Of a stretch of 64,000 nucleotides of DNA, positions 1 to 64,000 are shown piece after piece. The stretch's first letter is position 1; every line of letters starts with the position of its first letter. Location of the stretch: the IMG/VR virus record IMGVR_UViG_3300036766_000185, positions 1-64,000 of that record. One strand, written 5' to 3'. The position numbers were made by a program, and so were the translations under genes. This DNA comes from a virus. Under the pieces are notes generated by a model that ran no database searches, was not told the origin of the DNA, and worked only from the letters and a program-made list of their open reading frames with translations.

Positions 1-712
1 CGTTCGCCAATGAAGCATCGAGCGCGGGCGTTGCGGTATCAGCTAATGCGGATACCTTCTGTAACATAGCGTTGCCAAAGCTAACGCCTTTTGTTCCCTT
101 GCCCGTAATGGTTAGTCCTACATTTGTTTCTCCACTTGCTGTGAGACTAGGACTTCCACCCGTTGCCGCATTGGCGAGAGTGATTTCATTGACTGCTGAT
201 GCCGTCGCCGTTAACAGGAACAACTCGTTTCCGTTTGTATCCAAAATGCTCGTTACTAAGCGTGGGGAGATATTGAATACCAAGAGCGCTCCCGATGAAA
301 AGCCTGTCTCATCTGATGTAACTCCTGCCAATTCAGCCGAAGAAGTTGCAGCGAAAACACTAAGCTTGTTGGCGGTAACTGCTACCGTTCCAGTCGTGGG
401 AAGAGTAATAGATGACCCAGCAGCATTACCTATTAAAGTTACGTCTCCGGTTTGAATAGTTAAACTTTTCTTTAGAGCTAAAGTTCTGGCTCCATTGTCT
501 ACATCAATCGTTAATATTCTGCCAGCAGCCAGCATAGTGGAGGATACGGCTGCAAGAGTAACATCGTAGGCCGCCGAAGTATCTCTCAGACCAAAATTGG
601 TAATCGCTGTCAGAGCAAGCTTACTAGACGCGATAGCCGCTGCTGACGCTACATCTGCATCAACAATGCTATTATCTAAAATTTGCCCTGATCGTACATT
701 AGTTTGTGCCAT
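1..712 (-). CDS. Phage fibre-like structural protein, partial (C-terminus off the left edge)
   Basis: The frame opens with ATG at the right end and has no stop before the window edge, so 237 codons are visible and the true length is unknown. The product is rich in Ala, Thr, Ser and Val with no charged clusters, typical of beta-structured virion fibres. Its first residues (MAQTNVRSGQILDNSIVDAD) resemble the start of the next gene upstream (MATTQIRSAQILDGTIVAAD), so the two share an N-terminal module, probably the part that docks on the virion. The repeated 'LAN/LTA' beta-like segments fit a fibre or collar protein. The exact role (receptor binding or whisker) is inference. A strong hairpin lies between it and its upstream neighbour. 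Confidence 0.75.
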   Translation of the reverse strand, partial: MAQTNVRSGQILDNSIVDADVASAAAIASSKLALTAITNFGLRDTSAAYDVTLAAVSSTMLAAGRILTIDVDNGARTLALKKSLTIQTGDVTLIGNAAGSSITLPTTGTVAVTANKLSVFAATSSAELAGVTSDETGFSSGALLVFNISPRLVTSILDTNGNELFLLTATASAVNEITLANAATGGSPSLTASGETNVGLTITGKGTKGVSFGNAMLQKVSALADTATPALDASLAN

Positions 713-726
713 GTTTTTGTCCCTCA

Positions 727-756
727 GGGCGGGGAGCTTAAAATTGCTCCCCGCCC
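727..756. other. Strong hairpin between two fibre genes, no U-tract
   Basis: A perfect 11-bp inverted repeat (GGGCGGGGAGC / GCTCCCCGCCC) with an 8-nt AT loop lies between the stop of one fibre gene and the start of the next. Neither strand has the run of T expected of an intrinsic terminator. It may stabilise or process the structural mRNA, or act as an attenuator. A similar U-less hairpin follows the capsid gene. Confidence 0.6.
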
Positions 757-769
757 ATCAGATATTTAA

Positions 770-1462
770 TTACTTGCGATAGTCCGCCAAGAGCATATCT
801 GTTGAAATTGGCGCACTTGTGAATGTAATCGTCAGAGTAGCAAGAGTGTAGTCATTCCCACCACCCTCAGTCAGACGAAGACCATTTTTGTACACATGTA
901 GACTACCAGCAGGACTCGGAGCAAACGCGAGGGTGTAAGTAACATCCACACCATCCAAGTCTCCACTCGGAACTTCATTATCAACGAAGTTACTGGTTGT
1001 GTAAAATCCCTGATCGACAATCAACCAGGCACGTTCGTCGGTAACTGATACAATATCACCGCTAGCGGTAACGACTGTTGCTAGTGGGACGCTCCCAGCA
1101 GTAAACCCTACGAGATTGGATGAAATGACTCCAGCGTTGTTCACTTCAACGTAGCTAGTGTCATCATCTGCTAACGTCAACGTATCCGCAGAAACGTGCG
1201 TAACAGTAGCATCATTACGAATCGTTCCAGCAGCAATATCCACGTCTAGCACTCCAGCATCCGTAACGCGCAGATCAGATAGCTTTGCAACAGTAACATT
1301 GCCATTAAGAATCTTAACGGTTGTTACTGAATCGCTGGCTAACTTCCCTGCGGTAACATTCGAATCTAGAATCTTAACTGTAGTAACCGAGTCGCTTGCC
1401 AAGTCTGCGGCCACGATAGTACCGTCAAGAATCTGAGCACTACGAATTTGTGTAGTTGCCAT
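770..1462 (-). CDS. Fibre-like structural protein with shared C-terminal module
   Basis: 230 residues. The N-terminal third holds repeats of the form 'SDSVTTVKILDSNVTAGKLA', each about 19 residues, a pattern seen in phage fibre stalks. The last 75 residues ('NEVPSGDLDGVDVTYTLAFA' ... 'VYKNGLRL' ... 'TITFTSAP' ... ) match the C-termini of two other genes in the window (the 232- and 431-residue fibre proteins). That module looks like a small beta-sandwich, probably a trimeric tip or chaperone-like knob. Function as receptor-binding or accessory fibre is inferred from composition, paralogy and position among virion genes. The start follows a GAGG-type ribosome site. Confidence 0.75.
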   Translation of the reverse strand: MATTQIRSAQILDGTIVAADLASDSVTTVKILDSNVTAGKLASDSVTTVKILNGNVTVAKLSDLRVTDAGVLDVDIAAGTIRNDATVTHVSADTLTLADDDTSYVEVNNAGVISSNLVGFTAGSVPLATVVTASGDIVSVTDERAWLIVDQGFYTTSNFVDNEVPSGDLDGVDVTYTLAFAPSPAGSLHVYKNGLRLTEGGGNDYTLATLTITFTSAPISTDMLLADYRK

Positions 1463-1475
1463 TTATTGTCTCCTC

Positions 1476-1778
1476 TTACTTTCTATTTTTCTTTTCTTCA
1501 ATTTCAGAGATATTTTTCATTCCCGCCCCATGACACGTTGGGCATTGTGTATAGCCGTTGCGGAGATTGCTTTTGCAAGCACATTTTTCAAGTAGTCCGT
1601 CTTTCTCTAGTTCCGCAAACAGCTTTTGAAGCTTTGTATAAAACGAATCCATTACTACCTTCTTAAAATATTTGTATGCCTTTTGGTCTCTATCTAGTTT
1701 GTATTCTCCTAGGTCAAGAATAGTCTTCATTACATCAAGATAAGCTAGAAAGATTTGTTCTGCCAGATTCTTTTTCAT
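1476..1778 (-). CDS. Small protein with CxC...CxxC zinc-binding motif
   Basis: 100 residues from the ATG that overlaps the stop of the upstream gene as TAATG; a GGAAGG ribosome site lies six bases before it, so this ATG is preferred over one six bases earlier. The N-terminal two thirds is helical and charged. The C-terminal third carries CAC...CPTCHGAG, with the second pair matching a half DnaJ-type zinc finger (CxxCxGxG). I do not recognise the family. It may be an accessory virion or regulatory protein; the zinc site is visible, the role is not. Confidence 0.7.
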   Translation of the reverse strand: MKKNLAEQIFLAYLDVMKTILDLGEYKLDRDQKAYKYFKKVVMDSFYTKLQKLFAELEKDGLLEKCACKSNLRNGYTQCPTCHGAGMKNISEIEEKKNRK

Positions 1779-2056
1779 TAGCATCCTTCCTCCGATGAGT
1801 ATGGAGGTTCTGCTTCTTTTAACAAATCTTTAAATAAAGACTCCAAATCTGTTTTGCTTAGTTCCTCTAGATTTTTATTTCCGTGCAGAAAATAGTGTCC
1901 TACAATCTCTGTAAAAGCGGTCATTAATTTAACAAGAGGTTCATGTTTCTTCCATTTGACAACAATCGCTCGCTCATCGACGTTAGTATCTAGATCGTCA
2001 ATATATCTGATTACCAAATGATCTCCTACGATCTCTGCACGAGTAATTGATACCAT
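1778..2056 (-). CDS. Hypothetical protein between HNH gene and zinc protein
   Basis: 92 residues, acidic, with a predicted beta-rich N-terminal half and helical C-terminal half (LEELSKTDLESLFKDLL). No recognised domain, signal peptide or membrane segment. It is coupled to its downstream neighbour by TAATG and starts one base after the HNH gene ends, so all three are probably translated from one mRNA. The TTGACA visible just before its ATG is not followed by a convincing -10 box. Confidence 0.65.
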   Translation of the reverse strand: MVSITRAEIVGDHLVIRYIDDLDTNVDERAIVVKWKKHEPLVKLMTAFTEIVGHYFLHGNKNLEELSKTDLESLFKDLLKEAEPPYSSEEGC

Positions 2057-2057
2057 G

Positions 2058-2480
2058 TCAAGATCCCGCGCTTAATTTCGACACAAAATGTGCTACAACC
2101 TTGTGGCAGTGATGAACAAATTCATCTGCACTGAGTAGTCTCTTAGCGTAGTTGCAGTTGCGGCAACAGGAAACTACATTGTTCAATGTATACCCAATTG
2201 AGGAATCGATTCGGTCTAGCCCAACAACATTTAATTGCTCCCCACAGTAGTAACAGACTTGGTCTGCAAATGTGAGATATTGCTTAAGTGTAAGAGCAAA
2301 TGCGATTCCGCGCACTTTCGCTTGCGCTTTACATTGTCCATATCTACACCTGGGAGTGAGTCGCTGTTTTGCTCTCTGCGCCTTCCCTTTAAAACTACTC
2401 CTGTACTTCTTCTCCGCCCTACGATGCACGTCTGGATGAGCTTTCTGATATCGAGTAATCCAAGGCGGAGTTGGCATCAT
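2058..2480 (-). CDS. HNH homing endonuclease
   Basis: 140 residues. The core is a classical zinc-stabilised HNH (His-Me) nuclease: CYYCGE, then LDRIDSSIGYTLNNVVSCCR, then CNYAKR near residues 75-115. The N-terminus is basic and rich in Arg and Lys, fitting DNA binding. Such genes are usually free-standing homing endonucleases that cut a cognate allele and spread. Its ATG overlaps the stop of the connector gene (TAATG), directly behind that gene, and a second HNH gene lies on the connector's other side. Catalytic activity is inferred from the intact motif. Confidence 0.85.
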   Translation of the reverse strand: MMPTPPWITRYQKAHPDVHRRAEKKYRSSFKGKAQRAKQRLTPRCRYGQCKAQAKVRGIAFALTLKQYLTFADQVCYYCGEQLNVVGLDRIDSSIGYTLNNVVSCCRNCNYAKRLLSADEFVHHCHKVVAHFVSKLSAGS

Positions 2481-3382
2481 TATACTCCTAGCTTTTTGTG
2501 TCTTTTAAGAATTTCGTGAGCCTGCAAATCTAAATATTTAATTAGACCCGCATACGGCATCTCTCCGTAATTCTTACTCACCCCATCCATGTTAATAGAA
2601 GTTGCACCAGATGATTGAAAGATACCCTTGTCTTTAAGCACGTAGATGGCAGCTAGCGACGCGGTGGCATCTGTTATCTCAAGCGGCAGACTGCCACGAT
2701 CAAGTCCTGTCAGATCGTCGGCTTTAGTGGGATCTGAGTACCCATACACATATCGTACACGAACATTTTGCGTTCCGCCAAGAAAACTGTAGTTCCAAAA
2801 CGGGACTGCTTGTCCCTCTAGGAACAAAATGCGCGGAGGGATCGTTAGAGTTCCTAGTGAAGTGTTTACGAAGAGATCAGACTTCCCGTACTGCGTCGTG
2901 CTATTACTAAAATTCGCTGTCTGATTCGCCTCCAGAGCATCTTGATTTTTAAATCCCAAGGCTACATCGTAAACATAGTCAATAGAAACTGGAATGTCAG
3001 CGCTTGTTAATGCAGCATTTTTCGGGTCAACTCCCCCGCCACGAGCCACTTTAATGCCAAGTCCATTGGTAGTAGAAACGTAGAACCAACGCTTGAATTG
3101 GTACCACTGAGCAGAAGGGATTAAATAAAGCGTAACGTTCAAGACCTCTCGAATTGGATAATGACGAAGATGAAGCATCTGAGTTCCAGTTCCGTTATAG
3201 AACTCCTCGGTCTCAGTAGCGTCAAAGTTCGCCCCGCACCCTGAGTCCACGTCCCGTTGAGACCAGGGAATATAATGAGAGGTTATCTTAGAAATAAGTG
3301 AATCTGGGATATCACTCACATCCAGACCGAGAAGCTTGGCTCGCACATCAGCCTCGGTACAATAGGGAAAGCTTAGCGCCAT
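2480..3382 (-). CDS. Head-tail connector/adaptor-like protein
   Basis: 300 residues. The opening 'MALSFPYCTEADVRAKL' followed by helices, and the closing helices that begin 'PLEITDATASLAAIYVLKDK', resemble the helical connector proteins that sit below the portal (HK97 gp6 / SPP1 gp15 class), here with a long beta-rich insertion in the middle. In that family the protein forms a ring that joins head to tail. The assignment rests on this pattern and on its place among structural genes, not on a clear signature motif. It is sandwiched between two HNH endonuclease genes, and the one upstream starts with a similar 17-residue stretch. An alternative is a minor tail or collar protein. Confidence 0.55.
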   Translation of the reverse strand: MALSFPYCTEADVRAKLLGLDVSDIPDSLISKITSHYIPWSQRDVDSGCGANFDATETEEFYNGTGTQMLHLRHYPIREVLNVTLYLIPSAQWYQFKRWFYVSTTNGLGIKVARGGGVDPKNAALTSADIPVSIDYVYDVALGFKNQDALEANQTANFSNSTTQYGKSDLFVNTSLGTLTIPPRILFLEGQAVPFWNYSFLGGTQNVRVRYVYGYSDPTKADDLTGLDRGSLPLEITDATASLAAIYVLKDKGIFQSSGATSINMDGVSKNYGEMPYAGLIKYLDLQAHEILKRHKKLGV

Positions 3383-3383
3383 C

Positions 3384-3968
3384 TTATCTCTCCTTAATGC
3401 ATGAACACGTAGGACAGTGCTTCATATCTATAGATCTAACTCCCGCGGGCTGCACTTTGTGCCAAAGTTCTAGATTCTCGATTCGATTGTCAGAACGAAT
3501 TCCGTTCTGATGATGCACATTCTCGTGGGGCAAAAGAGGGCGTCCTAACTGTTGCTCCATCATCAACCTATGCAGGGGAACGTATTTGCCGTTTATTCTG
3601 GTCTTAATATATCCGTAACCCGTGTCCACCAGGCCGTTCCCAAGTGTCCGTTCTCTCCAATCTTGAGGAAGACTCTCAAGAGGTTTTAAGCTCTGCCCTT
3701 TACGTTGCTGTGTCCAATGCCCGTTGCATAATGTATGCGCGATGGCGGGCTTAGAGCACCCTACAAAGCTGCACGATCTTCCAGAGTTTATTCTCCAACT
3801 GTTAATAGGTTTTAACTCATGCCCCGCTCGCAATTGATAAGCATGCGCGGGACATAGCAGGTAGTGAGTTGCGGGTCTATTGCACTCCGGACCTGTGCAC
3901 GTCTTTCCTTTGTTGACGCATTTCTTTTTCACGTCGTTTTCAGTTGCGTATAAGTAACTCAGAGCCAT
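3384..3968 (-). CDS. HNH endonuclease with a connector-like N-terminal leader
   Basis: 194 residues from the ATG preceded by GGAGG. It has two zinc-knuckle-like repeats ([19 protein letters not shown] and [19 protein letters not shown], residues about 22-75), then an HNH nuclease core ([38 protein letters not shown]), the layout of phage-type HNH homing enzymes. Its first 17 residues, [17 protein letters not shown], are unlike an endonuclease and resemble the start of the connector gene that follows (MALSFPYCTEADVRAKL). This could be a remnant of a second connector copy into which the endonuclease inserted. Nuclease assignment is strong; the history is inference. Confidence 0.8.
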
Positions 3969-4036
3969 TACGACTTTCCTCCGCAAGGATTAAACATTAA
4001 GTTACACTGATGTATAGGTGATATTGACTGTGATTT

Positions 4037-4144
4037 TCAGGGTGAAAGCTGAAGTCTTTGTAATTGCCTGTCCATCAATTCCATGCCAGAGCGGTAGATC
4101 TGTGCGCCCTGCATGATATTACCACACCCACACGGATTGAACAT
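4037..4144 (-). CDS. Possible 35-residue coupled ORF
   Basis: A short frame, MFNPCGCGNIMQGAQIYRSG..., starts on an ATG that overlaps the stop of the upstream gene (TAATG) and ends 68 bases before the next gene. It has a CxC motif near its start and no membrane segment. Support is only position and coupling. If not coding, the stretch from 3969 to 4143 is an intergenic spacer in which I see no promoter or hairpin. Confidence 0.35.
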   Translation of the reverse strand: MFNPCGCGNIMQGAQIYRSGMELMDRQLQRLQLSP

Positions 4145-4509
4145 TATTTCTTCACCAAAAGCCAAATGATTACATTGCGTCCGTTTGTGTCTACCGCCGT
4201 CAAAATGAATCTATATTTTAATCCTACAGGGACTTCCATTTCGCCATCGGGATTTGTAATGGTAATTTCTCGTTCCCCTGGTGGTAAATAAGCTGTCTCT
4301 GCAAATTGTCCAACAATCCCCACAGTAGGATGTACAATAAATAGTTCTCCGTAATCTCCGTAACTACAATCTTTTGTAATAAGAACTACTCCAATAGGTT
4401 TAGTTCCCCAGGCAAATGTTTTATCAATGGTTATAGTGCTTTCCCCTGGGAGAATTTGCGCGAGAAGCCCACTTACATAAAGTTGGTCTGAAAATCCAAT
4501 GATAGCCAT
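4144..4509 (-). CDS. Small beta-rich virion-associated protein
   Basis: 121 residues, no recognised family. It alternates hydrophobic and polar residues in beta-like fashion (GESTITIDKTFAWGTKPIGV, REITITNPDGEMEVPVGLKY), with no signal peptide or membrane helix. Its ATG overlaps the stop of the long repeat fibre gene upstream. The location at the end of the duplicated fibre cluster suggests a fibre cap, tip or chaperone; that is inference from position. Confidence 0.65.
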   Translation of the reverse strand: MAIIGFSDQLYVSGLLAQILPGESTITIDKTFAWGTKPIGVVLITKDCSYGDYGELFIVHPTVGIVGQFAETAYLPPGEREITITNPDGEMEVPVGLKYRFILTAVDTNGRNVIIWLLVKK

Positions 4510-6134
4510 TAGACTACCTCCGTCCAGTAAACTGTGATTACCGTATTACGATTATTGCTCAAAGGGTCGCCAGTTAGAAGCATTACATTACCTGGGTTGA
4601 TAACAAATAAAGCATCACCAATAACTTCGGTGCTATTCATGTTTTGTCCCGATTCATACCTAAAGAGGCTTGCCCCATTTGCTGTAATCGTCGGAGTCGT
4701 AAAGGTCTGAGAGATTGTCGCGGGATTTGAGGCTCCCCCAACATTTAGATTGACAGGGCTGATTGCTGTTCCATTTGCGGAGACCGTTGGGTTTGCAAAG
4801 ACTCTCCAAATACCTGAAACATTTGCTATCGTCAATCCGACATTGAGGCGAGTTATGCGAATTCGCTTTCCGCTTCCTATAGGATTCTTTAGTAGTAAAA
4901 CGGGATTAAAGGTTCCCGCCGTAGGGAGCGAAAAATCAAAAGCCAAACCAAAAGATTGTCCTAAATCAACGGCGGTAGCTGTGGATGACTGACTACTAAC
5001 TACGTTTACATCTAATGCTTGCTTTGTGCTAACAAGACTTGAGGTAATTGCATTTCCAGCACTATCAAAGAGTCCTCGAACTTGAGTTGTTAATTGTGTC
5101 TTAATTTGAGCCAGTGTTGCCTGAGTCGCAAAGTCCTTCCCCGCGAGTACCGCGAGAGTGGTCTGGGTGGCAAAGTCTTTTCCTGCAAGTGTCGCTAGGT
5201 TCCCGCCTTCTCTTGCTGGGTCGGCGGGGATTTTGTCTACGTCAGTCTTAATAAGAGCGAGTGTGGTTTCTGTTGCGAAATCTTTAGCCTCCAATGCCGC
5301 AAGTGTGGCTTCACTGGCTCTGGTGGAGAGCAACACATCTAGTTGGTCGCGCACCGATTGAACTTTCGCCTCTAGGTCATCAGTGTTGACTTCCAGGCTG
5401 TCGGTGTTATCAATAATCGACTGTAACTTGGCTTCTACGGTATCTAGTTCATCCTTGATTAAGGCAAGCGTGGTTTCTGTCGCAAAGTCCTCTGCCTCAA
5501 AGTCAGCCTTAATTGCAGCCAGGGTCGTTTCAGTGGAATAATCTTTGGCAATTAGTGTGTCTAGTTTCGCCTCAACCTCATCGACATTCAGGTTGATACT
5601 GTCCGCGTTCATGTTAATAGTATCCGCGTCCAGTCTAATTTCGGCGGTATTGGTAACAATGTCGTCGAGTTTAAGAAGGGCTGAATCTAAGTCTGCTTTT
5701 ACATCGAGTAGCGTCGCTTCAGTAGCAAAATCCTCAGCCGTGAACGTCGCTTCAGTAAGCAACGTCCCCAAAGTGGTTTCTGTGGCAAAGTCTTTACCTT
5801 CTAACGAAGACAACGTAGCTTCGGTGGCCAGCACGGACAGGTCTGTATCCAAATGTTGAAAGAGGGGTGTTAAATCTGCGCCTGTCTGTGCTGTCCCGCC
5901 CCATTTCTCTACATTCACGTCGGGGCTAACATTGATAACTGCATCTTCAACTACTAGCTCTGTATCAACCTTCAGGGCTAGTGTTCCGTCTCCTTGATCG
6001 GTTGATGCAATTGGTGCCCAGCCAATAATCTGTCCCGTACCATCAACTATAGGAAGACATAGACCTGCAAGTGATCGACCATTTCGATCAACGGGCAGAG
6101 CGGGAGGCTTGCTACCTGTTACGTCGTTAACCAT
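4509..6134 (-). CDS. Long repeat fibre protein, paralogue of the 436-residue fibre
   Basis: 541 residues. After an N-terminal head-like domain (residues 1-100; ...PVDRNGRSLAGLCLPIVDG..., then DVNVEKWGGTAQTGADLTPL) it has a stalk built of about a dozen copies of a degenerate repeat with core 'FATETTLA' and 'TLAALEAKD', interleaved with heptad segments (DTVEAKLQSIIDNTDSLEVN). This pattern suggests a trimeric coiled-coil or beta shaft. The C-terminal 180 residues are a beta-rich domain (KQALDVNVVSSQSS onward), the likely tip. The same N-terminal and stalk modules occur in the 436-residue gene upstream, with a different C-terminal domain, so the pair arose by duplication followed by tip exchange. 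Role as side or tail fibre is inferred. Confidence 0.75.
   Translation of the reverse strand: MVNDVTGSKPPALPVDRNGRSLAGLCLPIVDGTGQIIGWAPIASTDQGDGTLALKVDTELVVEDAVINVSPDVNVEKWGGTAQTGADLTPLFQHLDTDLSVLATEATLSSLEGKDFATETTLGTLLTEATFTAEDFATEATLLDVKADLDSALLKLDDIVTNTAEIRLDADTINMNADSINLNVDEVEAKLDTLIAKDYSTETTLAAIKADFEAEDFATETTLALIKDELDTVEAKLQSIIDNTDSLEVNTDDLEAKVQSVRDQLDVLLSTRASEATLAALEAKDFATETTLALIKTDVDKIPADPAREGGNLATLAGKDFATQTTLAVLAGKDFATQATLAQIKTQLTTQVRGLFDSAGNAITSSLVSTKQALDVNVVSSQSSTATAVDLGQSFGLAFDFSLPTAGTFNPVLLLKNPIGSGKRIRITRLNVGLTIANVSGIWRVFANPTVSANGTAISPVNLNVGGASNPATISQTFTTPTITANGASLFRYESGQNMNSTEVIGDALFVINPGNVMLLTGDPLSNNRNTVITVYWTEVV
5100..5870 (-). repeat. Tandem degenerate coding repeats (fibre stalk)
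   Basis: The DNA carries a series of degenerate direct repeats encoding (D)FATETTLA-like units. Similar units recur at 7330-7930. Unit lengths vary, as in fibre shafts that evolve by recombination between repeats. Confidence 0.65.
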
Positions 6135-6298
6135 CTAGCATGTCTCCATATTCGCTTTAGTTCCCATTTGATTTTACTCTTAAGCGGGAGCAAGGACCAA
6201 TGATGTGGGACAGAGCGCACTCGTCTAAAAACGAGATACGCGTGATTCCCGCGTTTGTTTCCGATTCGCACTCGCTTTTTCGTAAGGGATAAGATCAT
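6119..6298 (-). CDS. Possible 59-residue basic protein
   Basis: An ATG frame of 59 codons fills an otherwise empty 166-base gap between two fibre genes and runs 16 bases into the downstream fibre gene. The product (MILSLTKKRVRIGNKRGNHA...) is strongly basic with many Arg, Lys, His and Trp. There is no clear ribosome site, which weakens the call. If it is not coding, I see no other structure in the gap. Confidence 0.35.
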   Translation of the reverse strand: MILSLTKKRVRIGNKRGNHAYLVFRRVRSVPHHWSLLPLKSKIKWELKRIWRHARWLTT

Positions 6299-6300
6299 AT

Positions 6301-6999
6301 TTAGGCTTTAACGTATGTAACGCGAATCTTATCGCCAATTTCTGGGGGATCATTGAACGTAATCGTATCCGTAACGATAGTATAGTCTTCAGTTGCTCCA
6401 ACATCTTGGAGTAACCCGTTCACATAGACTTGCTCTGTTCCCACTTCTGGAGTATTCGCGAGCATAAACGTGTCGTTCATTCCATCTACATCTCCAGTCG
6501 GGGTCTCTCGAACAATATACTCAGAGACCAGAACAGTATTTCCTGGATCAGTTATTTCATCAAAGTATGCTAGCACATGATCAGTATTTGTGGTGTCCTT
6601 GAAATGAAGACGATCATCAGTTCCGGCCAATACCGCCCAAAGACCTGTGCTGTCTATATCATCAGGGTCAGTTGAATTGCCGAATTGCAAGATAGCTTTT
6701 GTTGTAGCACTCTCAAGAATACTTATCGAACCTGCAACAGCAATTCCCTGTAAGGCCAGGAGTAGCGTTTGTCGTGTGGTACTAAAATCACCATCAAGAG
6801 CCGTATTAGCCTCAAGAAAAAGAGCATCATCAGAACCACGTATACGCCATAGACCATCAGGCAACGCATAGTCTGTATTTCTAAAAATTACCGCAGGATG
6901 CTCTTTCTCAATACGAAGATTTGCCGTTGTTTTTCTCGGCAAAATATCTCCGTCAGTGTTAATTTTCCACTTAGAAGGCGGACTTCCTAAAATTGCCAT
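6301..6999 (-). CDS. Fibre-like protein with shared C-terminal module
   Basis: 232 residues. The N-terminal 150 residues are a beta-rich region with segments such as 'GLWRIRGSDDALFLEANTAL' and 'LQFGNSTDPDDIDSTGLWAV'. Residues about 160-232 (YIVRETPTGDVDGMNDTFML ... EQVYVNGLLQ ... DTITFNDPPE) form the same module that ends the 230- and 431-residue fibre proteins, most like the latter. A good ribosome site (GAGGTGAG) precedes the start. It lies between the two long repeat fibres, so all may assemble in one appendage. Specific function unknown. Confidence 0.7.
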   Translation of the reverse strand: MAILGSPPSKWKINTDGDILPRKTTANLRIEKEHPAVIFRNTDYALPDGLWRIRGSDDALFLEANTALDGDFSTTRQTLLLALQGIAVAGSISILESATTKAILQFGNSTDPDDIDSTGLWAVLAGTDDRLHFKDTTNTDHVLAYFDEITDPGNTVLVSEYIVRETPTGDVDGMNDTFMLANTPEVGTEQVYVNGLLQDVGATEDYTIVTDTITFNDPPEIGDKIRVTYVKA

Positions 7000-7001
7000 C
7001 G

Positions 7002-8312
7002 TTATCTCACCTCTACTACACGCACATCAATAGTTACTCCCGTCGGGGCGACTGCGTAAACAAATCCGTAGTATTTGTCAGAGCCAAATAACTGATTCCC
7101 AACAATTGGGATTCCCGTTGCAACTGTAACTGAGGGATCGAATCCAACATAGAGCGTATTAGTCGAATCTTCATGGACGATTATATACTCTTTTCTCGAC
7201 GCATCCGCCGAAAGAAGTAGAGTCGCGGGAGCAACAGAATCATCGACAGAAATTGCTGCTGGATAAGCCGCTCCAACGCGAGCTTCTTGAACTCTGACGT
7301 TAAAGTCAGCGTCAATTACATCGTTAATCTGATTTTTTAAAGCAGCGAGTGTCGTTTGTGTAGCAAAATCTACCGCCGCTAATGTATCAAGGTCGGATTT
7401 TATTGCATCTAGATTTCCGCCCGATTCTAGAGCGAGTGTTCCTAGCGTCGTTTCTGTGGCGTAATCCTTAGCAATCAATGTATCAAGTTTTGGCTCGATC
7501 TCATCAACTGCAGAAAGGATACTTGCTAGGGTTGTTTCGGTCGCAAAATCTGTTGCATTAAGAGTGTCAAGTTTGGATTTAATATCCTCCAACTTTGCCT
7601 CAACATCATCAACACTTGTTAGGACACTCGCCAAAGTAGTCTCTGTGGCGTAGTCCTTTGCGATGAGGGAATCAAGTTTAGTCTTGATATCCTCTAACTT
7701 GGATTCCAACTCATCCGTGTTGACTTCCAAGGTATCCGTGTTGTCAATGATGGACTGTAGTTTTGCTTCTACTGTGTCCAACTCATCTTTAATGTCAGAT
7801 AACGTAGATTCTGAAGCTCTTGTAGATAATGCTACATCGAGTGCCGCAAGAATAGAATCTAAGTCTGTTTTAACGTCGGATAGCGTGGCTTCCGTCGCAA
7901 CAGTGCTTAAATCAACATCTAAGTGTTGAAAGAGAGGTGTAAGGTCAGCACCTGTTTGCGCGGTTCCGCCCCACTTTTCCACATTAACATCTGTGAGGGG
8001 AGCCGCAGCCATGCTAACGTGAACTGTACCGTCTGGATCAGTTAACAAAAATGTGTCAGATTGAATGCCGTCGGTTGAACCAACTTTTAGATTTCCAATA
8101 TTCACTGTGTCAGCATTAAGAGTCAACTCAGTGTCAACTTTTAACTTAGCGGTTCCATTTCCAGCGTCCACCGCGGCTGCAGGAAGATATCCTAGAATCG
8201 TTCCACCATCTACGATGGGCAGCACTAATACAGAAGAAGCCCGTCCATTTTTATCATATGGAAAGGCCGCTATTTTCTTACCCTTATATTGTCCTGGATC
8301 CGTGATTGGCAT
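7002..8312 (-). CDS. Long repeat fibre protein, paralogue of the 541-residue fibre
   Basis: 436 residues. N-terminal domain residues 1-120 share 'YDKNGRASSVLVLPIVDGG' and 'VNVEKWGGTAQTGADLTPL' with the 541-residue paralogue. The stalk (residues about 130-320) repeats 'DYATETTLA', 'IKDELDTVEAKLQSIIDNTD' and related units. The C-terminal 100 residues (ARVGAAYPAAISVDDSVAP..., 'YIIVHEDSTNTLYVGFDPS') differ from the paralogue and look like a compact beta domain, a likely receptor-facing tip. Fibre function is inferred from the repeat architecture and from the adjacent virion genes. The 80 bases upstream hold only a weak promoter-like pair that I do not accept. Confidence 0.75.
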   Translation of the reverse strand: MPITDPGQYKGKKIAAFPYDKNGRASSVLVLPIVDGGTILGYLPAAAVDAGNGTAKLKVDTELTLNADTVNIGNLKVGSTDGIQSDTFLLTDPDGTVHVSMAAAPLTDVNVEKWGGTAQTGADLTPLFQHLDVDLSTVATEATLSDVKTDLDSILAALDVALSTRASESTLSDIKDELDTVEAKLQSIIDNTDTLEVNTDELESKLEDIKTKLDSLIAKDYATETTLASVLTSVDDVEAKLEDIKSKLDTLNATDFATETTLASILSAVDEIEPKLDTLIAKDYATETTLGTLALESGGNLDAIKSDLDTLAAVDFATQTTLAALKNQINDVIDADFNVRVQEARVGAAYPAAISVDDSVAPATLLLSADASRKEYIIVHEDSTNTLYVGFDPSVTVATGIPIVGNQLFGSDKYYGFVYAVAPTGVTIDVRVVEVR

Positions 8313-8392
8313 TTCTTCTCCTTTTTGCGCAATCGTCCGCTTTGTAGAAGTGTATTTGTAGCTTGCGTTGTACAGTCAAGACTACGCACGAT

Positions 8393-8809
8393 CTACGCGG
8401 AAGTATTGGTATTCAATTTTACGAGCTTTACTTTAGGAACTATGTGAAAAACTCTCTTTATTTGATCAGAAAGACGACAAAATATACATGGTTTTGAAGC
8501 AAAATTGGCACTGGCATTAACACCGATTGCATCGCTACTCGTTCTAGATAATTCTAAGTTTTCGAGACGTTTTAATACGGTGTCTTTAGAATAATACTGA
8601 ATGTAATCTTTAAGCTTGCTTATCTTTCCAGGGTATTCAGACTCAGAAATCGGTTCATATCCTCGACTGACTAGCTCTTTCTTGATCTCATTGTCAAATA
8701 CCACAGTATATCCTCGATTAGACTTGGAAAGATGCTTTATATAAACATTCTTCCCATTAACAGAATCAGTTAGTCGTGTATATCCCTCAGGAGCGCGAAG
8801 AATCTGCAT
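8393..8809 (-). CDS. Hypothetical protein downstream of the capsid gene
   Basis: 138 residues using the ATG preceded by GAGGG; an ATG 19 codons upstream lacks a ribosome site. The sequence begins MQILRAPEGYTRLTDSVNGK and has a basic, mixed alpha/beta character, with a CIFC pair near residue 110 that could bind metal. No family recognised. It sits between the major capsid gene (after a strong hairpin) and the fibre cluster, so a minor virion role is possible. Confidence 0.65.
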   Translation of the reverse strand: MQILRAPEGYTRLTDSVNGKNVYIKHLSKSNRGYTVVFDNEIKKELVSRGYEPISESEYPGKISKLKDYIQYYSKDTVLKRLENLELSRTSSDAIGVNASANFASKPCIFCRLSDQIKRVFHIVPKVKLVKLNTNTSA

Positions 8810-8906
8810 TATACCCTCGTGTTTGACATACCAAAAAATCCCGATTGATGGTCCACCCGTGCCCATCGAGTCTTACGATTGTCTAAAGCTTTCATTGTTG
8901 AGTGGG

Positions 8907-8935
8907 GGAGTGGAGAGCTTGTTGCTCTCCACTCC
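8907..8935. other. Strong hairpin after the major capsid gene, no U-tract
   Basis: A perfect 12-bp inverted repeat (GGAGTGGAGAGC / GCTCTCCACTCC) with a 5-nt loop lies 29 bases past the capsid stop. There is no T-run on either side. Possible roles are 3' end protection of the abundant capsid mRNA, partial termination, or RNase III processing. Confidence 0.65.
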
Positions 8936-8963
8936 GTCCTCAATACAATTCTATAACTAAGTC

Positions 8964-9965
8964 TTACACTGGTTCGGTTAAACCCGCACCGGTAATCTTA
9001 GCCTGGAACGCCTCGCATGTGATTTGAAGAACAGTAAACTCAGCTACCAGCGTTCGGTAAGCGGACTGCAGAAGAGCCAAGTCAATAGCGCTCAGCGGCA
9101 TAAGGTCAACCATCTGAATTGCGTTGCCATCCTCAAGCACCGTCTTGTCATCGAGCACAAGAATAGATGCCTCGTCATCCCCATCTGGAGGAAGATAACG
9201 AGAACCGATAATGTCAACCGTACCGAATGGAGAAGTCCATCGAGTAACGCTGACACCGGCTGGAACATCAGCCATCGAACCAGCACCGGCCTGAAATAGG
9301 CGGTAGAACGAGCCAAGAACAAGCTCGCTGATTCGCTGCACTTCACGATAACCTGCAACCACACACTGAGGTTTGCCACCCTTGTTAACGATTTCTCGTT
9401 CTTGGTCAGTAATATCTGACAAAGAGAGTGCAACACCCATTAGATCTTTGGTGTTGGTGACGGTCTGCTTGAGCAAACCATCGTACTGCAAACCAGCACC
9501 GACAGAAGAATCGCCATTTATAATAGCCCATTCTTCCATCAAGGCCACGTTCAACATCTTGACCTTGATCTGATGCTTTTTAACGTCGGTGTAAGTCGCG
9601 CCTGCCATTTGGTCGAAGAACGTCACCGCAACCACATCACCAAGGCTCGTGTACGGAGCGCTTAGATATTTGTAGCTCGGAGTCGTTGCTCCCGGAAGAC
9701 CACCCTTCTCGAAGAACCCGTTAGCCGGATTCGTACCCAAGAAGAGACCTTCAGCAGCACTCGTCGGAACCAAACGATACCAAGAGTGGGCTTTGCCATT
9801 CCCTTGAATTCGGTTCAAACGGTTGCGCAGAGGGGTGTCCGTCGGGGCCATGATAGCCATCTCGGACTGTAGATCTTCTCTGACCAGCAGCAGACCAGAC
9901 ACGTCCACAGACGATATCGCCTTCTGGATGTCTTGAATGGCCTGATCAACTACTTGTGCATTCAT
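8964..9965 (-). CDS. Major capsid protein (HK97 fold, SU10-type)
   Basis: 333 residues, the usual length for this class. The pattern 'LLVREDLQSEMAIMAPTDTP' followed by 'TPLRNRLNRIQGNGKAHSWY', the middle 'EEWAIINGDSS' with 'GLQYDGLLKQ', and the late 'DIIGSRYLPPDGDDEASILV' match the SU10-like major capsid family. There is no cleaved delta domain visible within the ORF, and the scaffold function probably lies in the long tail of the prohead protease two genes upstream. The protein forms the icosahedral shell. A GGAG site lies 13 bases before the ATG, somewhat far. The gene is followed by a stable hairpin. Confidence 0.9.
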   Translation of the reverse strand: MNAQVVDQAIQDIQKAISSVDVSGLLLVREDLQSEMAIMAPTDTPLRNRLNRIQGNGKAHSWYRLVPTSAAEGLFLGTNPANGFFEKGGLPGATTPSYKYLSAPYTSLGDVVAVTFFDQMAGATYTDVKKHQIKVKMLNVALMEEWAIINGDSSVGAGLQYDGLLKQTVTNTKDLMGVALSLSDITDQEREIVNKGGKPQCVVAGYREVQRISELVLGSFYRLFQAGAGSMADVPAGVSVTRWTSPFGTVDIIGSRYLPPDGDDEASILVLDDKTVLEDGNAIQMVDLMPLSAIDLALLQSAYRTLVAEFTVLQITCEAFQAKITGAGLTEPV

Positions 9966-9999
9966 GTTATTTTTATTTCTCCTTTTGTCTTACGTTAAC

Positions 10000-10019
10000 T
10001 GGGCGTTATCTTAGGCCCA
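10000..10019. other. Short hairpin upstream of the capsid gene
   Basis: TGGGC/GCCCA pairs across a 10-nt loop in the 89-base leader between the 67-residue gene and the capsid gene. It is short and may be incidental; nothing else is visible in that leader apart from an AT-rich ribosome binding region. Confidence 0.3.
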
Positions 10020-10054
10020 TTTTGTGATTACTATTTTCTTGCCTCTTATTTAAA

Positions 10055-10258
10055 TTACGCGGACTGAGCACCAACCACGACCCAAGCCGAATCGGTTTTA
10101 ACCATCAACTTGTGTGTCTCAGCGTCATATGCAACTGCACCCTCTGGAGCATCAGCAGGAAGATCATCCGTGTCAGCATAATTGGACGGCATGACATACC
10201 CAGTGGTTACCTTCAGAGGCCCAACCCAATGATTGTCAGGACTGTTATTCAGTGCCAT
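10055..10258 (-). CDS. Small capsid-associated protein (decoration-like)
   Basis: 67 residues. It opens MALNNSPDNHWVGPLKVTTG and closes with 'GAVAYDAETHKLMVKTDSAW', the latter a beta-hairpin pattern common at the ends of phage virion proteins. A 224-residue protein encoded at about 29.4-30.1 kb begins MGLNNSPDNTWVGDLRITGA and ends with a matching hairpin, so this short gene looks like that protein without its middle domain. Lying directly before the major capsid gene, it could be a head decoration or stabilising protein. Preceded by an excellent GGAGG site, fitting high expression. Confidence 0.75.
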   Translation of the reverse strand: MALNNSPDNHWVGPLKVTTGYVMPSNYADTDDLPADAPEGAVAYDAETHKLMVKTDSAWVVVGAQSA

Positions 10259-10285
10259 TTTATTGTATATCCTCCTTCTACTTCG

Positions 10286-11608
10286 TTAACTCTTTCGAAT
10301 ATCCCCGCCGAATTTTCGGTCAAGGGACTTGTTGATTAAGGACTCGCGTTTCTGTGCTAGCTCTGGAGGAAGATCCTTGTGTGGATTAGCCTTCACCCAA
10401 GCGTGGACTTCATCGTAATCCTTCTGAATTGTATCCTCTTCAGTTGTCTCATAAACCTTGTTAATTTTGTTGTATTTACGAGGAAGAGGTTCCTTCTCCA
10501 ATTTCTCAATCTTCTCTTGAAGAGTCGCCACGGTCTTTCGAAGATCTTCTACGCCGTCGCTCTTAGCTACTTTCACAGCGCCGTCTTCTGCATCTTCATC
10601 TGCGCCATGATCTGCCGCGTCTTCTGCATCAGCCGGTTTGTCTTTCTTTTTAACTGGAACCGCTGGTGTTTCTTGAGTCTTAAGATCGGACGTAGCTGGA
10701 TCTTTCGCCTTCTCTACTTCAGCCTCTTTCTTAACAGGAACAGCCGGAGTTTCTTGCGTCTTCAAGTCAGAAGTTGCTGGGTCTTTCGCCTTCTCGGTCG
10801 GTTCGCCTTCAGCTTCTTTCTTGACGGGCACGGCGGGAGTTTCCTGAGTCTTAAGATCGGAAGTGGCCGGATCCTTAGCTTTCTCAGTAACGTCTTCTTT
10901 AGCTTTCTCTTTCTCAGCTTCAATCTTCGCTTTGAGTTCTGGCGGCATTTCACCCTTGAGCAATTTGCCAATATTCTCAATTAATGAATCAATCTTGCCA
11001 GTAAGTTCTTTGACTAGAGTTGCGTCCATATCTACACTTTCACCTCCTGCTCTCTTCTCAGTTTCCAAAGAGTCGTTTGTTAGATCTGCACTCTTTTGTG
11101 TATCTTCAACTACCTCTGTTTGCTGCAGAGTTCCATCATCTGCCATCTTTACCAACGTAAATGTCGATTCTGGATTGGCAGGGTTATCTACGAGCGAAAG
11201 CTCATTAAGACGGTACTTGGTGATTCTGGTAATCTGTCTATCTTTCCCACTGTCTGCATCTTTAATAATCTGAACACTTTTGTCTAGCGTATTCCCACCG
11301 ATACTAAATCCGGTTAAAATACCCTCTTTCACTTTTGTCCAAGTATCCTCGGCTCCTTTAGAAATGTAAGCCTTCACATACACTGACTTGGTTTCATCAT
11401 CAGGAATAATCTCAATGGCTTTACCAACCGCGATAGGATTATGCATCTCGCGAACTGCGCCTGCCCACTCCTTAAAGGCGGCTTTGGAAGCACCGTAGTC
11501 CACGATCTCTGACTGTTTGTCCACCGCCTCGGTCGTGGCATAGCCGGCAACAGTTCGAGCTTCTTTATCGACCTTCAAAATTGGAACGTAAAAGTTCAAA
11601 TTGTTCAT
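10286..11608 (-). CDS. Prohead protease (XkdF-like, S78-type) fused to repeat-rich scaffold-like tail
   Basis: 440 residues. Residues 1-155 form the XkdF-like/prohead serine protease domain, with the His in 'REMHNPIAVGKA', the Ser in 'ILTGFSIGG' and the conserved late motif 'LNELSLVDNPANPESTF'. This enzyme matures the capsid by cleaving internal proteins. Residues 160-440 are low-complexity, highly charged and predicted coiled-coil, as in protease-scaffold fusions. They contain three near-identical repeats of 'DPATSDLKTQETPAVPVKK'. Self-cleavage and scaffold release are expected for the class but not visible. The 5' end overlaps 44 bases of an HNH gene. Confidence 0.88.
   Translation of the reverse strand: MNNLNFYVPILKVDKEARTVAGYATTEAVDKQSEIVDYGASKAAFKEWAGAVREMHNPIAVGKAIEIIPDDETKSVYVKAYISKGAEDTWTKVKEGILTGFSIGGNTLDKSVQIIKDADSGKDRQITRITKYRLNELSLVDNPANPESTFTLVKMADDGTLQQTEVVEDTQKSADLTNDSLETEKRAGGESVDMDATLVKELTGKIDSLIENIGKLLKGEMPPELKAKIEAEKEKAKEDVTEKAKDPATSDLKTQETPAVPVKKEAEGEPTEKAKDPATSDLKTQETPAVPVKKEAEVEKAKDPATSDLKTQETPAVPVKKKDKPADAEDAADHGADEDAEDGAVKVAKSDGVEDLRKTVATLQEKIEKLEKEPLPRKYNKINKVYETTEEDTIQKDYDEVHAWVKANPHKDLPPELAQKRESLINKSLDRKFGGDIRKS
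10648..10888 (-). repeat. Three-copy coding repeat in the protease-scaffold gene
   Basis: Three direct repeats of about 66-80 bases encode the unit 'KDPATSDLKTQETPAVPVKK', separated by short Lys/Glu spacers. Synonymous differences between copies show they are not newly duplicated and that the peptide is being conserved. Confidence 0.8.
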
Positions 11609-12122
11609 TTATTTTAGTTTCCTTTGCCTTATGGGGACAGACTCCTGCATTGAAAGCTCGCCCAAACTGGCAGTTCATGCACAACACTTCGTACCCCGAC
11701 GGGAAATTGTTTCTTATGACCCAAGTATAAAAGGCAGAGCCGCCTCTTTTTATTTCTTTCCTGTGTCGTGTTCCACCACCGCCGATGTGTTCAAGAGTTA
11801 GAAATACTACTTCAGTCTCTTCGCAACAAGAACATTTAAGTATGTCGACACTGGAACTGTAGTGTTGCAATACCCTTATTTTTCTAGATCGCAACAACTG
11901 CTTATTTTTTGCAAGTCTAACCGTTCTATGACGATAATAGCTATTTCGATCTTGCTCTTGTTTACGACCTGGATGTAATCGGTATGACTTGTCGCGAGCT
12001 TCTGTCATACAAGACTTGCAATAATACTGATATTTTCTTGTACGATTTGGTGCATTTCGTTTTGAAAACGAAGTCTTAGATTTCCACAATCTACATTTAT
12101 AACATAGCAACAAATCGATCAT
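11565..12122 (-). CDS. HNH-like endonuclease inserted before the prohead protease gene
   Basis: 185 residues from the ATG just after the upstream stop. Two zinc pairs at the N-terminus (CYKCRLWKSKTSF ... YYCKSC) precede a basic region. The C-terminal part has CSCCEETEVVFLTLEHIGGG and YEVLCMNCQFGRAFNAGVCP, the degenerate HNH core typical of small phage HNH enzymes. The same core recurs in the 124-residue gene at about 27.3 kb. The last 44 bases overlap the 5' end of the protease gene in another frame, suggesting a homing insertion that kept the protease start intact. No ribosome site is obvious; translation may be coupled. Confidence 0.75.
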   Translation of the reverse strand: MIDLLLCYKCRLWKSKTSFSKRNAPNRTRKYQYYCKSCMTEARDKSYRLHPGRKQEQDRNSYYRHRTVRLAKNKQLLRSRKIRVLQHYSSSVDILKCSCCEETEVVFLTLEHIGGGGTRHRKEIKRGGSAFYTWVIRNNFPSGYEVLCMNCQFGRAFNAGVCPHKAKETKINEQFELLRSNFEGR

Positions 12123-12123
12123 T

Positions 12124-12675
12124 TTAGAAGTCAAGACTAATATAAACTATAGCGGCGTTTTCCCCTGCCTTTAGATCTCGACCAACCCCAATCCCAATGC
12201 TTGTGTTGTCAATCTTAATTGGCCCGTTTAAGTGCAAATCGTAGCTTATGCCTGCACCTATAAAGGGTACCATCGCTAACAAATCTAAGTTTAAATTGTA
12301 GGCGTGCGCGACCTCTAATGCAACACCAACTGCTTCACTTCCTGCTGATGTAATTCCCGCAGCTAGCTTGGGGTGCATCTCCAGCCCAAAGGCTCGTAGA
12401 GTAGGAATCTCTCTATTAGAAACAATCTTCCCGTCAAACTTCATCACGCCATTTTTAACATCCAGCGTGTGTTGCTGTTTGTTGGCGTCAGACAGAACTA
12501 TATGAGCATCTCTCATATCAACATGAACTGGGCGATTTCTATATCCTTTATAATACCCCCACCCTAGAGCAATCAAACCTACTACTATCGCAACTCGAAG
12601 AGTATGCCCTATCGTCTTCCCCCAAGTTTGAGGGTCTAAAAGATGCTGCTTGAGAAAATCAATTGTTTTAGCCAT
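12124..12675 (-). CDS. Membrane-anchored hypothetical protein
   Basis: 183 residues. One membrane helix near residues 25-45 (TLRVAIVVGLIALGWGYYKG) follows a short amphipathic N-terminus. The rest is a beta-rich outward or periplasmic domain (VHVDMRDAHIVLSDANKQQH, then IKIDNTSIGIGVGRDLKAGE) with alternating pattern that resembles a small barrel or outer-surface domain. No family recognised. Located among head genes, possibly acting at the envelope during infection or lysis. Coupled by one shared base to the coiled-coil gene upstream. Confidence 0.65.
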   Translation of the reverse strand: MAKTIDFLKQHLLDPQTWGKTIGHTLRVAIVVGLIALGWGYYKGYRNRPVHVDMRDAHIVLSDANKQQHTLDVKNGVMKFDGKIVSNREIPTLRAFGLEMHPKLAAGITSAGSEAVGVALEVAHAYNLNLDLLAMVPFIGAGISYDLHLNGPIKIDNTSIGIGVGRDLKAGENAAIVYISLDF

Positions 12676-12974
12676 TATCCTCTAAGACGGGTCAGACTTG
12701 CTTTCTGATGTGCCTCTAATTTGCTCAGAGTTTCTTCTAGCGAAGTCTTTTTCAAGACGAGAGAATCCTCTCCCAGAGCTTTACGAACTGTGCTCGACTC
12801 CACTTTAGAAAGGCGCTTTTCGAGATCAGCTATATTTACTAGATATTCCTTTAATACGGACTTACAAGATTCTAGTCTAGTAATATAGTTTGTTACAAAC
12901 TGTCCATCGAGCGTTTTTAAAATCATTCCCACATCAATCGCTGTGGGATTTTGAGTTGAGGAAGTATTTTCCAT
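12675..12974 (-). CDS. Coiled-coil hypothetical protein
   Basis: 99 residues with heptad-like spacing (ILKTLDGQFVTNYITRLESC, then 'LEETLSKLEAHQKASLTRL'). No membrane segment. A clear AGGAG site precedes the ATG. It probably oligomerises; whether it is a scaffold component or a virion-internal protein cannot be told. Confidence 0.6.
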   Translation of the reverse strand: MENTSSTQNPTAIDVGMILKTLDGQFVTNYITRLESCKSVLKEYLVNIADLEKRLSKVESSTVRKALGEDSLVLKKTSLEETLSKLEAHQKASLTRLRG

Positions 12975-12979
12975 ATTAC

Positions 12980-13045
12980 TCCTGAATGGTTGGGAACAAT
13001 TCTCCCGTTGTAAGGCAGATCTTCCCTTAGTATGCAGCTTTACAA
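12980..13045 (-). other. Two tandem hairpins in a 71-base spacer
   Basis: On the minus strand GTTGTAA and TTACAAC pair over 7 bp around 26 nt, and GGGA/TCCC forms a small hairpin immediately after. The arm around CTGCCTTACAAC resembles a tRNA-Val anticodon arm, but no acceptor stem, D-arm or canonical T-loop can be completed, so this is not a working tRNA gene. It may be a tRNA relic or a leader structure for the coiled-coil gene. Confidence 0.4.
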
Positions 13046-13369
13046 CTACGCTACTTGACCTGGGTCTGGCTCTAACCCTAGCCTAACTCGGTCAGCATTC
13101 GACATAACGTTCTTAGGCTTTATCTTGTCACCAGAGAAAAAGAACTTACCACCCCCACCAGCGTCTCTCATCGTCTCTTCTTTAAAACGAAGCTTCTTGG
13201 GATCTCTAGTACAATCAAAACTCGATCCGTCGTCATGATGTACTTTGAACGTGTTCTGCCCAGTTCTCTCCATCTTAGTAGGCTGAGAGTTCGTCTGAGC
13301 ATGTTTCTTGCTAATACACTTCTCTTGCCCTTTATGTAATCTAGTTCTGGGAGTGATCAGATTGCTCAT
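13046..13369 (-). CDS. Hypothetical basic protein after the polyvalent head gene
   Basis: 107 residues, basic, with the segment 'NTFKVHHDDGSSFDCTRD' and a glycine stretch before KFFFSGD. No recognised domain. It overlaps the end of the giant head protein gene by 29 bases, so it is translationally linked to it and may be its partner. Confidence 0.6.
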   Translation of the reverse strand: MSNLITPRTRLHKGQEKCISKKHAQTNSQPTKMERTGQNTFKVHHDDGSSFDCTRDPKKLRFKEETMRDAGGGGKFFFSGDKIKPKNVMSNADRVRLGLEPDPGQVA

Positions 13370-16300
13370 TTAGTCGCTCTTTTCGTTTAGCTTCAACTCG
13401 TGCACGTGCTGCTGCTACGATTCTAGCCCGCTCTCCAATCTTGGGAGCATCTCCAGATCCTGACTCCGCCCCTCCTTTGTGCTCTTCAACGTATACTCCC
13501 TCTTTCGGAAACAGAAATCCGCCATCTACTACATCATTAGCCGAGATAATCCCTTTGTCCTCTAGTTCGTTTATCGCCTGAGCGTGAGTACTAGCACCAC
13601 GAACGTAATATACCGATCCGTCTGCAGTTCTAATCGTAGACAACACCGACTCCGGGTTCTTTTCATAAACCTTAGGAGGATTCTTGGGATCGTATTTTCC
13701 GTGATTCTGTCCCTCACTCTCAGATTTAGACTCACCAAATCTTCCTTTTTCATCTCTTGGATGAAGTGATTCAGTGAACTCTTTAGTCATATCACTCCAC
13801 ATCGTTTTGACGACTTTCTGATTTTCTCCCTCTTTGAGTTTAAATGATCGATATACGATCGCTCTAGTTACAGCAGTTAGACCTTCAGTCAAATAGAGTT
13901 CGTTTTTATAGCTAGACCACTCAGCAGGAGTAAGCTCATGTACGTTAGATTTGTCCTTTGGCAGAGGGATTGTATACTCAGACGGATCGAATCGAATTCC
14001 TTCGCTCTCTGCTACGCTTCCAGAATCTGAGAACTGCCCATGATTATCGCGAGGATGAAGGTCTTCTGACCATTCAGCTTTAGAGACTTCTCCTGTTATC
14101 TTCTCATAAGCCGCTTTAGTCGCAGGAATATAAACCGTGATGCTATCATCCTCTTTGTGCACCGCTGTAATCCATTCCGCTTTAATGTGATCCAGCATAT
14201 ACGACTGGTCAGGATCTTCAGTATCTCGCTGCGCATTCTTCTTGAAATAATCCTTGGGAATTCTAGCTTCAATCACGACCGGCGTGGCATCTTTCTCGTC
14301 GCTAAACGCAACTGCCATTTCCGCATAGGTTTGAGCATGCGCAGAATATCTAGTAACAAAGACTTTCCCTTCTCGCAGCTTAGCTTCTCTTCCGGGACCA
14401 ACTTGAGCCTCCTGATCAAAGACGTGATATTTCCCTACTTTTAACCCAGTTTGGAGGATAGACTTAACGTTCGATTCGACGGTTCCGTGGTAAACGAGCA
14501 CCGCGGAAAACTTCCCTCTATCGTCTCGTGGGTGAGATTCTTCAGTCCAATCGGCCTTCTCGATTTTTAATCCGGGAAATGAGTAGATATGCGTCCCATT
14601 CGACAATACGTGAATCTCCAGACTTGATGAAGACGCTTCGCTCTTTTTAACGTATTCTTTCCCATGGAAAATGTTCGTCTTGTACCAGGAATAGGTCTGA
14701 GGGGTGGTCTGTCTCATTTTCCCTGGAGACTCGATGTATGCTCGAAATAGTCCAGCCAAAAGTTCTACGGGTCCACCTTGCTCACCCTTGATTAGCACTT
14801 TTTCTACGGGTTCGTCTACAGCATGTCTGAGCAAGCTAGCACCTGGCTCCTTTGTCATGTCAGTTCTCCCAGCGCCAAAGTGTCCTGCTTCATGTAAGAG
14901 TACCGTCTCAAGAGATGGGGCTTTAGACCAATCTGCATTGGCATTTATAATGAGTTTTCCAGACTTGGGATCGGAGAAAGCAAAAGTAAGCTTGGCATTC
15001 TCCTCGTCTGGTTTGATTCCGGCCTCGTACATCTCTGCAGCGATAGATCCGCCTCTAAACTTTGCGCTGGTGAATTGATTTGTTACTTCAACTGTTTTAA
15101 TCTTGTCAGCAATTTGTGAAGGAAGTTTATCTTTTATAACAGTCATTGTATCGTTAACTTGGGTACGTACCAGAGAGAGAGTCTTTCTGTCTACAATTTC
15201 CTTCTCCCGTCTCCAAGCAATCCCTGCAGTACCACCACCACCTGCAGCGTAGGTAGCGGTCTCCCCGAATCTTCCACCTGCGTCCCTAGGGTGAAGCTCC
15301 TCGGTCCATTCGCCCTTGTTAATCTTCTGGGCTTCACGTCGGTCGATCTCTGCTAGAACCGATTCCCAATCACCTGTGAAAGCGACCGCTCTATCATCTA
15401 TGTAGTACGATGCTAGAGGCTTTCCCTGATTGGCGTCCTCTGGCTGATTGGGATTGTGATTGATAGCAGTAAACGGGATCTCATGATCGCCTAAGTAGGT
15501 CTCAATCGCGGCTGTATCTCCGCGACAAGTGTGAACAATAATCGTATAGCCTCTGTTTTTGAGTTCTATGAGGGCTTCTTTAGCGCCAGGAAGAACCTTA
15601 CCAAATCGTTTATCGTTATACTCTGGCTTTTCAAGAATTGTTCCGTCTAAATCAACAGCGATCGTTTTAGCTTCGATAGGCTCAGCCTTAGTAACTTTTG
15701 TGGAATCGCCCTCGTCGGGAGGCTGCTCAGAAGGTTCAAACAATTCTATACATCTGCAATTCGTAAGACATTCATTAGAACCGGCTTCATTTGCAAAATC
15801 GTCAGTTGTCATCCACTGATCATCGTTAGCTTCGCACCCATCGCATACGCGGTCATCGTGCACTGTATGCCAAATGCCGCCTTCTACCACATCTCCAATG
15901 GGTAACCCTGTTTCTTCATCTATAATAGGTTCTCCTGTTGGATCGCCGTTCTCATCCACCCCCTGAACATCCTTGATAGACTGACTCATTCCAGCGGCTA
16001 GCAGAATACTACCGGCAGCGGCTGCAAACATTCCTAGACGCCCTAAATCTGAGTTCTGAGCGTCTCCCAGTTTCTGCGTCAGGTCTTCGTCTGATAGCCC
16101 CTCGTCAGCAAGCATTTCTGAATATTGCTCATAGGCATCGTCTGATAACTTGTCAATGTACTCGTCATTCCAAGCGAGCTTGTCGTTCAATACTTCTTGA
16201 TCAACAGGAGTAACTGCATCATCGACTTCTTGATTGGTGAGAGCTTGCCCACGATTCTTGCCCAAGATGTAGGCGCTGGCAAATGCAGTCGTAGCAGCAG

Positions 16301-16736
16301 CTTTTAATGCCTCATTCATCTGATCAATCTTCGGCTTAATTAGCTTATCTTTTTGTGCGCGAAGATACTTCATGTACAAAACTTGTCTACGATCGGGGTC
16401 GGACTCTCGATTCACTTCAGCTAACGTATCAGGAGCATCATCGTTCGCTTTCATAAACTTCTTTACGCTGTCAGGATGAAGAGAGTTCACGATCTCTGTG
16501 TGATGCTGTTTCCAAATACTAAGAAGATTGCCTTTATAACTCTCGATGATTCTATCGAGTTTTTTCCCAATTTTAATGGGGACTGACCGTTTCCTCATAA
16601 TGGAAAGGTAGTCCCCATTAAACTCAATAGCGCTGATTAGTGGATATGACTTCGTTGTAGTTATAAAGATAGCTTTGTCGTTATAGACCTTACGCAACTT
16701 TTCTATAGGCTGAGGAACGTCGAGGTCTAGGTGCAT
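13341..16736 (-). CDS. Giant polyvalent head protein: head morphogenesis, HAD, metallopeptidase and ART-like modules
   Basis: 1131 residues from the ATG at the right end; an in-frame TTG 29 codons upstream is less likely. Residues 1-330 resemble SPP1 gp7/Mu F head morphogenesis proteins, ending in a metal-binding set (VCDGCEANDD ... CLTNCRCIELFE). Residues 355-460 are a HAD-type phosphatase (IAVDLDGTILE, VHTCRGD, YYIDDRAV). Residues 510-710 hold a zincin metallopeptidase (ETVLLHEAGHFGAG, residue about 614). Residues 745-890 resemble an ADP-ribosyltransferase (VLVYHGTVESNV ... GKVFVTRYSAHAQTYA). Four copies of a linker, consensus WtEelHPRDxxGrF, separate the modules. In phages, such proteins are packaged and injected with DNA. 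Enzyme activities are inferred from motifs. Confidence 0.85.
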   Translation of the reverse strand: MHLDLDVPQPIEKLRKVYNDKAIFITTTKSYPLISAIEFNGDYLSIMRKRSVPIKIGKKLDRIIESYKGNLLSIWKQHHTEIVNSLHPDSVKKFMKANDDAPDTLAEVNRESDPDRRQVLYMKYLRAQKDKLIKPKIDQMNEALKAAATTAFASAYILGKNRGQALTNQEVDDAVTPVDQEVLNDKLAWNDEYIDKLSDDAYEQYSEMLADEGLSDEDLTQKLGDAQNSDLGRLGMFAAAAGSILLAAGMSQSIKDVQGVDENGDPTGEPIIDEETGLPIGDVVEGGIWHTVHDDRVCDGCEANDDQWMTTDDFANEAGSNECLTNCRCIELFEPSEQPPDEGDSTKVTKAEPIEAKTIAVDLDGTILEKPEYNDKRFGKVLPGAKEALIELKNRGYTIIVHTCRGDTAAIETYLGDHEIPFTAINHNPNQPEDANQGKPLASYYIDDRAVAFTGDWESVLAEIDRREAQKINKGEWTEELHPRDAGGRFGETATYAAGGGGTAGIAWRREKEIVDRKTLSLVRTQVNDTMTVIKDKLPSQIADKIKTVEVTNQFTSAKFRGGSIAAEMYEAGIKPDEENAKLTFAFSDPKSGKLIINANADWSKAPSLETVLLHEAGHFGAGRTDMTKEPGASLLRHAVDEPVEKVLIKGEQGGPVELLAGLFRAYIESPGKMRQTTPQTYSWYKTNIFHGKEYVKKSEASSSSLEIHVLSNGTHIYSFPGLKIEKADWTEESHPRDDRGKFSAVLVYHGTVESNVKSILQTGLKVGKYHVFDQEAQVGPGREAKLREGKVFVTRYSAHAQTYAEMAVAFSDEKDATPVVIEARIPKDYFKKNAQRDTEDPDQSYMLDHIKAEWITAVHKEDDSITVYIPATKAAYEKITGEVSKAEWSEDLHPRDNHGQFSDSGSVAESEGIRFDPSEYTIPLPKDKSNVHELTPAEWSSYKNELYLTEGLTAVTRAIVYRSFKLKEGENQKVVKTMWSDMTKEFTESLHPRDEKGRFGESKSESEGQNHGKYDPKNPPKVYEKNPESVLSTIRTADGSVYYVRGASTHAQAINELEDKGIISANDVVDGGFLFPKEGVYVEEHKGGAESGSGDAPKIGERARIVAAARARVEAKRKERLNEQSDHSQN

Positions 16737-17034
16737 TTTCGGGATTATATTTACCTTTATTGATAATCTTCCACAGCTTTTTCTTAGGCAGTCTATTTTT
16801 AATTCTGTGCCTAGCCGGAACAATGATACTCAGAATGTCATCATCTAAAACAAGAATATTCCCACAGTTAGAGCAGATCAATCCCTGTGCAACTATCCCT
16901 TTGTGAGGACGAACTAGTTGCTCTACTGGAGATTCAATCATACCAGAGCAATAGTTACATATAATAACTACGTTATCTGGAGAGGTCTGTACGAAGAGAG
17001 ATCTTTTATTTGTCTTTTGCGATGGTCTTCGCAT
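16690..17034 (-). CDS. Zinc-ribbon protein downstream of portal
   Basis: 114 residues. CNYCSGMIESP and CSNCGNILVLDDDIL form a two-pair zinc ribbon (residues about 27-65), followed by a basic C-terminus rich in Lys and Arg. It overlaps the portal gene by 29 bases and the giant head gene by 47. It could bind nucleic acid or stabilise a head-protein contact; I do not recognise a named family. Confidence 0.65.
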   Translation of the reverse strand: MRRPSQKTNKRSLFVQTSPDNVVIICNYCSGMIESPVEQLVRPHKGIVAQGLICSNCGNILVLDDDILSIIVPARHRIKNRLPKKKLWKIINKGKYNPENAPRPRRSSAYRKVA

Positions 17035-18865
17035 CTTCGAATCCGATCTTGATAGTGGCGTCTATTCCCTTCTCTTGTAGGGATTGTACGACCTCTTTTA
17101 ACATTTCATGCTGTTTATCGATCGGTTTTCGACGATTAACTTTCATAGCAACCACGCCTGTAGTGGGTGCTTTCTCTTCTTCAGGTTTAGCAGCGACTTC
17201 TTCCTTCTTATCTGATTCTTTAGGAGTTGGTTTCTCTCCAGGCTTAGGAGTCTCTTTCAAATTCTGATTCGGAGCGCCCTGCTCTTTATCAGCAGCGGCT
17301 TGCTCGTCAATATCTTCACGCCCTTCTTCTTTGGCTGCAAGATCAGAAACGGCCACTACTTGCGGAGTCGCGATAGTAACGGTATCTCCGCCATCGACCG
17401 GTTTCAATCCTAGTTTCTTTCTTCGTTCGTTGATGGACAGCACACCATGTTCAATATCTCGTGCATCCACGTTTGATTCCTTCTCTTGATCAGCAACGTC
17501 TGAGTCCTGCCACACAAACTTAATATCTGAGTAAGGCTTCCCGTAATTAGAGTCAAAAATTTCCTTCTTAACAATCTCTGTGTTGTAATATTGCTGTAGT
17601 AAATGAAAGACCGTCTGAATCCCTCTAGCTCGTGAAATTCCCTGCTGTGTTTCACTTGTGGTTCGATGATAGTCCACAACGAATCCAATATCCTGACCTG
17701 ATAGGCCGTAACAAGCAGTCTTAATGGCAAGAGTCCATTTGAGATACTCCATCATCTGCATATCTCTGTTGGACATATTTCTGATGGGAATAAACTTAGA
17801 GTTCTCGCTCCCACTAATAAAGAGCATCTTGTGTAGACCACCACGACCCTTAATTTCGTTCTCCCACATCGATTGAAAGTTAGTTCTTTGATCGTCGGTT
17901 ACATCTTTTCCTAAATCAAAGACGCCTGGCGGAACGTTAGAGTTCTTAAAGTAATCGATGTTGTATTCATCTGCATAGATGCTCGCTGTGATCACGTACG
18001 CAGCTACCTCTAGTGGGCTAATTCCGTATCCGGATGCCTGAGGATTCGACACCATATAGATCAATTCATCTTTGGTAAATTCGGCTCGAATTATACCGCC
18101 ATCTTCCCAAACGAACGCGGGGTCCGGAGGAAGAGGAATTGTGCGATCCTCATTTCTGTAGATTCGCACATCTTTTCCCGGAATGTGATAGAGTTCAGCT
18201 AGCTCTCCACGATGATTTAGATTCTTTACTAGACAACCGGCATCGTAAATTAAAATGTCGTCTAATAGCAAGTCTTGTAGAGTCCTAAATGTTGATTCGA
18301 CTCCGCGCTCGGATGGAGTGCTAAAGATCTTTTTAACTGGCTCTATGTGGCTTTCTGCCTCGGCCCGTATCTGTCTGACTACAGAAGCAAAATACCATTG
18401 AATCGCCTTTTTCTTTTCCGACATGGCAGTTGGCTCTGTCATGATCTTCTTAAGCGTAGAACTAATATCATTCACTAATTTAGGATCAAGCTTGTCCGTA
18501 TGAAAATCATTCAGATTTCCTATCGCATACGGGGATAGATGAGACAACGCATATTCTTCCCATCGATCTACTTCTTGCTCGACTGCTTCGGTATCAATGT
18601 CAATATCCCACTCTGCTTGATTTACGAAGGCTCGAATGGTCCTTCGAATCGCCCACGTAATTGGGTCGGAGTTGGCAAGTCTGCTTAGAGTCTCTGCATT
18701 CAGCGTAAATAACTTCTGCTGTTTTTTGTTTACAGAGGTGTTCAAAAATCTCCACAGACCTTTTCGAGGCTCAGGATCTCTTGGATCTGGCTCTGTTTTC
18801 TTAGCAAACATAAATTGCTTGATGCTGTTGACCAGCCCAGATGAATTACTTTTGCTTGGTGGCAT
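17006..18865 (-). CDS. Portal protein
   Basis: 619 residues. 'LANSDPITWAIRRTIRAFVN', the linker 'WDIDID', and 'ELIYMVSNPQASGYGISPLE' with the following long helix are hallmarks of phage portal proteins, which form the dodecameric ring at the DNA-packaging vertex. The C-terminal 120 residues are low-complexity and Glu/Lys/Pro-rich (GEKPTPKESDKKEEVAAKPE), an extension beyond the usual portal core. Upstream lies a zincin gene overlapping by 20 bases; downstream lie the giant head protein and protease, the normal portal-protease-capsid order. Confidence 0.93.
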   Translation of the reverse strand: MPPSKSNSSGLVNSIKQFMFAKKTEPDPRDPEPRKGLWRFLNTSVNKKQQKLFTLNAETLSRLANSDPITWAIRRTIRAFVNQAEWDIDIDTEAVEQEVDRWEEYALSHLSPYAIGNLNDFHTDKLDPKLVNDISSTLKKIMTEPTAMSEKKKAIQWYFASVVRQIRAEAESHIEPVKKIFSTPSERGVESTFRTLQDLLLDDILIYDAGCLVKNLNHRGELAELYHIPGKDVRIYRNEDRTIPLPPDPAFVWEDGGIIRAEFTKDELIYMVSNPQASGYGISPLEVAAYVITASIYADEYNIDYFKNSNVPPGVFDLGKDVTDDQRTNFQSMWENEIKGRGGLHKMLFISGSENSKFIPIRNMSNRDMQMMEYLKWTLAIKTACYGLSGQDIGFVVDYHRTTSETQQGISRARGIQTVFHLLQQYYNTEIVKKEIFDSNYGKPYSDIKFVWQDSDVADQEKESNVDARDIEHGVLSINERRKKLGLKPVDGGDTVTIATPQVVAVSDLAAKEEGREDIDEQAAADKEQGAPNQNLKETPKPGEKPTPKESDKKEEVAAKPEEEKAPTTGVVAMKVNRRKPIDKQHEMLKEVVQSLQEKGIDATIKIGFEDAKTIAKDK

Positions 18866-19268
18866 TATTCTTTCGACTCCTATATTTCTTATCTAATGCG
18901 TCTGTGATCGCAACAACAATCTTGTGTTCAATTTTATCCGCTTGTCGAATGAATGTTTTTCTGGCTTTAGGGCTGTCAACGTGATTTCGAACAATTTCTG
19001 CTAACAATTCTGCGTATTCGTTGAATCTTGTATGTAAAAGTTCGTGAATGACTGTTCTCTCTACTTCCTGAGGCTCTTTTAATAGTCGTGTTCTATTAAT
19101 GTCGATCGCGACTTCTCTAGTCTCATCGTCCGTATCCACACGAGCATAATCACCACTTATAGACGAATTGCTTACATAGTTAAGAATGAACTTGTAGTCT
19201 GAAATTCCCAATTCGTTAGCCCAATGACCGATACTCTTCGCGAGCTTGATACCCCACGCATCTTTCAT
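18846..19268 (-). CDS. Zincin-type metallopeptidase-like protein
   Basis: 140 residues. The motif 'VIHELLHTRFNEY' (residue about 73) is a canonical HExxH zinc site, followed by a helix with HVD that may supply the third ligand. Size and layout resemble SprT-like or phage 'putative metallopeptidase' proteins. It may process a head or host protein; no substrate can be read from sequence. It overlaps the portal start by 20 bases and is coupled upstream by ATGA. Confidence 0.75.
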   Translation of the reverse strand: MKDAWGIKLAKSIGHWANELGISDYKFILNYVSNSSISGDYARVDTDDETREVAIDINRTRLLKEPQEVERTVIHELLHTRFNEYAELLAEIVRNHVDSPKARKTFIRQADKIEHKIVVAITDALDKKYRSRKNNATKQK

Positions 19269-19534
19269 TGTTGAGCTTTCCTTTTTAAATCGGCCATTAA
19301 ATCTATCTTATCTTGTACGCTAAGAGGCTTCCCAAGTTCTTGTAGGCCTCTGCAATCGTAGCATCTCTTCACTGTGCAATCGGAGCAATACTGACTCCAG
19401 TATCCAATTCTAGTCAGAAATAGAAGAATCTTATCCTTGTCAATTCGAGTCTCTGATGCTATCTCGTTAACGGTATGCCCAGCCTTGAAGAGACGCACTA
19501 TTACCCCTTGACTTTCCGAGGGTATGGAGTACAT
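19265..19534 (-). CDS. Helix-turn-helix protein with cysteine cluster
   Basis: 89 residues. Residues 8-40 ('VIVRLFKAGHTVNEIASETR' onward) look like a helix-turn-helix of the resolvase/TerS type, followed by CSDCTVKRCYDCRG, a tight cluster of four cysteines likely to hold zinc. It could be a DNA-binding regulator or a small packaging factor. A TAGGAG site precedes the ATG. Confidence 0.6.
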   Translation of the reverse strand: MYSIPSESQGVIVRLFKAGHTVNEIASETRIDKDKILLFLTRIGYWSQYCSDCTVKRCYDCRGLQELGKPLSVQDKIDLMADLKRKAQQ

Positions 19535-19569
19535 GTTTAGCTACTCCTATATTTAAAGTGTCTACAAAT

Positions 19570-19863
19570 TTACGCGCTGTCTAAACTTCCAGCGCGGGAA
19601 TCTATATATGCCGTATCAGTTCGAACTTGATTTCCAGGTTCGGAGTGCATAATGTCTTTCCCCTGTCCAGATTGACGTTGCCCATAAGCCTCGTCTTTTT
19701 TGCGTGGCTTTTTCTCGTCGTCTTTCTTGGGAAAAATAGCTGATCTAGTATCTGGAGGCTCTGTCGCCGAATCAGTTTGAGGAGATAGAACGTTGTTATC
19801 TCCTATTGTCTTCTTCAACGAAACGAGAACGTCCTTCAACAAGATCAACGTTTCTTGATTCAT
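19570..19863 (-). CDS. Hypothetical low-complexity protein
   Basis: 97 residues from the ATG one base past the upstream stop. A short helix (ETLILLKDVLVSLKKTIG) is followed by a charged, probably disordered tail (KKDDEKKPRKKDEAYGQRQS). No family recognised. Possibly a virion-internal or scaffold-like protein. Confidence 0.55.
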   Translation of the reverse strand: MNQETLILLKDVLVSLKKTIGDNNVLSPQTDSATEPPDTRSAIFPKKDDEKKPRKKDEAYGQRQSGQGKDIMHSEPGNQVRTDTAYIDSRAGSLDSA

Positions 19864-19864
19864 A

Positions 19865-20140
19865 TTAGTGTACACCAGGGAGCAATTTCTTCACTGCCCA
19901 GATAGCTGTAGCGATGGTAACAATTCCTTTTAAGCAGACTGAAACAAATCTAGAGATCGCATCCAAATCACCCATCTTTCGATGAATGGAGTCCAATACC
20001 ACATTTTGTTCTGCTAATATCGTGGGAATGTGATTGTCTACTTGATCGCTGATATGTCCAACTGTCAATTCTAGGGCCGTAAGGCGATGCTCGATTGAAC
20101 TATCAGACATTGCTCGTGATTTCTTTACTTTGTTAGTCAT
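19865..20140 (-). CDS. Coiled-coil protein with C-terminal membrane helix
   Basis: 91 residues from the ATG; a TTG seven codons upstream has no ribosome site. Residues 15-60 form a coiled coil (SIEHRLTALELTVGHISDQV), and residues 70-88 a membrane helix (CLKGIVTIATAIWAVKKLLP). This layout, a helix bundle plus one tail anchor, is common in hemolysin-XhlA-like and holin-accessory proteins. Together with the adjacent three-helix membrane protein it could form a lysis pair. Confidence 0.55.
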   Translation of the reverse strand: MTNKVKKSRAMSDSSIEHRLTALELTVGHISDQVDNHIPTILAEQNVVLDSIHRKMGDLDAISRFVSVCLKGIVTIATAIWAVKKLLPGVH

Positions 20141-20163
20141 AGCCTTGTGTAAGCCTTTCAACG

Positions 20164-20451
20164 TTATCTTATAGTCTTAATCGATAGATGAACCAGTAGC
20201 AGTACCCAATTTAACAGCATTCCTGCTAGCAACAACCAACCTGTTCCTGGGTCTTTCTCAACAAGATGCTCGAAGATCTGCGTAACAGTGTATCCTGTGT
20301 ACATGAACGAGGTAGCTTCGACCAAACAAACCTGCAGAAAGATCGACAGCCACAGCAGCGACATTCCGTACATCTGTTTGTACCAGAATATGCCTGATAG
20401 TGCTAGCCAGTTAATTGCAAACGCCACTAGATATTTGTCAGCGAGATTCAT
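20164..20451 (-). CDS. Three-helix membrane protein, holin candidate
   Basis: 95 residues with three hydrophobic segments (about residues 5-25, 30-50 and 70-90: YLVAFAINWLALSGIFWYK, LLWLSIFLQVCLVEATSFMY, WLLLAGMLLNWVLLLVHLSI). Size and topology fit a class I holin, but no endolysin is adjacent, so the call is tentative. Confidence 0.5.
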   Translation of the reverse strand: MNLADKYLVAFAINWLALSGIFWYKQMYGMSLLWLSIFLQVCLVEATSFMYTGYTVTQIFEHLVEKDPGTGWLLLAGMLLNWVLLLVHLSIKTIR

Positions 20452-20452
20452 A

Positions 20453-21748
20453 TTATTGCTTGACGTAGCTTACTAGAAGCACGTCTCCTGTTAGTGGGGC
20501 TGTGTTGAAGGTGATTGTGTCTGCTACTATTGTGTAGTCGTTGGTCATCCCAGGAGCCTGTAGAAGCCCGTTAAGATAGACCGACACCGTTCCTGCTCCA
20601 GGAGTATTGGCTAGAACAAATGTATCGTTCACACCGTTGATATCCCCAGAGGGAATTTCATTAGCAACGTAGTCTGATGTGATAACAACTTCATCTAGAT
20701 AGGCCAGTCCATGATCCACGCTAGACCCATCTTTCCAATGGATACGCTCATCATCAGCCGACGACACAAAAAGAGAATCATCTGCAATATCCACCGCGGC
20801 TTCAAATGCTATGAAGTTAATCATCGTCGGTCCGGTGCCATTAGTCAAACGAACGGCTCCTGGAACAACGATACCGAGACTATCAATAGCAAGTCTAGCT
20901 TCTGCCATACTGAAGTTCCCTTCAGCGGCTAGGTTCTGAATGATACTAACGGTCTCTGGACCAGAAACGGAGACCTTCCACAGTCCTGATGTTACTGGTT
21001 CTCCGTCTTTGTAGAGTATTACACTTGGATCTGTAGCGTGTTGAATCTGCACCGGATGAAATATCTGCACCTGATCAGTCACCGCATCTATAATCAGATG
21101 ATTTATTGTACCAGTGAATAGTCCATCATCGTTGTTGTCAGAATCGATCTTCAGAACTTCTTCACTGAACTCATCAGCACGAGTCAAGAAAATGCGCCAA
21201 TACTTGTTCCCTCCTTGACCCAGATGATAGACCAATCCTGCACCGTCGAATGAAGAATCATTAAGAAGAGTAGCCAATCTCCATCTTAGCTCTGTAGTGT
21301 TAGGCTGCTGTCCATCGCTCACTATCCCTATGTCGTCAAAAGTATGTATATCACCCGTCACGGTTCCAATCAGACCATGTACGGTTGGGCTGCTTCCTGT
21401 CCCGCTTACACGATAGATCTTGTGTTGCTTCATTCCTATCGCATTAGACCAATTGATACGGTTGAAGTTAGTATCGTCTAGAACGTCGTTGCCCTCGGTA
21501 GTTGATGCTGAACCAGAAGCAACAGTCTCTCCAGATATCGCAACTCCGACTATTTCATATGTCCAAGTTGCAACTCCAGTTGTTCCCTGAGCGAGCACAC
21601 CTAGAATGCTTGGAACCTCAGCACTTCGTAGCAACGCACCACCAGTCTGCTCTAATTTGAATCCTTGAATATCAGCAGTAGACGATACATCGGCATCTTC
21701 TAGCGTGTGATCTAATACTTGTCTTCCAGAAACTTGTGTCCTAGGCAT
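20453..21748 (-). CDS. Fibre protein with shared C-terminal module
   Basis: 431 residues. The start MPRTQVSGRQVLDHTLEDAD is of the same type as the starts of the two leftmost fibre genes. The middle is beta-rich with segments such as 'HLIIDAVTDQVQIFHPVQIQ'. The C-terminal 80 residues ('NEIPSGDINGVNDTFVLANT' ... 'VSVYLNGLLQ' ... 'DTITFNTAPL') are the closest match to the 232-residue fibre protein. This copy is far from the main fibre cluster, among small membrane genes, so it may be a separate appendage. Confidence 0.75.
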   Translation of the reverse strand: MPRTQVSGRQVLDHTLEDADVSSTADIQGFKLEQTGGALLRSAEVPSILGVLAQGTTGVATWTYEIVGVAISGETVASGSASTTEGNDVLDDTNFNRINWSNAIGMKQHKIYRVSGTGSSPTVHGLIGTVTGDIHTFDDIGIVSDGQQPNTTELRWRLATLLNDSSFDGAGLVYHLGQGGNKYWRIFLTRADEFSEEVLKIDSDNNDDGLFTGTINHLIIDAVTDQVQIFHPVQIQHATDPSVILYKDGEPVTSGLWKVSVSGPETVSIIQNLAAEGNFSMAEARLAIDSLGIVVPGAVRLTNGTGPTMINFIAFEAAVDIADDSLFVSSADDERIHWKDGSSVDHGLAYLDEVVITSDYVANEIPSGDINGVNDTFVLANTPGAGTVSVYLNGLLQAPGMTNDYTIVADTITFNTAPLTGDVLLVSYVKQ

Positions 21749-21777
21749 TGATTATGTCCGTCCTCTCATGAAATCTT

Positions 21778-22059
21778 TTACTTTTCTTGATTTACAATCT
21801 GGTCAGCCGTCTCAGGAGTCTTGACTGCCTTCTCAGCGATCGCGAGTCTTGCTTCGTGCTCTTTTTCAGCCTTAACCACATCTGCAAGCATTTCTTCCGT
21901 CAGAATCTTTGCCCCTTCGATCCTCAGGACTTGCTCTCTGGTAACGCTAAGCTGATTAGTCAAACGCGTAACTATCAACTGTCCCTCGGCTAGTTCTCTT
22001 CGCAGCATTTGAAGGCGTGCGTCATACACTCTTTTTACGGCCTCTGATTCGATTTTCAT
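21778..22059 (-). CDS. Coiled-coil protein
   Basis: 93 residues, almost wholly helical with heptads (RREL...LIVTRLTNQLSVTREQVLRI). GGAG precedes the ATG. Probably oligomeric; no family recognised. Confidence 0.6.
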   Translation of the reverse strand: MKIESEAVKRVYDARLQMLRRELAEGQLIVTRLTNQLSVTREQVLRIEGAKILTEEMLADVVKAEKEHEARLAIAEKAVKTPETADQIVNQEK

Positions 22060-22074
22060 TTTAATCTCCTAGGG

Positions 22075-22296
22075 TTAAACTATCTCATCTTGAACAACTC
22101 TATCCAGACACGTCCCGCATAGGGCGCAAAAGGTCTCAAGGTATTTTCTTACTTTGTTTTCTTCACTTTGCGGGAGAGTTGATGTTAGTTGACGAAAGAC
22201 TATGACCTTCTTCGCACATGAGGGGCATAGGTATAGCTCTTCTTTGCTTATACTATCTGGGGTTTGAGTAGATGGAAGTTGCGGAAGCTGTTCCAT
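22075..22296 (-). CDS. Small zinc-ribbon protein
   Basis: 73 residues with CPSCAKKVIVF and CALCGTCLDRVV, a two-pair zinc ribbon with an extra cysteine. Shares one base with the upstream gene. Possible nucleic-acid or protein binding; no named family. Confidence 0.6.
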   Translation of the reverse strand: MEQLPQLPSTQTPDSISKEELYLCPSCAKKVIVFRQLTSTLPQSEENKVRKYLETFCALCGTCLDRVVQDEIV

Positions 22297-22709
22297 TACT
22301 TAGCCTCAGGAAGCTTTATGTACGGCTTCGGGCCATGTCGAACACCTAGATCTTCTCTAGTCAAATTGAGACCGTCTACTGACCCCTCAGAAATCTGCTT
22401 CATGAGAGTGTCAGTGCAGTCAATCAGTTTGCTCAGTGATTGTAGTAACAAATCTGTGTTAGTCATTGCCTTTAGCAATTTCTCTGTTTTCCCATCATCC
22501 CAAACAATATCTGTCGCATCGCCATGTCCATGAATTTCTTTCACATCGGCTATACTGTCAAACACTGTCGTGGTAGCTGTCGTGGTAGCTGTCTCAGTCA
22601 GCCAACGCATAGCAACTTTCCCATCGCCGAAGACCACACCCTCAGCAACTTTGCCAGTCCCGCTATGCCCGGAAACGTCTACATGACGATCAAGATGAAA
22701 TTGTTTCAT
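22296..22709 (-). CDS. Conserved phage hypothetical protein (DVSGxSGTG type)
   Basis: 137 residues. 'VDVSGHSGTGKVAEGVVFGD', 'GKVAMRWL', 'VFDSIADVKEIHGHGDATDI' follow a pattern I know from small phage and prophage proteins of unknown function: a compact beta barrel in which the DG/W and IHGH residues are conserved. Its C-terminal 50 residues are an added helical segment. It sits with small zinc and coiled-coil proteins. Function not known. Confidence 0.7.
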   Translation of the reverse strand: MKQFHLDRHVDVSGHSGTGKVAEGVVFGDGKVAMRWLTETATTTATTTVFDSIADVKEIHGHGDATDIVWDDGKTEKLLKAMTNTDLLLQSLSKLIDCTDTLMKQISEGSVDGLNLTREDLGVRHGPKPYIKLPEAK

Positions 22710-22752
22710 TATTTTCTCGGATAATCTTCTTAACCTTCCTCTTAACCAACGC

Positions 22753-23211
22753 TTATCGGCTAAGAAGTGCTGCTAAGATACTTGCAGCCTGAATCGCTCC
22801 CATAGCCGCTTCAACAACTGACCAATTCATCCAGTTGTATCTCAGCGATAATCGATAGAGCGGGATGAACGTCAAAGCCGCGACTATCGGCCATGCAAGA
22901 CGTGCACTGAGGAGACACGCCGGTACACCCAATGATAATCCAACGACTACTCTCTGCCACCAACGCGTTGACTCTCCGTAGCCCAAGGAATTAACTATAC
23001 CTAATCCTATAGCTACTCCTATGCTCTGAACCCAGGGGACATTATTAAGGACGCAGACGGCACCCGCTACGATAGGCCATACTATTCTTCGGAATGCTTT
23101 CCCGATAGCTGGAAGTCCTTCGTCTGGAATTCCGTCGTCTCCGTACCCATATCCTCCTAAGTACCAGAGGACTGCTCCGATCGGAACGAGCAGCAAATTT
23201 AACAGCATCAT
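22753..23211 (-). CDS. Multi-pass membrane protein
   Basis: 152 residues with about five hydrophobic segments (LLNLLLVPIGAVLWYLGGYG at the start; IVWPIVAGAVCVLNNVPWV; RLAWPIVAALTFIPLY; AIQAASILAALL at the end). No signature of a transporter is visible. It may alter the host membrane or superinfection. The start overlaps the preceding small gene. Confidence 0.6.
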   Translation of the reverse strand: MMLLNLLLVPIGAVLWYLGGYGYGDDGIPDEGLPAIGKAFRRIVWPIVAGAVCVLNNVPWVQSIGVAIGLGIVNSLGYGESTRWWQRVVVGLSLGVPACLLSARLAWPIVAALTFIPLYRLSLRYNWMNWSVVEAAMGAIQAASILAALLSR

Positions 23212-23369
23212 CCTATCTTCTCCACAACGTAGAGATCCTTGCCGTCTTTGTTAGTATCAAGAACTCTCCAATAACCGACGATAGTAGTGAACTCATCACC
23301 TACTTTGAGCTTACGTCCTAGTTTTGCTTCAAGTGCTTTCCACGAAACGGTCTGCACCTCGCTTGTCAT
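23208..23369 (-). CDS. Small protein, 53 residues
   Basis: A complete short frame MTSEVQTVSWKALEAKLGRK... starts on TAATG with the upstream gene and ends on TGATG with the downstream membrane protein, so it is part of a coupled chain. The sequence 'KVGDEFTTIVGYWRVLD' looks like a small beta domain. No family recognised. Confidence 0.65.
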   Translation of the reverse strand: MTSEVQTVSWKALEAKLGRKLKVGDEFTTIVGYWRVLDTNKDGKDLYVVEKIG

Positions 23370-24421
23370 TACTCTTGCTCGTTAGCTTCCGAAAGTTCTA
23401 ACGACAGAGCGGACAAGATCGTTTCTGCGATCTGACGCATACTATCAACGATCTGACCATAGGAATCTGCAATTTCAGGGTCAACTGAATGACGTGCTTG
23501 CATAGCCTTCATATCGCCTGCAAGTCCGACGACTCGCTCTAGTGAGGAGAGCAAATCCTGAAACGGGGTGGGCATCATCGGCATAGATTGTGCTGGAGTC
23601 GGAAGAATGTCTCCGTCTTTCTTGACTTTCTCATCTCCACCCTGCTCATGAACGATGTAGTTGGCCAGAGCGTGTGGATCCTCTACTCCTGGCTTGTCTT
23701 TGACCGCTTCATAGACCTCTGTATGAGAGGGACTACCCTTCTTTACGGGAATATCTGTCGTCTGATTAACTGCCAGTGGTCGAGCTTCTTCTATATGACA
23801 CTTGACTAGCAAATACGCAATCTCATGCGTCTGAAGACCATTAGCCCACTTGACTACTGCACGATCGTTAACTACGTTCAGAACGACACCCTTAACGATT
23901 TGCTGTCCAGTACGAGCGAAATTCTTAACAACTTGATCACCAATCTTGACTGGATCAACAGCGACAAATTTAGCTGCTGGCTCAGTCGTTACTGGTAGCG
24001 CTTGAGGAGCGTTAGTCGGATTGCTTACGTCGATCTGTATCTTGTCTGACAAAGCTTGCTCTTCCGTAGTAACTGTTTTACCCTTCTCATCTACGTCTGG
24101 GAGCTTCTCTCCACCTCTCAATGATTCATCGGGTTGAGCATCATTGTCATGCGTCGGAGTCGCTTTGGTGTCTGATATGGGACGCACAGCCTCTACTCTA
24201 GTCGGAGTCTGCATCTGTTTCTTAAGATCAGACTCTTTTTCTTTTCGAAGCTCGGTCCCTGTAACGATACGAACTGTCTTCTGTACTGTCTTTTTGCTGT
24301 CCATCATCGCGTCAAATAGCTTACGCGAATAATTTTCTTCTTCCGTAGACAACAAGATAGACTGCGCTCTCTTAGAGAGAATCGTCTTGATCTTGTCATT
24401 GTCGAATTTAAACTCTGCCAT
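23369..24421 (-). CDS. Virion-associated hypothetical protein with charged linker
   Basis: 350 residues. A helical N-terminus (residues 1-60) is followed by a disordered charged linker, a compact domain around residues 150-215 (DPVKIGDQVVKNFARTGQQI, then VVNDRAVVKWANGLQTHEI), and a helical C-terminus. The middle resembles a KOW/SH3-like barrel. It follows the HPRxxxGKF protein and may be co-packaged with it, but this is only context. Confidence 0.6.
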   Translation of the reverse strand: MAEFKFDNDKIKTILSKRAQSILLSTEEENYSRKLFDAMMDSKKTVQKTVRIVTGTELRKEKESDLKKQMQTPTRVEAVRPISDTKATPTHDNDAQPDESLRGGEKLPDVDEKGKTVTTEEQALSDKIQIDVSNPTNAPQALPVTTEPAAKFVAVDPVKIGDQVVKNFARTGQQIVKGVVLNVVNDRAVVKWANGLQTHEIAYLLVKCHIEEARPLAVNQTTDIPVKKGSPSHTEVYEAVKDKPGVEDPHALANYIVHEQGGDEKVKKDGDILPTPAQSMPMMPTPFQDLLSSLERVVGLAGDMKAMQARHSVDPEIADSYGQIVDSMRQIAETILSALSLELSEANEQE

Positions 24422-24426
24422 TTTAA

Positions 24427-25986
24427 TTACTTCCCTCCTTCGGGGCCACGATTAAGTGCACTTAGTAAGTCTCTTAGTTTTTCGAGCAAATCCGCTTTTG
24501 TTAGCTTCTTATGTTCATCGTTAGAGCGCAGTTCTTCGGCTAATCGTGAAGCTTCACCCATGCGCTCATCTTGATCATCATATTGATGTTTAGGATCATT
24601 CTCTTTATACTGATTGGGAGCGTCTTTTGAGCGCTCTGCTTCTACTCGTTCTCTAGCCGCGCCACTAGCACGACCAACTACTCTGGAGTAGCTCTCACGG
24701 GCATCCTGTTTGTCTTTCGTAGACATTCCATCCCACTTCTCTTTATCAACAGTAGGAGGACGATGGAGGCTTTCTGCTCCGCCGCCCGCAGAAAACTTTC
24801 CGTCTTCCCCACGTGGGTGTTGAGACTCGTCGTATTCCTTAGAAAGATCACCAGTCTCACTAGCTTTCTTCTTATGTTCTGCTAACCAATCCTCTGCATC
24901 CTGACCCAGATGAGAAGCCATTTCCTCTCGAAGAGTGGGATCCGTTGAAGACATAGAATCAATACGCGCCTGTACTTTATCTGAAAATTCGCTCAAGTCT
25001 GCATCTCCATTGTCAACAGCCCGCGCCTCACTAGCCGTTAACTGCCCGCGCACGTAATCCGCGTCGTCCATAGCCAGACCAGTCATAGTCTCTTTTGCTG
25101 CTACTATGAGTGTCCTATCATTAAGAACTTGATACCCTCTATCAACAGCGGCTTGTAGAATTTGAGCAGGTTCTTTGTTGCCTTTAAAATAGGGATGAGA
25201 GAGCCACTTATCAGCAGCGGCCTTTGATTCTCTCGTCTTCACATTTGCTAAATATTCTTTACCCGACATATGCTCGCTTCTAGCTCTTCGCGCTTCAACA
25301 GCCGCTCTGGCCCCTACTGCTGCACGTTCTTGACTGGGACGCTCTTCGCCTCCACCTGCACCGAATTTACCATCAGAGGATCTAGGATGTTTGGCTTCAT
25401 CAAAATCTTTTTGAGTGTCGCCCGAATCGATCGCTTTTTCACCCTTGGGGCGATCTTCTAGATCACGCTCTCTAGCGGCATCGTGCTCGGTATCTATACG
25501 AGTTTGCTCCTTAGCACCACCCTCAACCTTCGGCTCTCTTAGACTTGCGGTTTCCATATACTCTAATTGCTCACCAATTTGTTGAATAGCATATTTGGCT
25601 GCTGCCACTTTATCACGGCTGACTGCTGTAGGATTTTTCTCTGCTCGTCTTAGATCTCTGTGCGCTTGCACTAGAGCTACTCTAAGCCTCTCATAGCGCT
25701 TAGCAGCTTCTCCCATTGGAGCACCGCCACCTTCTCCAAATTTACCATCGCTGGCTCGTGGGTGTTTTCCCTCTTCCCAATCACCTTTAGCAAATTTCTC
25801 AGCGTCGTACTCGTCTAGGAATTGCTTGGCTCCTGCTACATCGTCGTCTGCACCATCCCAGCCAAGTTCTTGCGCTCCATCAATGTAGTCCTGATCAGTT
25901 TGCTTATTAATCAGCGTAAGATCTCGCTTAGCTAGATCATTTCGCTGGAGAAACCCCAGAGCGTCTATGAGCTTGTGTATGTTCAT
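24427..25986 (-). CDS. Modular protein with three HPRxxxGKF linkers
   Basis: 519 residues. The linkers WEEGKHPRASDGKFGEGGG (about residue 76), FDEAKHPRSSDGKFGAGGG (about 199) and YDESQHPRGEDGKFSAGGG (about 391) match the four linkers of the giant head protein. Between them lie a helical region (RYERLRVALVQAHRDLRRAE), a segment of about 140 residues of unknown fold (KTRESKAAADKWLSHPYFKG onward), and a charged C-terminal helix. I see no catalytic motif. By analogy with the head protein it is probably packaged in the virion. The Gly-rich stretches after each linker suggest flexible hinges. Confidence 0.75.
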   Translation of the reverse strand: MNIHKLIDALGFLQRNDLAKRDLTLINKQTDQDYIDGAQELGWDGADDDVAGAKQFLDEYDAEKFAKGDWEEGKHPRASDGKFGEGGGAPMGEAAKRYERLRVALVQAHRDLRRAEKNPTAVSRDKVAAAKYAIQQIGEQLEYMETASLREPKVEGGAKEQTRIDTEHDAARERDLEDRPKGEKAIDSGDTQKDFDEAKHPRSSDGKFGAGGGEERPSQERAAVGARAAVEARRARSEHMSGKEYLANVKTRESKAAADKWLSHPYFKGNKEPAQILQAAVDRGYQVLNDRTLIVAAKETMTGLAMDDADYVRGQLTASEARAVDNGDADLSEFSDKVQARIDSMSSTDPTLREEMASHLGQDAEDWLAEHKKKASETGDLSKEYDESQHPRGEDGKFSAGGGAESLHRPPTVDKEKWDGMSTKDKQDARESYSRVVGRASGAARERVEAERSKDAPNQYKENDPKHQYDDQDERMGEASRLAEELRSNDEHKKLTKADLLEKLRDLLSALNRGPEGGK

Positions 25987-25987
25987 T

Positions 25988-26239
25988 TTATTCCTTTAGA
26001 CGAATCCCACCTGTCTTAGTCATTGAATCTCTGACGGCATCAAGTCCTTGAAAGGCCTTCTGAATGTCCTCTTTCGTCAAAGCTTTGTTACCTTCTGCAG
26101 CTTTTTCCAGAGTCATTGTTAGGCGTGCTTTAATTACGTCAGCAGTTTCCTTATTAACAAGAACTTTAGATCCGAACTTTTTCATGAGCAGCGCATCGAT
26201 CTGTTTATTCTGCTCAGGGGTTAAACGAATCATATTCAT
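25988..26239 (-). CDS. Small helical hypothetical protein
   Basis: 83 residues, mostly helical (MNMIRLTPEQNKQIDALLMK; VINKETAD-like middle; 'LTKEDIQKAFQGLDAVRDSM'). A GGAG site precedes the ATG. No family recognised; cotranscribed with the HPR-linker protein gene. Confidence 0.6.
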   Translation of the reverse strand: MNMIRLTPEQNKQIDALLMKKFGSKVLVNKETADVIKARLTMTLEKAAEGNKALTKEDIQKAFQGLDAVRDSMTKTGGIRLKE

Positions 26240-26250
26240 GAATGTCTCCT

Positions 26251-26520
26251 TTAAACTATTCCGTATCTATTGAGAAGATCTCTACAAGCAGCAAAATCCC
26301 AGAAAATCACTTCACCAAAAGGATTTATCGTCCAATGCATGAGAACGTTTTTCTTAGCTTTCTGTCCACAAGCCCAACATCTCCACCCATTTCGTCTGAA
26401 TCTTAAGCTATAAACTAAGTCAACGATCTCTAGTTCGTCGGGATAGAGTACGACTTTCACTAGAGACTTTTTTGCTCTAGCTCTCATCAAATTAATTAAC
26501 GCCAGTGCCGCTCGGCCCAT
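26251..26520 (-). CDS. Hypothetical protein with CWAC motif
   Basis: 89 residues. A basic N-terminus (LMRARAKKSLVKVVLYPDEL) and WRCWACGQKAKKN suggest a single zinc knuckle; a later Cys (CRDLLNRYGIV) and His (LMHW) could complete it. Overlaps the upstream gene by 29 bases; a second ATG 11 codons in lacks a ribosome site. Confidence 0.55.
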   Translation of the reverse strand: MGRAALALINLMRARAKKSLVKVVLYPDELEIVDLVYSLRFRRNGWRCWACGQKAKKNVLMHWTINPFGEVIFWDFAACRDLLNRYGIV

Positions 26521-26938
26521 TGTTCCCAGTTCCAGAAGAATCTCCAGAAATTCGTTGTCGTTGAATTGCTCTACCCGTTATGATAGGAAGCTGGTTCTCT
26601 GGCATATTGTTATGAGAATTGATCGTATTGCCTTGTTCTGGTTTCTGCTTTAGTCTGCTGGGATCTATTACTGGAGGACTACTAATAGCCTCTCCGTAAG
26701 CGCGGTCTGCTTCTGTTTTAGTGAGGGATGCAGCTTGATCTCTCAAGGAGTCAACAAATTTTCTATGCTTGAAGTATTCGATCTGTCCTAAGCGCTTTTT
26801 AGCTCCTGCTTCAGAGTCATAAGTTCCCATAGGCTTGCCTGCTTCTGAATGGACTGTCCACTTACTACCTAAATGGGTGATGTACTTCTGAAGATTAAAC
26901 ACAAGCGCCTGCAGTTTATTCAGTGTAGATTCAGCCAT
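26492..26938 (-). CDS. Hypothetical protein with SKWTVHSEAGKxxG motif
   Basis: 148 residues from the ATG two bases past the upstream stop. Residues 20-55 ('GSKWTVHSEAGKPMGTYDSE', 'AKKRLGQIEYFKHRK') form a short alpha/beta motif I recognise from several phage proteins that lack an assigned role. The C-terminal half is Pro/Asn/Gly-rich and likely disordered. May be a virion-internal protein. Confidence 0.6.
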   Translation of the reverse strand: MAESTLNKLQALVFNLQKYITHLGSKWTVHSEAGKPMGTYDSEAGAKKRLGQIEYFKHRKFVDSLRDQAASLTKTEADRAYGEAISSPPVIDPSRLKQKPEQGNTINSHNNMPENQLPIITGRAIQRQRISGDSSGTGNNGPSGTGVN

Positions 26939-26939
26939 C

Positions 26940-27281
26940 TTATTCTGTGTCCTTATTCTTCGTCGCTTTGGCGCGTCTCGCTTTTGGGCTATCAGTTGTT
27001 TCTGTCTTTTTCGATTTAACTGCTCGCCACTCAGCAGAACTCTTAACATTCAATGATGTTGATTTATCAGACTTCCAGTTCCCATATTTCTTAACTAACT
27101 TCGTTTCAAACTCAACCATACACTTGCTAGAACAATAATGACTGGGACCGTCAATAGAGTCGGCGGAATGGCCGTAGGGATAGTAGACCATGATAGGTGC
27201 GCCAGGCATAACTTTCACACAGTTTTCACAAACATATTCTACCAGTTCTATCATGCCCGGCATTTGAGTTCGCTTAATCAT
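26940..27281 (-). CDS. Small zinc-binding protein with basic tail
   Basis: 113 residues from the ATG preceded by GGAG. CENCVKVM and YCSSKCMVEF are two likely zinc pairs of the TRASH/MYM type (CxxC ... CxxxC with Phe following). The C-terminus is highly basic (KARRAKATKNKD). Overlaps the HNH gene end by four bases. Perhaps a nucleic-acid-binding protein. Confidence 0.6.
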   Translation of the reverse strand: MIKRTQMPGMIELVEYVCENCVKVMPGAPIMVYYPYGHSADSIDGPSHYCSSKCMVEFETKLVKKYGNWKSDKSTSLNVKSSAEWRAVKSKKTETTDSPKARRAKATKNKDTE

Positions 27282-27652
27282 TTGATTGTCTCCTTCTGAT
27301 GAGGGCAGGTCCCGCCGTTCATACGTTTTCCCCAATTGCAGTTCATACAAAGGATTTGATATTTATCAGGACGATAGCCCTCTTTTATAATTGCTCTACG
27401 CAGTGTTGATCTATGACCTAGTGCTTTTCGTTGTAGATTCCCGTCGTTATTTACGTGATCAAGAGTTAGAAACATTACATTAGTCTCATCGCAGCAGTTG
27501 CACGATCTTCCATACATGACAAACAGTTGTTCTCGCCATTTCTGTTGAAGCAGACACTGACCGATATTATATTTATCTCGATTCTTATGTCTCCAACGCA
27601 TTGCAATCTCAGTTCGAGTCAAAGGACGATCGGGTAAGATGCGTTTTGCCAT
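27278..27652 (-). CDS. HNH-like endonuclease
   Basis: 124 residues. CNCCDETNVMFLTLDHVNND and YQILCMNCNWGKRMNGGTCP give the same degenerate HNH core as the enzyme before the prohead protease. Basic N-terminus (LTRTEIAMRWRHKNRDKYN). Probably a free-standing homing endonuclease. It starts right after the stop of its upstream neighbour and runs into the next ribosome site. Confidence 0.75.
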   Translation of the reverse strand: MAKRILPDRPLTRTEIAMRWRHKNRDKYNIGQCLLQQKWREQLFVMYGRSCNCCDETNVMFLTLDHVNNDGNLQRKALGHRSTLRRAIIKEGYRPDKYQILCMNCNWGKRMNGGTCPHQKETIK

Positions 27653-28009
27653 TTAGGTTATGTCTCCTTGCTCGAATAAATTTCCTAAAGTATCCTCTCT
27701 TAAAACGTGTTTATCTTCCCCTGCTAGCAGTCGATAAGCGATTAACTCACTAATTCCCTCATGTATTTTTCTCAATGAAGCTTTGATAGCAGGATCGAAG
27801 ATCATTGTATCTCGAAATCTAATAACTTGCTCGTAGTCTTTCAATGTGTTTAAGTCTGCTGAGGCTAGATCGCTGCCCGATAGATCTGCGAAGAATTTCT
27901 CGTCTAGGTCTCTTAGCGTGTCGAGGTCTGAGAAGATGTAGCGGACGACGATTGGTTGGTTGTAACGATAATGAAACTCTCGTACTCCAAATAGGTTGCT
28001 TAGATTCAT
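27653..28009 (-). CDS. Hypothetical protein
   Basis: 118 residues, acidic and mostly helical (DLDTLRDLDEKFFADLSGSD, 'KASLRKIHEGISELIAYRLL'). GAGG site before the ATG. No family recognised; lies between a conserved phage protein and an HNH gene. Confidence 0.6.
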   Translation of the reverse strand: MNLSNLFGVREFHYRYNQPIVVRYIFSDLDTLRDLDEKFFADLSGSDLASADLNTLKDYEQVIRFRDTMIFDPAIKASLRKIHEGISELIAYRLLAGEDKHVLREDTLGNLFEQGDIT

Positions 28010-28018
28010 ATGAACCTC

Positions 28019-28435
28019 TTAGAGTGTCGTTGCTTTATAGTATGTAACTGCCTTTTCATTTGCACATTGATCACAAAGGGTTTTAATCCAACCTGTATTT
28101 CGTTGCTTAACATTCTGAACGGTTCCGCATTTTTCACACACTCGTTCAGACATGTATTCAACCATTTGAATCATCGCTTGCTGCTTCTCGGTGGAGGAAT
28201 GCGTGTAGAAGCAGAGGCCTCCCCACTTTTCCTTGACCTGCGAAGCCACGACTTGCGGCTGCCAGTTATGTTTGATATCCCACTGTAGAGCCGAGCACAA
28301 TTCGTCTATGAGCCAATACCAACCATCGTTGCAGTCGAACCCCCAACACATCGCTGTCTCACTTACGCTTCCAAATCTCTGAGCGAAGATCTCTGGGTAT
28401 TTCTTTACAAGCTTGGCATCTAGTTCAGGAGTCAT
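28019..28435 (-). CDS. Conserved phage protein of the 'MCWGFDCNDGWY' type
   Basis: 138 residues. 'AMCWGFDCNDGWYWLIDELC' and 'VKEKWGGLCFYTH' are strongly conserved signatures of a widespread small phage family of unknown function; a CEKCG...CDQC zinc ribbon follows (residues 98-125). Overlaps the upstream micro-protein by ATGA. No experimental role known to me. Confidence 0.75.
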   Translation of the reverse strand: MTPELDAKLVKKYPEIFAQRFGSVSETAMCWGFDCNDGWYWLIDELCSALQWDIKHNWQPQVVASQVKEKWGGLCFYTHSSTEKQQAMIQMVEYMSERVCEKCGTVQNVKQRNTGWIKTLCDQCANEKAVTYYKATTL

Positions 28436-28512
28436 TTTGTTTTTACGTCAAAGAAGACGCTCATTGTTAACAGCACGACAGATACAAGCAGAAACCACAT
28501 CAAATCGATCAT
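28432..28512 (-). CDS. 26-residue membrane micro-protein
   Basis: MIDLMWFLLVSVVLLTMSVF followed by a short polar tail: a single membrane helix. Its ATG lies in the stop of the upstream micro-protein (TAATG) and its stop overlaps the next ATG (ATGA), so it is held in a coupled chain. Confidence 0.5.
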   Translation of the reverse strand: MIDLMWFLLVSVVLLTMSVFFDVKTK

Positions 28513-28619
28513 TACGGAGCGCCATACTTTTTGAAGTACCAATAAACCAGCGCTTTGATTCCTACTAGCACTAGAACGACTATGACTATTAATTTTGGAA
28601 TATGCAGTTGTATGTTCAT
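28512..28619 (-). CDS. 35-residue membrane micro-protein
   Basis: MNIQLHIPKLIVIVVLVLVG, then a polar, basic tail ending KKYGAP. One membrane helix with the basic side C-terminal. GGGAG lies six bases before the ATG. It is the first gene after the structured non-coding region and begins a coupled chain of small genes. Confidence 0.55.
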   Translation of the reverse strand: MNIQLHIPKLIVIVVLVLVGIKALVYWYFKKYGAP

Positions 28620-28633
28620 TTTTAGCTCCCAAA

Positions 28634-29187
28634 ATTATTGTTGAGTTTGTAGCGGGCCGTTACTCTTCGCGAGGTTTTACGTCTGCCCATTCCTGGGACG
28701 CTAACGTTTATCAGACAGCTTGACTCAACTCGGCCAATATCTATGTTTGATCTACTCGCCGCTTTACCCTTCCATCACAAGTAACGGAGGGAGGTCTAGC
28801 AGGTTGCGGCTTTCGATCTAACCCGCCTCAACAGGCCACTCCTGTTTGTTGGCAGCAAGGAGAGTCTTTTTCATTTCAAGTGCTCTCTACTTTGTCCCTT
28901 GCGGGGAACACCCACTCACGTTGATCGGCTTTCCGCCTATGTGAGCCTGAGATTTACAGGGTCGTCTGTGGGCTTGAAGGAGAGTCCGTAGCGCTACTCA
29001 CTTCTCCAACAGTGTCCAGCAGATTTTATCTCAGTTTCCTCGTAGAGTCTTCAAGGTAAACTACGAGTTAGTAGCGCAATGCGACTGACTACGAGTGGTC
29101 TACACTCTGATTATCATTACCGGCTAGCTAGGCCGCTCCTAGTCACCAGCCAATCGCTTATAGGTTCAGCGCAAATTGTCAAACGTC
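28634..29187 (-). ncRNA. Candidate large structured RNA, about 550 nt
   Basis: No frame of useful length exists here on either strand, in a genome where gaps are otherwise tiny. Read as minus-strand RNA it is dense in hairpins: GGCT/AGCC enclosing CTAGG/CCTAG (29122-29151); CTCGTAG/CTACGAG (29039-29067); CTCAC/GTGAG enclosing GGC/GCC (28915-28945); a GU-containing 7-bp stem (28799-28826) that pairs only in the minus-strand sense; AACAGG/CCTGTT (28830-28846); GTCTG/CAGAC enclosing CCCA-GGAA-TGGG (28681-28716); and a long-range GTTGAGT/ACTCAAC stem (28640-28729) closing the 3' domain. Size and phage setting recall the ROOL and GOLLD RNA classes; membership is a hypothesis. A TTGACA at its 5' side lacks a well-spaced -10. 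Confidence 0.6.
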
Positions 29188-29385
29188 TTAATCTGGAGTT
29201 ACTGCAACGTCCTGTAACACTCCAGCGTAATTAGCTCGAAGATCGCTTCCAGTTCTCCAGCAATCACCATCGTGCGTATGTCCGAGCACATCGGATCCAC
29301 GATCTTGCAACTGCTTAAGATTCACTGTCACCTTGCGAGCCAGAGGCTCGATCAGTTTCTTCACTGTAGGTAATCCGTTATTCAT
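29188..29385 (-). CDS. Hypothetical protein before the structured RNA region
   Basis: 65 residues, with GGGAG ten bases before the ATG. Mixed helix and loop, with a His/Asp cluster 'GHTHDGDCW' that could bind metal. No family recognised. It lies between a capsid-associated gene and the structured RNA region. Confidence 0.6.
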   Translation of the reverse strand: MNNGLPTVKKLIEPLARKVTVNLKQLQDRGSDVLGHTHDGDCWRTGSDLRANYAGVLQDVAVTPD

Positions 29386-29412
29386 CTAATGTGTATCTCC
29401 CTTCAAACTATA

Positions 29413-30087
29413 TTAAGCACTAGTAACAAGCTTCCAACTCGGAGTCGCTTTGCTTCCGCCATTCACGTACAGCTTTCCAGCCGAACGATCAACGCAAATC
29501 GAGCCAACCTCTGCCGTCCCAGCCCCTACTGAACTATCGGGGACTCCAGCGTTGCTCAAAAGACAGACCTCGTGCGACATTCGAACATCAGCTTTCAAAA
29601 TAGCCAGTGCGAGATAGCTATCGTGTGCTGCGCCGTGTAGATCAACGCCAAAGTCAAATCCTGACCCTGGGCTACTGTTGTTCGACATAGCTTTGAAAGC
29701 TGCGTTAGCTTTAGTAACTCCGCTATCCCCATCAATTACTGCTACAACTGCGCCGTCCGCAGCAGTAACGGTGTCCATAATCAGACCTAGAACAGCCCCT
29801 GTCGGATAGGACGTAGCCTTAGCTCCAGTAATCGAATATGCTCCAATAAGTCCAGCTAAGTAGTTAGCATCCTTAGTCAAACTGTCACCGAGAACGTTCC
29901 CCATGACAGCAGCGAGGAATTTAGGGTCTCCGCCGTCAGCACTACCTGCATCCGCTCCTAGGCTCAAGTCGGGAGCGATAACTTGGAATGAACTAGCGTC
30001 AGAGTAATCCTCTCCAGAACCCAAGAGCGCTCCAGTAATTCTCAAGTCGCCTACCCATGTATTGTCTGGTGAATTGTTCAGACCCAT
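29413..30087 (-). CDS. Capsid-associated protein sharing termini with the 67-residue protein
   Basis: 224 residues from the ATG preceded by AGGAG. It starts MGLNNSPDNTWVGDLRITGA and ends with 'GSICVDRSAGKLYVNGG' and a final Trp-Lys-Leu-Val strand; both ends match the 67-residue protein next to the capsid gene. The extra middle (residues 25-185; 'GNVLGDSLTKDANYLAGLIG', 'DFGVDLHGAAHDSYLALAIL') is Ala/Gly-rich and looks like a beta-rich surface domain. A decorated-capsid or collar function is inferred from the paralogy. Confidence 0.7.
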   Translation of the reverse strand: MGLNNSPDNTWVGDLRITGALLGSGEDYSDASSFQVIAPDLSLGADAGSADGGDPKFLAAVMGNVLGDSLTKDANYLAGLIGAYSITGAKATSYPTGAVLGLIMDTVTAADGAVVAVIDGDSGVTKANAAFKAMSNNSSPGSGFDFGVDLHGAAHDSYLALAILKADVRMSHEVCLLSNAGVPDSSVGAGTAEVGSICVDRSAGKLYVNGGSKATPSWKLVTSA

Positions 30088-30141
30088 TTTGTTTAGATCT
30101 CCTTTTCCATATCTTATAGCCCGAAAGTTTCGCCCTATCAA

Positions 30142-30219
30142 TTAGTGATGCTTTTTATACCAAAGCACTGCCAATACTAAAGCTGCAATTAAGAGTAAAA
30201 GTTTCATATCGTCTGTCAT
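30142..30219 (-). CDS. 25-residue membrane micro-protein
   Basis: MTDDMKLLLLIAALVLAVLW then YKKHH: one membrane helix with basic C-terminus. AAAGGAG abuts the first ATG and lies 12 bases before an internal one (MKLLLL), so the internal start (21 residues) is possible. Confidence 0.45.
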   Translation of the reverse strand: MTDDMKLLLLIAALVLAVLWYKKHH

Positions 30220-30224
30220 CTCCT

Positions 30225-30284
30225 TTATCCGCCCTTACAGATGCACTCTACAATCTCTCTTCCACACTCTTCACATTCCTGCAT
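30225..30284 (-). CDS. 19-residue cysteine micro-protein
   Basis: MQECEECGREIVECICKGG: CxxC plus CxC in 19 residues, able to hold one zinc. It starts on TAATG with the upstream gene. The composition argues for a real peptide, but its size keeps confidence low. Confidence 0.35.
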   Translation of the reverse strand: MQECEECGREIVECICKGG

Positions 30285-30514
30285 TAGCGTAATCTTCGCA
30301 TAGCCTGTCTATCATTTTCGTTCGCGTCAATACCAGACTTCGTTAGAACTGCTACGTGTTCGTCCCAAAGAGTTTCTTTTACGGGTCTAAAACTGACGCT
30401 CTTGTTTCGAGGTCGTTTGTGTCCGCCCTTTTTAAGGTCCTTGGATTTCTCTGGAAGTAGATCGTCTTCTTTAACGTACAGAGGTCGATGTGGCCGATCG
30501 GTGTTATTTCTCAT
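30284..30514 (-). CDS. Basic hypothetical protein
   Basis: 76 residues, strongly basic (PEKSKDLKKGGHKRPRNKSV), ending MRRLR. No recognised domain. Overlaps the upstream micro-protein by 11 bases. Possibly binds nucleic acid. Confidence 0.5.
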   Translation of the reverse strand: MRNNTDRPHRPLYVKEDDLLPEKSKDLKKGGHKRPRNKSVSFRPVKETLWDEHVAVLTKSGIDANENDRQAMRRLR

Positions 30515-30602
30515 ATTTGTGCGTCCAAATTATTCCTAGAAGGATTCCAAACCAAACTGTCAAACTCAGAATAAACAGTAAAGTCTTAACTTTCTCGCTC
30601 AT
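30504..30602 (-). CDS. 32-residue membrane micro-protein
   Basis: MSEKVKTLLFILSLTVWFGI then LLGIIWTHKYEK: a single helix with charged ends. Overlaps both neighbours by 11-17 bases, in the same coupled chain. Confidence 0.5.
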   Translation of the reverse strand: MSEKVKTLLFILSLTVWFGILLGIIWTHKYEK

Positions 30603-30909
30603 TTATTCGAAGTTTACCTTTGCTCTTGATCTCCCAAGGATGCGTGATAATCTTCGCGGGAGGCTTGGGAAGACTAAGCTGTCCCGTCTTCACTAGATAC
30701 TGCACATACTCATCGCTGAATATATTTGAGTAATACTGCTCTCTAGCCTTACGCTCCCACTCCAGAATCTTTGTACTTGTTCCAGTGTCGGTGCTGGTAT
30801 TATCCCAAGTAGTAGTGGTTGTGTTACCAGGCCAAAAGTTTGGACTGTAGTAGTCAGATGTTCCGCTGCTTAGCATCGCTTTATTTACCTCGTACTCCTC
30901 GAAAGTCAT
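30586..30909 (-). CDS. Hypothetical protein
   Basis: 107 residues with a Thr-rich segment (NTTTTTWDNTSTDTGTSTK), likely disordered, then a helical region (WERKAREQYYSNIFSDEYVQ). No family recognised; lies in the small-gene run downstream of the terminase. Confidence 0.5.
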   Translation of the reverse strand: MTFEEYEVNKAMLSSGTSDYYSPNFWPGNTTTTTWDNTSTDTGTSTKILEWERKAREQYYSNIFSDEYVQYLVKTGQLSLPKPPAKIITHPWEIKSKGKLRINERES

Positions 30910-30949
30910 AGTTTGCCCACGTAGTCAGAGTTTTGCCCAGATCGATACC

Positions 30950-31057
30950 CTAGTTTTTGTAGTGATCGTCTATCAAAGTTTTAATAACAAGACCCATTAC
31001 ACCGAACATCAGTCCGACCATGTAGCCTAGAACAAAGCTTTGAACATCGAACGTCAT
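30950..31057 (-). CDS. 35-residue membrane micro-protein
   Basis: MTFDVQSFVLGYMVGLMFGV then MGLVIKTLIDDHYKN: one Gly/Met-rich helix. Starts on the TAATG of the upstream membrane gene. The 40 bases between its stop and the next gene hold nothing I recognise. Confidence 0.5.
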   Translation of the reverse strand: MTFDVQSFVLGYMVGLMFGVMGLVIKTLIDDHYKN

Positions 31058-31314
31058 TATTCACCCAATAGTTTTTTGTAGTCGTCGTCCGTTGGCTTCT
31101 TCCAGTCGTCAGTCTTGTTCTTACCCTTTTCTTTCTTCCAATCTTCTCCGCCCATTAAGTAGCTGATATCGTCTTCCATGTCCTTAATCATTTTCTGAGC
31201 TTGATTATCTAGGGCGTGAAGAACGTACAGCCCTGTGATTACGCAGCCAGTAGCGATACCACACAGATAAGTAAAGATCAGTAAAAGCGGAGTTATCCAG
31301 TCGAGTGAAGTCAT
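31057..31314 (-). CDS. Single-pass membrane protein with charged tail
   Basis: 85 residues: membrane helix at residues 8-33 (TPLLLIFTYLCGIATGCVIT), then a Lys/Asp/Trp-rich cytosolic tail (DWKKEKGKNKTDDWKKP). Layout recalls i-spanin or holin-accessory proteins, without a specific signature. ATGA overlap with the upstream gene. Confidence 0.55.
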   Translation of the reverse strand: MTSLDWITPLLLIFTYLCGIATGCVITGLYVLHALDNQAQKMIKDMEDDISYLMGGEDWKKEKGKNKTDDWKKPTDDDYKKLLGE

Positions 31315-31529
31315 TTTGCGATCTCTTTGTTTTGAACGCTTACTGTAGGCCCAGCGAAGAATTCGGTTTCCTGCTCAACTCTACATCCATCACAGTGGTC
31401 AATTTGCACTTCTATTCCCGATCGATAGATGCGCATAGTAGTATTCGTTGACAAGCTAGCTCTCCCGCAGTTTTCACAGAAGAAGCGATGCGATGATATC
31501 GAGTATGTCTGAACTACTTTATCTTTCAT
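31311..31529 (-). CDS. Small zinc-ribbon protein
   Basis: 72 residues. FFCENCGRASLS and IDHCDGCRVEQETEFF give two CxxC pairs in a ribbon. No named family. ATG overlaps the stop of the micro-protein upstream. Confidence 0.6.
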   Translation of the reverse strand: MKDKVVQTYSISSHRFFCENCGRASLSTNTTMRIYRSGIEVQIDHCDGCRVEQETEFFAGPTVSVQNKEIAK

Positions 31530-31612
31530 TTGGGGTCATCGCAGTTCATTAGAAACGCAACAATCAGCAACCAGACTCCGATGCCTACGGACATCCAATC
31601 AATCTGATTCAT
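31526..31612 (-). CDS. 28-residue membrane micro-protein
   Basis: MNQIDWMSVGIGVWLLIVAF then LMNCDDPK: one helix. ATGA overlaps link it to the cysteine protease gene upstream and the zinc ribbon downstream. Confidence 0.5.
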   Translation of the reverse strand: MNQIDWMSVGIGVWLLIVAFLMNCDDPK

Positions 31613-32376
31613 TTTCTAATCGTCCACATGTCTCTTGCAAGATTTGGATTGCTAATGTACGCGTAGGGCATTGTGAAGTAGCCCTTTTGTCCCCAACCCG
31701 TTCCCCACGAGTTGCGTACTAACACTCTCTGCGCTGCGTCGTCATACCCAACTGCCAGCACTGCATGGCCGCCTACTGCCTGCTCATTGATGCTTGGAAG
31801 CTGAGCTATCCCTGTTTGTGCTACTTCTGACGACTCGAAACTTTCGTAGACTGTGAACCCGAACGCAAACGGAAATCCCTGCGCTAAACAATCTCTCATA
31901 TCATTTAAAGAAAGAAGTCGATGATAAGACGTGATTCTATGTACTAATGCATCTCGATAACTCTGTATTGAGGGCTTGACTGTAAACTTACAAATGTCGT
32001 ACGCCCACTCTCTCTCAGAACACGTTCCCCATCTCGCTAGCGCTTTAATTCCGTCTCTCAACTGCGCACCTGCGTCGTGATCTACTGTCTGCTCAATCAC
32101 TCTCTCGTTATAATAAACGAACAGTCTGCTCAAATCCATGAAGACTTCAGGATTAAATGCTAGATCGGTCGTGTTCTCTAAGTATTCGAGGGCTCCTACT
32201 AGCGCGTTGGCTGTGCAGGAACCAAGCTCTCCCTGATTCTCGACTGGCGAGCACCTATCTCTTATATCAACTTTCGTTGGGAGTACGATAAGCTGCTGAG
32301 TTCTAATGATATGGCAAAACAGTTGATCTCTGTGATCTGGTAGATCGGGATGCCATCCGTACTTCTGCATACTCAT
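31609..32376 (-). CDS. Papain-like cysteine protease (C1A family)
   Basis: 255 residues from the ATG in the ATGA overlap with the terminase stop. The catalytic Cys is in 'ENQGELGSCTANALVGALEY' (preceded by the oxyanion Gln), the His in 'VGGHAVLAVGYDD', and the Asn in 'VRNSWGTGWGQKGYF', the complete papain triad. No signal peptide or long inhibitory propeptide is present; only about 45 residues precede the core. C1A proteases are unusual in phages. Coupling to the large terminase suggests late expression, so it may act on virion or host proteins during assembly or lysis; that is inference. Confidence 0.88.
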   Translation of the reverse strand: MSMQKYGWHPDLPDHRDQLFCHIIRTQQLIVLPTKVDIRDRCSPVENQGELGSCTANALVGALEYLENTTDLAFNPEVFMDLSRLFVYYNERVIEQTVDHDAGAQLRDGIKALARWGTCSEREWAYDICKFTVKPSIQSYRDALVHRITSYHRLLSLNDMRDCLAQGFPFAFGFTVYESFESSEVAQTGIAQLPSINEQAVGGHAVLAVGYDDAAQRVLVRNSWGTGWGQKGYFTMPYAYISNPNLARDMWTIRK

Positions 32377-34151
32377 TTTTTCTTGTACCAAGGAGGCGGG
32401 CTTTCCCCGTATCGAATCAACTTCTCAGCTTCATACTTAACAGGCTGTCTCATTGGATCCGTGGGAGGCTGAAAACTTCCAGACCAGAACTTGAATTCTG
32501 ACTTTCCATGCTCGATGCAGAGTCTTACGCATCCTGCGACTGCATCAGCAACGTCCTTTGATCCTTTATTGATGTTGTCCTCGTAAAGCGCTCGATCGGG
32601 CGATACTACAGGGTGATCAACCTTCTTTCCGTCTATCAACTGTAGTTCACAAAGCTCTCGTACTAACGTCTTATGAAAGTAACACTCAAAGATTCCTTCG
32701 TTAATTGTTCTCTTGAGGGTGTCGTACGCTTTCAGATCCTTATCTACAGACTGCTCCTGCGCGTTAACTCCTGCACGTCTTAACTGTTGAATTGAGTCAA
32801 TTGACTGCCACCCATCATAGGTGACCATTTGTATTGGGAATTTCTCAATTCTTCTAAGACGCTCGATAAAGGCTCTCACCTCTTCGAACATAATCTCACC
32901 GCCAGGAGGAGCTTTTAGCTGCAAAACTAAGTCAATGATTGCGCCGACTTTCTTAATACCCTGCTGCAATCTAATTGCTTCTTCTGTCAACCCTGTTTCT
33001 TGAGAAAGAGCTTTAATGAAGTCATCTGGCATCTTCACCATCATGCCGCGCTTGAAGTGCCCTAAGGCGAGTCCACACGCGTCGTTACCCTTACCACCCT
33101 TGGCAAGATCTACGTGCATGTAGTATGAAGCTGCTATTTCTGGCTTGAAAAAATCTTTAAATGCGAGTGTTCTAAGATCTATAACGTTCGTTTTATCTTC
33201 TATAACGGGATTTATCCGATTACTAGAATTAATAACCTGTGAAATTCTTGTTCTATAGGGAAAGTATCCACCCTCGGAGGTATCTCCTTTACACTCGTAA
33301 ATACGTTCAGCGGTCTGCGCGTCTGCTATGTAATCACTTACGAAGTCCTCTTTAGTTCTTCGCGGATTCACATCCCAGGTGGCGTAGGGTCCGCTTCTGA
33401 AAGTAGACGGCTCAAACTCAGCCTGCTTAAACCGCGTTATCATAAAGTCTGTGTCGGCTCTTTTATACGACAACAGAAGGATTTTCATATGTTTCGGAAA
33501 GCGGGAGCGAGCCGTAGTCTTTAATGCGTCATACAAATCTTTGGCCTTTGTAACTTCAAATCCTGCGATTTCATCGTAAATGATTAGCAGAAGATTCAAC
33601 CCTTCACCTGTGTACTCTTTACTATCTAATGAATAAGCCGTTATGTTCTTGGGGAACTCAATGTCGCGCTTGTGTATGTCTTTCTTCGAGTTAAGTCCTC
33701 TTTCGTAGAACCAATTCTTTTTCGTTTTAGGATTGATCGTTTTCTTGACTAAATTAACAAAGTATTTGAAGAATACTGCCTTGGCTAGCTTAGCGTTAAT
33801 ACACACGTTGCCCACTTCAATTTTATCACCTGTTCCGCCCAGTCCAAGCATCTTGTAAGGATCTTTCATGCACAGCAGCTTATACACTACATACAACATA
33901 ATCTTTGCTGCTGTCTTATCTTTCCCTGAACCCTTTCCCCAGAGAGCGATTCCCTCCTGAAACTTATCATCCCAGACGAGAGGATCCTCACCAATACACG
34001 CATCGACGAATTCCTGCTGTTTTGGAAACAGCGGCTCATCTATGAACTTGTCAAAGAACTCTCGTGGACTTACTGGAATCTCTTCCCAGTCGCCCACTGA
34101 CTCTGGCGAAGCGGAAAGGCTATCACTATAATTAAGCTTTACTAGCTTCAT
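32373..34151 (-). CDS. terL: Large terminase subunit (TerL)
   Basis: 592 residues. N-terminal ATPase: Walker A variant 'LWGKGSGKDKTAAK' near residue 70 and Walker B 'LLLIIYDEIAGFE' near 190. C-terminal RNase H-fold nuclease: 'MHVDLAKGGKGNDACGLA' near 347, 'MVTYDGWQSIDSIQQL', and the late acidic 'SKDVADAVAG'. It pumps DNA into the prohead through the portal and cuts concatemers. The Walker A has Lys-Asp before Lys-Thr, a known TerL variation. Overlaps the upstream coiled-coil gene by 20 bases. Confidence 0.93.
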   Translation of the reverse strand: MKLVKLNYSDSLSASPESVGDWEEIPVSPREFFDKFIDEPLFPKQQEFVDACIGEDPLVWDDKFQEGIALWGKGSGKDKTAAKIMLYVVYKLLCMKDPYKMLGLGGTGDKIEVGNVCINAKLAKAVFFKYFVNLVKKTINPKTKKNWFYERGLNSKKDIHKRDIEFPKNITAYSLDSKEYTGEGLNLLLIIYDEIAGFEVTKAKDLYDALKTTARSRFPKHMKILLLSYKRADTDFMITRFKQAEFEPSTFRSGPYATWDVNPRRTKEDFVSDYIADAQTAERIYECKGDTSEGGYFPYRTRISQVINSSNRINPVIEDKTNVIDLRTLAFKDFFKPEIAASYYMHVDLAKGGKGNDACGLALGHFKRGMMVKMPDDFIKALSQETGLTEEAIRLQQGIKKVGAIIDLVLQLKAPPGGEIMFEEVRAFIERLRRIEKFPIQMVTYDGWQSIDSIQQLRRAGVNAQEQSVDKDLKAYDTLKRTINEGIFECYFHKTLVRELCELQLIDGKKVDHPVVSPDRALYEDNINKGSKDVADAVAGCVRLCIEHGKSEFKFWSGSFQPPTDPMRQPVKYEAEKLIRYGESPPPWYKKK

Positions 34152-34701
34152 CTTTTGCGACTAAGGAGTCGAGCCAGTCTGCGAAGTCATGCTCAACCGC
34201 CAGTCGTGCGTTAGCGTCCACCACGTGTTTCTCAAACAACTCTCTCAGCTTTTCCCAGACCATTCCTGTATTTAAAATTTGATGAAGCTTGATTTCTATA
34301 TTTACTCTAGTCAGAATGAGCGAGGCTTTAGTCTCTTTGAGCTTTCTTATATCTTCGACTGCTCCCAAAGGGTCCATCGCTTCTATCATATCTATTAGAG
34401 CGCCCAACTTAATAATTTCGTCATCTAATTCAGTGATATTTCTTCGATTCTTAGCTAGATCTGCTGATCTCTCTTCTAACTCCCTGGCCATAGCCCATCG
34501 AATATCGTCGGGGATCATCGAAGCTTTTCGATAAGCTGCCCTACGTCCTGTGATATCATGAAGCGCACATCTACGCTTCTCTTCTACTGGCTTGTCGCAG
34601 TATTTCTCTTCTTGATTTATCCAGACGCGAGCGTTACACGTCTCAGTCGCTTCTTTGGGAGGACTTATAAACTCTCGATATGCTGAGACAGGAAGAGTCA
34701 T
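34132..34701 (-). CDS. Terminase-associated coiled-coil protein (possible small terminase)
   Basis: 189 residues. An N-terminal Cys/His cluster (CNARVWINQEEKYCDKP, then RRCALHD) could bind zinc; residues 60-140 form a long helical region (LEERSADLAKNRRNITELDD). It is directly upstream of and overlaps terL, the normal place for the DNA-recognising small subunit. No helix-turn-helix is obvious, so the small-terminase role is inferred from position only. Confidence 0.5.
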   Translation of the reverse strand: MTLPVSAYREFISPPKEATETCNARVWINQEEKYCDKPVEEKRRCALHDITGRRAAYRKASMIPDDIRWAMARELEERSADLAKNRRNITELDDEIIKLGALIDMIEAMDPLGAVEDIRKLKETKASLILTRVNIEIKLHQILNTGMVWEKLRELFEKHVVDANARLAVEHDFADWLDSLVAKDEASKA

Positions 34702-34820
34702 TATCGTTTCGTCTTCCTCTTAATCAGTTTTCTTAACTTTCGAATCTGTTTATCCCACTTATTTATAATACTTGTTAGCGTTACTTCCCTGCCATTCTTC
34801 CACTTAGGTCGGGTGTACAT
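34701..34820 (-). CDS. 39-residue basic micro-protein
   Basis: MYTRPKWKNGREVTLTSIIN then a tail of alternating Lys and Arg (IRKLRKLIKRKTKR). Strongly basic helix, likely nucleic-acid binding. Its stop overlaps the next ATG (TAATG). Confidence 0.55.
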   Translation of the reverse strand: MYTRPKWKNGREVTLTSIINKWDKQIRKLRKLIKRKTKR

Positions 34821-34821
34821 T

Positions 34822-35097
34822 TTATATTCTAATCCCTTCAGCATCCGCCGTCTGTCTGACTGTTTCCATCGTGTAACTTAACCCAAGTCGAAAGATCACT
34901 TCCACCCACTTCTGATCTGAGATTTTATCTCCAGCGAAGATCTTGGAGACTTCATAGTTGATCGCTGGCTGCCCTTGAAGCTGAAGATCGAGAATGATTT
35001 TTACTAATTCCCCGTCTCGACCAAAAGGCGAGGACTGTATTCTATTGACTATTTGGTTTACTTTATTCTGCACTTCAATTCGATCAGCTTCTTGCAT
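34822..35097 (-). CDS. Hypothetical helical protein
   Basis: 91 residues from the ATG preceded by AGGTGAT. Helical (NKVNQIVNRIQSSPFGRDGE, then VRQTADAEGIRI). Soluble. Lies between the sigma-like gene and the terminase genes. No family recognised. Confidence 0.55.
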   Translation of the reverse strand: MQEADRIEVQNKVNQIVNRIQSSPFGRDGELVKIILDLQLQGQPAINYEVSKIFAGDKISDQKWVEVIFRLGLSYTMETVRQTADAEGIRI

Positions 35098-35135
35098 GAT
35101 ATCACCTAGGAACATTCTCTCACAAATATGCGGGC

Positions 35136-35639
35136 TTACAACTCTTCTGACTGATGCTGCTGAACACTTTCCTTCGCTAGCTCTGCAACACGCTTTCTGA
35201 TGTATAGCTTGAGCTTCTTCTTAGCGGATTTCAGATATTTGGCGATCATCTGCTGCGATATTTTATCGCGCTTTCCAACCCACTCAGGAACATCTCCAAT
35301 AGCTTCTTTAGCTATTACCGCTTGTGTTTGAGATTCCGTCCCATACAACCCGTAGTATCTTCGTAGCACAGATTGCTCTACTGAGTTGAGAGTTGGTATC
35401 GCTTCTGCTAGCGCCTTGAGATATATCTGCATCTTTGGACTAAGCGGCATCTTCATATAATCTTCAGGAAGCCCTATCCACGCGGCTACCAACTCTAACT
35501 TAGCAGGATTCATTAGAGTTTCCCAGCGTGGACGCTTCCAGGGCTTGCCGCCCATTGTCTCATCGAGGTATTTGTCCCAAGCTTTTTGTAACTGTTTGGG
35601 CGGGAGGCTATCTGAGGGTCTTTTAGGAGGGGTCTTCAT
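35136..35639 (-). CDS. Sigma-70 region 4-like helix-turn-helix protein
   Basis: 167 residues. Residues 85-150 follow sigma region 4: 'LNSVEQSVLRRYYGLYGTES', a recognition-helix part 'KISQQMIAKYLKSAKKKLKL' and a basic end. Regions 2 and 3 of a full sigma factor are absent, and the N-terminal 80 residues are of unknown fold. It could steer host RNA polymerase to late promoters, or bind DNA for packaging because it precedes the terminase genes. The motif is visible; the choice between these roles is not. Confidence 0.6.
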   Translation of the reverse strand: MKTPPKRPSDSLPPKQLQKAWDKYLDETMGGKPWKRPRWETLMNPAKLELVAAWIGLPEDYMKMPLSPKMQIYLKALAEAIPTLNSVEQSVLRRYYGLYGTESQTQAVIAKEAIGDVPEWVGKRDKISQQMIAKYLKSAKKKLKLYIRKRVAELAKESVQQHQSEEL

Positions 35640-35680
35640 CGTGCTCTTTCACTAACCAGTAACTATCTACTAGTTTGATT

Positions 35681-37069
35681 TCACATATCTTCGTCGTCTA
35701 GAAAGTCATGGAAACTACGAAGCCCCCGCTTTCCTGCATCGGAAGCTGCGCCGAATCCAGCAGGTGTTATCTTCTTCGCTGCCACTAGCTCAAGGTTGTT
35801 TATAAAATGCTTGCTTTTAAGAATGATCTTGTAGTTCTTATCAAGCGATTTCTCTTCTACTGCGGTCAGCACGGCTGAGTTCACCAATTCTTTGATATGT
35901 GCTCCGGTCATACCATCGGTCTTTTCACCAAGAGTCTTCATAAATTCGGCTTTCTTCTCTCCTGCTAGCCCAGCGAATAAGAAGTCTTTAGTGTACATAT
36001 CTAGCATTTTCATTCGGCATTCTGCATCTGGAATCGGAACTTCGAGCACTCGATCGAATCTGCCTGGGCGATTTCTGATGGCAGTTTCAACCTCTTCAAC
36101 CCGATTGGTAGTGGCGATTGTTACAACAAACTCGTTGCTAACAATCCCGTCGAGTTGGTTCATCAGTTCTCCTAAAACCTCGCCACGCGCTCGTTCTCGA
36201 TGAGCACCATAGAGATCAATGTCCTCTAGAAACAGCACAGTGGGAGCCAATTCTCTGGCCATTTCACAAATTGCCTTCACGGCTCTAGCGCCCGCCTCAA
36301 TGTGACCAGGAGTAACCCAAATAAAAGTAACGTCCTTGAGATTACTGCACAAGATCTTTCCAGTAAGAGTTTTTCCAGTCCCAGGCGGTCCTGCGAGAAT
36401 TAGCCCCCGTTTAAAGCTTATGTTATTTTTCTCGTAGACCACGACGCTTTCTAACAACAGATTGACATTCTTAACAATTTCCTGTTTAATGTTGGTCGGT
36501 AGAGCGATATCATCCCAGGTGTATGCTCTTTCTAGCTTTATGTGCGTCAGTTCTGGGGTAATTTTCTTCCCTCTGAATATGTTATGAACTTGAACATACT
36601 CTTTGAGATCAGCTTGAAACTTCAAAGCTTTTGCTTTGTCCTCTGACAGATAGTACATTCGATATTTTGACATTTCTGGAGTCCAATTAGCCCACTCTAC
36701 GGCAAGCTTCATATCGGGGCTTGATAGAAAGAGAATACCGTCATTTGGACCTTGCACAAAAACTTCTGGATCTGTTTCTACCTCTTGATATTCGAAAGGA
36801 TACTGATAGTCACCTTCTATATTAATAGCTTGCACGATCTTATATTTAGTCTTATTCAGATACTGCATAAATAGGGCTGATCGAATTGCGTGTTGAATCG
36901 CAGAAAGATTCTCGGTGGTGTTACTAATTTGAGATAAATCTGCCTCAAAGAAGTCAGACAATAACTCAGACTTTAATCCTTGTTGTCTTTTAAATTTCTT
37001 TCCTAGCTTAATAACATCACCGAAGGTGATTTCGGAAATTTTCTTGTCTAGCGGGAGCTTATCTTCCAT
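35681..37069 (-). CDS. AAA+ ATPase (FtsH/26S-like class)
   Basis: 462 residues. Residues 1-190 are a specific N-domain; the AAA+ core has Walker A 'LAGPPGTGKTLTGK' (about 226), Walker B 'TVLFLEDIDLYG' (about 280), sensor-1 'IATTNR', and the arginine-finger motif 'NRPGRFDRVLEVP' (about 335), then a small helical lid. No protease domain is fused. Such ATPases unfold or remodel protein complexes. Its neighbours include two membrane-anchored protease-like proteins, so a phage-made unfoldase acting with proteases is possible. Overlaps the MgtC-like gene by 11 bases. Confidence 0.85.
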   Translation of the reverse strand: MEDKLPLDKKISEITFGDVIKLGKKFKRQQGLKSELLSDFFEADLSQISNTTENLSAIQHAIRSALFMQYLNKTKYKIVQAINIEGDYQYPFEYQEVETDPEVFVQGPNDGILFLSSPDMKLAVEWANWTPEMSKYRMYYLSEDKAKALKFQADLKEYVQVHNIFRGKKITPELTHIKLERAYTWDDIALPTNIKQEIVKNVNLLLESVVVYEKNNISFKRGLILAGPPGTGKTLTGKILCSNLKDVTFIWVTPGHIEAGARAVKAICEMARELAPTVLFLEDIDLYGAHRERARGEVLGELMNQLDGIVSNEFVVTIATTNRVEEVETAIRNRPGRFDRVLEVPIPDAECRMKMLDMYTKDFLFAGLAGEKKAEFMKTLGEKTDGMTGAHIKELVNSAVLTAVEEKSLDKNYKIILKSKHFINNLELVAAKKITPAGFGAASDAGKRGLRSFHDFLDDEDM

Positions 37070-37487
37070 GTCTCGATCTCCATTTATTTTTCATTTTAGA
37101 CAGAACTATAAGAGTCCCAAGAATCAATAACACACAAGAAATTGCTGGCATCATCAATCCGTGCCCAACAGTTAGTCCTACGATGGCCACTCCCCAGAGG
37201 CTCGCCGCGGTTGTTAGCCCTTTCACCGAGGCTCTATTTCGCATAATCGTACCAGCACCAAGGAAGCCTATGCCACTCACCACCTGTGCAGAAATTCTGC
37301 TAACATCCGCCCCAGAATAAATACTGTGCAAGTGAACATCAACGATAGCAGCCAAACAAGCACCAAGACCAACAAGGATGTGTGTTCTAAGCCCAGCGCC
37401 ACGTCGTTGCAATTCTCGCTCATAGCCTATTAGGGCCGACAGAATCAACGACAAACTCAGTTTCTCTATCGGTAGAAGATCAATCAT
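37059..37487 (-). CDS. MgtC/SapB-family membrane protein
   Basis: 142 residues with four to five membrane helices. Signature segments are 'ALIGYERELQRRGAGLRTHI', 'LVGLGACLAA', 'VVSGIGFLGAGTIMR' and 'VKGLTTAASLWGVAIVGLTV', which define the MgtC N-terminal domain. The cytosolic C-terminal domain of Salmonella MgtC is missing, as in the short family members. Cellular MgtC is tied to survival at low magnesium and in macrophages, and affects the F1Fo ATP synthase in Salmonella. In a phage it is an accessory gene that may tune host membrane energetics. Confidence 0.85.
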   Translation of the reverse strand: MIDLLPIEKLSLSLILSALIGYERELQRRGAGLRTHILVGLGACLAAIVDVHLHSIYSGADVSRISAQVVSGIGFLGAGTIMRNRASVKGLTTAASLWGVAIVGLTVGHGLMMPAISCVLLILGTLIVLSKMKNKWRSRHGR

Positions 37488-37650
37488 TGGGAATTTCGCC
37501 TGTATCCTCGTAATCCTCTAAGGCTTCATCCTGAAGTCTTCTCTTGTTATATTCGTTCAGGTCTGGATCCTTATCGAGCACGATCTTCTCTGTGGGTTTT
37601 CGAGTCCACGTTTTTCTAATTTTAATTCTATCAGACTTTTTCTTTTCCAT
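37480..37650 (-). CDS. 56-residue charged protein
   Basis: A complete frame MEKKKSDRIKIRKTWTRKPT ... ending EDTGEIPND, basic at the start and acidic at the end, overlaps the MgtC-like start by 8 bases. No family recognised; soluble. Confidence 0.55.
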   Translation of the reverse strand: MEKKKSDRIKIRKTWTRKPTEKIVLDKDPDLNEYNKRRLQDEALEDYEDTGEIPND

Positions 37651-37655
37651 CAGAC

Positions 37656-37868
37656 TTACTTCTTTTTATCGCCCTTCAAATAATCTAGCTGATCCTTAGT
37701 TAATTTTTCTGAACCCTCGAAAACTCGATGCAATTCTGCAACAACTCCTTTTAAATTGGAGCAGTAATGTGAGCTTTTTGTTGCGCGATTTGTATCAGAG
37801 AATAACGCGAAGCCATTGTCAAGACGTACAATTTGTACAATCTCATCCTTAGATGTTAATTCAGACAT
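37656..37868 (-). CDS. Hypothetical protein
   Basis: 70 residues. 'DEIVQIVRLDNGFALFSDTN' looks like a small beta meander, followed by a helix. Nothing recognised. Five bases separate it from the charged small gene downstream. Confidence 0.55.
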   Translation of the reverse strand: MSELTSKDEIVQIVRLDNGFALFSDTNRATKSSHYCSNLKGVVAELHRVFEGSEKLTKDQLDYLKGDKKK

Positions 37869-37874
37869 TTGTGT

Positions 37875-38078
37875 TTACTCCCATTTTCCATGAGTGAGCA
37901 GATTTCTTAGTCTCAACATTGGAAGCGCAGCATATAAATACACCGCCTGAAGCCAGTGTCTACGTTTAATGTTGAGAGCCTTGTCAAGTAAAAAGTCCCC
38001 AGCCCAACCTATTCTAAATCCCAGCTTCTGTCGATAAGTCAAGCTAGTCCAGACTTGACTTCCTACTAGATTTCTCAT
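37875..38078 (-). CDS. Small amphipathic/membrane-associated protein
   Basis: 67 residues with a moderately hydrophobic helix (HWLQAVYLYAALPMLRLRNL). Basic overall. Coupled by ATGA to the gene upstream. Function unknown. Confidence 0.5.
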   Translation of the reverse strand: MRNLVGSQVWTSLTYRQKLGFRIGWAGDFLLDKALNIKRRHWLQAVYLYAALPMLRLRNLLTHGKWE

Positions 38079-38287
38079 TTTTCAAAGCTTCGTTCGAGAG
38101 ACTTCTTGCTACCAGGGCGAATCTGATCTATTACTTGTACCCATCGTCTAACAATGTCTTCGATGTATTTTAGACGTACTCTGTTACCTCCTTCGAAGTC
38201 TGCATTCAAAGCACCATACAATTCCAACATATAGAAGAAACTAACCGACTCGATTCGCTCTTTCTGAAGCTTGGAAACTTTATTCAT
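38075..38287 (-). CDS. Small helical protein
   Basis: 70 residues (MNKVSKLQKERIESVSFFYM onward), helical and basic, one base overlap with the HtrA-like gene. No family recognised. Confidence 0.5.
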   Translation of the reverse strand: MNKVSKLQKERIESVSFFYMLELYGALNADFEGGNRVRLKYIEDIVRRWVQVIDQIRPGSKKSLERSFEK

Positions 38288-39204
38288 TATTTCTCCTTTT
38301 CTTCTACCGAAAGTGCTTCGGTCGTTATTGTATATCGACTTGTCATCGTCCCCAGAATCGTAGACGCTTCACTAATCGGCACAGCGAAATTGATACCTGC
38401 GTTGCTCCCTGAGGACGATACCATTGAATTAATAACGGCAATCAGTCTACCGTTCATATCGACAACTGCACCGCCGCTGGACCCAGGATTCGCCATCGCG
38501 TCAAACTGCACCATGTGCTCTACGTATGCTTTCTGAGGACCGCCAAACAGAAGTTCTAACGCCCCTCCTGCATGAACGATTTCAAAGGCCTTAATAGACT
38601 TATCTTCTTTATCTTCTTCACTTTTTTCTTTCTTACCGCCTGGCTCCTCAATAACACGCTCTACTGCACTTACAATTCCCTGCGCTACAGACGCGGTAAA
38701 CCCGTTCACGACATGATGCGCAGGAAAACCAAACGTCATGATCTTTTGTCCAACCTCTACTGCCGACCCCAATTCTAGAGCAACCAAGTCATGCTGCACC
38801 AGAACGAGAGCGGCATCTGGCTGAACACGTTCCAGTTGCTCAGTTGTAACTTTGAGCAGCGCTAGATCTCGTTGTGCATCTGCAACGTAGTATCCAGCTG
38901 CAAAAACTCGTCCATCTATCGTCTTTATAAATACATGAGCCGCATCTGCGACATTATGCTTCGCGGTAAGGACATACCCATCAGATCTAACAACAACACC
39001 CGTTCCAACTGTTTCAACCTTTGAATCTCCTGGCAGCGCAATTCCTATCTGCACGATAGCTGGAAGAACTTTCTTTGCTACCACCTCTGACTCATCAGAG
39101 TTTCGACTGGACAACCCGATGACTAGAAAGGAGAAAGCTCCAAGCAGAACTGTTAGAGTCATACCCCACTTTATAAGAGTTGAAACACCAGCTTTGAACG
39201 TCAT
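38287..39204 (-). CDS. Membrane-anchored trypsin-like serine protease (HtrA/DegP type)
   Basis: 305 residues from the ATG preceded by GGAGG. A membrane helix at residues 12-35 (MTLTVLLGAFSFLVIGLSSR) anchors a trypsin fold: His in 'VLTAKHNVADAAHVF', Asp in 'DAQRDLALLKV', Ser in 'AMANPGSSGGAVVDMNGRLI'. A Lys/Glu-rich insertion lies in the second barrel. No PDZ domain follows, unlike DegP. It is predicted to face the periplasm or cell exterior. HtrA proteases degrade or process envelope proteins; use here could be receptor removal, lysis or protection. Role is inference. Confidence 0.87.
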   Translation of the reverse strand: MTFKAGVSTLIKWGMTLTVLLGAFSFLVIGLSSRNSDESEVVAKKVLPAIVQIGIALPGDSKVETVGTGVVVRSDGYVLTAKHNVADAAHVFIKTIDGRVFAAGYYVADAQRDLALLKVTTEQLERVQPDAALVLVQHDLVALELGSAVEVGQKIMTFGFPAHHVVNGFTASVAQGIVSAVERVIEEPGGKKEKSEEDKEDKSIKAFEIVHAGGALELLFGGPQKAYVEHMVQFDAMANPGSSGGAVVDMNGRLIAVINSMVSSSGSNAGINFAVPISEASTILGTMTSRYTITTEALSVEEKEK

Positions 39205-39205
39205 A

Positions 39206-39850
39206 TCAGTTAATCCTCCCGATTTCAAGCATCTTAGTTGTATCCCAGGAATACACACAATAAAACAGCATATTAGAATAGCAGCGATGTATCATTTGTC
39301 TAATAGATGCAGTGGAAAAAGCGTCGTCTGACATTTCCCATTGTCCATTAACATCAATCAAATAGGTCATCTTCTTCTCAGGATTGTAATAGATAGAAAC
39401 GGCATGACCGTTTTTCTTATCTGTACCCGCCATCGTAACAAAATAAGCTTGCTTATATCCTTTTATGTGCATCATATAGGCAGCGAGTCGAGCATAGTCA
39501 TCGCAGTCTCCGCTCATATTGGCAAAAGCTACTACGGGAAGATCGGCTACGTCCCACAAGTATGAGTCTGATCTATAAATCCAATTTTCAAAGGTGAATG
39601 CGATAAGAAAGTCAAGATCGTACGTCTCAATAGCTTGATTGAACTGTTTTTGAAGAGGTCTATCGAGCGCTGTTAGAAGGTTTATTGGGAGGTGATCGTT
39701 GATGAAGTATTGAATCTTGTGAACGATCTCTGAGGCGTGAAAAACAGAAAGCGTAGACTTTTTAGCCCAGAAATAGACGAATATATCGAACGACAAGCTA
39801 ATAGCGAGGGAAACTAAAATCACCTTTAGATATCTTGATCGTCTTTGCAT
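39206..39850 (-). CDS. Membrane-anchored transglutaminase-like cysteine peptidase
   Basis: 214 residues. One N-terminal membrane helix (YLKVILVSLAISLSFDIFVY). The catalytic core has Cys in 'SGDCDDYARLAAYMM', His in 'KNGHAVSIYY' and Asp in 'YLIDVNGQWEM', the triad order of bacterial transglutaminase-like proteases. It sits two bases from the HtrA-like gene and overlaps the membrane gene upstream by 53 bases. It may act on peptidoglycan-linked or envelope proteins. Whether it cleaves or crosslinks is not visible. Confidence 0.78.
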   Translation of the reverse strand: MQRRSRYLKVILVSLAISLSFDIFVYFWAKKSTLSVFHASEIVHKIQYFINDHLPINLLTALDRPLQKQFNQAIETYDLDFLIAFTFENWIYRSDSYLWDVADLPVVAFANMSGDCDDYARLAAYMMHIKGYKQAYFVTMAGTDKKNGHAVSIYYNPEKKMTYLIDVNGQWEMSDDAFSTASIRQMIHRCYSNMLFYCVYSWDTTKMLEIGRIN

Positions 39851-40121
39851 AATGTCTACTCTTTCGTTTATCTTTAGATAGGTGAACAGAGATCCAGGAC
39901 CCCATCCCTGACCCTACAGCGTAGAAAAGTGCCACCCAGATATTATTGAGATTCTCTACAAGACTGCGCAACACGACGTACCACACTAAAACGTAGATTG
40001 TTCCTGCTAGAAACGCCATCAATCCTCTGCCATGGGCTAGAGAGCGAGTATGCCAGCCATTAATGAAGTTTTCAGCTAGCCCAGCAACGAACAGCAGCGA
40101 AGCTACTCCCAAGAACGTCAT
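39798..40121 (-). CDS. Membrane protein (DUF5698-like)
   Basis: 107 residues, three membrane segments (LGVASLLFVAGLAENFING; LMAFLAGTIYVLVWYVVLRS; NIWVALFYAVGSGMGSWISV). The string 'SLVENLNNIWVALFYAVGSG' resembles DUF5698/DUF2179-type small membrane proteins. Basic C-terminus. Function unknown. Confidence 0.6.
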   Translation of the reverse strand: MTFLGVASLLFVAGLAENFINGWHTRSLAHGRGLMAFLAGTIYVLVWYVVLRSLVENLNNIWVALFYAVGSGMGSWISVHLSKDKRKSRHYAKTIKISKGDFSFPRY

Positions 40122-40669
40122 TGTACTTCTTGTCCTTCTACAGTCTTGTTTTCCTCAATCTTTACTTCGCGCTCTCCGTACGTCTTTCCAAGAAAGTCAA
40201 CTAGCTCTGTCCAGGAGCTAAAAATGCGCCCATGACGACGAATCACTCGCAGCAGCCAATAGCTCCATTCCTTCAACGGAGAGTAGCTTACAACGTACAC
40301 AGGAATCCCTGTAACAATAACGGCGTGCCAAATCTCTGATATAGTCCCTGCTGACTGCTTACTGGGTTCATAATAAGCTACTACCATATTGGCCTCTTCT
40401 ACAAGCCTCTTGTCTCTGTCTATAAGTAAATCGACTAGATGATCGAAACGTTCCCAATTCTCTGCAGCTACGCACTCACTGATCGTCTCTTTTACTGACT
40501 CCGGATTGCCTAACTCCTTAGCCTCATAGATTGTAGGATCAAGAGCAACTATGCCTAGCTTCTCTAGCAGCGGAGTTATTGTACGCCTCCAAGCTACCCC
40601 ACCATCAGAGCTAGCCTGAATGCTGCCCGCTAGATAAGCTTTCATAGATGGAAGAGGCTCAGGAGCCAT
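40118..40669 (-). CDS. Nucleoside 2-deoxyribosyltransferase-like protein
   Basis: 183 residues. Rossmann-like start 'MKAYLAGSIQASSDGGVAWR', a middle 'EANMVVAYYEP' and the family's catalytic-type motif 'SAGTISEIWHAVIVTGIPVY' match the nucleoside 2-deoxyribosyltransferase / DUF4406 fold. These proteins exchange or hydrolyse the base of deoxynucleosides, or bind nucleotides. In a phage it would fit nucleotide salvage or base-pool control. The C-terminal tail is charged. ATGA overlaps the membrane gene downstream. Confidence 0.75.
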   Translation of the reverse strand: MAPEPLPSMKAYLAGSIQASSDGGVAWRRTITPLLEKLGIVALDPTIYEAKELGNPESVKETISECVAAENWERFDHLVDLLIDRDKRLVEEANMVVAYYEPSKQSAGTISEIWHAVIVTGIPVYVVSYSPLKEWSYWLLRVIRRHGRIFSSWTELVDFLGKTYGEREVKIEENKTVEGQEVQ

Positions 40670-40882
40670 TTACTTATCACTCTCCCTCGTAGTAGGTTGC
40701 GCTGACTGCCCTGGTTGATCATGATGCCCGTACCATCTAGACCTAGCCCTAACAGCGATACCAAAGAGAATCAGACAACCCGATAGATACTGTGCAAGTA
40801 TGAAATCAGGTGTATCAGAACCATTCTCCTGACTATACTTGTTGATTAGGGCTTCTAGTTCTTTCGCAAAGGTAGCAGTCAT
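40670..40882 (-). CDS. Small membrane protein
   Basis: 70 residues with one hydrophobic segment (DFILAQYLSGCLILFGIAVR) and a disordered polar C-terminus (HDQPGQSAQPTTRESDK). Coupled to the gene upstream. Function unknown. Confidence 0.55.
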   Translation of the reverse strand: MTATFAKELEALINKYSQENGSDTPDFILAQYLSGCLILFGIAVRARSRWYGHHDQPGQSAQPTTRESDK

Positions 40883-41100
40883 TTGCCAGCAAACCTCTCG
40901 AACAAACTCTTACTAACCCCAGCCGCGTTTATCCAAGAAATGTTACTCTCGCTATACACATCAACAATAAACGCGCCCTGCCCATCCTCATGGCTCAATG
41001 ATAATCCATGCTGTTTACAAAGCGAAGTTAGCTCAGTCATAAATAGCTCAACTGCCCCGATTTGAGCATCTATACTTAGTTCATGTACCCATCGTTTCAT
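40879..41100 (-). CDS. Hypothetical protein
   Basis: 73 residues, soluble, alpha/beta ('AQIGAVELFMTELTSLCKQH', 'GAFIVDVYSESNISWINAAG'). No family recognised. ATGA overlaps on both sides. Confidence 0.55.
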   Translation of the reverse strand: MKRWVHELSIDAQIGAVELFMTELTSLCKQHGLSLSHEDGQGAFIVDVYSESNISWINAAGVSKSLFERFAGK

Positions 41101-41612
41101 TCAAATATGTCTCCATTTGCGTCTGCAGCATCTTGCTCATAAGGCGCTATACGACGCCTGTAATACTCAAATGCGACACAACGAATCATACCGTAAGCGT
41201 CATATCTACGATTCTCATCAATAGACGTTTCGCGCAGCGCAGTCTCTAGCACCCCAATAGCATTGTTGTAGTCGCTATATTTGCTATTTTCTTTAGAATA
41301 CAAAGCATTAATAATCGTACAAATCGTATAATTCAGAGTGCCATTCAGCTTCTCTTGTAAAGCGGGATTCTGCTTAATCGTCTCAATAAGAGGAAACAAT
41401 TTTTTATCTACCATTTGACGCTTCTCATCATCTACTGGAGGATAGACCTCGTTCTCTCTCTTACTATAAAACGCAGACAGAAGACGACGCACCACATGAT
41501 AAAATGTGTCATCCCTGGTACTCATAAGGTGAAAATTCCACCCCAACCACTCCACCAGATCGGTTAGTGGTGTCTCAAGCCAGGCTCTGTGAGTACCCGA
41601 AATGTACGGCAT
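41097..41612 (-). CDS. Conserved phage protein (DUF6899-like)
   Basis: 171 residues. 'LNGTLNYTICTIINALY', 'YSDYNNAIGVLETALRE', 'FEYYRRRIAPYEQDAADANG' give the DUF6899 pattern (a helical protein with a GELNY-type motif and a closing YRR...YE...NGD) common in large phages and never given a function to my knowledge. Its N-terminus starts MPYIS as in that family. Confidence 0.75.
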   Translation of the reverse strand: MPYISGTHRAWLETPLTDLVEWLGWNFHLMSTRDDTFYHVVRRLLSAFYSKRENEVYPPVDDEKRQMVDKKLFPLIETIKQNPALQEKLNGTLNYTICTIINALYSKENSKYSDYNNAIGVLETALRETSIDENRRYDAYGMIRCVAFEYYRRRIAPYEQDAADANGDIFE

Positions 41613-41809
41613 TAAAGATTCTCAACTCCCTCAATCTTACCACCTTCTTCATTCTCTCGCTCTTGTTTGTCTCGACAATCATCACATACATCGTCCTCAC
41701 TAGTAATGTCTTTATATTCCTCTAGCAGATCGTCCAAGCTAGACTCGAACAATCGCCAGATATGAAAGTCTAAGATCTGCTTGATCATTTCATCGCGAGA
41801 TTCCATCAA
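41612..41809 (-). CDS. Small acidic protein with CDDC motif
   Basis: 65 residues, very acidic (SSLDDLLEEYKDITSEDDVC), a single CxxC and a Glu-rich end. No family recognised. Confidence 0.5.
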   Translation of the reverse strand: MMESRDEMIKQILDFHIWRLFESSLDDLLEEYKDITSEDDVCDDCRDKQERENEEGGKIEGVENL

Positions 41810-42093
41810 TTCCTCTCCTGCTTCATAAATGCGATTTCACCTTTTAGATTCTTCTGCTCATTTAGCGTATACATAGCGACTCGCTCTAAAGTCTGAACTC
41901 GATCTAAGAGACCTAGCTTTTCTGCTTCTGAGATTGCTGCGCTATGCATAAGACTCTTGATCTGCACAAGCTCTTCTCTCACTATACGTCTCGTAAGAAT
42001 GCCATTAAGACCAATTGATAGACCGACCGATGAAAGAATAGCAAATATCGCGCTAACACTAATCGTCAAATTTGCAGTAGTTCGCGCTTCCAT
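41806..42093 (-). CDS. Membrane-anchored coiled-coil protein
   Basis: 95 residues: membrane helix at residues 8-30 (LTISVSAIFAILSSVGLSIG), then a coiled coil (LLDRVQTLERVAMYTLNEQK). Possible lysis-accessory or envelope protein. Confidence 0.55.
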   Translation of the reverse strand: MEARTTANLTISVSAIFAILSSVGLSIGLNGILTRRIVREELVQIKSLMHSAAISEAEKLGLLDRVQTLERVAMYTLNEQKNLKGEIAFMKQERN

Positions 42094-42106
42094 TTTTGGC
42101 TTTCTC

Positions 42107-42253
42107 TTATTTTATCAAAACGATGGCCTCACAGTTGGTTCCTAATGCCTTCATGCGCTCTTCGTGTTGTCTGGTCAGATCTCTGTCCATCGCGATGATG
42201 AGAAGTACCACACCAATTAGAACGCTCACAGTTACACAGTATTCGGTTTTCAT
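42107..42253 (-). CDS. 48-residue membrane protein
   Basis: MKTEYCVTVSVLIGVVLLII starts on a TGATG overlap with the upstream gene; a charged tail follows (DRDLTRQHEERMKALGTNC). Topology like a small spanin or holin-accessory; not assignable. Confidence 0.5.
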   Translation of the reverse strand: MKTEYCVTVSVLIGVVLLIIAMDRDLTRQHEERMKALGTNCEAIVLIK

Positions 42254-42465
42254 CACCCTCTCCTCAGCAGCGCTTTTATCAGTCGCTTCTGTCGCTCGCT
42301 TTTCTGCGTTCGCCGGAGAGCATCCCAAAGCGCTACATTACACACGAGTCTTTCGCTTGCTACACCTTTTGCATTCTCGCGCTGAAAGCGCACCATCCCA
42401 TATCCTTCATCTACGCCGTAGTCGTTACGGTGAACTTCCTGAGGGATAAGCACTAACTTGTTCAT
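42253..42465 (-). CDS. Hypothetical basic protein
   Basis: 70 residues, soluble, with 'YGMVRFQRENAKGVASERLV' and a basic C-terminal helix ending LLRRG. Overlaps both neighbours by a few bases. No family recognised. Confidence 0.5.
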   Translation of the reverse strand: MNKLVLIPQEVHRNDYGVDEGYGMVRFQRENAKGVASERLVCNVALWDALRRTQKSERQKRLIKALLRRG

Positions 42466-43235
42466 AGCGCCATTCTTTCATTTTTTTCAGGACTAGGGAT
42501 GGTAACTCGACCTGCATAGCCTCCGTGGCCTTTGCAGAAGAAGGTTTGGTAACAAGTCTTACCTTGATATCGAATCCCATCCTTTCGCAGATCTTGACTG
42601 CCACAGTTAGCGCATCGAAAATCGCCGTAAAATGCTGATAAGTTCAGCTTCGGCTTAATGTGTGGCTGGAACTTATTCCACAAAGCTCGCGTGTCCTCAA
42701 CGTCCTTGCGATTGTAAGCACACATTTTATCAAAACTCTTTTTGTTCTTGCACTCTAAGATATCAATCCAGTCTTGCATTTCCATCTTCACTTTTCCGCC
42801 TAGCCCGAACTGTTTAGAAATGTAGTCTAAACTAGCAGACGGGAAGGCGAAATGCTTTCGAATCTGTTTCTCTAAGTCATCAGTATACTTCGCCCACTCA
42901 GGCAGAGGAGGCAGATTATTGAGCACTCGCTGAGTATTTATGTACTTAATATCAAACTTGTCTGAGTTTTTACCAATAGCTACGTCAGCCATTTTGACAA
43001 TTTTATCAAATTCACGAATCACTTTTCCCGAATCCTGCTCTTTAAAGCCCCAATCAATTGTCCTAGCCGATTTGCCGTCGTTAAACGCATAGCTTATGCA
43101 AATAATCCCATATCTACTGCTCTGCTCGGCTAGCTGATGCTGTCGTACATATTGCTTGCCGAGTCTCCAAACATAGACGAGAAGGGGCGTAGTCTCAATA
43201 TCGAAGAACATCACCAAAGGCTTTTTATTCAACAT
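42462..43235 (-). CDS. DEDD-type 3'-5' exonuclease (RNase H fold) with zinc ribbon
   Basis: 257 residues. Exo I 'MFFDIETTPLLVYVW', exo II 'GKNSDKFDIKYINTQ' and exo III 'YNRKDVEDTRALW' (Tyr type, DEDDy) form the active site of an YprB-like/RNase_H_2 exonuclease. A C-terminal CANCGSQDLRKDG ... CYQTFFC ribbon probably binds DNA. It likely trims DNA ends in repair, next to the SbcC/SbcD pair. First gene behind a sigma70-like promoter. Confidence 0.82.
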   Translation of the reverse strand: MLNKKPLVMFFDIETTPLLVYVWRLGKQYVRQHQLAEQSSRYGIICISYAFNDGKSARTIDWGFKEQDSGKVIREFDKIVKMADVAIGKNSDKFDIKYINTQRVLNNLPPLPEWAKYTDDLEKQIRKHFAFPSASLDYISKQFGLGGKVKMEMQDWIDILECKNKKSFDKMCAYNRKDVEDTRALWNKFQPHIKPKLNLSAFYGDFRCANCGSQDLRKDGIRYQGKTCYQTFFCKGHGGYAGRVTIPSPEKNERMAL

Positions 43236-43268
43236 TCTTTCTCCTTGTTTTCTTCTTCTCTAGTATAG

Positions 43269-43297
43269 AGTATATCACACCACATACAACCAGTAAA
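43269..43297 (-). promoter_or_regulatory. Sigma70-like promoter (P4)
   Basis: On the minus strand TTTACT, 17 bp, TATACT. The -10 flank reads GGTGTGATATACT, shared exactly with the promoter upstream of the first ssDNA-binding protein gene. A second TATACT lies 7 bases downstream. It sits in the 62-base gap between the SbcC-like and exonuclease genes. Confidence 0.65.
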
Positions 43298-44989
43298 TTA
43301 TTCCTTTAGAACGCGTGATTCCCCGTCAATCTTCTTGACTACTATCACGTTTTCTGCAGCGTACATATCTCTAATATCGGTGTGAGTCACCACGATCACT
43401 CGTTCGAACTGAGGGCGAAGCTGTTGCGACAGTTCTACAAATTTGATCTTTCCAAGCTCATCAAGAGAACCAAACCCTTCGTCTATAATTAGGGTAGAGA
43501 TCTTGAAGTTATTTCTTCGCGCTAGAACGCTGGACAGCGCAATTCTAATAGCCAAATCAATTCTAAACTTCTCGCCCCCACTCAAAGAGTCATACAATCT
43601 CCGATTCAAATCAGATAGCACAGCGATATCAAGAGTCTCTCCTATCCCACCGCTCTTGAGAGTCTTTTGTGTTGAGATCTCTAGTCTCAATTTTCTATCC
43701 GACAACACCTCTAGCAGCTTGTTAGATTCTAGTTCAATCTCCGGGATTACACTTTCAATGATACGAGTGGGAATTCCGTTCTTGTCGAAAGCTCCCTCCA
43801 GGGCGCTTAAAACTGCATGGTCATCGTCAATTAAAATTAGAGCGGCTTCAAGCTCTCTAACTCGTTGTTCCAATTTCAATTTTTCCGTTTCTTTGGCTTG
43901 AAGAAATCCAAGAGCAGATTCTAACGCTCGAATCGACGCATCGATGATCTCCGCCTGCTCGAAAATCGCTCTGATTCGAAGCTCGAATGCATTTATAGTT
44001 TGCTGCTGATGTGTTGTCCGTTCTAGCATTTGAAGAATCTTAGAACTAACACCAGAGCGCTCCTCTGCGTATCGAGATAATCTTGTTTTAAGAGTTTTTA
44101 TCAAGTCTACTTTTCTTTGCTCGTCAAGTTTAGACAAACAGAGCGGGCATTCTCCATTCATCTTGGCTAGCGTCTCAACTCTAGCGGCTACCTTGCTCAT
44201 AGCATCGTCTAGCTGAACACCATACATAGACAATTTTGATCGTTCTACGACATTAGAAGCTAGTTTGGCTTTTTCTTCGGCTAGCGGCATATCGATAGAC
44301 GAACGCTCGTCTGATAAGGTCTTTTCTAGGGTGATTTGCTCTCTTAGTTTATCTCTCTGCTCTTCTAGTGAAGATTCCTCAACCGCATCAGCTAGCTGCA
44401 TCTGTACAGCAGACAAGCTTAGATCTGTAGCGAAAGATTCCTTCTCTTTATTCTTCAAACGCAGTCTAACTTCCTCTAGATACTTATCGTATTCATCTAG
44501 ACGCAGAATCTTCATTATGATGTGCTTTGCCTCTTTGGGAGCTAGAACACTAAAACTGTCTGATTTTCCCTGCTCGACGCAAGCACTCATAATAAAAAGA
44601 TCGTACGTCATACCCAGCAGATTTTCAATTTTCTGTTGAGTCTCTGCAATCGTAGCACCATTATCGGGATGCCCCTTCCCATCAATGTAGCTAACATCTA
44701 GATTAAGAGTAGTTTTCTTTTCGCGCTCTCTCACTCTTCGTACACGATACGCATTCTGACCTAGTGAAAACTCTACTTCGACCTCGCAGCTTTTCTCGCC
44801 CTCGGTGATTAGCTCGTCTCCGTTAGCTCTAGCACGTCCAAATAAGCACCAGGTAACTGCATCTTTAACTAGAGAGGATTTTCCTGCACCATTCTCCCCT
44901 ACTACTATAACTGGATTCATGCTAGTTATATCTAGCTCTGTATGCTTATGAGAGAGAAAATTATGAACAGAAATCTTGTCGATTCTCAT
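43298..44989 (-). CDS. SbcC/Rad50-like recombination ATPase (T4 gp46 type)
   Basis: 563 residues, the short length of T4 gp46. Walker A 'VGENGAGKSSLVKDA' (about 31), a coiled coil broken by a zinc-hook 'CPLCLSKL' (about 280), ABC signature 'LSGGEKFRIDLAIRIALSSV' (about 470) and Walker B 'STLIIDEGFGSLDE'. With the SbcD/gp47-like nuclease encoded about 3 kb upstream it should form the complex that resects DNA ends to start recombination-dependent replication. Coupled by ATGA to a small zinc gene upstream. Confidence 0.92.
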   Translation of the reverse strand: MRIDKISVHNFLSHKHTELDITSMNPVIVVGENGAGKSSLVKDAVTWCLFGRARANGDELITEGEKSCEVEVEFSLGQNAYRVRRVREREKKTTLNLDVSYIDGKGHPDNGATIAETQQKIENLLGMTYDLFIMSACVEQGKSDSFSVLAPKEAKHIIMKILRLDEYDKYLEEVRLRLKNKEKESFATDLSLSAVQMQLADAVEESSLEEQRDKLREQITLEKTLSDERSSIDMPLAEEKAKLASNVVERSKLSMYGVQLDDAMSKVAARVETLAKMNGECPLCLSKLDEQRKVDLIKTLKTRLSRYAEERSGVSSKILQMLERTTHQQQTINAFELRIRAIFEQAEIIDASIRALESALGFLQAKETEKLKLEQRVRELEAALILIDDDHAVLSALEGAFDKNGIPTRIIESVIPEIELESNKLLEVLSDRKLRLEISTQKTLKSGGIGETLDIAVLSDLNRRLYDSLSGGEKFRIDLAIRIALSSVLARRNNFKISTLIIDEGFGSLDELGKIKFVELSQQLRPQFERVIVVTHTDIRDMYAAENVIVVKKIDGESRVLKE

Positions 44990-45150
44990 TCAGAAGTTAC
45001 GTCCTCTAAATCCACATCAAAGTTCTCTACGTCTACTGTTGACACCGCCTGACAGACCATACAGCGAATGTCAATGGCCTCTTTAGTCTCATGAGAGGAT
45101 ACAACGGTAACTTCCTCAGAGAAACAGAAGGAGCACTTGACACTATTCAT
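44986..45150 (-). CDS. Small zinc-ribbon protein
   Basis: 54 residues from the ATG seven bases behind GAGG, overlapping the RNA ligase stop. CSFCFSEEVTVV and CMVCQAVSTVDV give two CxxC pairs; the tail is acidic. Possibly a partner of the SbcC-like protein; no family recognised. Confidence 0.55.
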   Translation of the reverse strand: MNSVKCSFCFSEEVTVVSSHETKEAIDIRCMVCQAVSTVDVENFDVDLEDVTSE

Positions 45151-46111
45151 TCTTTGCCTCGATAGCTCGCTCACTCATCATCTTGTCCACGACTAGTAAA
45201 CAAAGCTTGGGAGCTTGCTTTTTTATTAAGTTGAATTGTAATGTGTTAAAATCCTTTACAAGAAGCCAACACTCTTCCTTCATAATATCTTCTATCACAG
45301 CACGGGGTAGCACGTGCATGATTGTTCTGTCGATTGGCAATCCCTGCTCATCTTTAAGTCTCAAAATTGCTTTCCTAATTCGTGCTTCGGTATAGAATGC
45401 GGTGAGAAATCTAGAGGTATCATCTTGGAGATCTTTCACTCCACCACCAAAAGCTGCCATATTAGCCTCTTTGAAGGATTGAGTTACTAATTTGGCGAAC
45501 ATTTGTCTCCCGTACACATTTCTGCGAAAGTAATTCTTTATAACGATTCCTTCCATTCTGCCTTCATAGTAAGCGCTGTTACCAATGAAGTTTTCTAATC
45601 TCGCCACATCAATTTCTGCTACTGTAGTCTTCAAAATGAGTGGAACAATCGAAAGTCCCAGTCTTTCATATTCAGCTTTAACAGCCTCATAAGGAAGATA
45701 GATATGAGTCAGCGTATTATAGATATCGAACCCCATAAACTGAGGAGTTCGCGCCCAGTCGTAGTTGATAGTATGCTTTTTGCACCACTCGCCATAGTAG
45801 ATGTAGTCGGGATGCAAGACTTCAGCCCAAGTTTTACCCGCCACGAAATTTTCACTCATTTTATCAACCAACCAGTTGGCGTTTTTCCCAAACTGCTTGA
45901 GTTGCGGACTATTGGCATCAGTGAGTTTGAACTGATTGTTTCTGGATCCAAAAAGAAGTTCACCTTCCCACACTCTAAATTGGGCATTGCCCCCATCTAT
46001 TTTTTCTTGAATAACAATAACGTCTGTAGGCTCAGAAAAGAGACCATAATTTTCCTCATGACCAAGACGCTCTATATCCAAATACTTGTGAAATGTCGGG
46101 AGATCGCTCAT
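45143..46111 (-). CDS. RNA ligase (Rnl2-like nucleotidyltransferase)
   Basis: 322 residues. Motif I 'VIQEKIDGGNAQFRVW' (catalytic Lys about residue 35), motif III 'YIYYGEWCKKH', motif IV 'MEGIVIKNY' and motif V 'FAKLVTQSFKEAN' are those of ATP-dependent RNA ligases. In T4, such enzymes mend host tRNA cut by defence nucleases. No polynucleotide kinase partner is in this window. Substrate (RNA rather than DNA) is inferred from overall similarity to the Rnl2 group. Confidence 0.85.
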   Translation of the reverse strand: MSDLPTFHKYLDIERLGHEENYGLFSEPTDVIVIQEKIDGGNAQFRVWEGELLFGSRNNQFKLTDANSPQLKQFGKNANWLVDKMSENFVAGKTWAEVLHPDYIYYGEWCKKHTINYDWARTPQFMGFDIYNTLTHIYLPYEAVKAEYERLGLSIVPLILKTTVAEIDVARLENFIGNSAYYEGRMEGIVIKNYFRRNVYGRQMFAKLVTQSFKEANMAAFGGGVKDLQDDTSRFLTAFYTEARIRKAILRLKDEQGLPIDRTIMHVLPRAVIEDIMKEECWLLVKDFNTLQFNLIKKQAPKLCLLVVDKMMSERAIEAKNE

Positions 46112-46320
46112 TTCTTAGCCCTGCACTTTCCACATTTTCCTTTGATGGTATAAGTCATACAATGACATGAATCACACAGAGAGATTTCATTTCGAAAAGC
46201 TTCGAACTTCTCTGGAGTCCAATCTTGTCGCTCGATCCACCCGCCTCCCATCGAGCACGTAGAAAGGTGCACCTCTTCTCCTGGTCTACTATGGGCCCCG
46301 CACTCTTTACACTTACTCAT
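46108..46320 (-). CDS. Cysteine-rich zinc protein
   Basis: 70 residues from the internal ATG MSKCKECGAH preceded by AGAAGAG; an ATG 11 codons upstream lies inside the gene before. Contains three CxxC-like pairs (CKECG, CDSC, CGKC), enough for two zinc ions. No family recognised. Confidence 0.55.
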   Translation of the reverse strand: MSKCKECGAHSRPGEEVHLSTCSMGGGWIERQDWTPEKFEAFRNEISLCDSCHCMTYTIKGKCGKCRAKK

Positions 46321-46459
46321 TCTCTTCTGCGCTCTGTTCTTCATCAAGCTCACTTATCTCTCCGCACTCTAGACACTCGATTATGGTGATCAATTCAATC
46401 GAAGTCTGAACCTTTTCGATCTCTCTCACCAACTCAGATTGACATGAAGAGCAGTTCAT
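46313..46459 (-). CDS. 48-residue zinc-ribbon protein
   Basis: MNCSSCQSELVREIEKVQTS ... CLECGEISELDEEQ: a two-pair ribbon with an acidic tail, complete with stop, overlapping the next ATG by 8 bases. Similar small ribbons recur across the genome. Confidence 0.55.
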   Translation of the reverse strand: MNCSSCQSELVREIEKVQTSIELITIIECLECGEISELDEEQSAEENE

Positions 46460-46471
46460 TTTATTTGTCCC

Positions 46472-46951
46472 TTAGTATCTGTAATCATAGATTCTCTCTA
46501 GGCCGTAACGCTTCAATATCGAGCTATCAGTCAGATCATCTTCCATCAATTTTCTAAAGTCTACATACACTCCCGCACCAGCATATACACTCTGAGCAAA
46601 ATCGTCGCATAAGATCTTTCCTGACCTGTATCCCACAGGAAGCTGCAGACATTTCAAAACGAAGCCAACCCAGTCAAAGTCTAAGATTTCATAGTTATAC
46701 AGAGCAGCCCGCATCCAGGATTCATCAAGATAGGCGGCGTCAACTCGTCGCAAAATCACGATCTGTTTCTGTCTGTATTCGTTCATGTCGCCAACTCTGA
46801 CGCCCTGCTTCAATGTCAATTCAAGAATTTCGTTGTCGTCTCGACACAGGAGGACGTGGTTCCAATAGAAGTGCAGAAGCTTGCGACTAAGCCAATGTCG
46901 CCACTTCGTACCTCTGGCTAACACTATATCTCCTGCTTTAACTTCAATCAT
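46472..46951 (-). CDS. YiiX-like permuted NlpC/P60 cysteine peptidase
   Basis: 159 residues. 'AGDIVLARG' start, His in 'FYWNHVLLCRDDNEILELT' and Cys in 'ILCDDFAQSVYAGAG' follow the permuted order (His before Cys) of YiiX/YaeF-type NlpC/P60 enzymes. Related proteins cleave peptidoglycan peptides or lipids. No signal peptide, so it acts in the cytosol unless a holin exports it; it is an endolysin candidate but not a proven one. Confidence 0.65.
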   Translation of the reverse strand: MIEVKAGDIVLARGTKWRHWLSRKLLHFYWNHVLLCRDDNEILELTLKQGVRVGDMNEYRQKQIVILRRVDAAYLDESWMRAALYNYEILDFDWVGFVLKCLQLPVGYRSGKILCDDFAQSVYAGAGVYVDFRKLMEDDLTDSSILKRYGLERIYDYRY

Positions 46952-47133
46952 TAGATTCTCTCTGTCGCTATAACTAATCTTCCTGTTCCTCGATCATATG
47001 CCCTAGCAATAGCCTTTAACTCGTGCAGCAGCTTGTTACACAACTTCTCCATCTCCACGTCATATTCTGGTTTGGTTGCATCGTCTACAGTTACAGAGAT
47101 AGACAACTTGTAGCTTCTAGTTTTCTGAGTCAT
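46951..47133 (-). CDS. Hypothetical protein
   Basis: 60 residues ('SYKLSISVTVDDATKPEYDV', 'ELKAIARAYDRGTGRLVIAT'), a short beta-alpha-beta. Shares one base with the YiiX-like gene. No family recognised. Confidence 0.5.
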   Translation of the reverse strand: MTQKTRSYKLSISVTVDDATKPEYDVEMEKLCNKLLHELKAIARAYDRGTGRLVIATERI

Positions 47134-47135
47134 TT

Positions 47136-47216
47136 TTATTTCCCGCGTCGAACAAGCAGCGTGAAAACAACAATAGCCACAACTCCAACCAAAAGAGTAA
47201 GCGCGTTTCCTGACAT
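47136..47216 (-). CDS. 26-residue membrane micro-protein
   Basis: MSGNALTLLVGVVAIVVFTL then LVRRGK: one helix with basic end, GGAG site before the ATG. Overlaps no gene but sits between two tightly spaced ones. Confidence 0.5.
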   Translation of the reverse strand: MSGNALTLLVGVVAIVVFTLLVRRGK

Positions 47217-47217
47217 T

Positions 47218-47811
47218 TTATTCTCCTTTCAGTTTACCCCTGTTTACGATATCCCACTTTACAGCAGAAAGCTGCGCATCTTCTCTCTTACGATTCTGCG
47301 ACCGCGCATCAAGTTTAGCTACCATTTCTATCGCGGCTCTCGTAGCCTTATTATTAAAATCACGAACTACATTATCAACAGTTCTATCGCTAACATCAAA
47401 AAGGTTCTGATCTCGAATGTCTCTGGTCGACTGAGAAGTTTGATCGTTTAATTGAGCCGTTGCATAGGCTCTGAAATCAAAGTGCAGACGCTCGCCGAAT
47501 TTGCTCGTCCAATACGCGATCTCAGAATCAGATAATTCGCTCTTAAACGGTTGAGTCTCTAGCGATACAAACAAGTCCAACCCTCCCGTATACAAGTCTG
47601 GTCTTTTTACTTGACAGTCTGAAACTGCATGAAGATATAGTTTAGATTGTACTAAACTCGTAGCGATGATAAAGGCAATCTCTCTCAATCTCTCAGCCAG
47701 AAGATATCTAATAGAAGTTTTCGACTGATTCATCTGCTGATATCTAGTGATGAGGGTTCCATACCAGCCGTACAGACTCTGATCTTGTCGATTACCCTCT
47801 AGTAGTGGCAT
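47218..47811 (-). CDS. Hypothetical protein coupled to the SbcD-like nuclease
   Basis: 197 residues, helical with a basic C-terminus (LDARSQNRKREDAQLSAVKW). The N-terminal half (LLAERLREIAFIIATSLVQS) may be amphipathic. Overlaps the nuclease gene by 20 bases, suggesting coordinated synthesis. No domain recognised. Confidence 0.6.
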   Translation of the reverse strand: MPLLEGNRQDQSLYGWYGTLITRYQQMNQSKTSIRYLLAERLREIAFIIATSLVQSKLYLHAVSDCQVKRPDLYTGGLDLFVSLETQPFKSELSDSEIAYWTSKFGERLHFDFRAYATAQLNDQTSQSTRDIRDQNLFDVSDRTVDNVVRDFNNKATRAAIEMVAKLDARSQNRKREDAQLSAVKWDIVNRGKLKGE

Positions 47812-48820
47812 CGATCACTTCCTTTCCTACTGTCATCACTTTCGTTTTTTCTAGCTCAGATAACGAGGACTCTTTTAAATAGTCTGATAGCGCGTCAATC
47901 GCCGAAATCTGCTCAGACATAATTCTTTGAGAGGTGGGAACACTCTCTCTAACAACGTCATACTGTATTGTAAGCTCTTTAGCTCTGGAAGTCATTTGAC
48001 GCACTACATCTTCCTTGACATTTCTTGCAATCTCATTCGCCGTACCGTGAAAAATTATCTTGACAATAGCATCTTCAATTTCATTCACATGTAGCACAGT
48101 AGCACCAACATTAGATGCGTCAATGTCGTATTGAATCATCGAGCGGGTCTTAAGAGGAATAAACTCTGCTGTAATATGATGGTCGTCAATTGTTCCCTCC
48201 GGCTTAAGAGCGACAAACTGTACATCAAGTATTGTTACACCCTTTATATCGTCGCGCTCTCCAAAATCGACATGTTCAATACTACCCGAATACATGATCA
48301 AAGGATTCTCCCTCAAAATCTGATGCTTGTGTACATCGCCTAAAACATATGCTTTACAGTTTGGGTACTTAGCTAGGAGTTCGTCTGTGCTCATGGCTTC
48401 CATTAGTTGATAATCGGTGGGACCAATCTTCGCTTCTCTGAGCAGCAGGTGTCCCATAAATATAGTATCCTCGATGTAGGGATTAGTTACAATCTTTACA
48501 TCCTTAATCTGCAACTCTTCAAACGAATGGTAGCTGTGAACACCGTTCGGATATTCGTCGTGATTCCCACGCAGAATAACAAATTTCACACCAGAACCCG
48601 TAGCGCTCGGTGGAGCTACAATAGATCGCACCCATCGTTCGAACATTGCAAGCTCTTGACTATGAGGACGACGACTGGTAAAAGTGTCCCCTAGAATCAA
48701 CACCTTATCGACTTTCTCTTTGAAGATAAGCTGCTTAATCTGCTCCAGAGCCGACACTGTATCGTCGAAGCGACGATTGATGTTCAAGTGAATATCGGAA
48801 CAGATCAAGTAGCGGCTCAT
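47792..48820 (-). CDS. SbcD/Mre11-like nuclease (T4 gp47 type)
   Basis: 342 residues. Metallophosphoesterase motifs in order: 'ICSDIHLNINRRFDDT', 'LILGDTFTSRR', 'ILRGNHDEYPNGVHS', 'VLGDVHKHQ', and 'MYSGSIEHVDFGERDD' as the closing signature of Mre11/SbcD. It is the nuclease partner of the SbcC/gp46-like ATPase. Overlaps upstream gene by ATGA. Confidence 0.92.
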   Translation of the reverse strand: MSRYLICSDIHLNINRRFDDTVSALEQIKQLIFKEKVDKVLILGDTFTSRRPHSQELAMFERWVRSIVAPPSATGSGVKFVILRGNHDEYPNGVHSYHSFEELQIKDVKIVTNPYIEDTIFMGHLLLREAKIGPTDYQLMEAMSTDELLAKYPNCKAYVLGDVHKHQILRENPLIMYSGSIEHVDFGERDDIKGVTILDVQFVALKPEGTIDDHHITAEFIPLKTRSMIQYDIDASNVGATVLHVNEIEDAIVKIIFHGTANEIARNVKEDVVRQMTSRAKELTIQYDVVRESVPTSQRIMSEQISAIDALSDYLKESSLSELEKTKVMTVGKEVIDATTRG

Positions 48821-49683
48821 TTCTTGTCCTTGTTCTTCTTATTCGCATCATCGATAGCTTTATCGATACGTTCTTTTTCTTCTGTCTCTTTGACCATCTG
48901 CTGTAATTCTGTCTCTTTAATTCTAGTCATTTGATCTATGCGAATAGATAGATAGTCCTTTACGCGCATTCTAAGCTCAATGTCGCTTTCTTCAACTTTT
49001 CGTTTAATACCTACCAATCCGACAATCTCATCAAGATCAGCACCCTCTTTCTCAAAAAACTCTTCTCTCTTCCCCGCAATAAAAACATCGAAGAAGTCTG
49101 ATTCTGAGATTTGCGCTTTTAGCAGATCAACAATTGGGAATACTCGCTCAATTTTGACTAACAATGTTGGTTTCGCTTTTTTCTCACTACCCTTAACAGG
49201 GTCCGCCATATTATAGTCAACTTTTACTAAGTTAGTTCTAACGTAGACTGGAATGTTCTGTACGCGCAGCAAGAGCAAAATCTCCTGAGAGGCTGCGAGA
49301 GCATCAAACATCTGTGCAACAATCTCAAGTCGTAGAGTGAAAGAAGGCATTTTCGCCATTGGGTCCTTCTTTTTCTTCTTAGAAGATCCTACCTCTTCTT
49401 CCATCTCCTGAAAGTCTGGAGACTCAAATGGTACATCATCTTCTGGGTAATATTCTCTACCGCCTCCATCGGAATATGTACTCCCTCCGCCAGATGAAAC
49501 GTTCTCTATATTGATAATATCAATTTGAAATTTCTTACTATCGCAAATAAGCAACACTGGGCTAACTATCTTAAACGGAACCGATCTAGTGTCTATCTTT
49601 TTATAGCGGATAAGATTAACCAGTTCCTCAGGGGTTAAGTCTAGAGTATGCTGAACCGTTTTGTCTACTATTTTGATTCTCAT
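48817..49683 (-). CDS. Hypothetical protein upstream of the SbcD-like gene
   Basis: 288 residues. A small N-terminal domain (residues 1-60), a disordered Gly/Ser/Lys linker (SSGGGSTYSDGGG ... SSKKKKKD), a domain around residues 105-215 (PSFTLRLEIVAQMFDALAAS, VQNIPVYVRTNLVKVD) and a long C-terminal helix rich in Lys and Glu. Not recognised. Its position suggests a replication or recombination accessory factor. Confidence 0.6.
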   Translation of the reverse strand: MRIKIVDKTVQHTLDLTPEELVNLIRYKKIDTRSVPFKIVSPVLLICDSKKFQIDIINIENVSSGGGSTYSDGGGREYYPEDDVPFESPDFQEMEEEVGSSKKKKKDPMAKMPSFTLRLEIVAQMFDALAASQEILLLLRVQNIPVYVRTNLVKVDYNMADPVKGSEKKAKPTLLVKIERVFPIVDLLKAQISESDFFDVFIAGKREEFFEKEGADLDEIVGLVGIKRKVEESDIELRMRVKDYLSIRIDQMTRIKETELQQMVKETEEKERIDKAIDDANKKNKDKK

Positions 49684-49925
49684 TTCTTGAGTTTAGTTAC
49701 TTCCCATGGGTGTCGAAGTCCTTGCAAATACTCACCGCCATCGGGTCCTTCTTTTCTACCTTCATTCAAAGTCTTAATCAACACCATCAGACATCCAACA
49801 TTATTGACCTTAGACGATAGACTCGCTATGCCCTGTTGAAAAGTTAACCCTACAATGGAACATTCATTCCCTGTCAGATCATCTAACACACGCTCCCCTA
49901 TATCGAATCCCAGATCAACTTTCAT
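49680..49925 (-). CDS. Hypothetical protein
   Basis: 81 residues with a compact beta-rich pattern ('VDLGFDIGERVLDDLTGNEC', 'GCLMVLIKTL'). Resembles small barrel proteins that bind nucleic acid, but I cannot name a family. ATGA overlaps on both sides. Confidence 0.5.
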   Translation of the reverse strand: MKVDLGFDIGERVLDDLTGNECSIVGLTFQQGIASLSSKVNNVGCLMVLIKTLNEGRKEGPDGGEYLQGLRHPWEVTKLKK

Positions 49926-50293
49926 TTTTCACTTTCTTGTTGATCATCTGTCTTAGTTGGAACAGAAATTGTTCTCCTCTCAATATCTCTCATGAAGTCA
50001 ATTAGCTCTTGCATTGAGTTATGCATTCCCTCAAGCTCACCTTCTAGCTCTGCGATTTCTTTCTCCAACTGTTCTTTCTCCCACGCGCTAGTTGCTTCTT
50101 TCAATTTTCTCTTTAAGCGGTCTAGCTCCTTCGAATGGGAGTCATATTTCTCCTTTAGTTTGGCATAGAGATCCTCGATGGCTCTCTGCTTTTCTTGCTG
50201 CTTCTCGTAGGGAATCTCCCCAGACTTACGCATTTCAGAGATTTCTTCCTTAAGTATTTGAAACTGGCGTTTAGTGCGAGCGTAGCATGGCAT
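49922..50293 (-). CDS. Coiled-coil protein
   Basis: 123 residues from the ATG overlapping the upstream stop. Nearly entirely heptad helix (YAKLKEKYDSHSKELDRLKR, LEKEIAELEGELEGMHNSMQ). Probably a dimer; unknown role. Confidence 0.6.
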   Translation of the reverse strand: MPCYARTKRQFQILKEEISEMRKSGEIPYEKQQEKQRAIEDLYAKLKEKYDSHSKELDRLKRKLKEATSAWEKEQLEKEIAELEGELEGMHNSMQELIDFMRDIERRTISVPTKTDDQQESEK

Positions 50294-50577
50294 TAGCGTA
50301 TCACCTCGATTTTGGGAGAGCAGCACCCGTCGCAGCCATGAATCCCCTCATCAATCTGTAATTCAAACTTTTTCTGTCGTCCCTGAAGCCACACTAGAGA
50401 GTCGGGGTCAGGATGCCCGATTCCATGAGGACAGATACGCTCAGTTAAAGCTCCTCTGTCCAGACGAATATTCAACTGCCAGTCTATCATATGGTGCTTA
50501 CTCGGATTGTGAAAGCAGCATATAGTCCCCTCACACTGTTTCTTAGGGTGATAACACCCTTCTTTATTCGTTTTCAT
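50293..50577 (-). CDS. Cysteine/histidine-rich protein
   Basis: 94 residues. Conserved-looking metal ligands: CYHPKKQCEGTICCFHNPSK, CPHGIGHPDPDS, and CDGCCSPK. Nine cysteines and several histidines suggest two or more metal sites. The 'CPHGIGHPDPDS' part is similar to small phage proteins of unknown function. Confidence 0.6.
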   Translation of the reverse strand: MKTNKEGCYHPKKQCEGTICCFHNPSKHHMIDWQLNIRLDRGALTERICPHGIGHPDPDSLVWLQGRQKKFELQIDEGIHGCDGCCSPKIEVIR

Positions 50578-50579
50578 TA

Positions 50580-50900
50580 TTACTTCCCTCCAAAAATCCC
50601 CTTCGACTTTTTGGCTTCGATGATCTTAACAACTAGCTCACCGACGGTACGACTATACGCTGTAAGCTCTATTTGCTTCTGAGCCGCTGTGAGTAGAGCG
50701 TCTAGTTGCCAAGATTTTCGTACGTTTGCATTAGGCTGGATAGCGAATTCGCCTGTCTCTGGGTCTAGAATTAGAGTTGCCAGCCACAATCGCTTCTGTT
50801 GATCTGCCTGTGCTTTCTGCTGATCAGTCTCCACCTGCTTGACTTCTGTCGCTTCCTGCTTAAGTTCTGTTTCCTTCTTCTCGGCCATTTCGTCGGACAT
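50580..50900 (-). CDS. Hypothetical protein
   Basis: 106 residues: Glu/Gln/Lys-rich N-terminal helix, then a folded part (WLATLILDPETGEFAIQPNA ... TVGELVVKIIEAKKSKGIF). No family recognised. Confidence 0.55.
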   Translation of the reverse strand: MSDEMAEKKETELKQEATEVKQVETDQQKAQADQQKRLWLATLILDPETGEFAIQPNANVRKSWQLDALLTAAQKQIELTAYSRTVGELVVKIIEAKKSKGIFGGK

Positions 50901-50903
50901 TGT

Positions 50904-51056
50904 TTATTTCTCCTCTAGTTTCAGTATTTCGTTTAACAGATAACTACCTCCCAATCCGCCCATGTTTCTCATTAAGATACTAAGTACGTCGTTAACCGCT
51001 CGATTGTACGCCTGTTGGCGAAGTCTCCGCTGCTGGAGCTTGCGTCTCTTTTTCAT
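50904..51056 (-). CDS. 50-residue basic protein overlapping the M14 peptidase end
   Basis: Frame MKKRRKLQQRRLRQQAYNRA ... YLLNEILKLEEK, with a strongly basic first half, reads through the last 65 bases of the peptidase gene in another frame and fills the gap to the next gene. A weak ribosome site lowers confidence; an internal ATG (MRNMGGLGG) is an alternative. Confidence 0.4.
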   Translation of the reverse strand: MKKRRKLQQRRLRQQAYNRAVNDVLSILMRNMGGLGGSYLLNEILKLEEK

Positions 51057-51846
51057 GAGCGACACTCGTTTCTTTCTCTTTCGGCTTTAATCCCTCTCCT
51101 TTGGAACGATCAAAATTATTGAGAGCCGACACTATCATACGCGACCCTCCTGCAATCTGATTAACACCAGTCCCAGCGATTCTTCCTGGGACTTCGAACG
51201 TCAGAGAGTATAGCGCTCCTCTTTTCTCAAAATAGAACTCCTCAAGTGTTCCCTCTTTATAGCTAGTAACCACTCCACTTTTACAGGTCTCCTTATAAAC
51301 GGTCTTGGTTTTTCTAATGTCAAAATAGGCCGCTACGTCATTCAACACCAATCGCGCTAGAGAGTTGGACGTTGGAATTTTTCTCTCGTATATGTACGCA
51401 GAGCTTTCATCTGCATCTCCGTGTACGTCGAGAAATAACGATAATTTTGTAGGAGTGTTATCAAAGATCAATCGCAATTCTCTGGTATCTCGCTCCCCAA
51501 CCTTTAAATTACTTCCCTTGCGATCTCCTGTCAATCTTGATGAGTGGCTCCATCCCCATGGATTCGCGCACGGAAAGATGTACAGATTCCAGCGATCTTT
51601 ATCTAATTCTCCCAGAGAGTGCAACAGACAATCAACACTCCAGTATTCGTTCCCATGTTGTCCCGCTACTATCACCACTGAATCTTTGGCTCGTCGAGAG
51701 ACTGATCTAATAGTTGGAAACGCAAAAGCTTCTTGTCCATACACAAGATGATCTAGAAATTTTACCTCTAGATCGGCCTTGGCTGCCTCTTCTATAATAG
51801 TGGTAAGCAGCCTATTATAGTCTTTGGGCCGCGACTGCTTCTCCAT
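50992..51846 (-). CDS. M14-type zinc carboxypeptidase
   Basis: 284 residues. Zinc ligands in 'VIVAGQHGNEYWSVDCLLHS' (HxxE) and 'LFLDVHGDADESSAYIYER' (third His), with 'PCANPWGWSHSSRLTGDRKG' between them and 'YSLTFEVPGR' carrying the catalytic Glu, as in MpaA/M14 peptidases. Family members trim peptidoglycan peptides or tags. No signal peptide. A cell-wall degrading role at lysis is possible, cytosolic peptide processing equally so. Confidence 0.8.
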   Translation of the reverse strand: MEKQSRPKDYNRLLTTIIEEAAKADLEVKFLDHLVYGQEAFAFPTIRSVSRRAKDSVVIVAGQHGNEYWSVDCLLHSLGELDKDRWNLYIFPCANPWGWSHSSRLTGDRKGSNLKVGERDTRELRLIFDNTPTKLSLFLDVHGDADESSAYIYERKIPTSNSLARLVLNDVAAYFDIRKTKTVYKETCKSGVVTSYKEGTLEEFYFEKRGALYSLTFEVPGRIAGTGVNQIAGGSRMIVSALNNFDRSKGEGLKPKEKETSVAHEKETQAPAAETSPTGVQSSG

Positions 51847-51863
51847 CGTCTCTGACCCTCTTA

Positions 51864-51992
51864 TTAATTAGCTCGTCGTCCTAGCTCGCCAAGAACACAT
51901 CCTGCCACAACAGCCCACCATAGATTGTGAGTAATCTGATACACAGCAAAAGCTCCGATCAGCGGAGCAAAATTAAAATCGATGTTCCACAT
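51864..51992 (-). CDS. 42-residue membrane protein
   Basis: MWNIDFNFAPLIGAFAVYQI then THNLWWAVVAGCVLGELGRR: two short hydrophobic stretches. Starts on a TAATG overlap with the nuclease gene upstream. Confidence 0.5.
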   Translation of the reverse strand: MWNIDFNFAPLIGAFAVYQITHNLWWAVVAGCVLGELGRRAN

Positions 51993-52294
51993 TATAGAAT
52001 TCCCTCTCTTATATTGTATCGTCGTCCGCCCATTTCAAGAACAAAGAGCGGAACTTTCCCTATCAGCGCTGCATTTTTTCTGAGAGTCTCCAGATCCTTA
52101 AAATTCAATTTAAAGCTCTTAGCGGTAGTAAACTTAGCTTGCACTAGATAGTCGAGCGTTGTGATATCCTCGCGCATTCCTGGAAACGCTCCAGATCCAG
52201 GCTGCACTCGTCCGCCGATCTTTTTAGCAAGCTTCTTTTCAAACTCTCGCCCTGCCACCTGCGGAGTCTTGGCTTTGAGCCAGCGTGGAATCAT
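51992..52294 (-). CDS. PD-(D/E)XK nuclease-like protein
   Basis: 100 residues. 'AGREFEKKLAKKIGGRVQPG' (the early Glu), 'SGAFPGMREDITTLDYLVQA' and 'QAKFTTAKSF' follow the small restriction-fold nucleases of phage (VRR-NUC or HJR-like), with D then QxK in place of ExK. Likely acts on branched DNA. Substrate is inferred. ATGA overlap with the secreted small gene upstream. Confidence 0.65.
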   Translation of the reverse strand: MIPRWLKAKTPQVAGREFEKKLAKKIGGRVQPGSGAFPGMREDITTLDYLVQAKFTTAKSFKLNFKDLETLRKNAALIGKVPLFVLEMGGRRYNIREGIL

Positions 52295-52527
52295 CTTCGA
52301 TTTTTCCTATCTCTTCCAGTTGTGTCGTAGGAATAATCGTTTTGACCAGTGTCATGAACATAATAAATTGGGTCTTCCTTCAAATGCACGGCTAGCTCGC
52401 TTTTAGGCGTACAGTGCTTGATTCGATAGCCTTTGCGATAGTGCGCATGACAGTCCATTTCCTCAGACGCAGAGACCGCACTACATAGATTTAGAATTGA
52501 AACCATTACGAGAACCCAAACACGCAT
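52291..52527 (-). CDS. Small secreted protein
   Basis: 78 residues. Signal peptide MRVWVLVMVSILNLCSAVSA with a probable cleavage after SASA-type residues, then a short mature part with two Cys (CHAHYRKGYRIKHC) that could form a disulfide, and a polar tail. Exported to the envelope; role unknown. Confidence 0.6.
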   Translation of the reverse strand: MRVWVLVMVSILNLCSAVSASEEMDCHAHYRKGYRIKHCTPKSELAVHLKEDPIYYVHDTGQNDYSYDTTGRDRKNRR

Positions 52528-52570
52528 CTTATCCCTCTAAAGTGTAATTAAGAAACTCTTTCAACGTCTC

Positions 52571-52864
52571 TCATTTGCTCTCCAAGATTTGTTTCCACAT
52601 TGGAACGTAGGGCTTCTGTCGCGCTCTAAGATGTTCAATTTCTGCATCAGTGGGAGCGACCATAGATTCTTGTATGATTTGCGCCCACAGATCTTTACGA
52701 TTGTCTACACGAAACATGAGTCTACGCCCACCGCCCTGATAAATAGTAACAAGATACGCGACAGTTTTATTAATCGTCGATATCTCGTCTACTGTCTGCT
52801 CGACCAGACGCTTAATGTCGATACGACAGTCTGGATAGACTTTATCTTTAAGGCGTCTGCTCAT
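52571..52864 (-). CDS. Hypothetical protein
   Basis: 97 residues from the ATG overlapping the upstream stop. Alpha/beta pattern (IDIKRLVEQTVDEISTINKT, RRLMFRVDNRKDLWAQII). Basic. No family recognised. The 43 bases to the next gene hold no feature. Confidence 0.55.
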   Translation of the reverse strand: MSRRLKDKVYPDCRIDIKRLVEQTVDEISTINKTVAYLVTIYQGGGRRLMFRVDNRKDLWAQIIQESMVAPTDAEIEHLRARQKPYVPMWKQILESK

Positions 52865-53070
52865 TTTGCTTCCTCCCAAGGGGCTTGTCCCATTTTCTCT
52901 AGTGCATCAGCTAGGTACACGGCCTGTTCAACAGATTCCTGCGCAGAGAGTAGCGGAGTATAAGAATAAATAATGCCGTAGTTATCTCGATGAGAACCCA
53001 AATGAGAATACAATCGAAGGGCAGCCTCTGCTATAAACGTTGCTCTATTTGAGATATTTATACCTTGCAT
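52861..53070 (-). CDS. Hypothetical helical protein
   Basis: 69 residues, helical (RATFIAEAALRLYSHLGSHR, VEQAVYLADALEKMGQ). ATGA-type overlap with neighbours. No family recognised. Confidence 0.5.
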   Translation of the reverse strand: MQGINISNRATFIAEAALRLYSHLGSHRDNYGIIYSYTPLLSAQESVEQAVYLADALEKMGQAPWEEAK

Positions 53071-53249
53071 CAGTGCCCTTCGTAAAGTTCCTCTTTTTCT
53101 CGATCTATATCTCTTTGAACATCCTTGATCAACGCATCCAGATAGCCTTTGACAAAGTAAATGGATAACTTTCCCGTATCGTTAGCTATCGCCTTCTCTA
53201 CTTCCTCTATCACGTTCTTTAAATGCGCAAGCATACCGTGATTGGTCAT
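53070..53249 (-). CDS. 59-residue helical protein
   Basis: A complete frame MTNHGMLAHLKNVIEEVEKA ... EKEELYEGH, helical and acidic. It starts on TAATG with the upstream gene and ends on TGATG with the next, so it is in a coupled chain. Confidence 0.6.
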   Translation of the reverse strand: MTNHGMLAHLKNVIEEVEKAIANDTGKLSIYFVKGYLDALIKDVQRDIDREKEELYEGH

Positions 53250-53347
53250 TAGTCGTATCTCCCGAACACAATGGCTTTTAGCAACCCTAGTGTGTTAGGT
53301 ATCAGTCTCAACAGGAACAGAAACGGTTGCAACAGTGGCGCATTCAT
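53249..53347 (-). CDS. 32-residue membrane micro-protein
   Basis: MNAPLLQPFLFLLRLIPNTL then GLLKAIVFGRYD: a hydrophobic helix with a proline kink. Starts two bases after the upstream stop. Confidence 0.45.
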   Translation of the reverse strand: MNAPLLQPFLFLLRLIPNTLGLLKAIVFGRYD

Positions 53348-53348
53348 T

Positions 53349-53879
53349 TCAATCTGAGTTTTCTCCAACAATGAACAAATTCCAGCGACCGATGCATCCC
53401 AAAAATCTATCCATGTCCGACTTCCAATCAATCAGATCGTCCAGTTTAGTGGGAAGCTTATTCTCTGCAATTCGCACTAGCGTATCGTCTTCAATATCAA
53501 TAGGATAAAGCCCTTCTTCTAAGTATTTATAGCTTCGATTGCAACTGAGACTAAAATCGCTCAAATCGTAATCGTAAGCTGCAAGTTCGTCTAATGTTGC
53601 TCCGAAAGCTCCACAGTTGCTCTCGTACCATTTGTCAGAGAGCCATTTCATGTATCGCTTCATGTACTTCGTTGGCGTCAAGATAGTCCCAAGAAATTTC
53701 GGATGATGACAAGCTATCCCTGCTGTTTGATGGACAATCTTAATCCACTTTCTAGTATCTTTAAAGGGAAGACCATCAAATGGAGAATAAACAGCGAGCA
53801 CCAGTTGAGGTAGAGTTAGTTTCAAATCAAGATCAAGAAACTTGTACTCGTCGTCTGGGGTGAACTCTAGCTCTTTCAT
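53349..53879 (-). CDS. Hypothetical protein
   Basis: 176 residues, acidic, with aromatic-rich helices (PQLVLAVYSPFDGLPFKDTR, 'YMKRYMKWLSDKWYESNCGA'). No recognised motif or membrane segment. It is preceded by an 86-base gap that follows the secreted glycine-repeat gene and may carry a terminator-like structure. Confidence 0.55.
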   Translation of the reverse strand: MKELEFTPDDEYKFLDLDLKLTLPQLVLAVYSPFDGLPFKDTRKWIKIVHQTAGIACHHPKFLGTILTPTKYMKRYMKWLSDKWYESNCGAFGATLDELAAYDYDLSDFSLSCNRSYKYLEEGLYPIDIEDDTLVRIAENKLPTKLDDLIDWKSDMDRFLGCIGRWNLFIVGENSD

Positions 53880-53965
53880 TCTGCTCTCCTCGTATCATAC
53901 TGAAAAAAGGCCGTCTCTCCGCGCTGTCAAGCCGTAAATTCGCAGGTCGGCTTTCCCCGTAGATC

Positions 53966-54553
53966 TTAGTAGAAAATCCCAAAAAGATCACCAAACAGTG
54001 TTCGGTCGTTCTTCTTGCTCTGCTTCTCTAAACGCTTTAGAGCAGCCGCGTACTTCGGTGTGAACTCTTCTTTAGTCATTACACCAGCTTTGTACGCCTC
54101 AATCAGACGATTCAAGTACACGTCTGTCTTCGCGAAAACTGATGTACGAGAGAACCCAACACCACCCAAGAACGTACCGATATTGATCGAGTCCGTCCCA
54201 GCCGCCGCACTCGTCCCTGCAGAGCCGAACGAGTACACGCGGGTCTTGATACTGTTGCCACCGTTACTGGCCGTCGAGCTTCCACCATTTGCGGTGTTCG
54301 TGTTGTGAACACTCGCATTTCCGCCCGTCGCGGAATTGCCGTTCACGTTCTGATTCGTGTTCGTAACGGCATTGTTGGAGTTGCCGCCGTTCCCACCGTT
54401 GCCCCCGTTTCCACCATTACCGCCGTTGCCGCCATCGCCACCACAGCCAGCAGCCTGACCACCACTTGACTCACATCCCTGATCGCTAGCAGCCGCAAAA
54501 GCAAGCTGCGAGCCAATCAACACTAGAGCCACCACCAAAATCAACTTCTTCAT
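53966..54553 (-). CDS. Secreted glycine-repeat protein
   Basis: 195 residues. Signal peptide MKKLILVVALVLIGSQLAFA, then a Cys-containing start, tandem GGN repeats (residues about 35-60), a Asn/Thr/Ser-rich stretch, a hydrophobic segment (GTFLGGVGFSRTSVFAKTDV) and a charged helical C-terminus (YAAALKRLEKQSKKNDRTL). Base composition is more GC-rich than its neighbours. A strong GGGAGGG site precedes the ATG. The exported repeat protein could act in the envelope or outside the cell. I do not know a family for it. Confidence 0.7.
   Translation of the reverse strand: MKKLILVVALVLIGSQLAFAAASDQGCESSGGQAAGCGGDGGNGGNGGNGGNGGNGGNSNNAVTNTNQNVNGNSATGGNASVHNTNTANGGSSTASNGGNSIKTRVYSFGSAGTSAAAGTDSINIGTFLGGVGFSRTSVFAKTDVYLNRLIEAYKAGVMTKEEFTPKYAAALKRLEKQSKKNDRTLFGDLFGIFY
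54381..54438 (-). repeat. Tandem GGN codon repeat
   Basis: About six 9-base units encoding Gly-Gly-Asn in tandem, with GC-rich third positions. Such tracts change length easily by slippage. Confidence 0.75.
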
Positions 54554-54623
54554 TCTTCAACCCTCCCGATTTTCGGCCCGCACCACACGAGCCTGCGCTA
54601 CACGTTACTCAGATCATCCAACT

Positions 54624-55139
54624 CTAGCCTCTAAAGTCTGCTTCATTTTCTTTTCCTAAGCAACATTTTTTAAATTTCTTCTTGCTTCCGCACGGACAGA
54701 GAGTATTCCTCCCTATCTTTACTGATCGATATTCTTTATCAGCAATCGTAATCCCGTACAGATGATCAAGTTCATGCTGTACTACAATCGCCTCTAGCCC
54801 TGACAGCGCGTACTCTTTGTCGTCTCCGTTCTTCACAACGACCTCGGTCGCCCGCTGCACACTTTTCGTTAATCCTGGAAGACTCAAGCATCCTTCTGAG
54901 TGCACGACGAAATCAGACGCTTTGATGATCTCAGGATTCCAGAGATTTAGTTTAGTGTCTTTTACTCTCACGATCGCCGCTCGCTTTAGTACGCCGATCT
55001 GTACGGCAGCCAATCCAACTCCTGGAGTCTCTGAGTTTGTTAATTCAGTCTCCAATCTGTCAAAGAGCAGAGCTAGATTGTCTGCCTTTTCCACTGGGTC
55101 CGATATTCGATTTAAGAGCACTTTTGATAGTTCAATCAT
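54624..55139 (-). CDS. def: Peptide deformylase with C-terminal SEC-C zinc motif
   Basis: 171 residues from the ATG in a TGATG overlap. Deformylase motifs: 'GVGLAAVQIG' (motif 1), 'EGCLSLPGLT' (motif 2, Cys ligand) and 'VVQHELDHLYGI' (motif 3, HExxH). Phage deformylases remove formyl groups from new proteins. After the catalytic core, 'LCPCGSKKKFKKCC' is a SEC-C type zinc motif, as at the C-terminus of SecA where it helps bind the ribosome. The bacterial C-terminal helix that docks on the ribosome is absent, so the SEC-C tail may replace it. That functional link is inference. Confidence 0.92.
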   Translation of the reverse strand: MIELSKVLLNRISDPVEKADNLALLFDRLETELTNSETPGVGLAAVQIGVLKRAAIVRVKDTKLNLWNPEIIKASDFVVHSEGCLSLPGLTKSVQRATEVVVKNGDDKEYALSGLEAIVVQHELDHLYGITIADKEYRSVKIGRNTLCPCGSKKKFKKCCLGKENEADFRG

Positions 55140-55345
55140 CAAACTTTCGCGACTGGTTTCTTAAACCGAGCACGAGCTACAGCTTGAATCTCTAATAGTC
55201 TAGCCTCATCCTCAGTTGTGCGTCCTTGTTTAACCGCTAACGCCAAAGCTTCTACTAACTCCTCGCGCTTCATCAGATTAAAACAGCGCAGACCATATCC
55301 CTTTGCTGCTTTCTTCATCGCGTTAAAACTCATTTCTTCGGCCAT
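55139..55345 (-). CDS. SAP/HeH-like small DNA-binding protein
   Basis: 68 residues. 'MSFNAMKKAAKGYGLRCFNL' and 'KREELVEALALAVKQ' give the helix-extended loop-helix of the SAP/LEM-like DNA-binding fold. First gene behind promoter P1, with AGGAGG before the ATG, directly upstream of deformylase. May be a regulator. Confidence 0.6.
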   Translation of the reverse strand: MAEEMSFNAMKKAAKGYGLRCFNLMKREELVEALALAVKQGRTTEDEARLLEIQAVARARFKKPVAKV

Positions 55346-55371
55346 CTGATCCTCCTTTGTCCTCTACTACA

Positions 55372-55401
55372 AGTATACACTATCCGATATATCGGTGTCA
55401 A
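55372..55401 (-). promoter_or_regulatory. Sigma70-like promoter P1 with embedded palindrome
   Basis: On the minus strand TTGACA, 18 bp, TATACT. The bases next to the -35 box form the perfect palindrome CCGATATATCGG. It starts just after the recA stop and drives the SAP-like and deformylase genes. An almost identical promoter lies at P2. Confidence 0.75.
55384..55395. promoter_or_regulatory. Palindromic operator candidate
   Basis: CCGATATATCGG, a perfect 12-base palindrome between -35 and -10, is placed where a dimeric repressor would block RNA polymerase. P2 carries an imperfect version (CCGATACATCAGG). Confidence 0.5.
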
Positions 55402-55407
55402 GTATTC

Positions 55408-56430
55408 CTATTGCTGCCGAGCGAACGTCGAAATCTCTGTTGTCAACTTAGAAACTAACTTCTGATCTGGACGCACAACGGCTAAAAAGTTCTTTATCCC
55501 ATTCGCTTTAATATCGCCATACGTATAGACGCTCCCACTTCTATGAATCAAGTCGTACAAAGTACCATATCTTATGATCTCTTCTAGCGTATCGACCTGC
55601 CCCTGCAACGGGCCTTGAAAGTACAACGTAAACTGTCCCTCCCTATATGGACTATAGGTCTTGTTCTTTTTAGTCAGGAACTTGATCACGTGCCCAATTT
55701 TTACCTTATCACCCGCAGCGTTGTCCTCTTCGATCCACTCACCGTGCTTAAAGCGCACACGAATAGACGCTGCAAATCTAATACCCATACCCCCTGGAGT
55801 AGTCTCAGGGTCACCATAAACTATACCGATTTTTAGTCGAATCTGATTTATCAATAGCACTATGCAGTTATTCCAATCGTTGTTCTCATTCAGCGAATTT
55901 AGCGCTGCAGACAGTCTACGAATAGCGCGATTCATAAGTAGCGCTCGCTCTCCAATCTTCTCTACATCATCAACAACTGACTTGTCAAGCTCGCTCTGTG
56001 GACTCATGGCAGCCACGCTGTCTAGAACAACTATTCCGCAATCACCCGATCGAACAAACGCTTCCAAGACTTCAACCGCCTGTTCAGAAGTTTCAGGACG
56101 TGAGTAGATAAGACTTGCTACATCAACGCCCATCAACTCCGCCCATTTAGAGTCCCAGGTATTCTCAACGTCAATATAAACTGCGGTCTTTCCCGACTTC
56201 TGCACATTTGCTATAAGTTTTAACGCCATCGTGGTTTTCCCAGAGCTTTCCGCTCCGTACCACTCGATGATTCGTCCAAGAGGCATCCCTCCGCCACATT
56301 CAATATCGAGAGAAAGTGAGCCAGTTGAGACACGCTCTAGATCAACAGTTTTAATCCCAGATCCTTTCATCGCCAGACCTGTCCCGTATTTCTTTTGGAG
56401 ACGACTCATGATCTCCTCGGCGTTACTCAT
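55408..56430 (-). CDS. recA: RecA/UvsX recombinase
   Basis: 340 residues from the second ATG (MSNAEEIMSRLQ), 13 bases behind a GGAG; an ATG eight codons upstream overlaps the LAGLIDADG gene. Walker A 'YGAESSGKTTMALK' differs from bacterial RecA (GPESSGKTT) by Ala for Pro; Walker B region 'DCGIVVLDSVAAMSPQSE' and the L2-like 'INQIRLKIGIVYGDPETTPG' are well conserved. It catalyses strand invasion in repair and in recombination-dependent replication, with the ssDNA-binding proteins and the SbcCD-like pair. Confidence 0.95.
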   Translation of the reverse strand: MSNAEEIMSRLQKKYGTGLAMKGSGIKTVDLERVSTGSLSLDIECGGGMPLGRIIEWYGAESSGKTTMALKLIANVQKSGKTAVYIDVENTWDSKWAELMGVDVASLIYSRPETSEQAVEVLEAFVRSGDCGIVVLDSVAAMSPQSELDKSVVDDVEKIGERALLMNRAIRRLSAALNSLNENNDWNNCIVLLINQIRLKIGIVYGDPETTPGGMGIRFAASIRVRFKHGEWIEEDNAAGDKVKIGHVIKFLTKKNKTYSPYREGQFTLYFQGPLQGQVDTLEEIIRYGTLYDLIHRSGSVYTYGDIKANGIKNFLAVVRPDQKLVSKLTTEISTFARQQ

Positions 56431-56875
56431 CGCTGATACGCTCTCCGATTTCATTGATGTGCTTCATCAACTCTTTAGCTGCTCCTAGCGACTCCTGACT
56501 GTGAATATCGCGGGCATGCCCTGGAACTCGGCTTTTTCGCATTTCGAATTGAAATCCTCGTCCAAGTTTTACTCGATCTCGCTTTACTATGACGTACGGA
56601 TGAATCATTTTCAGAAATCGATCCGCCATGTTGGCTGTTAAAATCCAATCACCAACGGGCTTGTGCATCCCATGACGCTTGTAAACTCGAAGATATCCAC
56701 CGAATTTTCTGTGAATTGATTTCATAAGATCCAGATGAGTATTTACAATTCCGATTCTAAGCGAATAGACCGTAGTCTTTGTTAGAGGCTTCAAGCTTCG
56801 TAGAATTGTTAGATATCCTTCTCCGTCGAACAGACCAGCTAGATATTTCGGAGTTAGTCTATCTTCGATTTCCAT
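56423..56875 (-). CDS. LAGLIDADG homing endonuclease
   Basis: 150 residues. One LAGLIDADG-type motif 'YLAGLFDGEGYLTILR' (residues 14-29) with acidic catalytic residue, and the fold continuing in 'LRIGIVNTHLDLMKSIHRKF' and 'WILTANMADRFLKMIHPYVI'. A single-motif enzyme should act as a homodimer. It lies between the resolvase and recA genes and its end overlaps the recA start. Possibly a free-standing mobile gene. Confidence 0.85.
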   Translation of the reverse strand: MEIEDRLTPKYLAGLFDGEGYLTILRSLKPLTKTTVYSLRIGIVNTHLDLMKSIHRKFGGYLRVYKRHGMHKPVGDWILTANMADRFLKMIHPYVIVKRDRVKLGRGFQFEMRKSRVPGHARDIHSQESLGAAKELMKHINEIGERISDE

Positions 56876-57408
56876 TACCGTTTCCCTCTTCGTGCTTTTG
56901 CTGTCGGAGCTTCTAATGTACTCTCGTATCCATACATCGCAAGGACGAATGCATCGGCTATGTCGTCTTGATCTATGTCAATTTTATATTTGTAGTTAAT
57001 AAAAGCTCGTACTTCTGGCTTTTTTACGTTTCCCTTACACCCTAATCTGCTTCTAGCTGAGGATGCATAGATCAAAATTGGTTTTGCTTCTTTTCGAGCA
57101 AGCCAGTCCCACAAAACTGCTCCCGACAATCTAGCTAGCAACTGAACTGTTCGATAGTTGTTTTTGAGAAAAACGTCCTCAACGACCATCAAATCTACAT
57201 CAGAGCGCGAGATAACAACGCTCAAATCACCAGCGATAACACGCATAACATCAAACTGATCAATACTTGCTTTAGTCTTGGCCTTCGTACCATACTTCTC
57301 TTTCAATCGCTCTACTGGGTTGATCACTCCCGACGCGAATATTTTTCCATCGTCGAGAATGCACCAACCCGTGCTTACGCTGCTGATATCAACCCCAAGA
57401 ACTCTCAT
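56875..57408 (-). CDS. RuvC-like Holliday junction resolvase
   Basis: 177 residues. RNase H-like core with 'VLGVDISSVSTGWCILDDGK' (first Asp), 'VDLMVVEDVFLKNNYRTVQL' (Glu), and 'IDQDDIADAFVLAMYGYES' (final acidic pair): the RuvC order of catalytic acids. It should cut Holliday junctions made by RecA before packaging. Basic tail (KARRGKR). ATGA overlap with the gene upstream. Confidence 0.88.
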   Translation of the reverse strand: MRVLGVDISSVSTGWCILDDGKIFASGVINPVERLKEKYGTKAKTKASIDQFDVMRVIAGDLSVVISRSDVDLMVVEDVFLKNNYRTVQLLARLSGAVLWDWLARKEAKPILIYASSARSRLGCKGNVKKPEVRAFINYKYKIDIDQDDIADAFVLAMYGYESTLEAPTAKARRGKR

Positions 57409-57599
57409 TCTGCAGCCTGCAAAGTGTTGTCTGTTACAGCCTCATTAAGCGCTGATATGTCATCTTCATCTAACCAGAGATCCAATTGCATCGCTCCCTC
57501 ACAGTACACACGAATATGTTTCATCGGACGATTCGTTGTGGCTGCTAGGTAATTCTCCACGTCAAATTTAAAGCGTTTAGATTCGTAGCGCGTGTTCAT
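57405..57599 (-). CDS. Hypothetical protein
   Basis: 64 residues, acidic C-terminus (LWLDEDDISALNEAVTDNTL). Small beta-alpha pattern. No family recognised. Preceded by a long stem-loop. Confidence 0.5.
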   Translation of the reverse strand: MNTRYESKRFKFDVENYLAATTNRPMKHIRVYCEGAMQLDLWLDEDDISALNEAVTDNTLQAAE

Positions 57600-57614
57600 T
57601 TTTATTGAAGAGAA

Positions 57615-57677
57615 GAGACTAGAGGACTACAGGCAGCAGCACCGTCTATTGGGTGGCCCATCGTAGCCTCTAGTCTC
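57615..57677. other. Long stem-loop between two small genes
   Basis: GAGACTAGAGG and CCTCTAGTCTC pair perfectly over 11 bp, extended by CTAC/GTAG past a single bulged base; the 32-nt loop can form a further GGG/CCC hairpin. No T-run follows on either strand. It may be a processing site, a small RNA or a translational control element. A 24-codon frame (MRLEATMGHPIDGA...) runs through it on the minus strand and is probably incidental. Confidence 0.6.
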
Positions 57678-57697
57678 ATCTATGCACCAGCCTCCGA

Positions 57698-57934
57698 TTA
57701 CGCCAAACGCTCGATCACGACGTGCAGCAAACCCGCCGTAAGAGGGAGAGTAACAAGCCCCGGAACGATCGGGAGAACTGCATGAATCAGCGGGGTTACT
57801 AAACCCGCAACGAACACCAGCGTCCCAACCGACAAAACTCGGTCAAGATCACTTGAATCATCATCCGTTCGCATCACTGACGCGACTTTCTTCAAGATCT
57901 CCGGAAGAGTAACGTTCGCCATATCTATGCTCAC
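57698..57934 (-). CDS. Small membrane protein
   Basis: 78 residues. A polar start (ILKKVASVMRTDDDSSDLDR) and two hydrophobic segments (VLSVGTLVFVAGLVTPLIHA; VLPIVPGLVTLPLTAGLLHV). First gene behind promoter P2, so it is expressed early or from its own signal. Possible anti-host or anti-superinfection membrane protein; not assignable. Confidence 0.6.
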   Translation of the reverse strand: MSIDMANVTLPEILKKVASVMRTDDDSSDLDRVLSVGTLVFVAGLVTPLIHAVLPIVPGLVTLPLTAGLLHVVIERLA

Positions 57935-57954
57935 CCCCTCTCGTTTCTATTTTA

Positions 57955-57984
57955 AGTATACACTACCTGATGTATCGGTGTCAA
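57955..57984 (-). promoter_or_regulatory. Sigma70-like promoter P2
   Basis: On the minus strand TTGACA, 18 bp, TATACT. Eleven of the first 12 bases after the -35 and the core GTGTATACTT match P1. The -35 box overlaps the TGA stop of the upstream diphosphohydrolase-like gene. Drives the small membrane protein, the resolvase and recA region. Confidence 0.75.
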
Positions 57985-58355
57985 GTATTTGACTTCCAAC
58001 GAATATCGTCAGTTCCAATGACGCGCTTCTCGAACATTATTAGCGTGAGACAGTGCCAGGCCGCGTGTGCTAGATGATGCTTTCCACTTTCGGGGTCATA
58101 CGATTCTCCGTTTAGCCATAGCATTAAATGTCGATACAGCGCATTTACCGAAAGCGACCATTTATAGCCCTTACGATAATTTGTGGGGTCATATTTCTGT
58201 GCCCCATACCCATAGACGCTGCCTAGCTCACTCAGCGCTTCGGGCGGTGCCCATCCCAACTGAGATTCTTTGCTACCCTTAGCTCCGCCAGTCTTAGGGT
58301 CAACAACAATCGTCTCTACTACTCGACTTGTCATTAGGCGCTCGCTAGATTTCAA
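57981..58355 (-). CDS. dATP/dGTP diphosphohydrolase-like protein (DUF5664 type)
   Basis: 124 residues. 'LGWAPPEALSELGSVYGYGA', 'QKYDPTNYRKGYKWSLSVNA', 'LYRHLMLWLNGESYDPESGK' and 'HHLAHAAWHCLTLIMFEKRV' are the conserved run of the dATP/dGTP diphosphohydrolase N-terminal family. Such enzymes hydrolyse purine dNTPs and can starve the host, recycle nucleotides or bias the pool. The full domain is present, with no C-terminal extension. It lies inside the replication cluster. Confidence 0.8.
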   Translation of the reverse strand: MKSSERLMTSRVVETIVVDPKTGGAKGSKESQLGWAPPEALSELGSVYGYGAQKYDPTNYRKGYKWSLSVNALYRHLMLWLNGESYDPESGKHHLAHAAWHCLTLIMFEKRVIGTDDIRWKSNT

Positions 58356-58990
58356 AGAACGTCCGCACCGTCGTCTAATGGATTTAGCGTAGTCGCTGTC
58401 GTTGATTCATCTGACTCGGTTTCTGCTTCTTTCTCTGTCTCTTCCTTCTTGGGAGGAACTTGACCCTTGAGTAATGCATTCAGACGTTCAGGATTTATTT
58501 TGTAATATTCATCTAGGTCTACCTTCGCCAGAGTAAGCTCACCCTCGGACAACGGCTTCATATTCGGAGTAATTGTAACAGAGTAGCGCGTGTCCAGTTT
58601 CTCGCCCTTACGAGTAACGGCGATATCAAACTGCGTGGGATGCTTTTCCCACTCAACACTGGTCGCGTGAATCTGCCCCTTCTTCTCTTCGCTAAACTCC
58701 CAAATCTTAACTTTGCCGTCGCGACGATCTAGTACATTAACAATGTTCACTTTACGAATCACGTTTCCTGCAGCTTTGACGCGCTCATTATCTTCTCGCG
58801 CAACAGTAACGGGGTATCGCTTTCCGCCAACCTCAATTCTCGTCATGAAAACTTGCTTCGGCTCCATGTCTAGAATGCGCACGGCAGCCGTCTCACCGTC
58901 CTTTAAGTTAAAGTACAAAACCTTACTGTACTCTGTCTGTCGTGCATCTGGTTCCCATGCCTTCATCGTTTCGTTTGTCTGTGCGCTCAT
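58352..58990 (-). CDS. Second gp32-like ssDNA-binding protein (no zinc site)
   Basis: 212 residues. OB-fold pattern 'ARQTEYSKVLYFNLKDGETA', 'VAVRILD-like' strands and 'NIVNVLDRRDGKVKIWEFSE' align with the other ssDNA-binding protein of this genome ('TNVLDRSDNKVKVMVYSRAL'). Here the Cys ligands are missing. The C-terminus is very acidic and flexible (EETEKEAETESDESTTATTL), the type of tail by which phage ssDNA-binding proteins contact replisome partners. Probably a specialised paralogue. ATGA overlap downstream. Confidence 0.75.
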   Translation of the reverse strand: MSAQTNETMKAWEPDARQTEYSKVLYFNLKDGETAAVRILDMEPKQVFMTRIEVGGKRYPVTVAREDNERVKAAGNVIRKVNIVNVLDRRDGKVKIWEFSEEKKGQIHATSVEWEKHPTQFDIAVTRKGEKLDTRYSVTITPNMKPLSEGELTLAKVDLDEYYKINPERLNALLKGQVPPKKEETEKEAETESDESTTATTLNPLDDGADVL

Positions 58991-58999
58991 TCGACCCTC

Positions 59000-59440
59000 C
59001 TAAGCTACTATCTGTTCCGTCACTAATGTATCTAGAAGCTTCTTGACACTATTAATGTATTCCACCGTTCTGGCTAGCTGTCCCTGATAGAAATTAACAA
59101 GGCTTGTAAGTGATCTAACTGCATACGACGCTTCCCTCTCAGCCGATGCTGAGACAAACTTTTCTCCACTAGCTAATGTAGTTGACTTTGCGGTTAGATA
59201 ACTCTCGGCCTCCTGATTATCAAGAATCGACTTCCACTTGTAAAACTGCGATGCAAAATAGCTATGTAGCGCGGTTGTTTCAGCCAATAGCTGTTGTAAC
59301 TTAACTCTGGGAAAGAATCGATCGGCCAGCGCTCCTACCATCGTCTCTTTATCAATATCAGATAGTCGTTGCGCTAGCTTCGACGCCTCAGCGGGAATCA
59401 GAGCTTCATATTCAGACGACAAAGTTTCTAGACTGTTCAT
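59000..59440 (-). CDS. Helical protein, possible UvsY-like recombination mediator
   Basis: 146 residues, all helical, about the size of T4 UvsY (137). Segments 'HSYFASQFYKWKSILDNQEA' and 'AVRSLTSLVNFYQGQLARTV' resemble the UvsY layout only loosely. It is flanked by the two gp32-like proteins and the exonuclease, a fitting place for a factor that loads RecA on coated ssDNA. The call is mainly contextual. Confidence 0.4.
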   Translation of the reverse strand: MNSLETLSSEYEALIPAEASKLAQRLSDIDKETMVGALADRFFPRVKLQQLLAETTALHSYFASQFYKWKSILDNQEAESYLTAKSTTLASGEKFVSASAEREASYAVRSLTSLVNFYQGQLARTVEYINSVKKLLDTLVTEQIVA

Positions 59441-60072
59441 ACTTGCTCTCCCACCAGATGCCCGCCCTCCCAGGCGACCTCTCCAATAGAAAACTTGCTT
59501 CCAACTAGATCTCCCATCACGTATTCTAAGATGCCAAGATTCATATAGGCATCGTGTAAGGCATGATGAGGGAGAAGCGTCGGAGCGTATCCAAGAGCGA
59601 AGCTATGCCCAATCGTTTTCGCTGCGTGTTTAGTAGACTGAAACGATGTTTGATGCCTCACAGCGTCCATAAATATCAACGCATTTAGATCAATGCTTCT
59701 ACGCCCAAACAGCGCCGCAGACTTTGGCAGCCATTTTCGTACAAATGGCATATCAAAGGCTCCCACGTTCAAACCGACAGGAATCAAATTGTATCTCTTC
59801 CCTTCTTTATAAAGAGGGGAATGCTTCGCCCAAGCATACAGTCTTTCATCCACTTGCTGAGCAGTCTCCAACTCAACTCGATCTACTTTGGTAATATTCA
59901 GACCGTTTACTCTCATAGCTTCCGGACTAACCATCAGATTCTCATGTCTTACCTCAGCATAGAATGAACTCATATCAGACGCCATAACACATCCAATAGA
60001 CAACAGAGAATGGATGGCGACTTCGCTGCCGCTGCTCTCAATATCTAAGGAAATCAAATCGAAGTCTAACAT
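59437..60072 (-). CDS. DnaQ-type 3'-5' exonuclease
   Basis: 211 residues. Exo I 'LISLDIESSGSEVAIHSLLS', exo II 'GLNVGAFDMPFVRKWL', exo III 'HHALHDAYMNLGILEYVM' (His type, DEDDh). Stand-alone exonucleases of this fold proofread or degrade ends. The polymerase of this phage has its own exonuclease domain, so this enzyme probably has a separate duty. Adjacent to the ssDNA-binding protein gene, sharing one base. Confidence 0.83.
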   Translation of the reverse strand: MLDFDLISLDIESSGSEVAIHSLLSIGCVMASDMSSFYAEVRHENLMVSPEAMRVNGLNITKVDRVELETAQQVDERLYAWAKHSPLYKEGKRYNLIPVGLNVGAFDMPFVRKWLPKSAALFGRRSIDLNALIFMDAVRHQTSFQSTKHAAKTIGHSFALGYAPTLLPHHALHDAYMNLGILEYVMGDLVGSKFSIGEVAWEGGHLVGEQV

Positions 60073-60722
60073 TAGATTGGTGCCTCCCCGTCTGAGATAG
60101 GAATTGCGTCTTCCTTCAGGCTACTAACCACGTCTTCATTAGGAGTAAATTCGCGAATCTTTCGACTAACTGCCTGGGATTTCTCTCGTAGATGCGTCAT
60201 CTGCTCAGTTGCTGGCATAGGCTTCAACAATTCGTCTAGATCATATGTTGTAATCTTCTCTGTCAAAGCTCCGATTTCACCCGTTTTAGCCACTTGATAT
60301 CGCGTGTCGTCCTTCGATTTGCCCGTGCGCACAATCGTTATATCGTATAAACGAGCATCTCCTGCAATCTTCATCAACGCCGCCAGGCCATCCTTGGCGT
60401 TTCCGTCTCTGTCTATGTATCCGACCAGCGCTCTTGAATAAACCATCACTTTGACTTTATTGTCCGAGCGATCTAAGACGTTGGTGTAGATTCGGAGAGT
60501 TTTGCTATCTCCACGATTGCAGAATAGACAATCATTCCCAGGACAGATAACCGGTTTCTTTCCCATACTTTCGAAGTGCACGTAACGACACACCGGAGAC
60601 TCGTCTAAAATACGCACTTTGTACGAACCCTCGTTAAGGCGCAGCAGAGGGAATCCAGCGCTGTCGCTCGTCGAGTCGGGCATCCATTTCTCTAAGGCAG
60701 CCAAGTATTTATTTTCGTTCAT
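60072..60722 (-). CDS. gp32-like ssDNA-binding protein with zinc site
   Basis: 216 residues. OB-fold core with 'SYKVRILDESPVCRYVHFES' and a zinc knuckle 'VICPGNDCLFCNRGDSKTLR' (residues 60-80), then 'IYTNVLDRSDNKVKVMVYSR'. The Cys pattern plus the following strand match gp32-type phage ssDNA-binding proteins. It coats single strands at the replication fork and helps RecA. It is first in its transcription unit behind promoter P3. A paralogue without zinc ligands lies three genes downstream. Confidence 0.82.
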   Translation of the reverse strand: MNENKYLAALEKWMPDSTSDSAGFPLLRLNEGSYKVRILDESPVCRYVHFESMGKKPVICPGNDCLFCNRGDSKTLRIYTNVLDRSDNKVKVMVYSRALVGYIDRDGNAKDGLAALMKIAGDARLYDITIVRTGKSKDDTRYQVAKTGEIGALTEKITTYDLDELLKPMPATEQMTHLREKSQAVSRKIREFTPNEDVVSSLKEDAIPISDGEAPI

Positions 60723-60744
60723 GCTTTCCTCCTCTTCTACAATT

Positions 60745-60773
60745 AGTATATCACACCGTGTTAGTGCTGTTAA
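60745..60773 (-). promoter_or_regulatory. Sigma70-like promoter P3
   Basis: On the minus strand TTAACA, 17 bp, TATACT. The core GGTGTGATATACT is identical to P4. It overlaps the last codons of the polymerase gene and drives the ssDNA-binding protein operon. Confidence 0.65.
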
Positions 60774-63277
60774 TTATTCTCTTTGGCATACTTGAGATTT
60801 CCAAGAGATTTCCCATACTTTACTTCCACCGCAAGAGGCACAATAATTCCAGGCATAGCTCTGGTCATTTCTCGTTCCATAATCTCCGCAGCTTTCTTCC
60901 AATCGCTCTCGCGTACCTCAGTAACCAGTGAATCATGAACAGGCAATACGAGCCGCGCTGTTGGACACTCTGCTTTGAAGGCCATAGCAATACGATTCAT
61001 TGCCGCATAAAGTATGTGTGCTTCAAGATTTTGTATCGGGAAATTCACTGCCGATCGCTCTGCATGACCTCTCATCTTCTGATCAGGAGACGTAATTTCT
61101 GGCAATCGACGACGCGCTCCAAAGAGACTTATTACAAATCCGCGCTGTCTAGCCTCTTGAATCTTTCCTTGTGCATACTGTCTCGCTTTTGGACAGTTGG
61201 CAAAAAAGCGGGTGATATACACCTGTGCTTTCTCTTCACTAATTTTGAAGTGAGAGGCGATTTTCCACGCCGACGCTCCCATAATAGTCGCGTACGTGAA
61301 CGCCTTAGCATTTTGTCTCTCTTCTTTTGTAATTTGATCTTCTGGCTTATTAAAGATCATTGATGCTATAACCTTGTGCACGTCGCGCTTTTGTCTAAGA
61401 TCTTCAATCATTTTCTGATCGTTCATGTAGTTTACCCAAATCCTGAATTGAATTTGCGCATAGTCTGCAGCCACCAAGACACAACCCTCGTCAGCCACAA
61501 AAATATCTCTCGCTCGACTAGCTATGGTTGCTTTGCCACTTTCATCTTTTTCATCACGCGCAATATTCTGCAGATTGGGATTACGAGAGGCTAAGCGGTG
61601 AATCTCAGTTCCATACAGTAGAAACTTGCTGTGAATACGTCCATCTTTTCGAATAAACGCTTCGAAATTCTCACCGTAGGCCGACACCAGATGCTCATAT
61701 GACCTCTTCTCTGTGATCATTCTTGGAATTTCGTGCACACCAGCAAGCTCTTTAAGCGTGATTTCATCTGTCGATGCATTCCCCGTTTTAGTCTTTTTAA
61801 CCGGCCTGAGCTTGAGAATATTGAACAGAATCTTTCGCAATTGTACTGGAGAACTGTAATTAATCTCATCTAGTTCCAGCATAACTTTGGCTTGCGCGGT
61901 AACAGGATGCGCCTGCAGTTGCTTGTCAATATCCTCGGCGTACGATTGATACTCTTGACGAGTGGCATGAAGTCTCTCAATATCAATCTTCACCCCTGCC
62001 CATTCTACGTCGATCAGCGTATTCTGCACCGGCATCATGATACGTCTGAACACGGGCATTAGATTTTGTGTGTCTAGCTCTTTTAAGAACAATCTACGCA
62101 ATCGTCCGGTAGCGTCCACGTCAGCAGCCGCATAGGGCCATAGCACGTCGAAAGGAATCTTAGCAAAATCGACGGTCTTCTTGGCGTATGTCTTGTCTCC
62201 CTCAATTACGAGCTTAGTCTTCCATTCCTCGATTTCTGCATTGTACATACCCAAGTCTGTGAACTCTAGCGCCAACTCTTTAAGGCCATGACTTCTTGCA
62301 TTCTCATTTAGGAGATGGTGCATGATAATCGTATCGTATGCGAAGTTCTTCACTTGAATCCCAATTGCTCGTAGAAAGGGAATATCAAACGCTCCTAGAT
62401 GTGCAGATTTTGACACGTCAGACTCAAAGAACGTCTTAATCTCTTGCATCACGTCTGCTTGACGCTCACTCCACCATTCTTTTCCGTCTACGAAAATCGG
62501 CACTACATACGCCACGCGCTCGGCAGGGGAGAACCCAATCGAAATAATGCGATGCTTATCTACATCAAGCCCTGTCGTTTCAAGGTCGAAGTCTACCGTC
62601 TCTGCCGCTCGTAGCTCTGCAAGAGCCGCATCCAGATCCTCAAGCGTTTTGACAAGTTGATAGTCCGTAGGCAGTCTCTTAGTCTCCAGCGATTTTCCTT
62701 CAAGCATCAACTTAATCATTCGCAAGTCCTTGACAAATTGATCTTTCAGTCGTGTATCTCCAGGATTGCGAAGAATATACGATGGATGATAGGTCGGTAC
62801 CAGTTTACAATTAAAATCCTCACTAGAGAAGATAGATCCTCGCAAGCGTGTAATACCCGCTTTATCAAGAAAGACCTTTAGCGCTGTCGCTCCAAGTAAT
62901 ACTATGATCTTAGGTTGCACTTCTCGAATTTCTCTGATTAGATACGACGCATCACCAACGATCTCACTCATGGTTGGGACACGATTCTCAGGAGGGCGCA
63001 CATGATACACATTTGTAATATAGACCTGCTCACGGTCAAATCCGGCCTCAATAAGACATTTCGTAAGCACCTGCCCAGCAGGACCAACAAATGGTTTTCC
63101 TTGCGCATCTTCCTCAGCGCCAGGAGCTTCACCAATAAACATGAGTTCAGCAGGCGTAGGACCCGCGCCACAGACATATCGTGCATTTGGGATAGGGAGC
63201 GCACCTTCTGGGCACTCCTTGAATACTACGCTAATTATAGGTTCTGCTATCTTTTTAGTGTTCATTCTCGTAGTCAT
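60770..63277 (-). CDS. UDG-like domain fused to family A DNA polymerase
   Basis: 835 residues. Residues 30-190 are a family 4-type uracil-DNA glycosylase fold ('[20 protein letters not shown]', '[18 protein letters not shown]') but the four iron-sulfur cysteines of that family are absent (N-terminal C-x2-C lost; [11 protein letters not shown] where family members have Cys). Residues 225-420 are a 3'-5' exonuclease ('[12 protein letters not shown]', '[12 protein letters not shown]', '[10 protein letters not shown]'). Residues 420-835 are PolA: motif A '[12 protein letters not shown]' (about 603), motif B '[16 protein letters not shown]', motif C 'LPVHDSLV' (about 778). In motif B the Pol I Phe762 position is Tyr, as in T7 polymerase, and the Tyr766 position is Met. 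This is the replicative polymerase. Confidence 0.93.
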
Positions 63278-64000
63278 GATACCGTCACAGCATCCTTTAT
63301 GGGATGTGCTATGCTGTGATACATTTGCATCTTCTCTTTGCTACATTCTACGAGCGTGTGAAACGAATCGTAAAAATCGTAATACAGTCGTCCTCTAAAG
63401 GACGACGTACGATTTTTAGCACCAAAGTTAATCTCAACAATGGGCATCCACTCTCCGCTAGCTTGATTTATAACTTTCAGCTTAGCGGTTTCTACGCCTC
63501 TCGTATTCAGTTCATTGTACATCACACCGACCACATCCGCGTCGTATCCAAAGTCCGAACTTTCTTTAATGTCATCGATTGTGGGAAGTTTGTTGCTGTC
63601 GCGCTCAGGTCGACGCAATTCTACAGTAGCTAGAATCGGCACGTTATATATGTTTCTCCAGCGTTTGATAGCGTCAGAGATCTGTATAGAGTCCTCTCGT
63701 CTGTTGTTGCTAAATTTCTGCGGCACTCGAATACGATGCAAACTGTCGATGATCACTACCAGTTGTTTCTCTCCAGCTATTTGCTTATACATACTGATGT
63801 ATCGTTCAACATCAGTAATATCTCTGATACTAGTCTCATCCTTAATAGCGAATGAATTGGAAAGACTGTGTAAATATTTCAGAGCATCGTCGTACTTTGC
63901 TTTTAGACGTGCTCGTTCCTCCTCAGTGTAGGCCTCGTTTAGCTCAATGCGATACTTGGGATTTAGCATTGAGTTGATCTCTAGCCCACAACGCATGGCT
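63274..64000 (-). CDS. DnaB-like replicative helicase, partial (N-terminus off the right edge)
   Basis: About 241 C-terminal codons are visible. RecA-fold helicase core: '[14 protein letters not shown]' is Walker B, '[16 protein letters not shown]' follows as in DnaB, and '[19 protein letters not shown]' is the conserved DnaB motif 4 region. Walker A lies beyond the edge. It unwinds DNA ahead of the polymerase, whose gene starts at an ATGA overlap. The enzyme unit is probably a hexamer. Confidence 0.85.

Follow-up and report, generated by a model that had tools for sequence, protein, structure and literature searches.

A gene-free region of a phage genome holds a member of a predicted, widespread family of pseudoknotted RNAs

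Introduction

To our knowledge, few structured RNAs recur across unrelated phage lineages. The species 1 and 2 RNAs of phage T4 (rnaC and rnaD) are small stable RNAs inside the phage tRNA cluster. Other systems close to the subject of this study include ROOL and GOLLD, phage-encoded ornate RNAs of unknown function that often lie near tRNA islands (PMC12286853), and the theta ribozymes, which have been proposed to cut phage transcripts beside phage tRNAs (PMC10879173). The cellular Ro60 protein works with a tRNA-like RNA (PMC7824862).

Here, we analysed a stretch of 64,000 nucleotides (the window) that is part of a 96,181-base IMG/VR virus record. A preliminary description of the window had read a long gap between its genes as a 550-nt structured RNA, had suggested ROOL or GOLLD as relatives and had left a new class open. 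As judged from sequence comparison, the gap holds a structured RNA. With its initial ~100 bases, it falls into a widespread family of pseudoknotted phage RNAs that had not been catalogued before and that occurs in phages of many different sizes, nearly always as a single copy.

Results

The gene-free region and its surroundings

The phage genes identified encode a terminase, portal, head protease, RecA and a uracil-DNA glycosylase (UDG) domain fused to DNA polymerase A (60770-63277). A papain-family cysteine protease gene (31609-32391) immediately follows the terminase gene. The minus strand is the coding strand, and its longest run without an ORF measures 555 nt (Table 1), which agrees with the preliminary description; the runner-up is 314 nt, and this ranking is unchanged whether the minimum ORF length is set to 30, 45 or 60 aa. 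Neither Pfam nor PHROGs yielded a match to the conserved gene gpX, whose predicted structure (pLDDT 36) was set aside. The gpX core (TKANAAFKAMSNNS...GSGFDFGVDLHG) is also found in other phage proteins, at ~60% identity and in differing gene contexts. Outside the window, gpX or its core occurs in loci L007, L009, L095, L097, L098, L099 and L101. ARAGORN predicted zero tRNAs or tmRNAs within the window, while two tRNAs were matched in the whole 96-kb record, both outside the window and one of them at 74373.

Folding of the single sequence was rejected as proof of structure. On the minus strand, the minimum free energy is -176.6 kcal/mol, whereas shuffled sequences average -166.7 (z = -1.49), and the plus strand has a z-score of -0.52. 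The seven stems that had been identified by eye are thus no better than chance, because 9 of 100 shuffled minus-strand sequences fold equally well.

No Rfam 15 family reached its gathering threshold in the window, and searching the gene-free region and the related locus L009 yielded, as the best result, a single chance-level match (E-value of 2-4). Twelve loci that hold members of the family described below likewise had no family match at the element itself. Apart from ROOL and GOLLD, which are discussed below, every Rfam family was rejected as its identity for lack of a match in the window, the region, L009 or these 12 loci, and a group I intron or S-like motif in L009 was dropped for the same reason. 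Near the family member in L124, positions 899-1278 encode a phage tmRNA that matches the Rfam permuted and betaproteobacterial models. The YrlA model matched only a tRNA pair in that locus, below the gathering score.

Relatives and members of the family

A first DNA comparison with phage isolates returned no relatives, nor did queries with the protein at 23369-24421 or TerL alone, so alignment-based scans were needed. Scanning with a TerL alignment identified L007, L008 and L009 as close relatives (TerL identity of 58%). L009 contains two copies of sequence from the 5' end of the window's gene-free region, the first of them directly after the gpX homologue. A gpX scan identified L095, where the 5' motif and a second block lie downstream of gpX. 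From the shared motif, we built the search pattern GAACYYATAA-N8..18-GTGACTRRG and scanned it over IMG/VR. Gaps of 11 or 12 make up 73 of the 88 occurrences in the fetched loci, although chance would spread the gaps evenly over 8-18. Nearly always, the R letters of the pattern complement its two Y letters. These preferred gaps and the R/Y complementarity indicate a real family signature.

Near-identical copies were merged, the resulting 48 core sequences were aligned, and a nine-member subset was used for covariance model R1. This model identified 58 members in 70 loci and none in 13 decoy loci with chance pattern matches. In 95 further phage loci (1.0 Mb), it had three matches, all to Ro-linked loci from member genomes. 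Model R2 was built from 53 members, leaving out the window, L009 and L095. R2 detects the window on the minus strand (Table 1), where the independence of the match is qualified by the window having contributed to R1 and by the use of R1-aligned sequences for R2. It also recovers both L009 copies and L095.

R2 had zero matches in 1.22 Mb of TerL-related loci and in 24 whole related records. As most TerL relatives are without the RNA, it is accessory. The strict pattern was absent from 84,980 GTDB cellular genomes. Concatenated BLAST queries revealed one isolate with the family, Sinorhizobium phage Phosso, where the element is unannotated (288299-288386). The RNA was absent from Atu_ph07, PA5oct, Paride and a Vibrio jumbo phage, which were picked by tail-tube homology. 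A description of the motif was not found in open-licence papers, and an earlier one may exist elsewhere.

Structure of the core

The predicted fold consists of a helix, P3 (8-12 bp), that encloses hairpins P4 and P5 and the joining segment UAANGRUA, and the window fits this fold (Table 1). In the pseudoknot, CCYA immediately 5' of P3 pairs with URGG just within it. These strands are complementary in all 58 members, as CCUA/UAGG (34), CCCA/UGGG (21) or CUCA/UGAG (3), with CC, CU and UC tracking GG, AG and GA in step. Among the 57 distinct sequences, 96.3% of cells are paired, and both partners vary in 20 of the 22 pairs. Covariation scores 0.913, compared to 0.197 after shuffling and at most 0.123 with slid partners. 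The preliminary description had proposed covariation among homologues as a check, and covariation is indeed present. Its reading of a structured phage RNA on the minus strand, in coding direction, therefore holds for 29074-29172, where the covarying fold lies. Leaving a new class open also proved right. The family has no match in Rfam 15.

About 25 core positions are near-invariant, where the conservation of GAACYYATAA and GTGACTRRG partly reflects selection of members by the search pattern, while P3, P4, P5 and UAANGRUA lie outside the pattern. The core is 82-93 nt long and free of any multiple-of-three constraint, so it is not a coding frame. Its conserved stretches also hold sense-strand stops.

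Members form units of ~85-150 nt. Around the core, many have hairpins P2 and P6 and a terminal helix P1 of 6-15 bp. The P1 of the window has 4 bp only, while most others fall in that range, and in L144, L115, L095, L009 and the window P1 sits directly on the core. In members from tRNA arrays, the loop of P2 is complementary to that of P6 (UGCUCA/UGAGCA). In L177, the element at 3097-3178 is followed downstream by a T-arm-like hairpin, an acceptor-like stem and ACCA, so that it resembles a tRNA body with the pseudoknot domain replacing the anticodon arm.

Table 1. Coordinates of the predicted RNA and its neighbours in the window.
Feature	Position	Strand	Remarks
Gene-free region containing the RNA	28633..29187	-	Longest ORF-free stretch, 555 nt
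Family core, domain D1	29082..29168	-	R2 74.3 bits, E-value 8.3e-14
P1 5' strand GCGC	29169..29172	-	Pairs with 29074-29077; inferred from sequence and position in L144, L115, L095 and L009
P1 3' strand GCGC	29074..29077	-	Same basis as the P1 5' strand (29169..29172)
Pseudoknot strand CCUA	29161..29164	-	Paired in 57/57 distinct sequences
Pseudoknot partner UAGG	29138..29141	-	Pairs with CCUA 29161-29164
P3 5' strand GCGAUUGGCU	29148..29157	-	P3 pairs vary on both sides across the family
P3 3' strand AGUCAGUCGC	29081..29090	-	P3 pairs vary on both sides across the family
P4 hairpin CGGC...GCCG	29121..29135	-	Covariance model
Conserved joining segment UAANGRUA	29112..29119	-	Five positions 91-100% conserved in 58 members
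P5 hairpin GAGUG-UAGAC-CACUC	29093..29107	-	Covariance model
Domain D2	28964..29024	-	Closing stem UCUG/CAGA, internal loop ACACUGUU/UUCAAG, helix GGAGA/UCUCC, palindromic tip
Palindrome GUAGCGCUAC, tip of D2	28988..28997	-	Identical in L095
Hairpin CCGUU(A)CUUG(U)GAUGG with outer stem	28766..28795	-	Aligns to L007 9354-9393, E-value 0.002, A-U/G-C exchange; weak
gpX, conserved gene upstream of the RNA	29413..30141	-	L009 and L095 have a homologue at the equivalent position
65-aa ORF between gpX and the RNA	29188..29385	-	ORF list
35-aa ORF downstream of the RNA, hydrophobic peptide	28512..28619	-	ORF list

The remainder of the gene-free region

Outside the core, domain D2 is 80% identical to L095 9138-9207 over 70 nt (E-value of 6e-10), and two compensatory changes between them were read from the sequences in its GGAG/CUCC helix. 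The palindrome GTAGCGCTAC, which had been placed near 28988, is the tip of D2. A pattern scan for D2 returned L095 and unrelated sequences, so we rejected D2 as a wider family. For 28634-28960, the whole support consists of a single short match, to L007 (E-value of 0.002). Structure in the 555 nt beyond D1 and D2 is thus weakly supported. Of the proposed 550-nt RNA, the ~86-nt pseudoknotted core stands, and it is found in many phages without the remainder; the full 550 nt as one unit does not. In the window phage and in L095, the core could be the 5'-most domain of a longer region with D2 as a further domain, and the conserved palindrome at the tip of D2 might allow pairing between molecules.

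Genomic context and copy number

Scanning whole records with R2 revealed one copy in 15 of the 16 matching records, including those of 290-561 kb. The exception is the phage of L009, the only scanned record with two copies. These lie 0.9 kb apart (14661-14746 and 15542-15625), with ORFs of 97 and 51 aa between them.

Clustering of the neighbouring genes identified a tail sheath gene upstream of the RNA in 16 loci and a tail tube gene downstream in 15, all on the strand of the RNA. Their identities were checked with PHROGs in L170, L109 and L137 and against the annotation of Phosso. These neighbours belong to large phages. Other lineages have a DNA polymerase gene or tRNA arrays beside the RNA, and the window has gpX. 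In eight GC-rich loci, a DNA polymerase A gene lies downstream of the RNA. A tRNA or tmRNA is found within 1 kb of 19 of the 58 members, in all 19 cases on the same strand. Neighbours thus vary across lineages and are fixed within each, with the orientation kept.

Because the copy number is near single and the neighbours vary by lineage, the context favours action in trans, although neighbours that are fixed within lineages may also fit a role in cis. The RNA could then be an operon element, acting as a leader, 3'-UTR stabiliser or processing signal for late sheath and tube genes, before DNA polymerase and in tRNA operons. Such an element would explain why it always lies on its neighbours' strand, at a set place within each lineage, and just upstream of the polymerase gene in the eight loci mentioned. 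It would not be expected to have wholly different neighbours across lineages or to be nearly always single-copy, and the window's core lies ~450 nt away from the next ORF. We therefore consider a cis-acting element unlikely.

Discussion

On balance, we think it likely that 29074-29172 on the minus strand is a member of an uncatalogued phage RNA family that functions as a trans-acting non-coding RNA. The RNA would be made within long phage transcripts, either of late structural genes or of tRNA operons. It would then be cut from the transcript and survive as a compact unit closed by P1. Its invariant joining segments are predicted to form, probably, one binding surface. Candidate partners include a widely conserved host factor, such as the RNA-processing, RNA-surveillance or translation machinery, and a phage protein. 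More tentatively, the family may represent a phage-wide, single-copy class of trans-acting RNAs that is roughly as conserved as a core RNA of cells and serves a single shared function in phages whose genomes reach 560 kb. It would probably do so by engaging host machinery that is universal, be it for RNA surveillance or tRNA handling, or the ribosome. In some phages, the RNA would have become part of larger multi-domain RNAs.

With its small, pseudoknotted core and numerous invariant nucleotides in the joining segments, the RNA could also be a self-cleaving ribozyme that cuts phage transcripts. Like the HDV-like theta ribozymes (PMC10879173), the family consists of small pseudoknotted phage RNAs, and one third of its members lie in tRNA arrays. 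However, it differs from them in consensus, and the Rfam ribozyme models, self-cleaving ones included, had no match in the window, the region or the 12 member loci. Moreover, members are nearly always single-copy and often distant from tRNAs, an invariant flank of a cleavage site was not seen, and P1 and P2 vary freely. These differences make a ribozyme improbable.

Another explanation is that the RNA is a Y-RNA-like partner of a phage Ro60. A TROVE/Ro60 gene is present in four of the 30 records tested as well as in Phosso, where it lies 1.9 kb downstream of the RNA and has Pfam TROVE and Ro60 vWA domains. Wherever positions were compared, Ro60 is downstream of the RNA on the same strand. In two huge phages of rhizobia, L187 (Phosso, 2371-11608) and L281 (Agrobacterium phage Atu_ph07, 1-7583), the Ro60 gene (TROVE and vWA) is located between the tail sheath and tail tube genes. 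Some members share tRNA-like features with bacterial Y RNA/YrlA, namely the P2 and P6 hairpins, and the loop complementarity of the tRNA-array group recalls the tRNA elbow. Yet TROVE is absent from 26 of the 30 records, including the window's own 96-kb record. Conversely, Phosso has both gene and RNA, while Atu_ph07 lacks the RNA although its Ro60 gene occupies the same sheath-tube interval, and the Streptomyces phages with an annotated Ro-like gene also lack the family RNA. We therefore rejected Ro60 as an obligatory partner. The Ro60-RNA link holds in one group of huge phages and is not general, and co-location there may reflect shared synteny alone. The family further differs from Y RNAs in its pseudoknot core, and the Rfam Y RNA and YrlA models had no match in the window or, for Y RNA, at the element itself. 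A Ro60 gene lies near the RNA in five phages. Overall, a Y-RNA-like partner of Ro60 is a very improbable identity for the family.

The chance that the RNA is a divergent ROOL or GOLLD is negligible, as their models had no match up to an E-value of 10 in the region or L009 and none in the window, which refutes this suggestion of the preliminary description at Rfam-model sensitivity. Returning to a distinct trans-acting family, its members resemble ROOL and GOLLD in their phage origin, in their frequent proximity to tRNAs and, in the window, in a palindrome that might support RNA-RNA contact in multimers. They differ in size (an ~86-nt core versus 600-800 nt), in having another pseudoknot, and in being absent, by pattern, from GTDB bacterial genomes.

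Some family members resemble T4 rnaC and rnaD as small phage RNAs within a tRNA cluster. We rejected the T4 RNAs as relatives, since the conserved motifs are absent from them and R2 had no match in the T4 genome. Likeness to tRNA and tmRNA is seen in L106, which ends in a T-arm-like hairpin and an acceptor-like stem, and in L177, with its T-arm and ACCA. In contrast to those RNAs, both have the P3 pseudoknot domain instead of an anticodon arm, and ARAGORN calls neither of them a tRNA or tmRNA. None of the catalogued phage-recurrent RNAs matches the new family. The Phosso isolate and its host make the role of the RNA experimentally accessible now. The compact fold, near-perfect compensatory change, usual single copy and varied genomic places of the family point to a shared, unrecognised step of phage infection.
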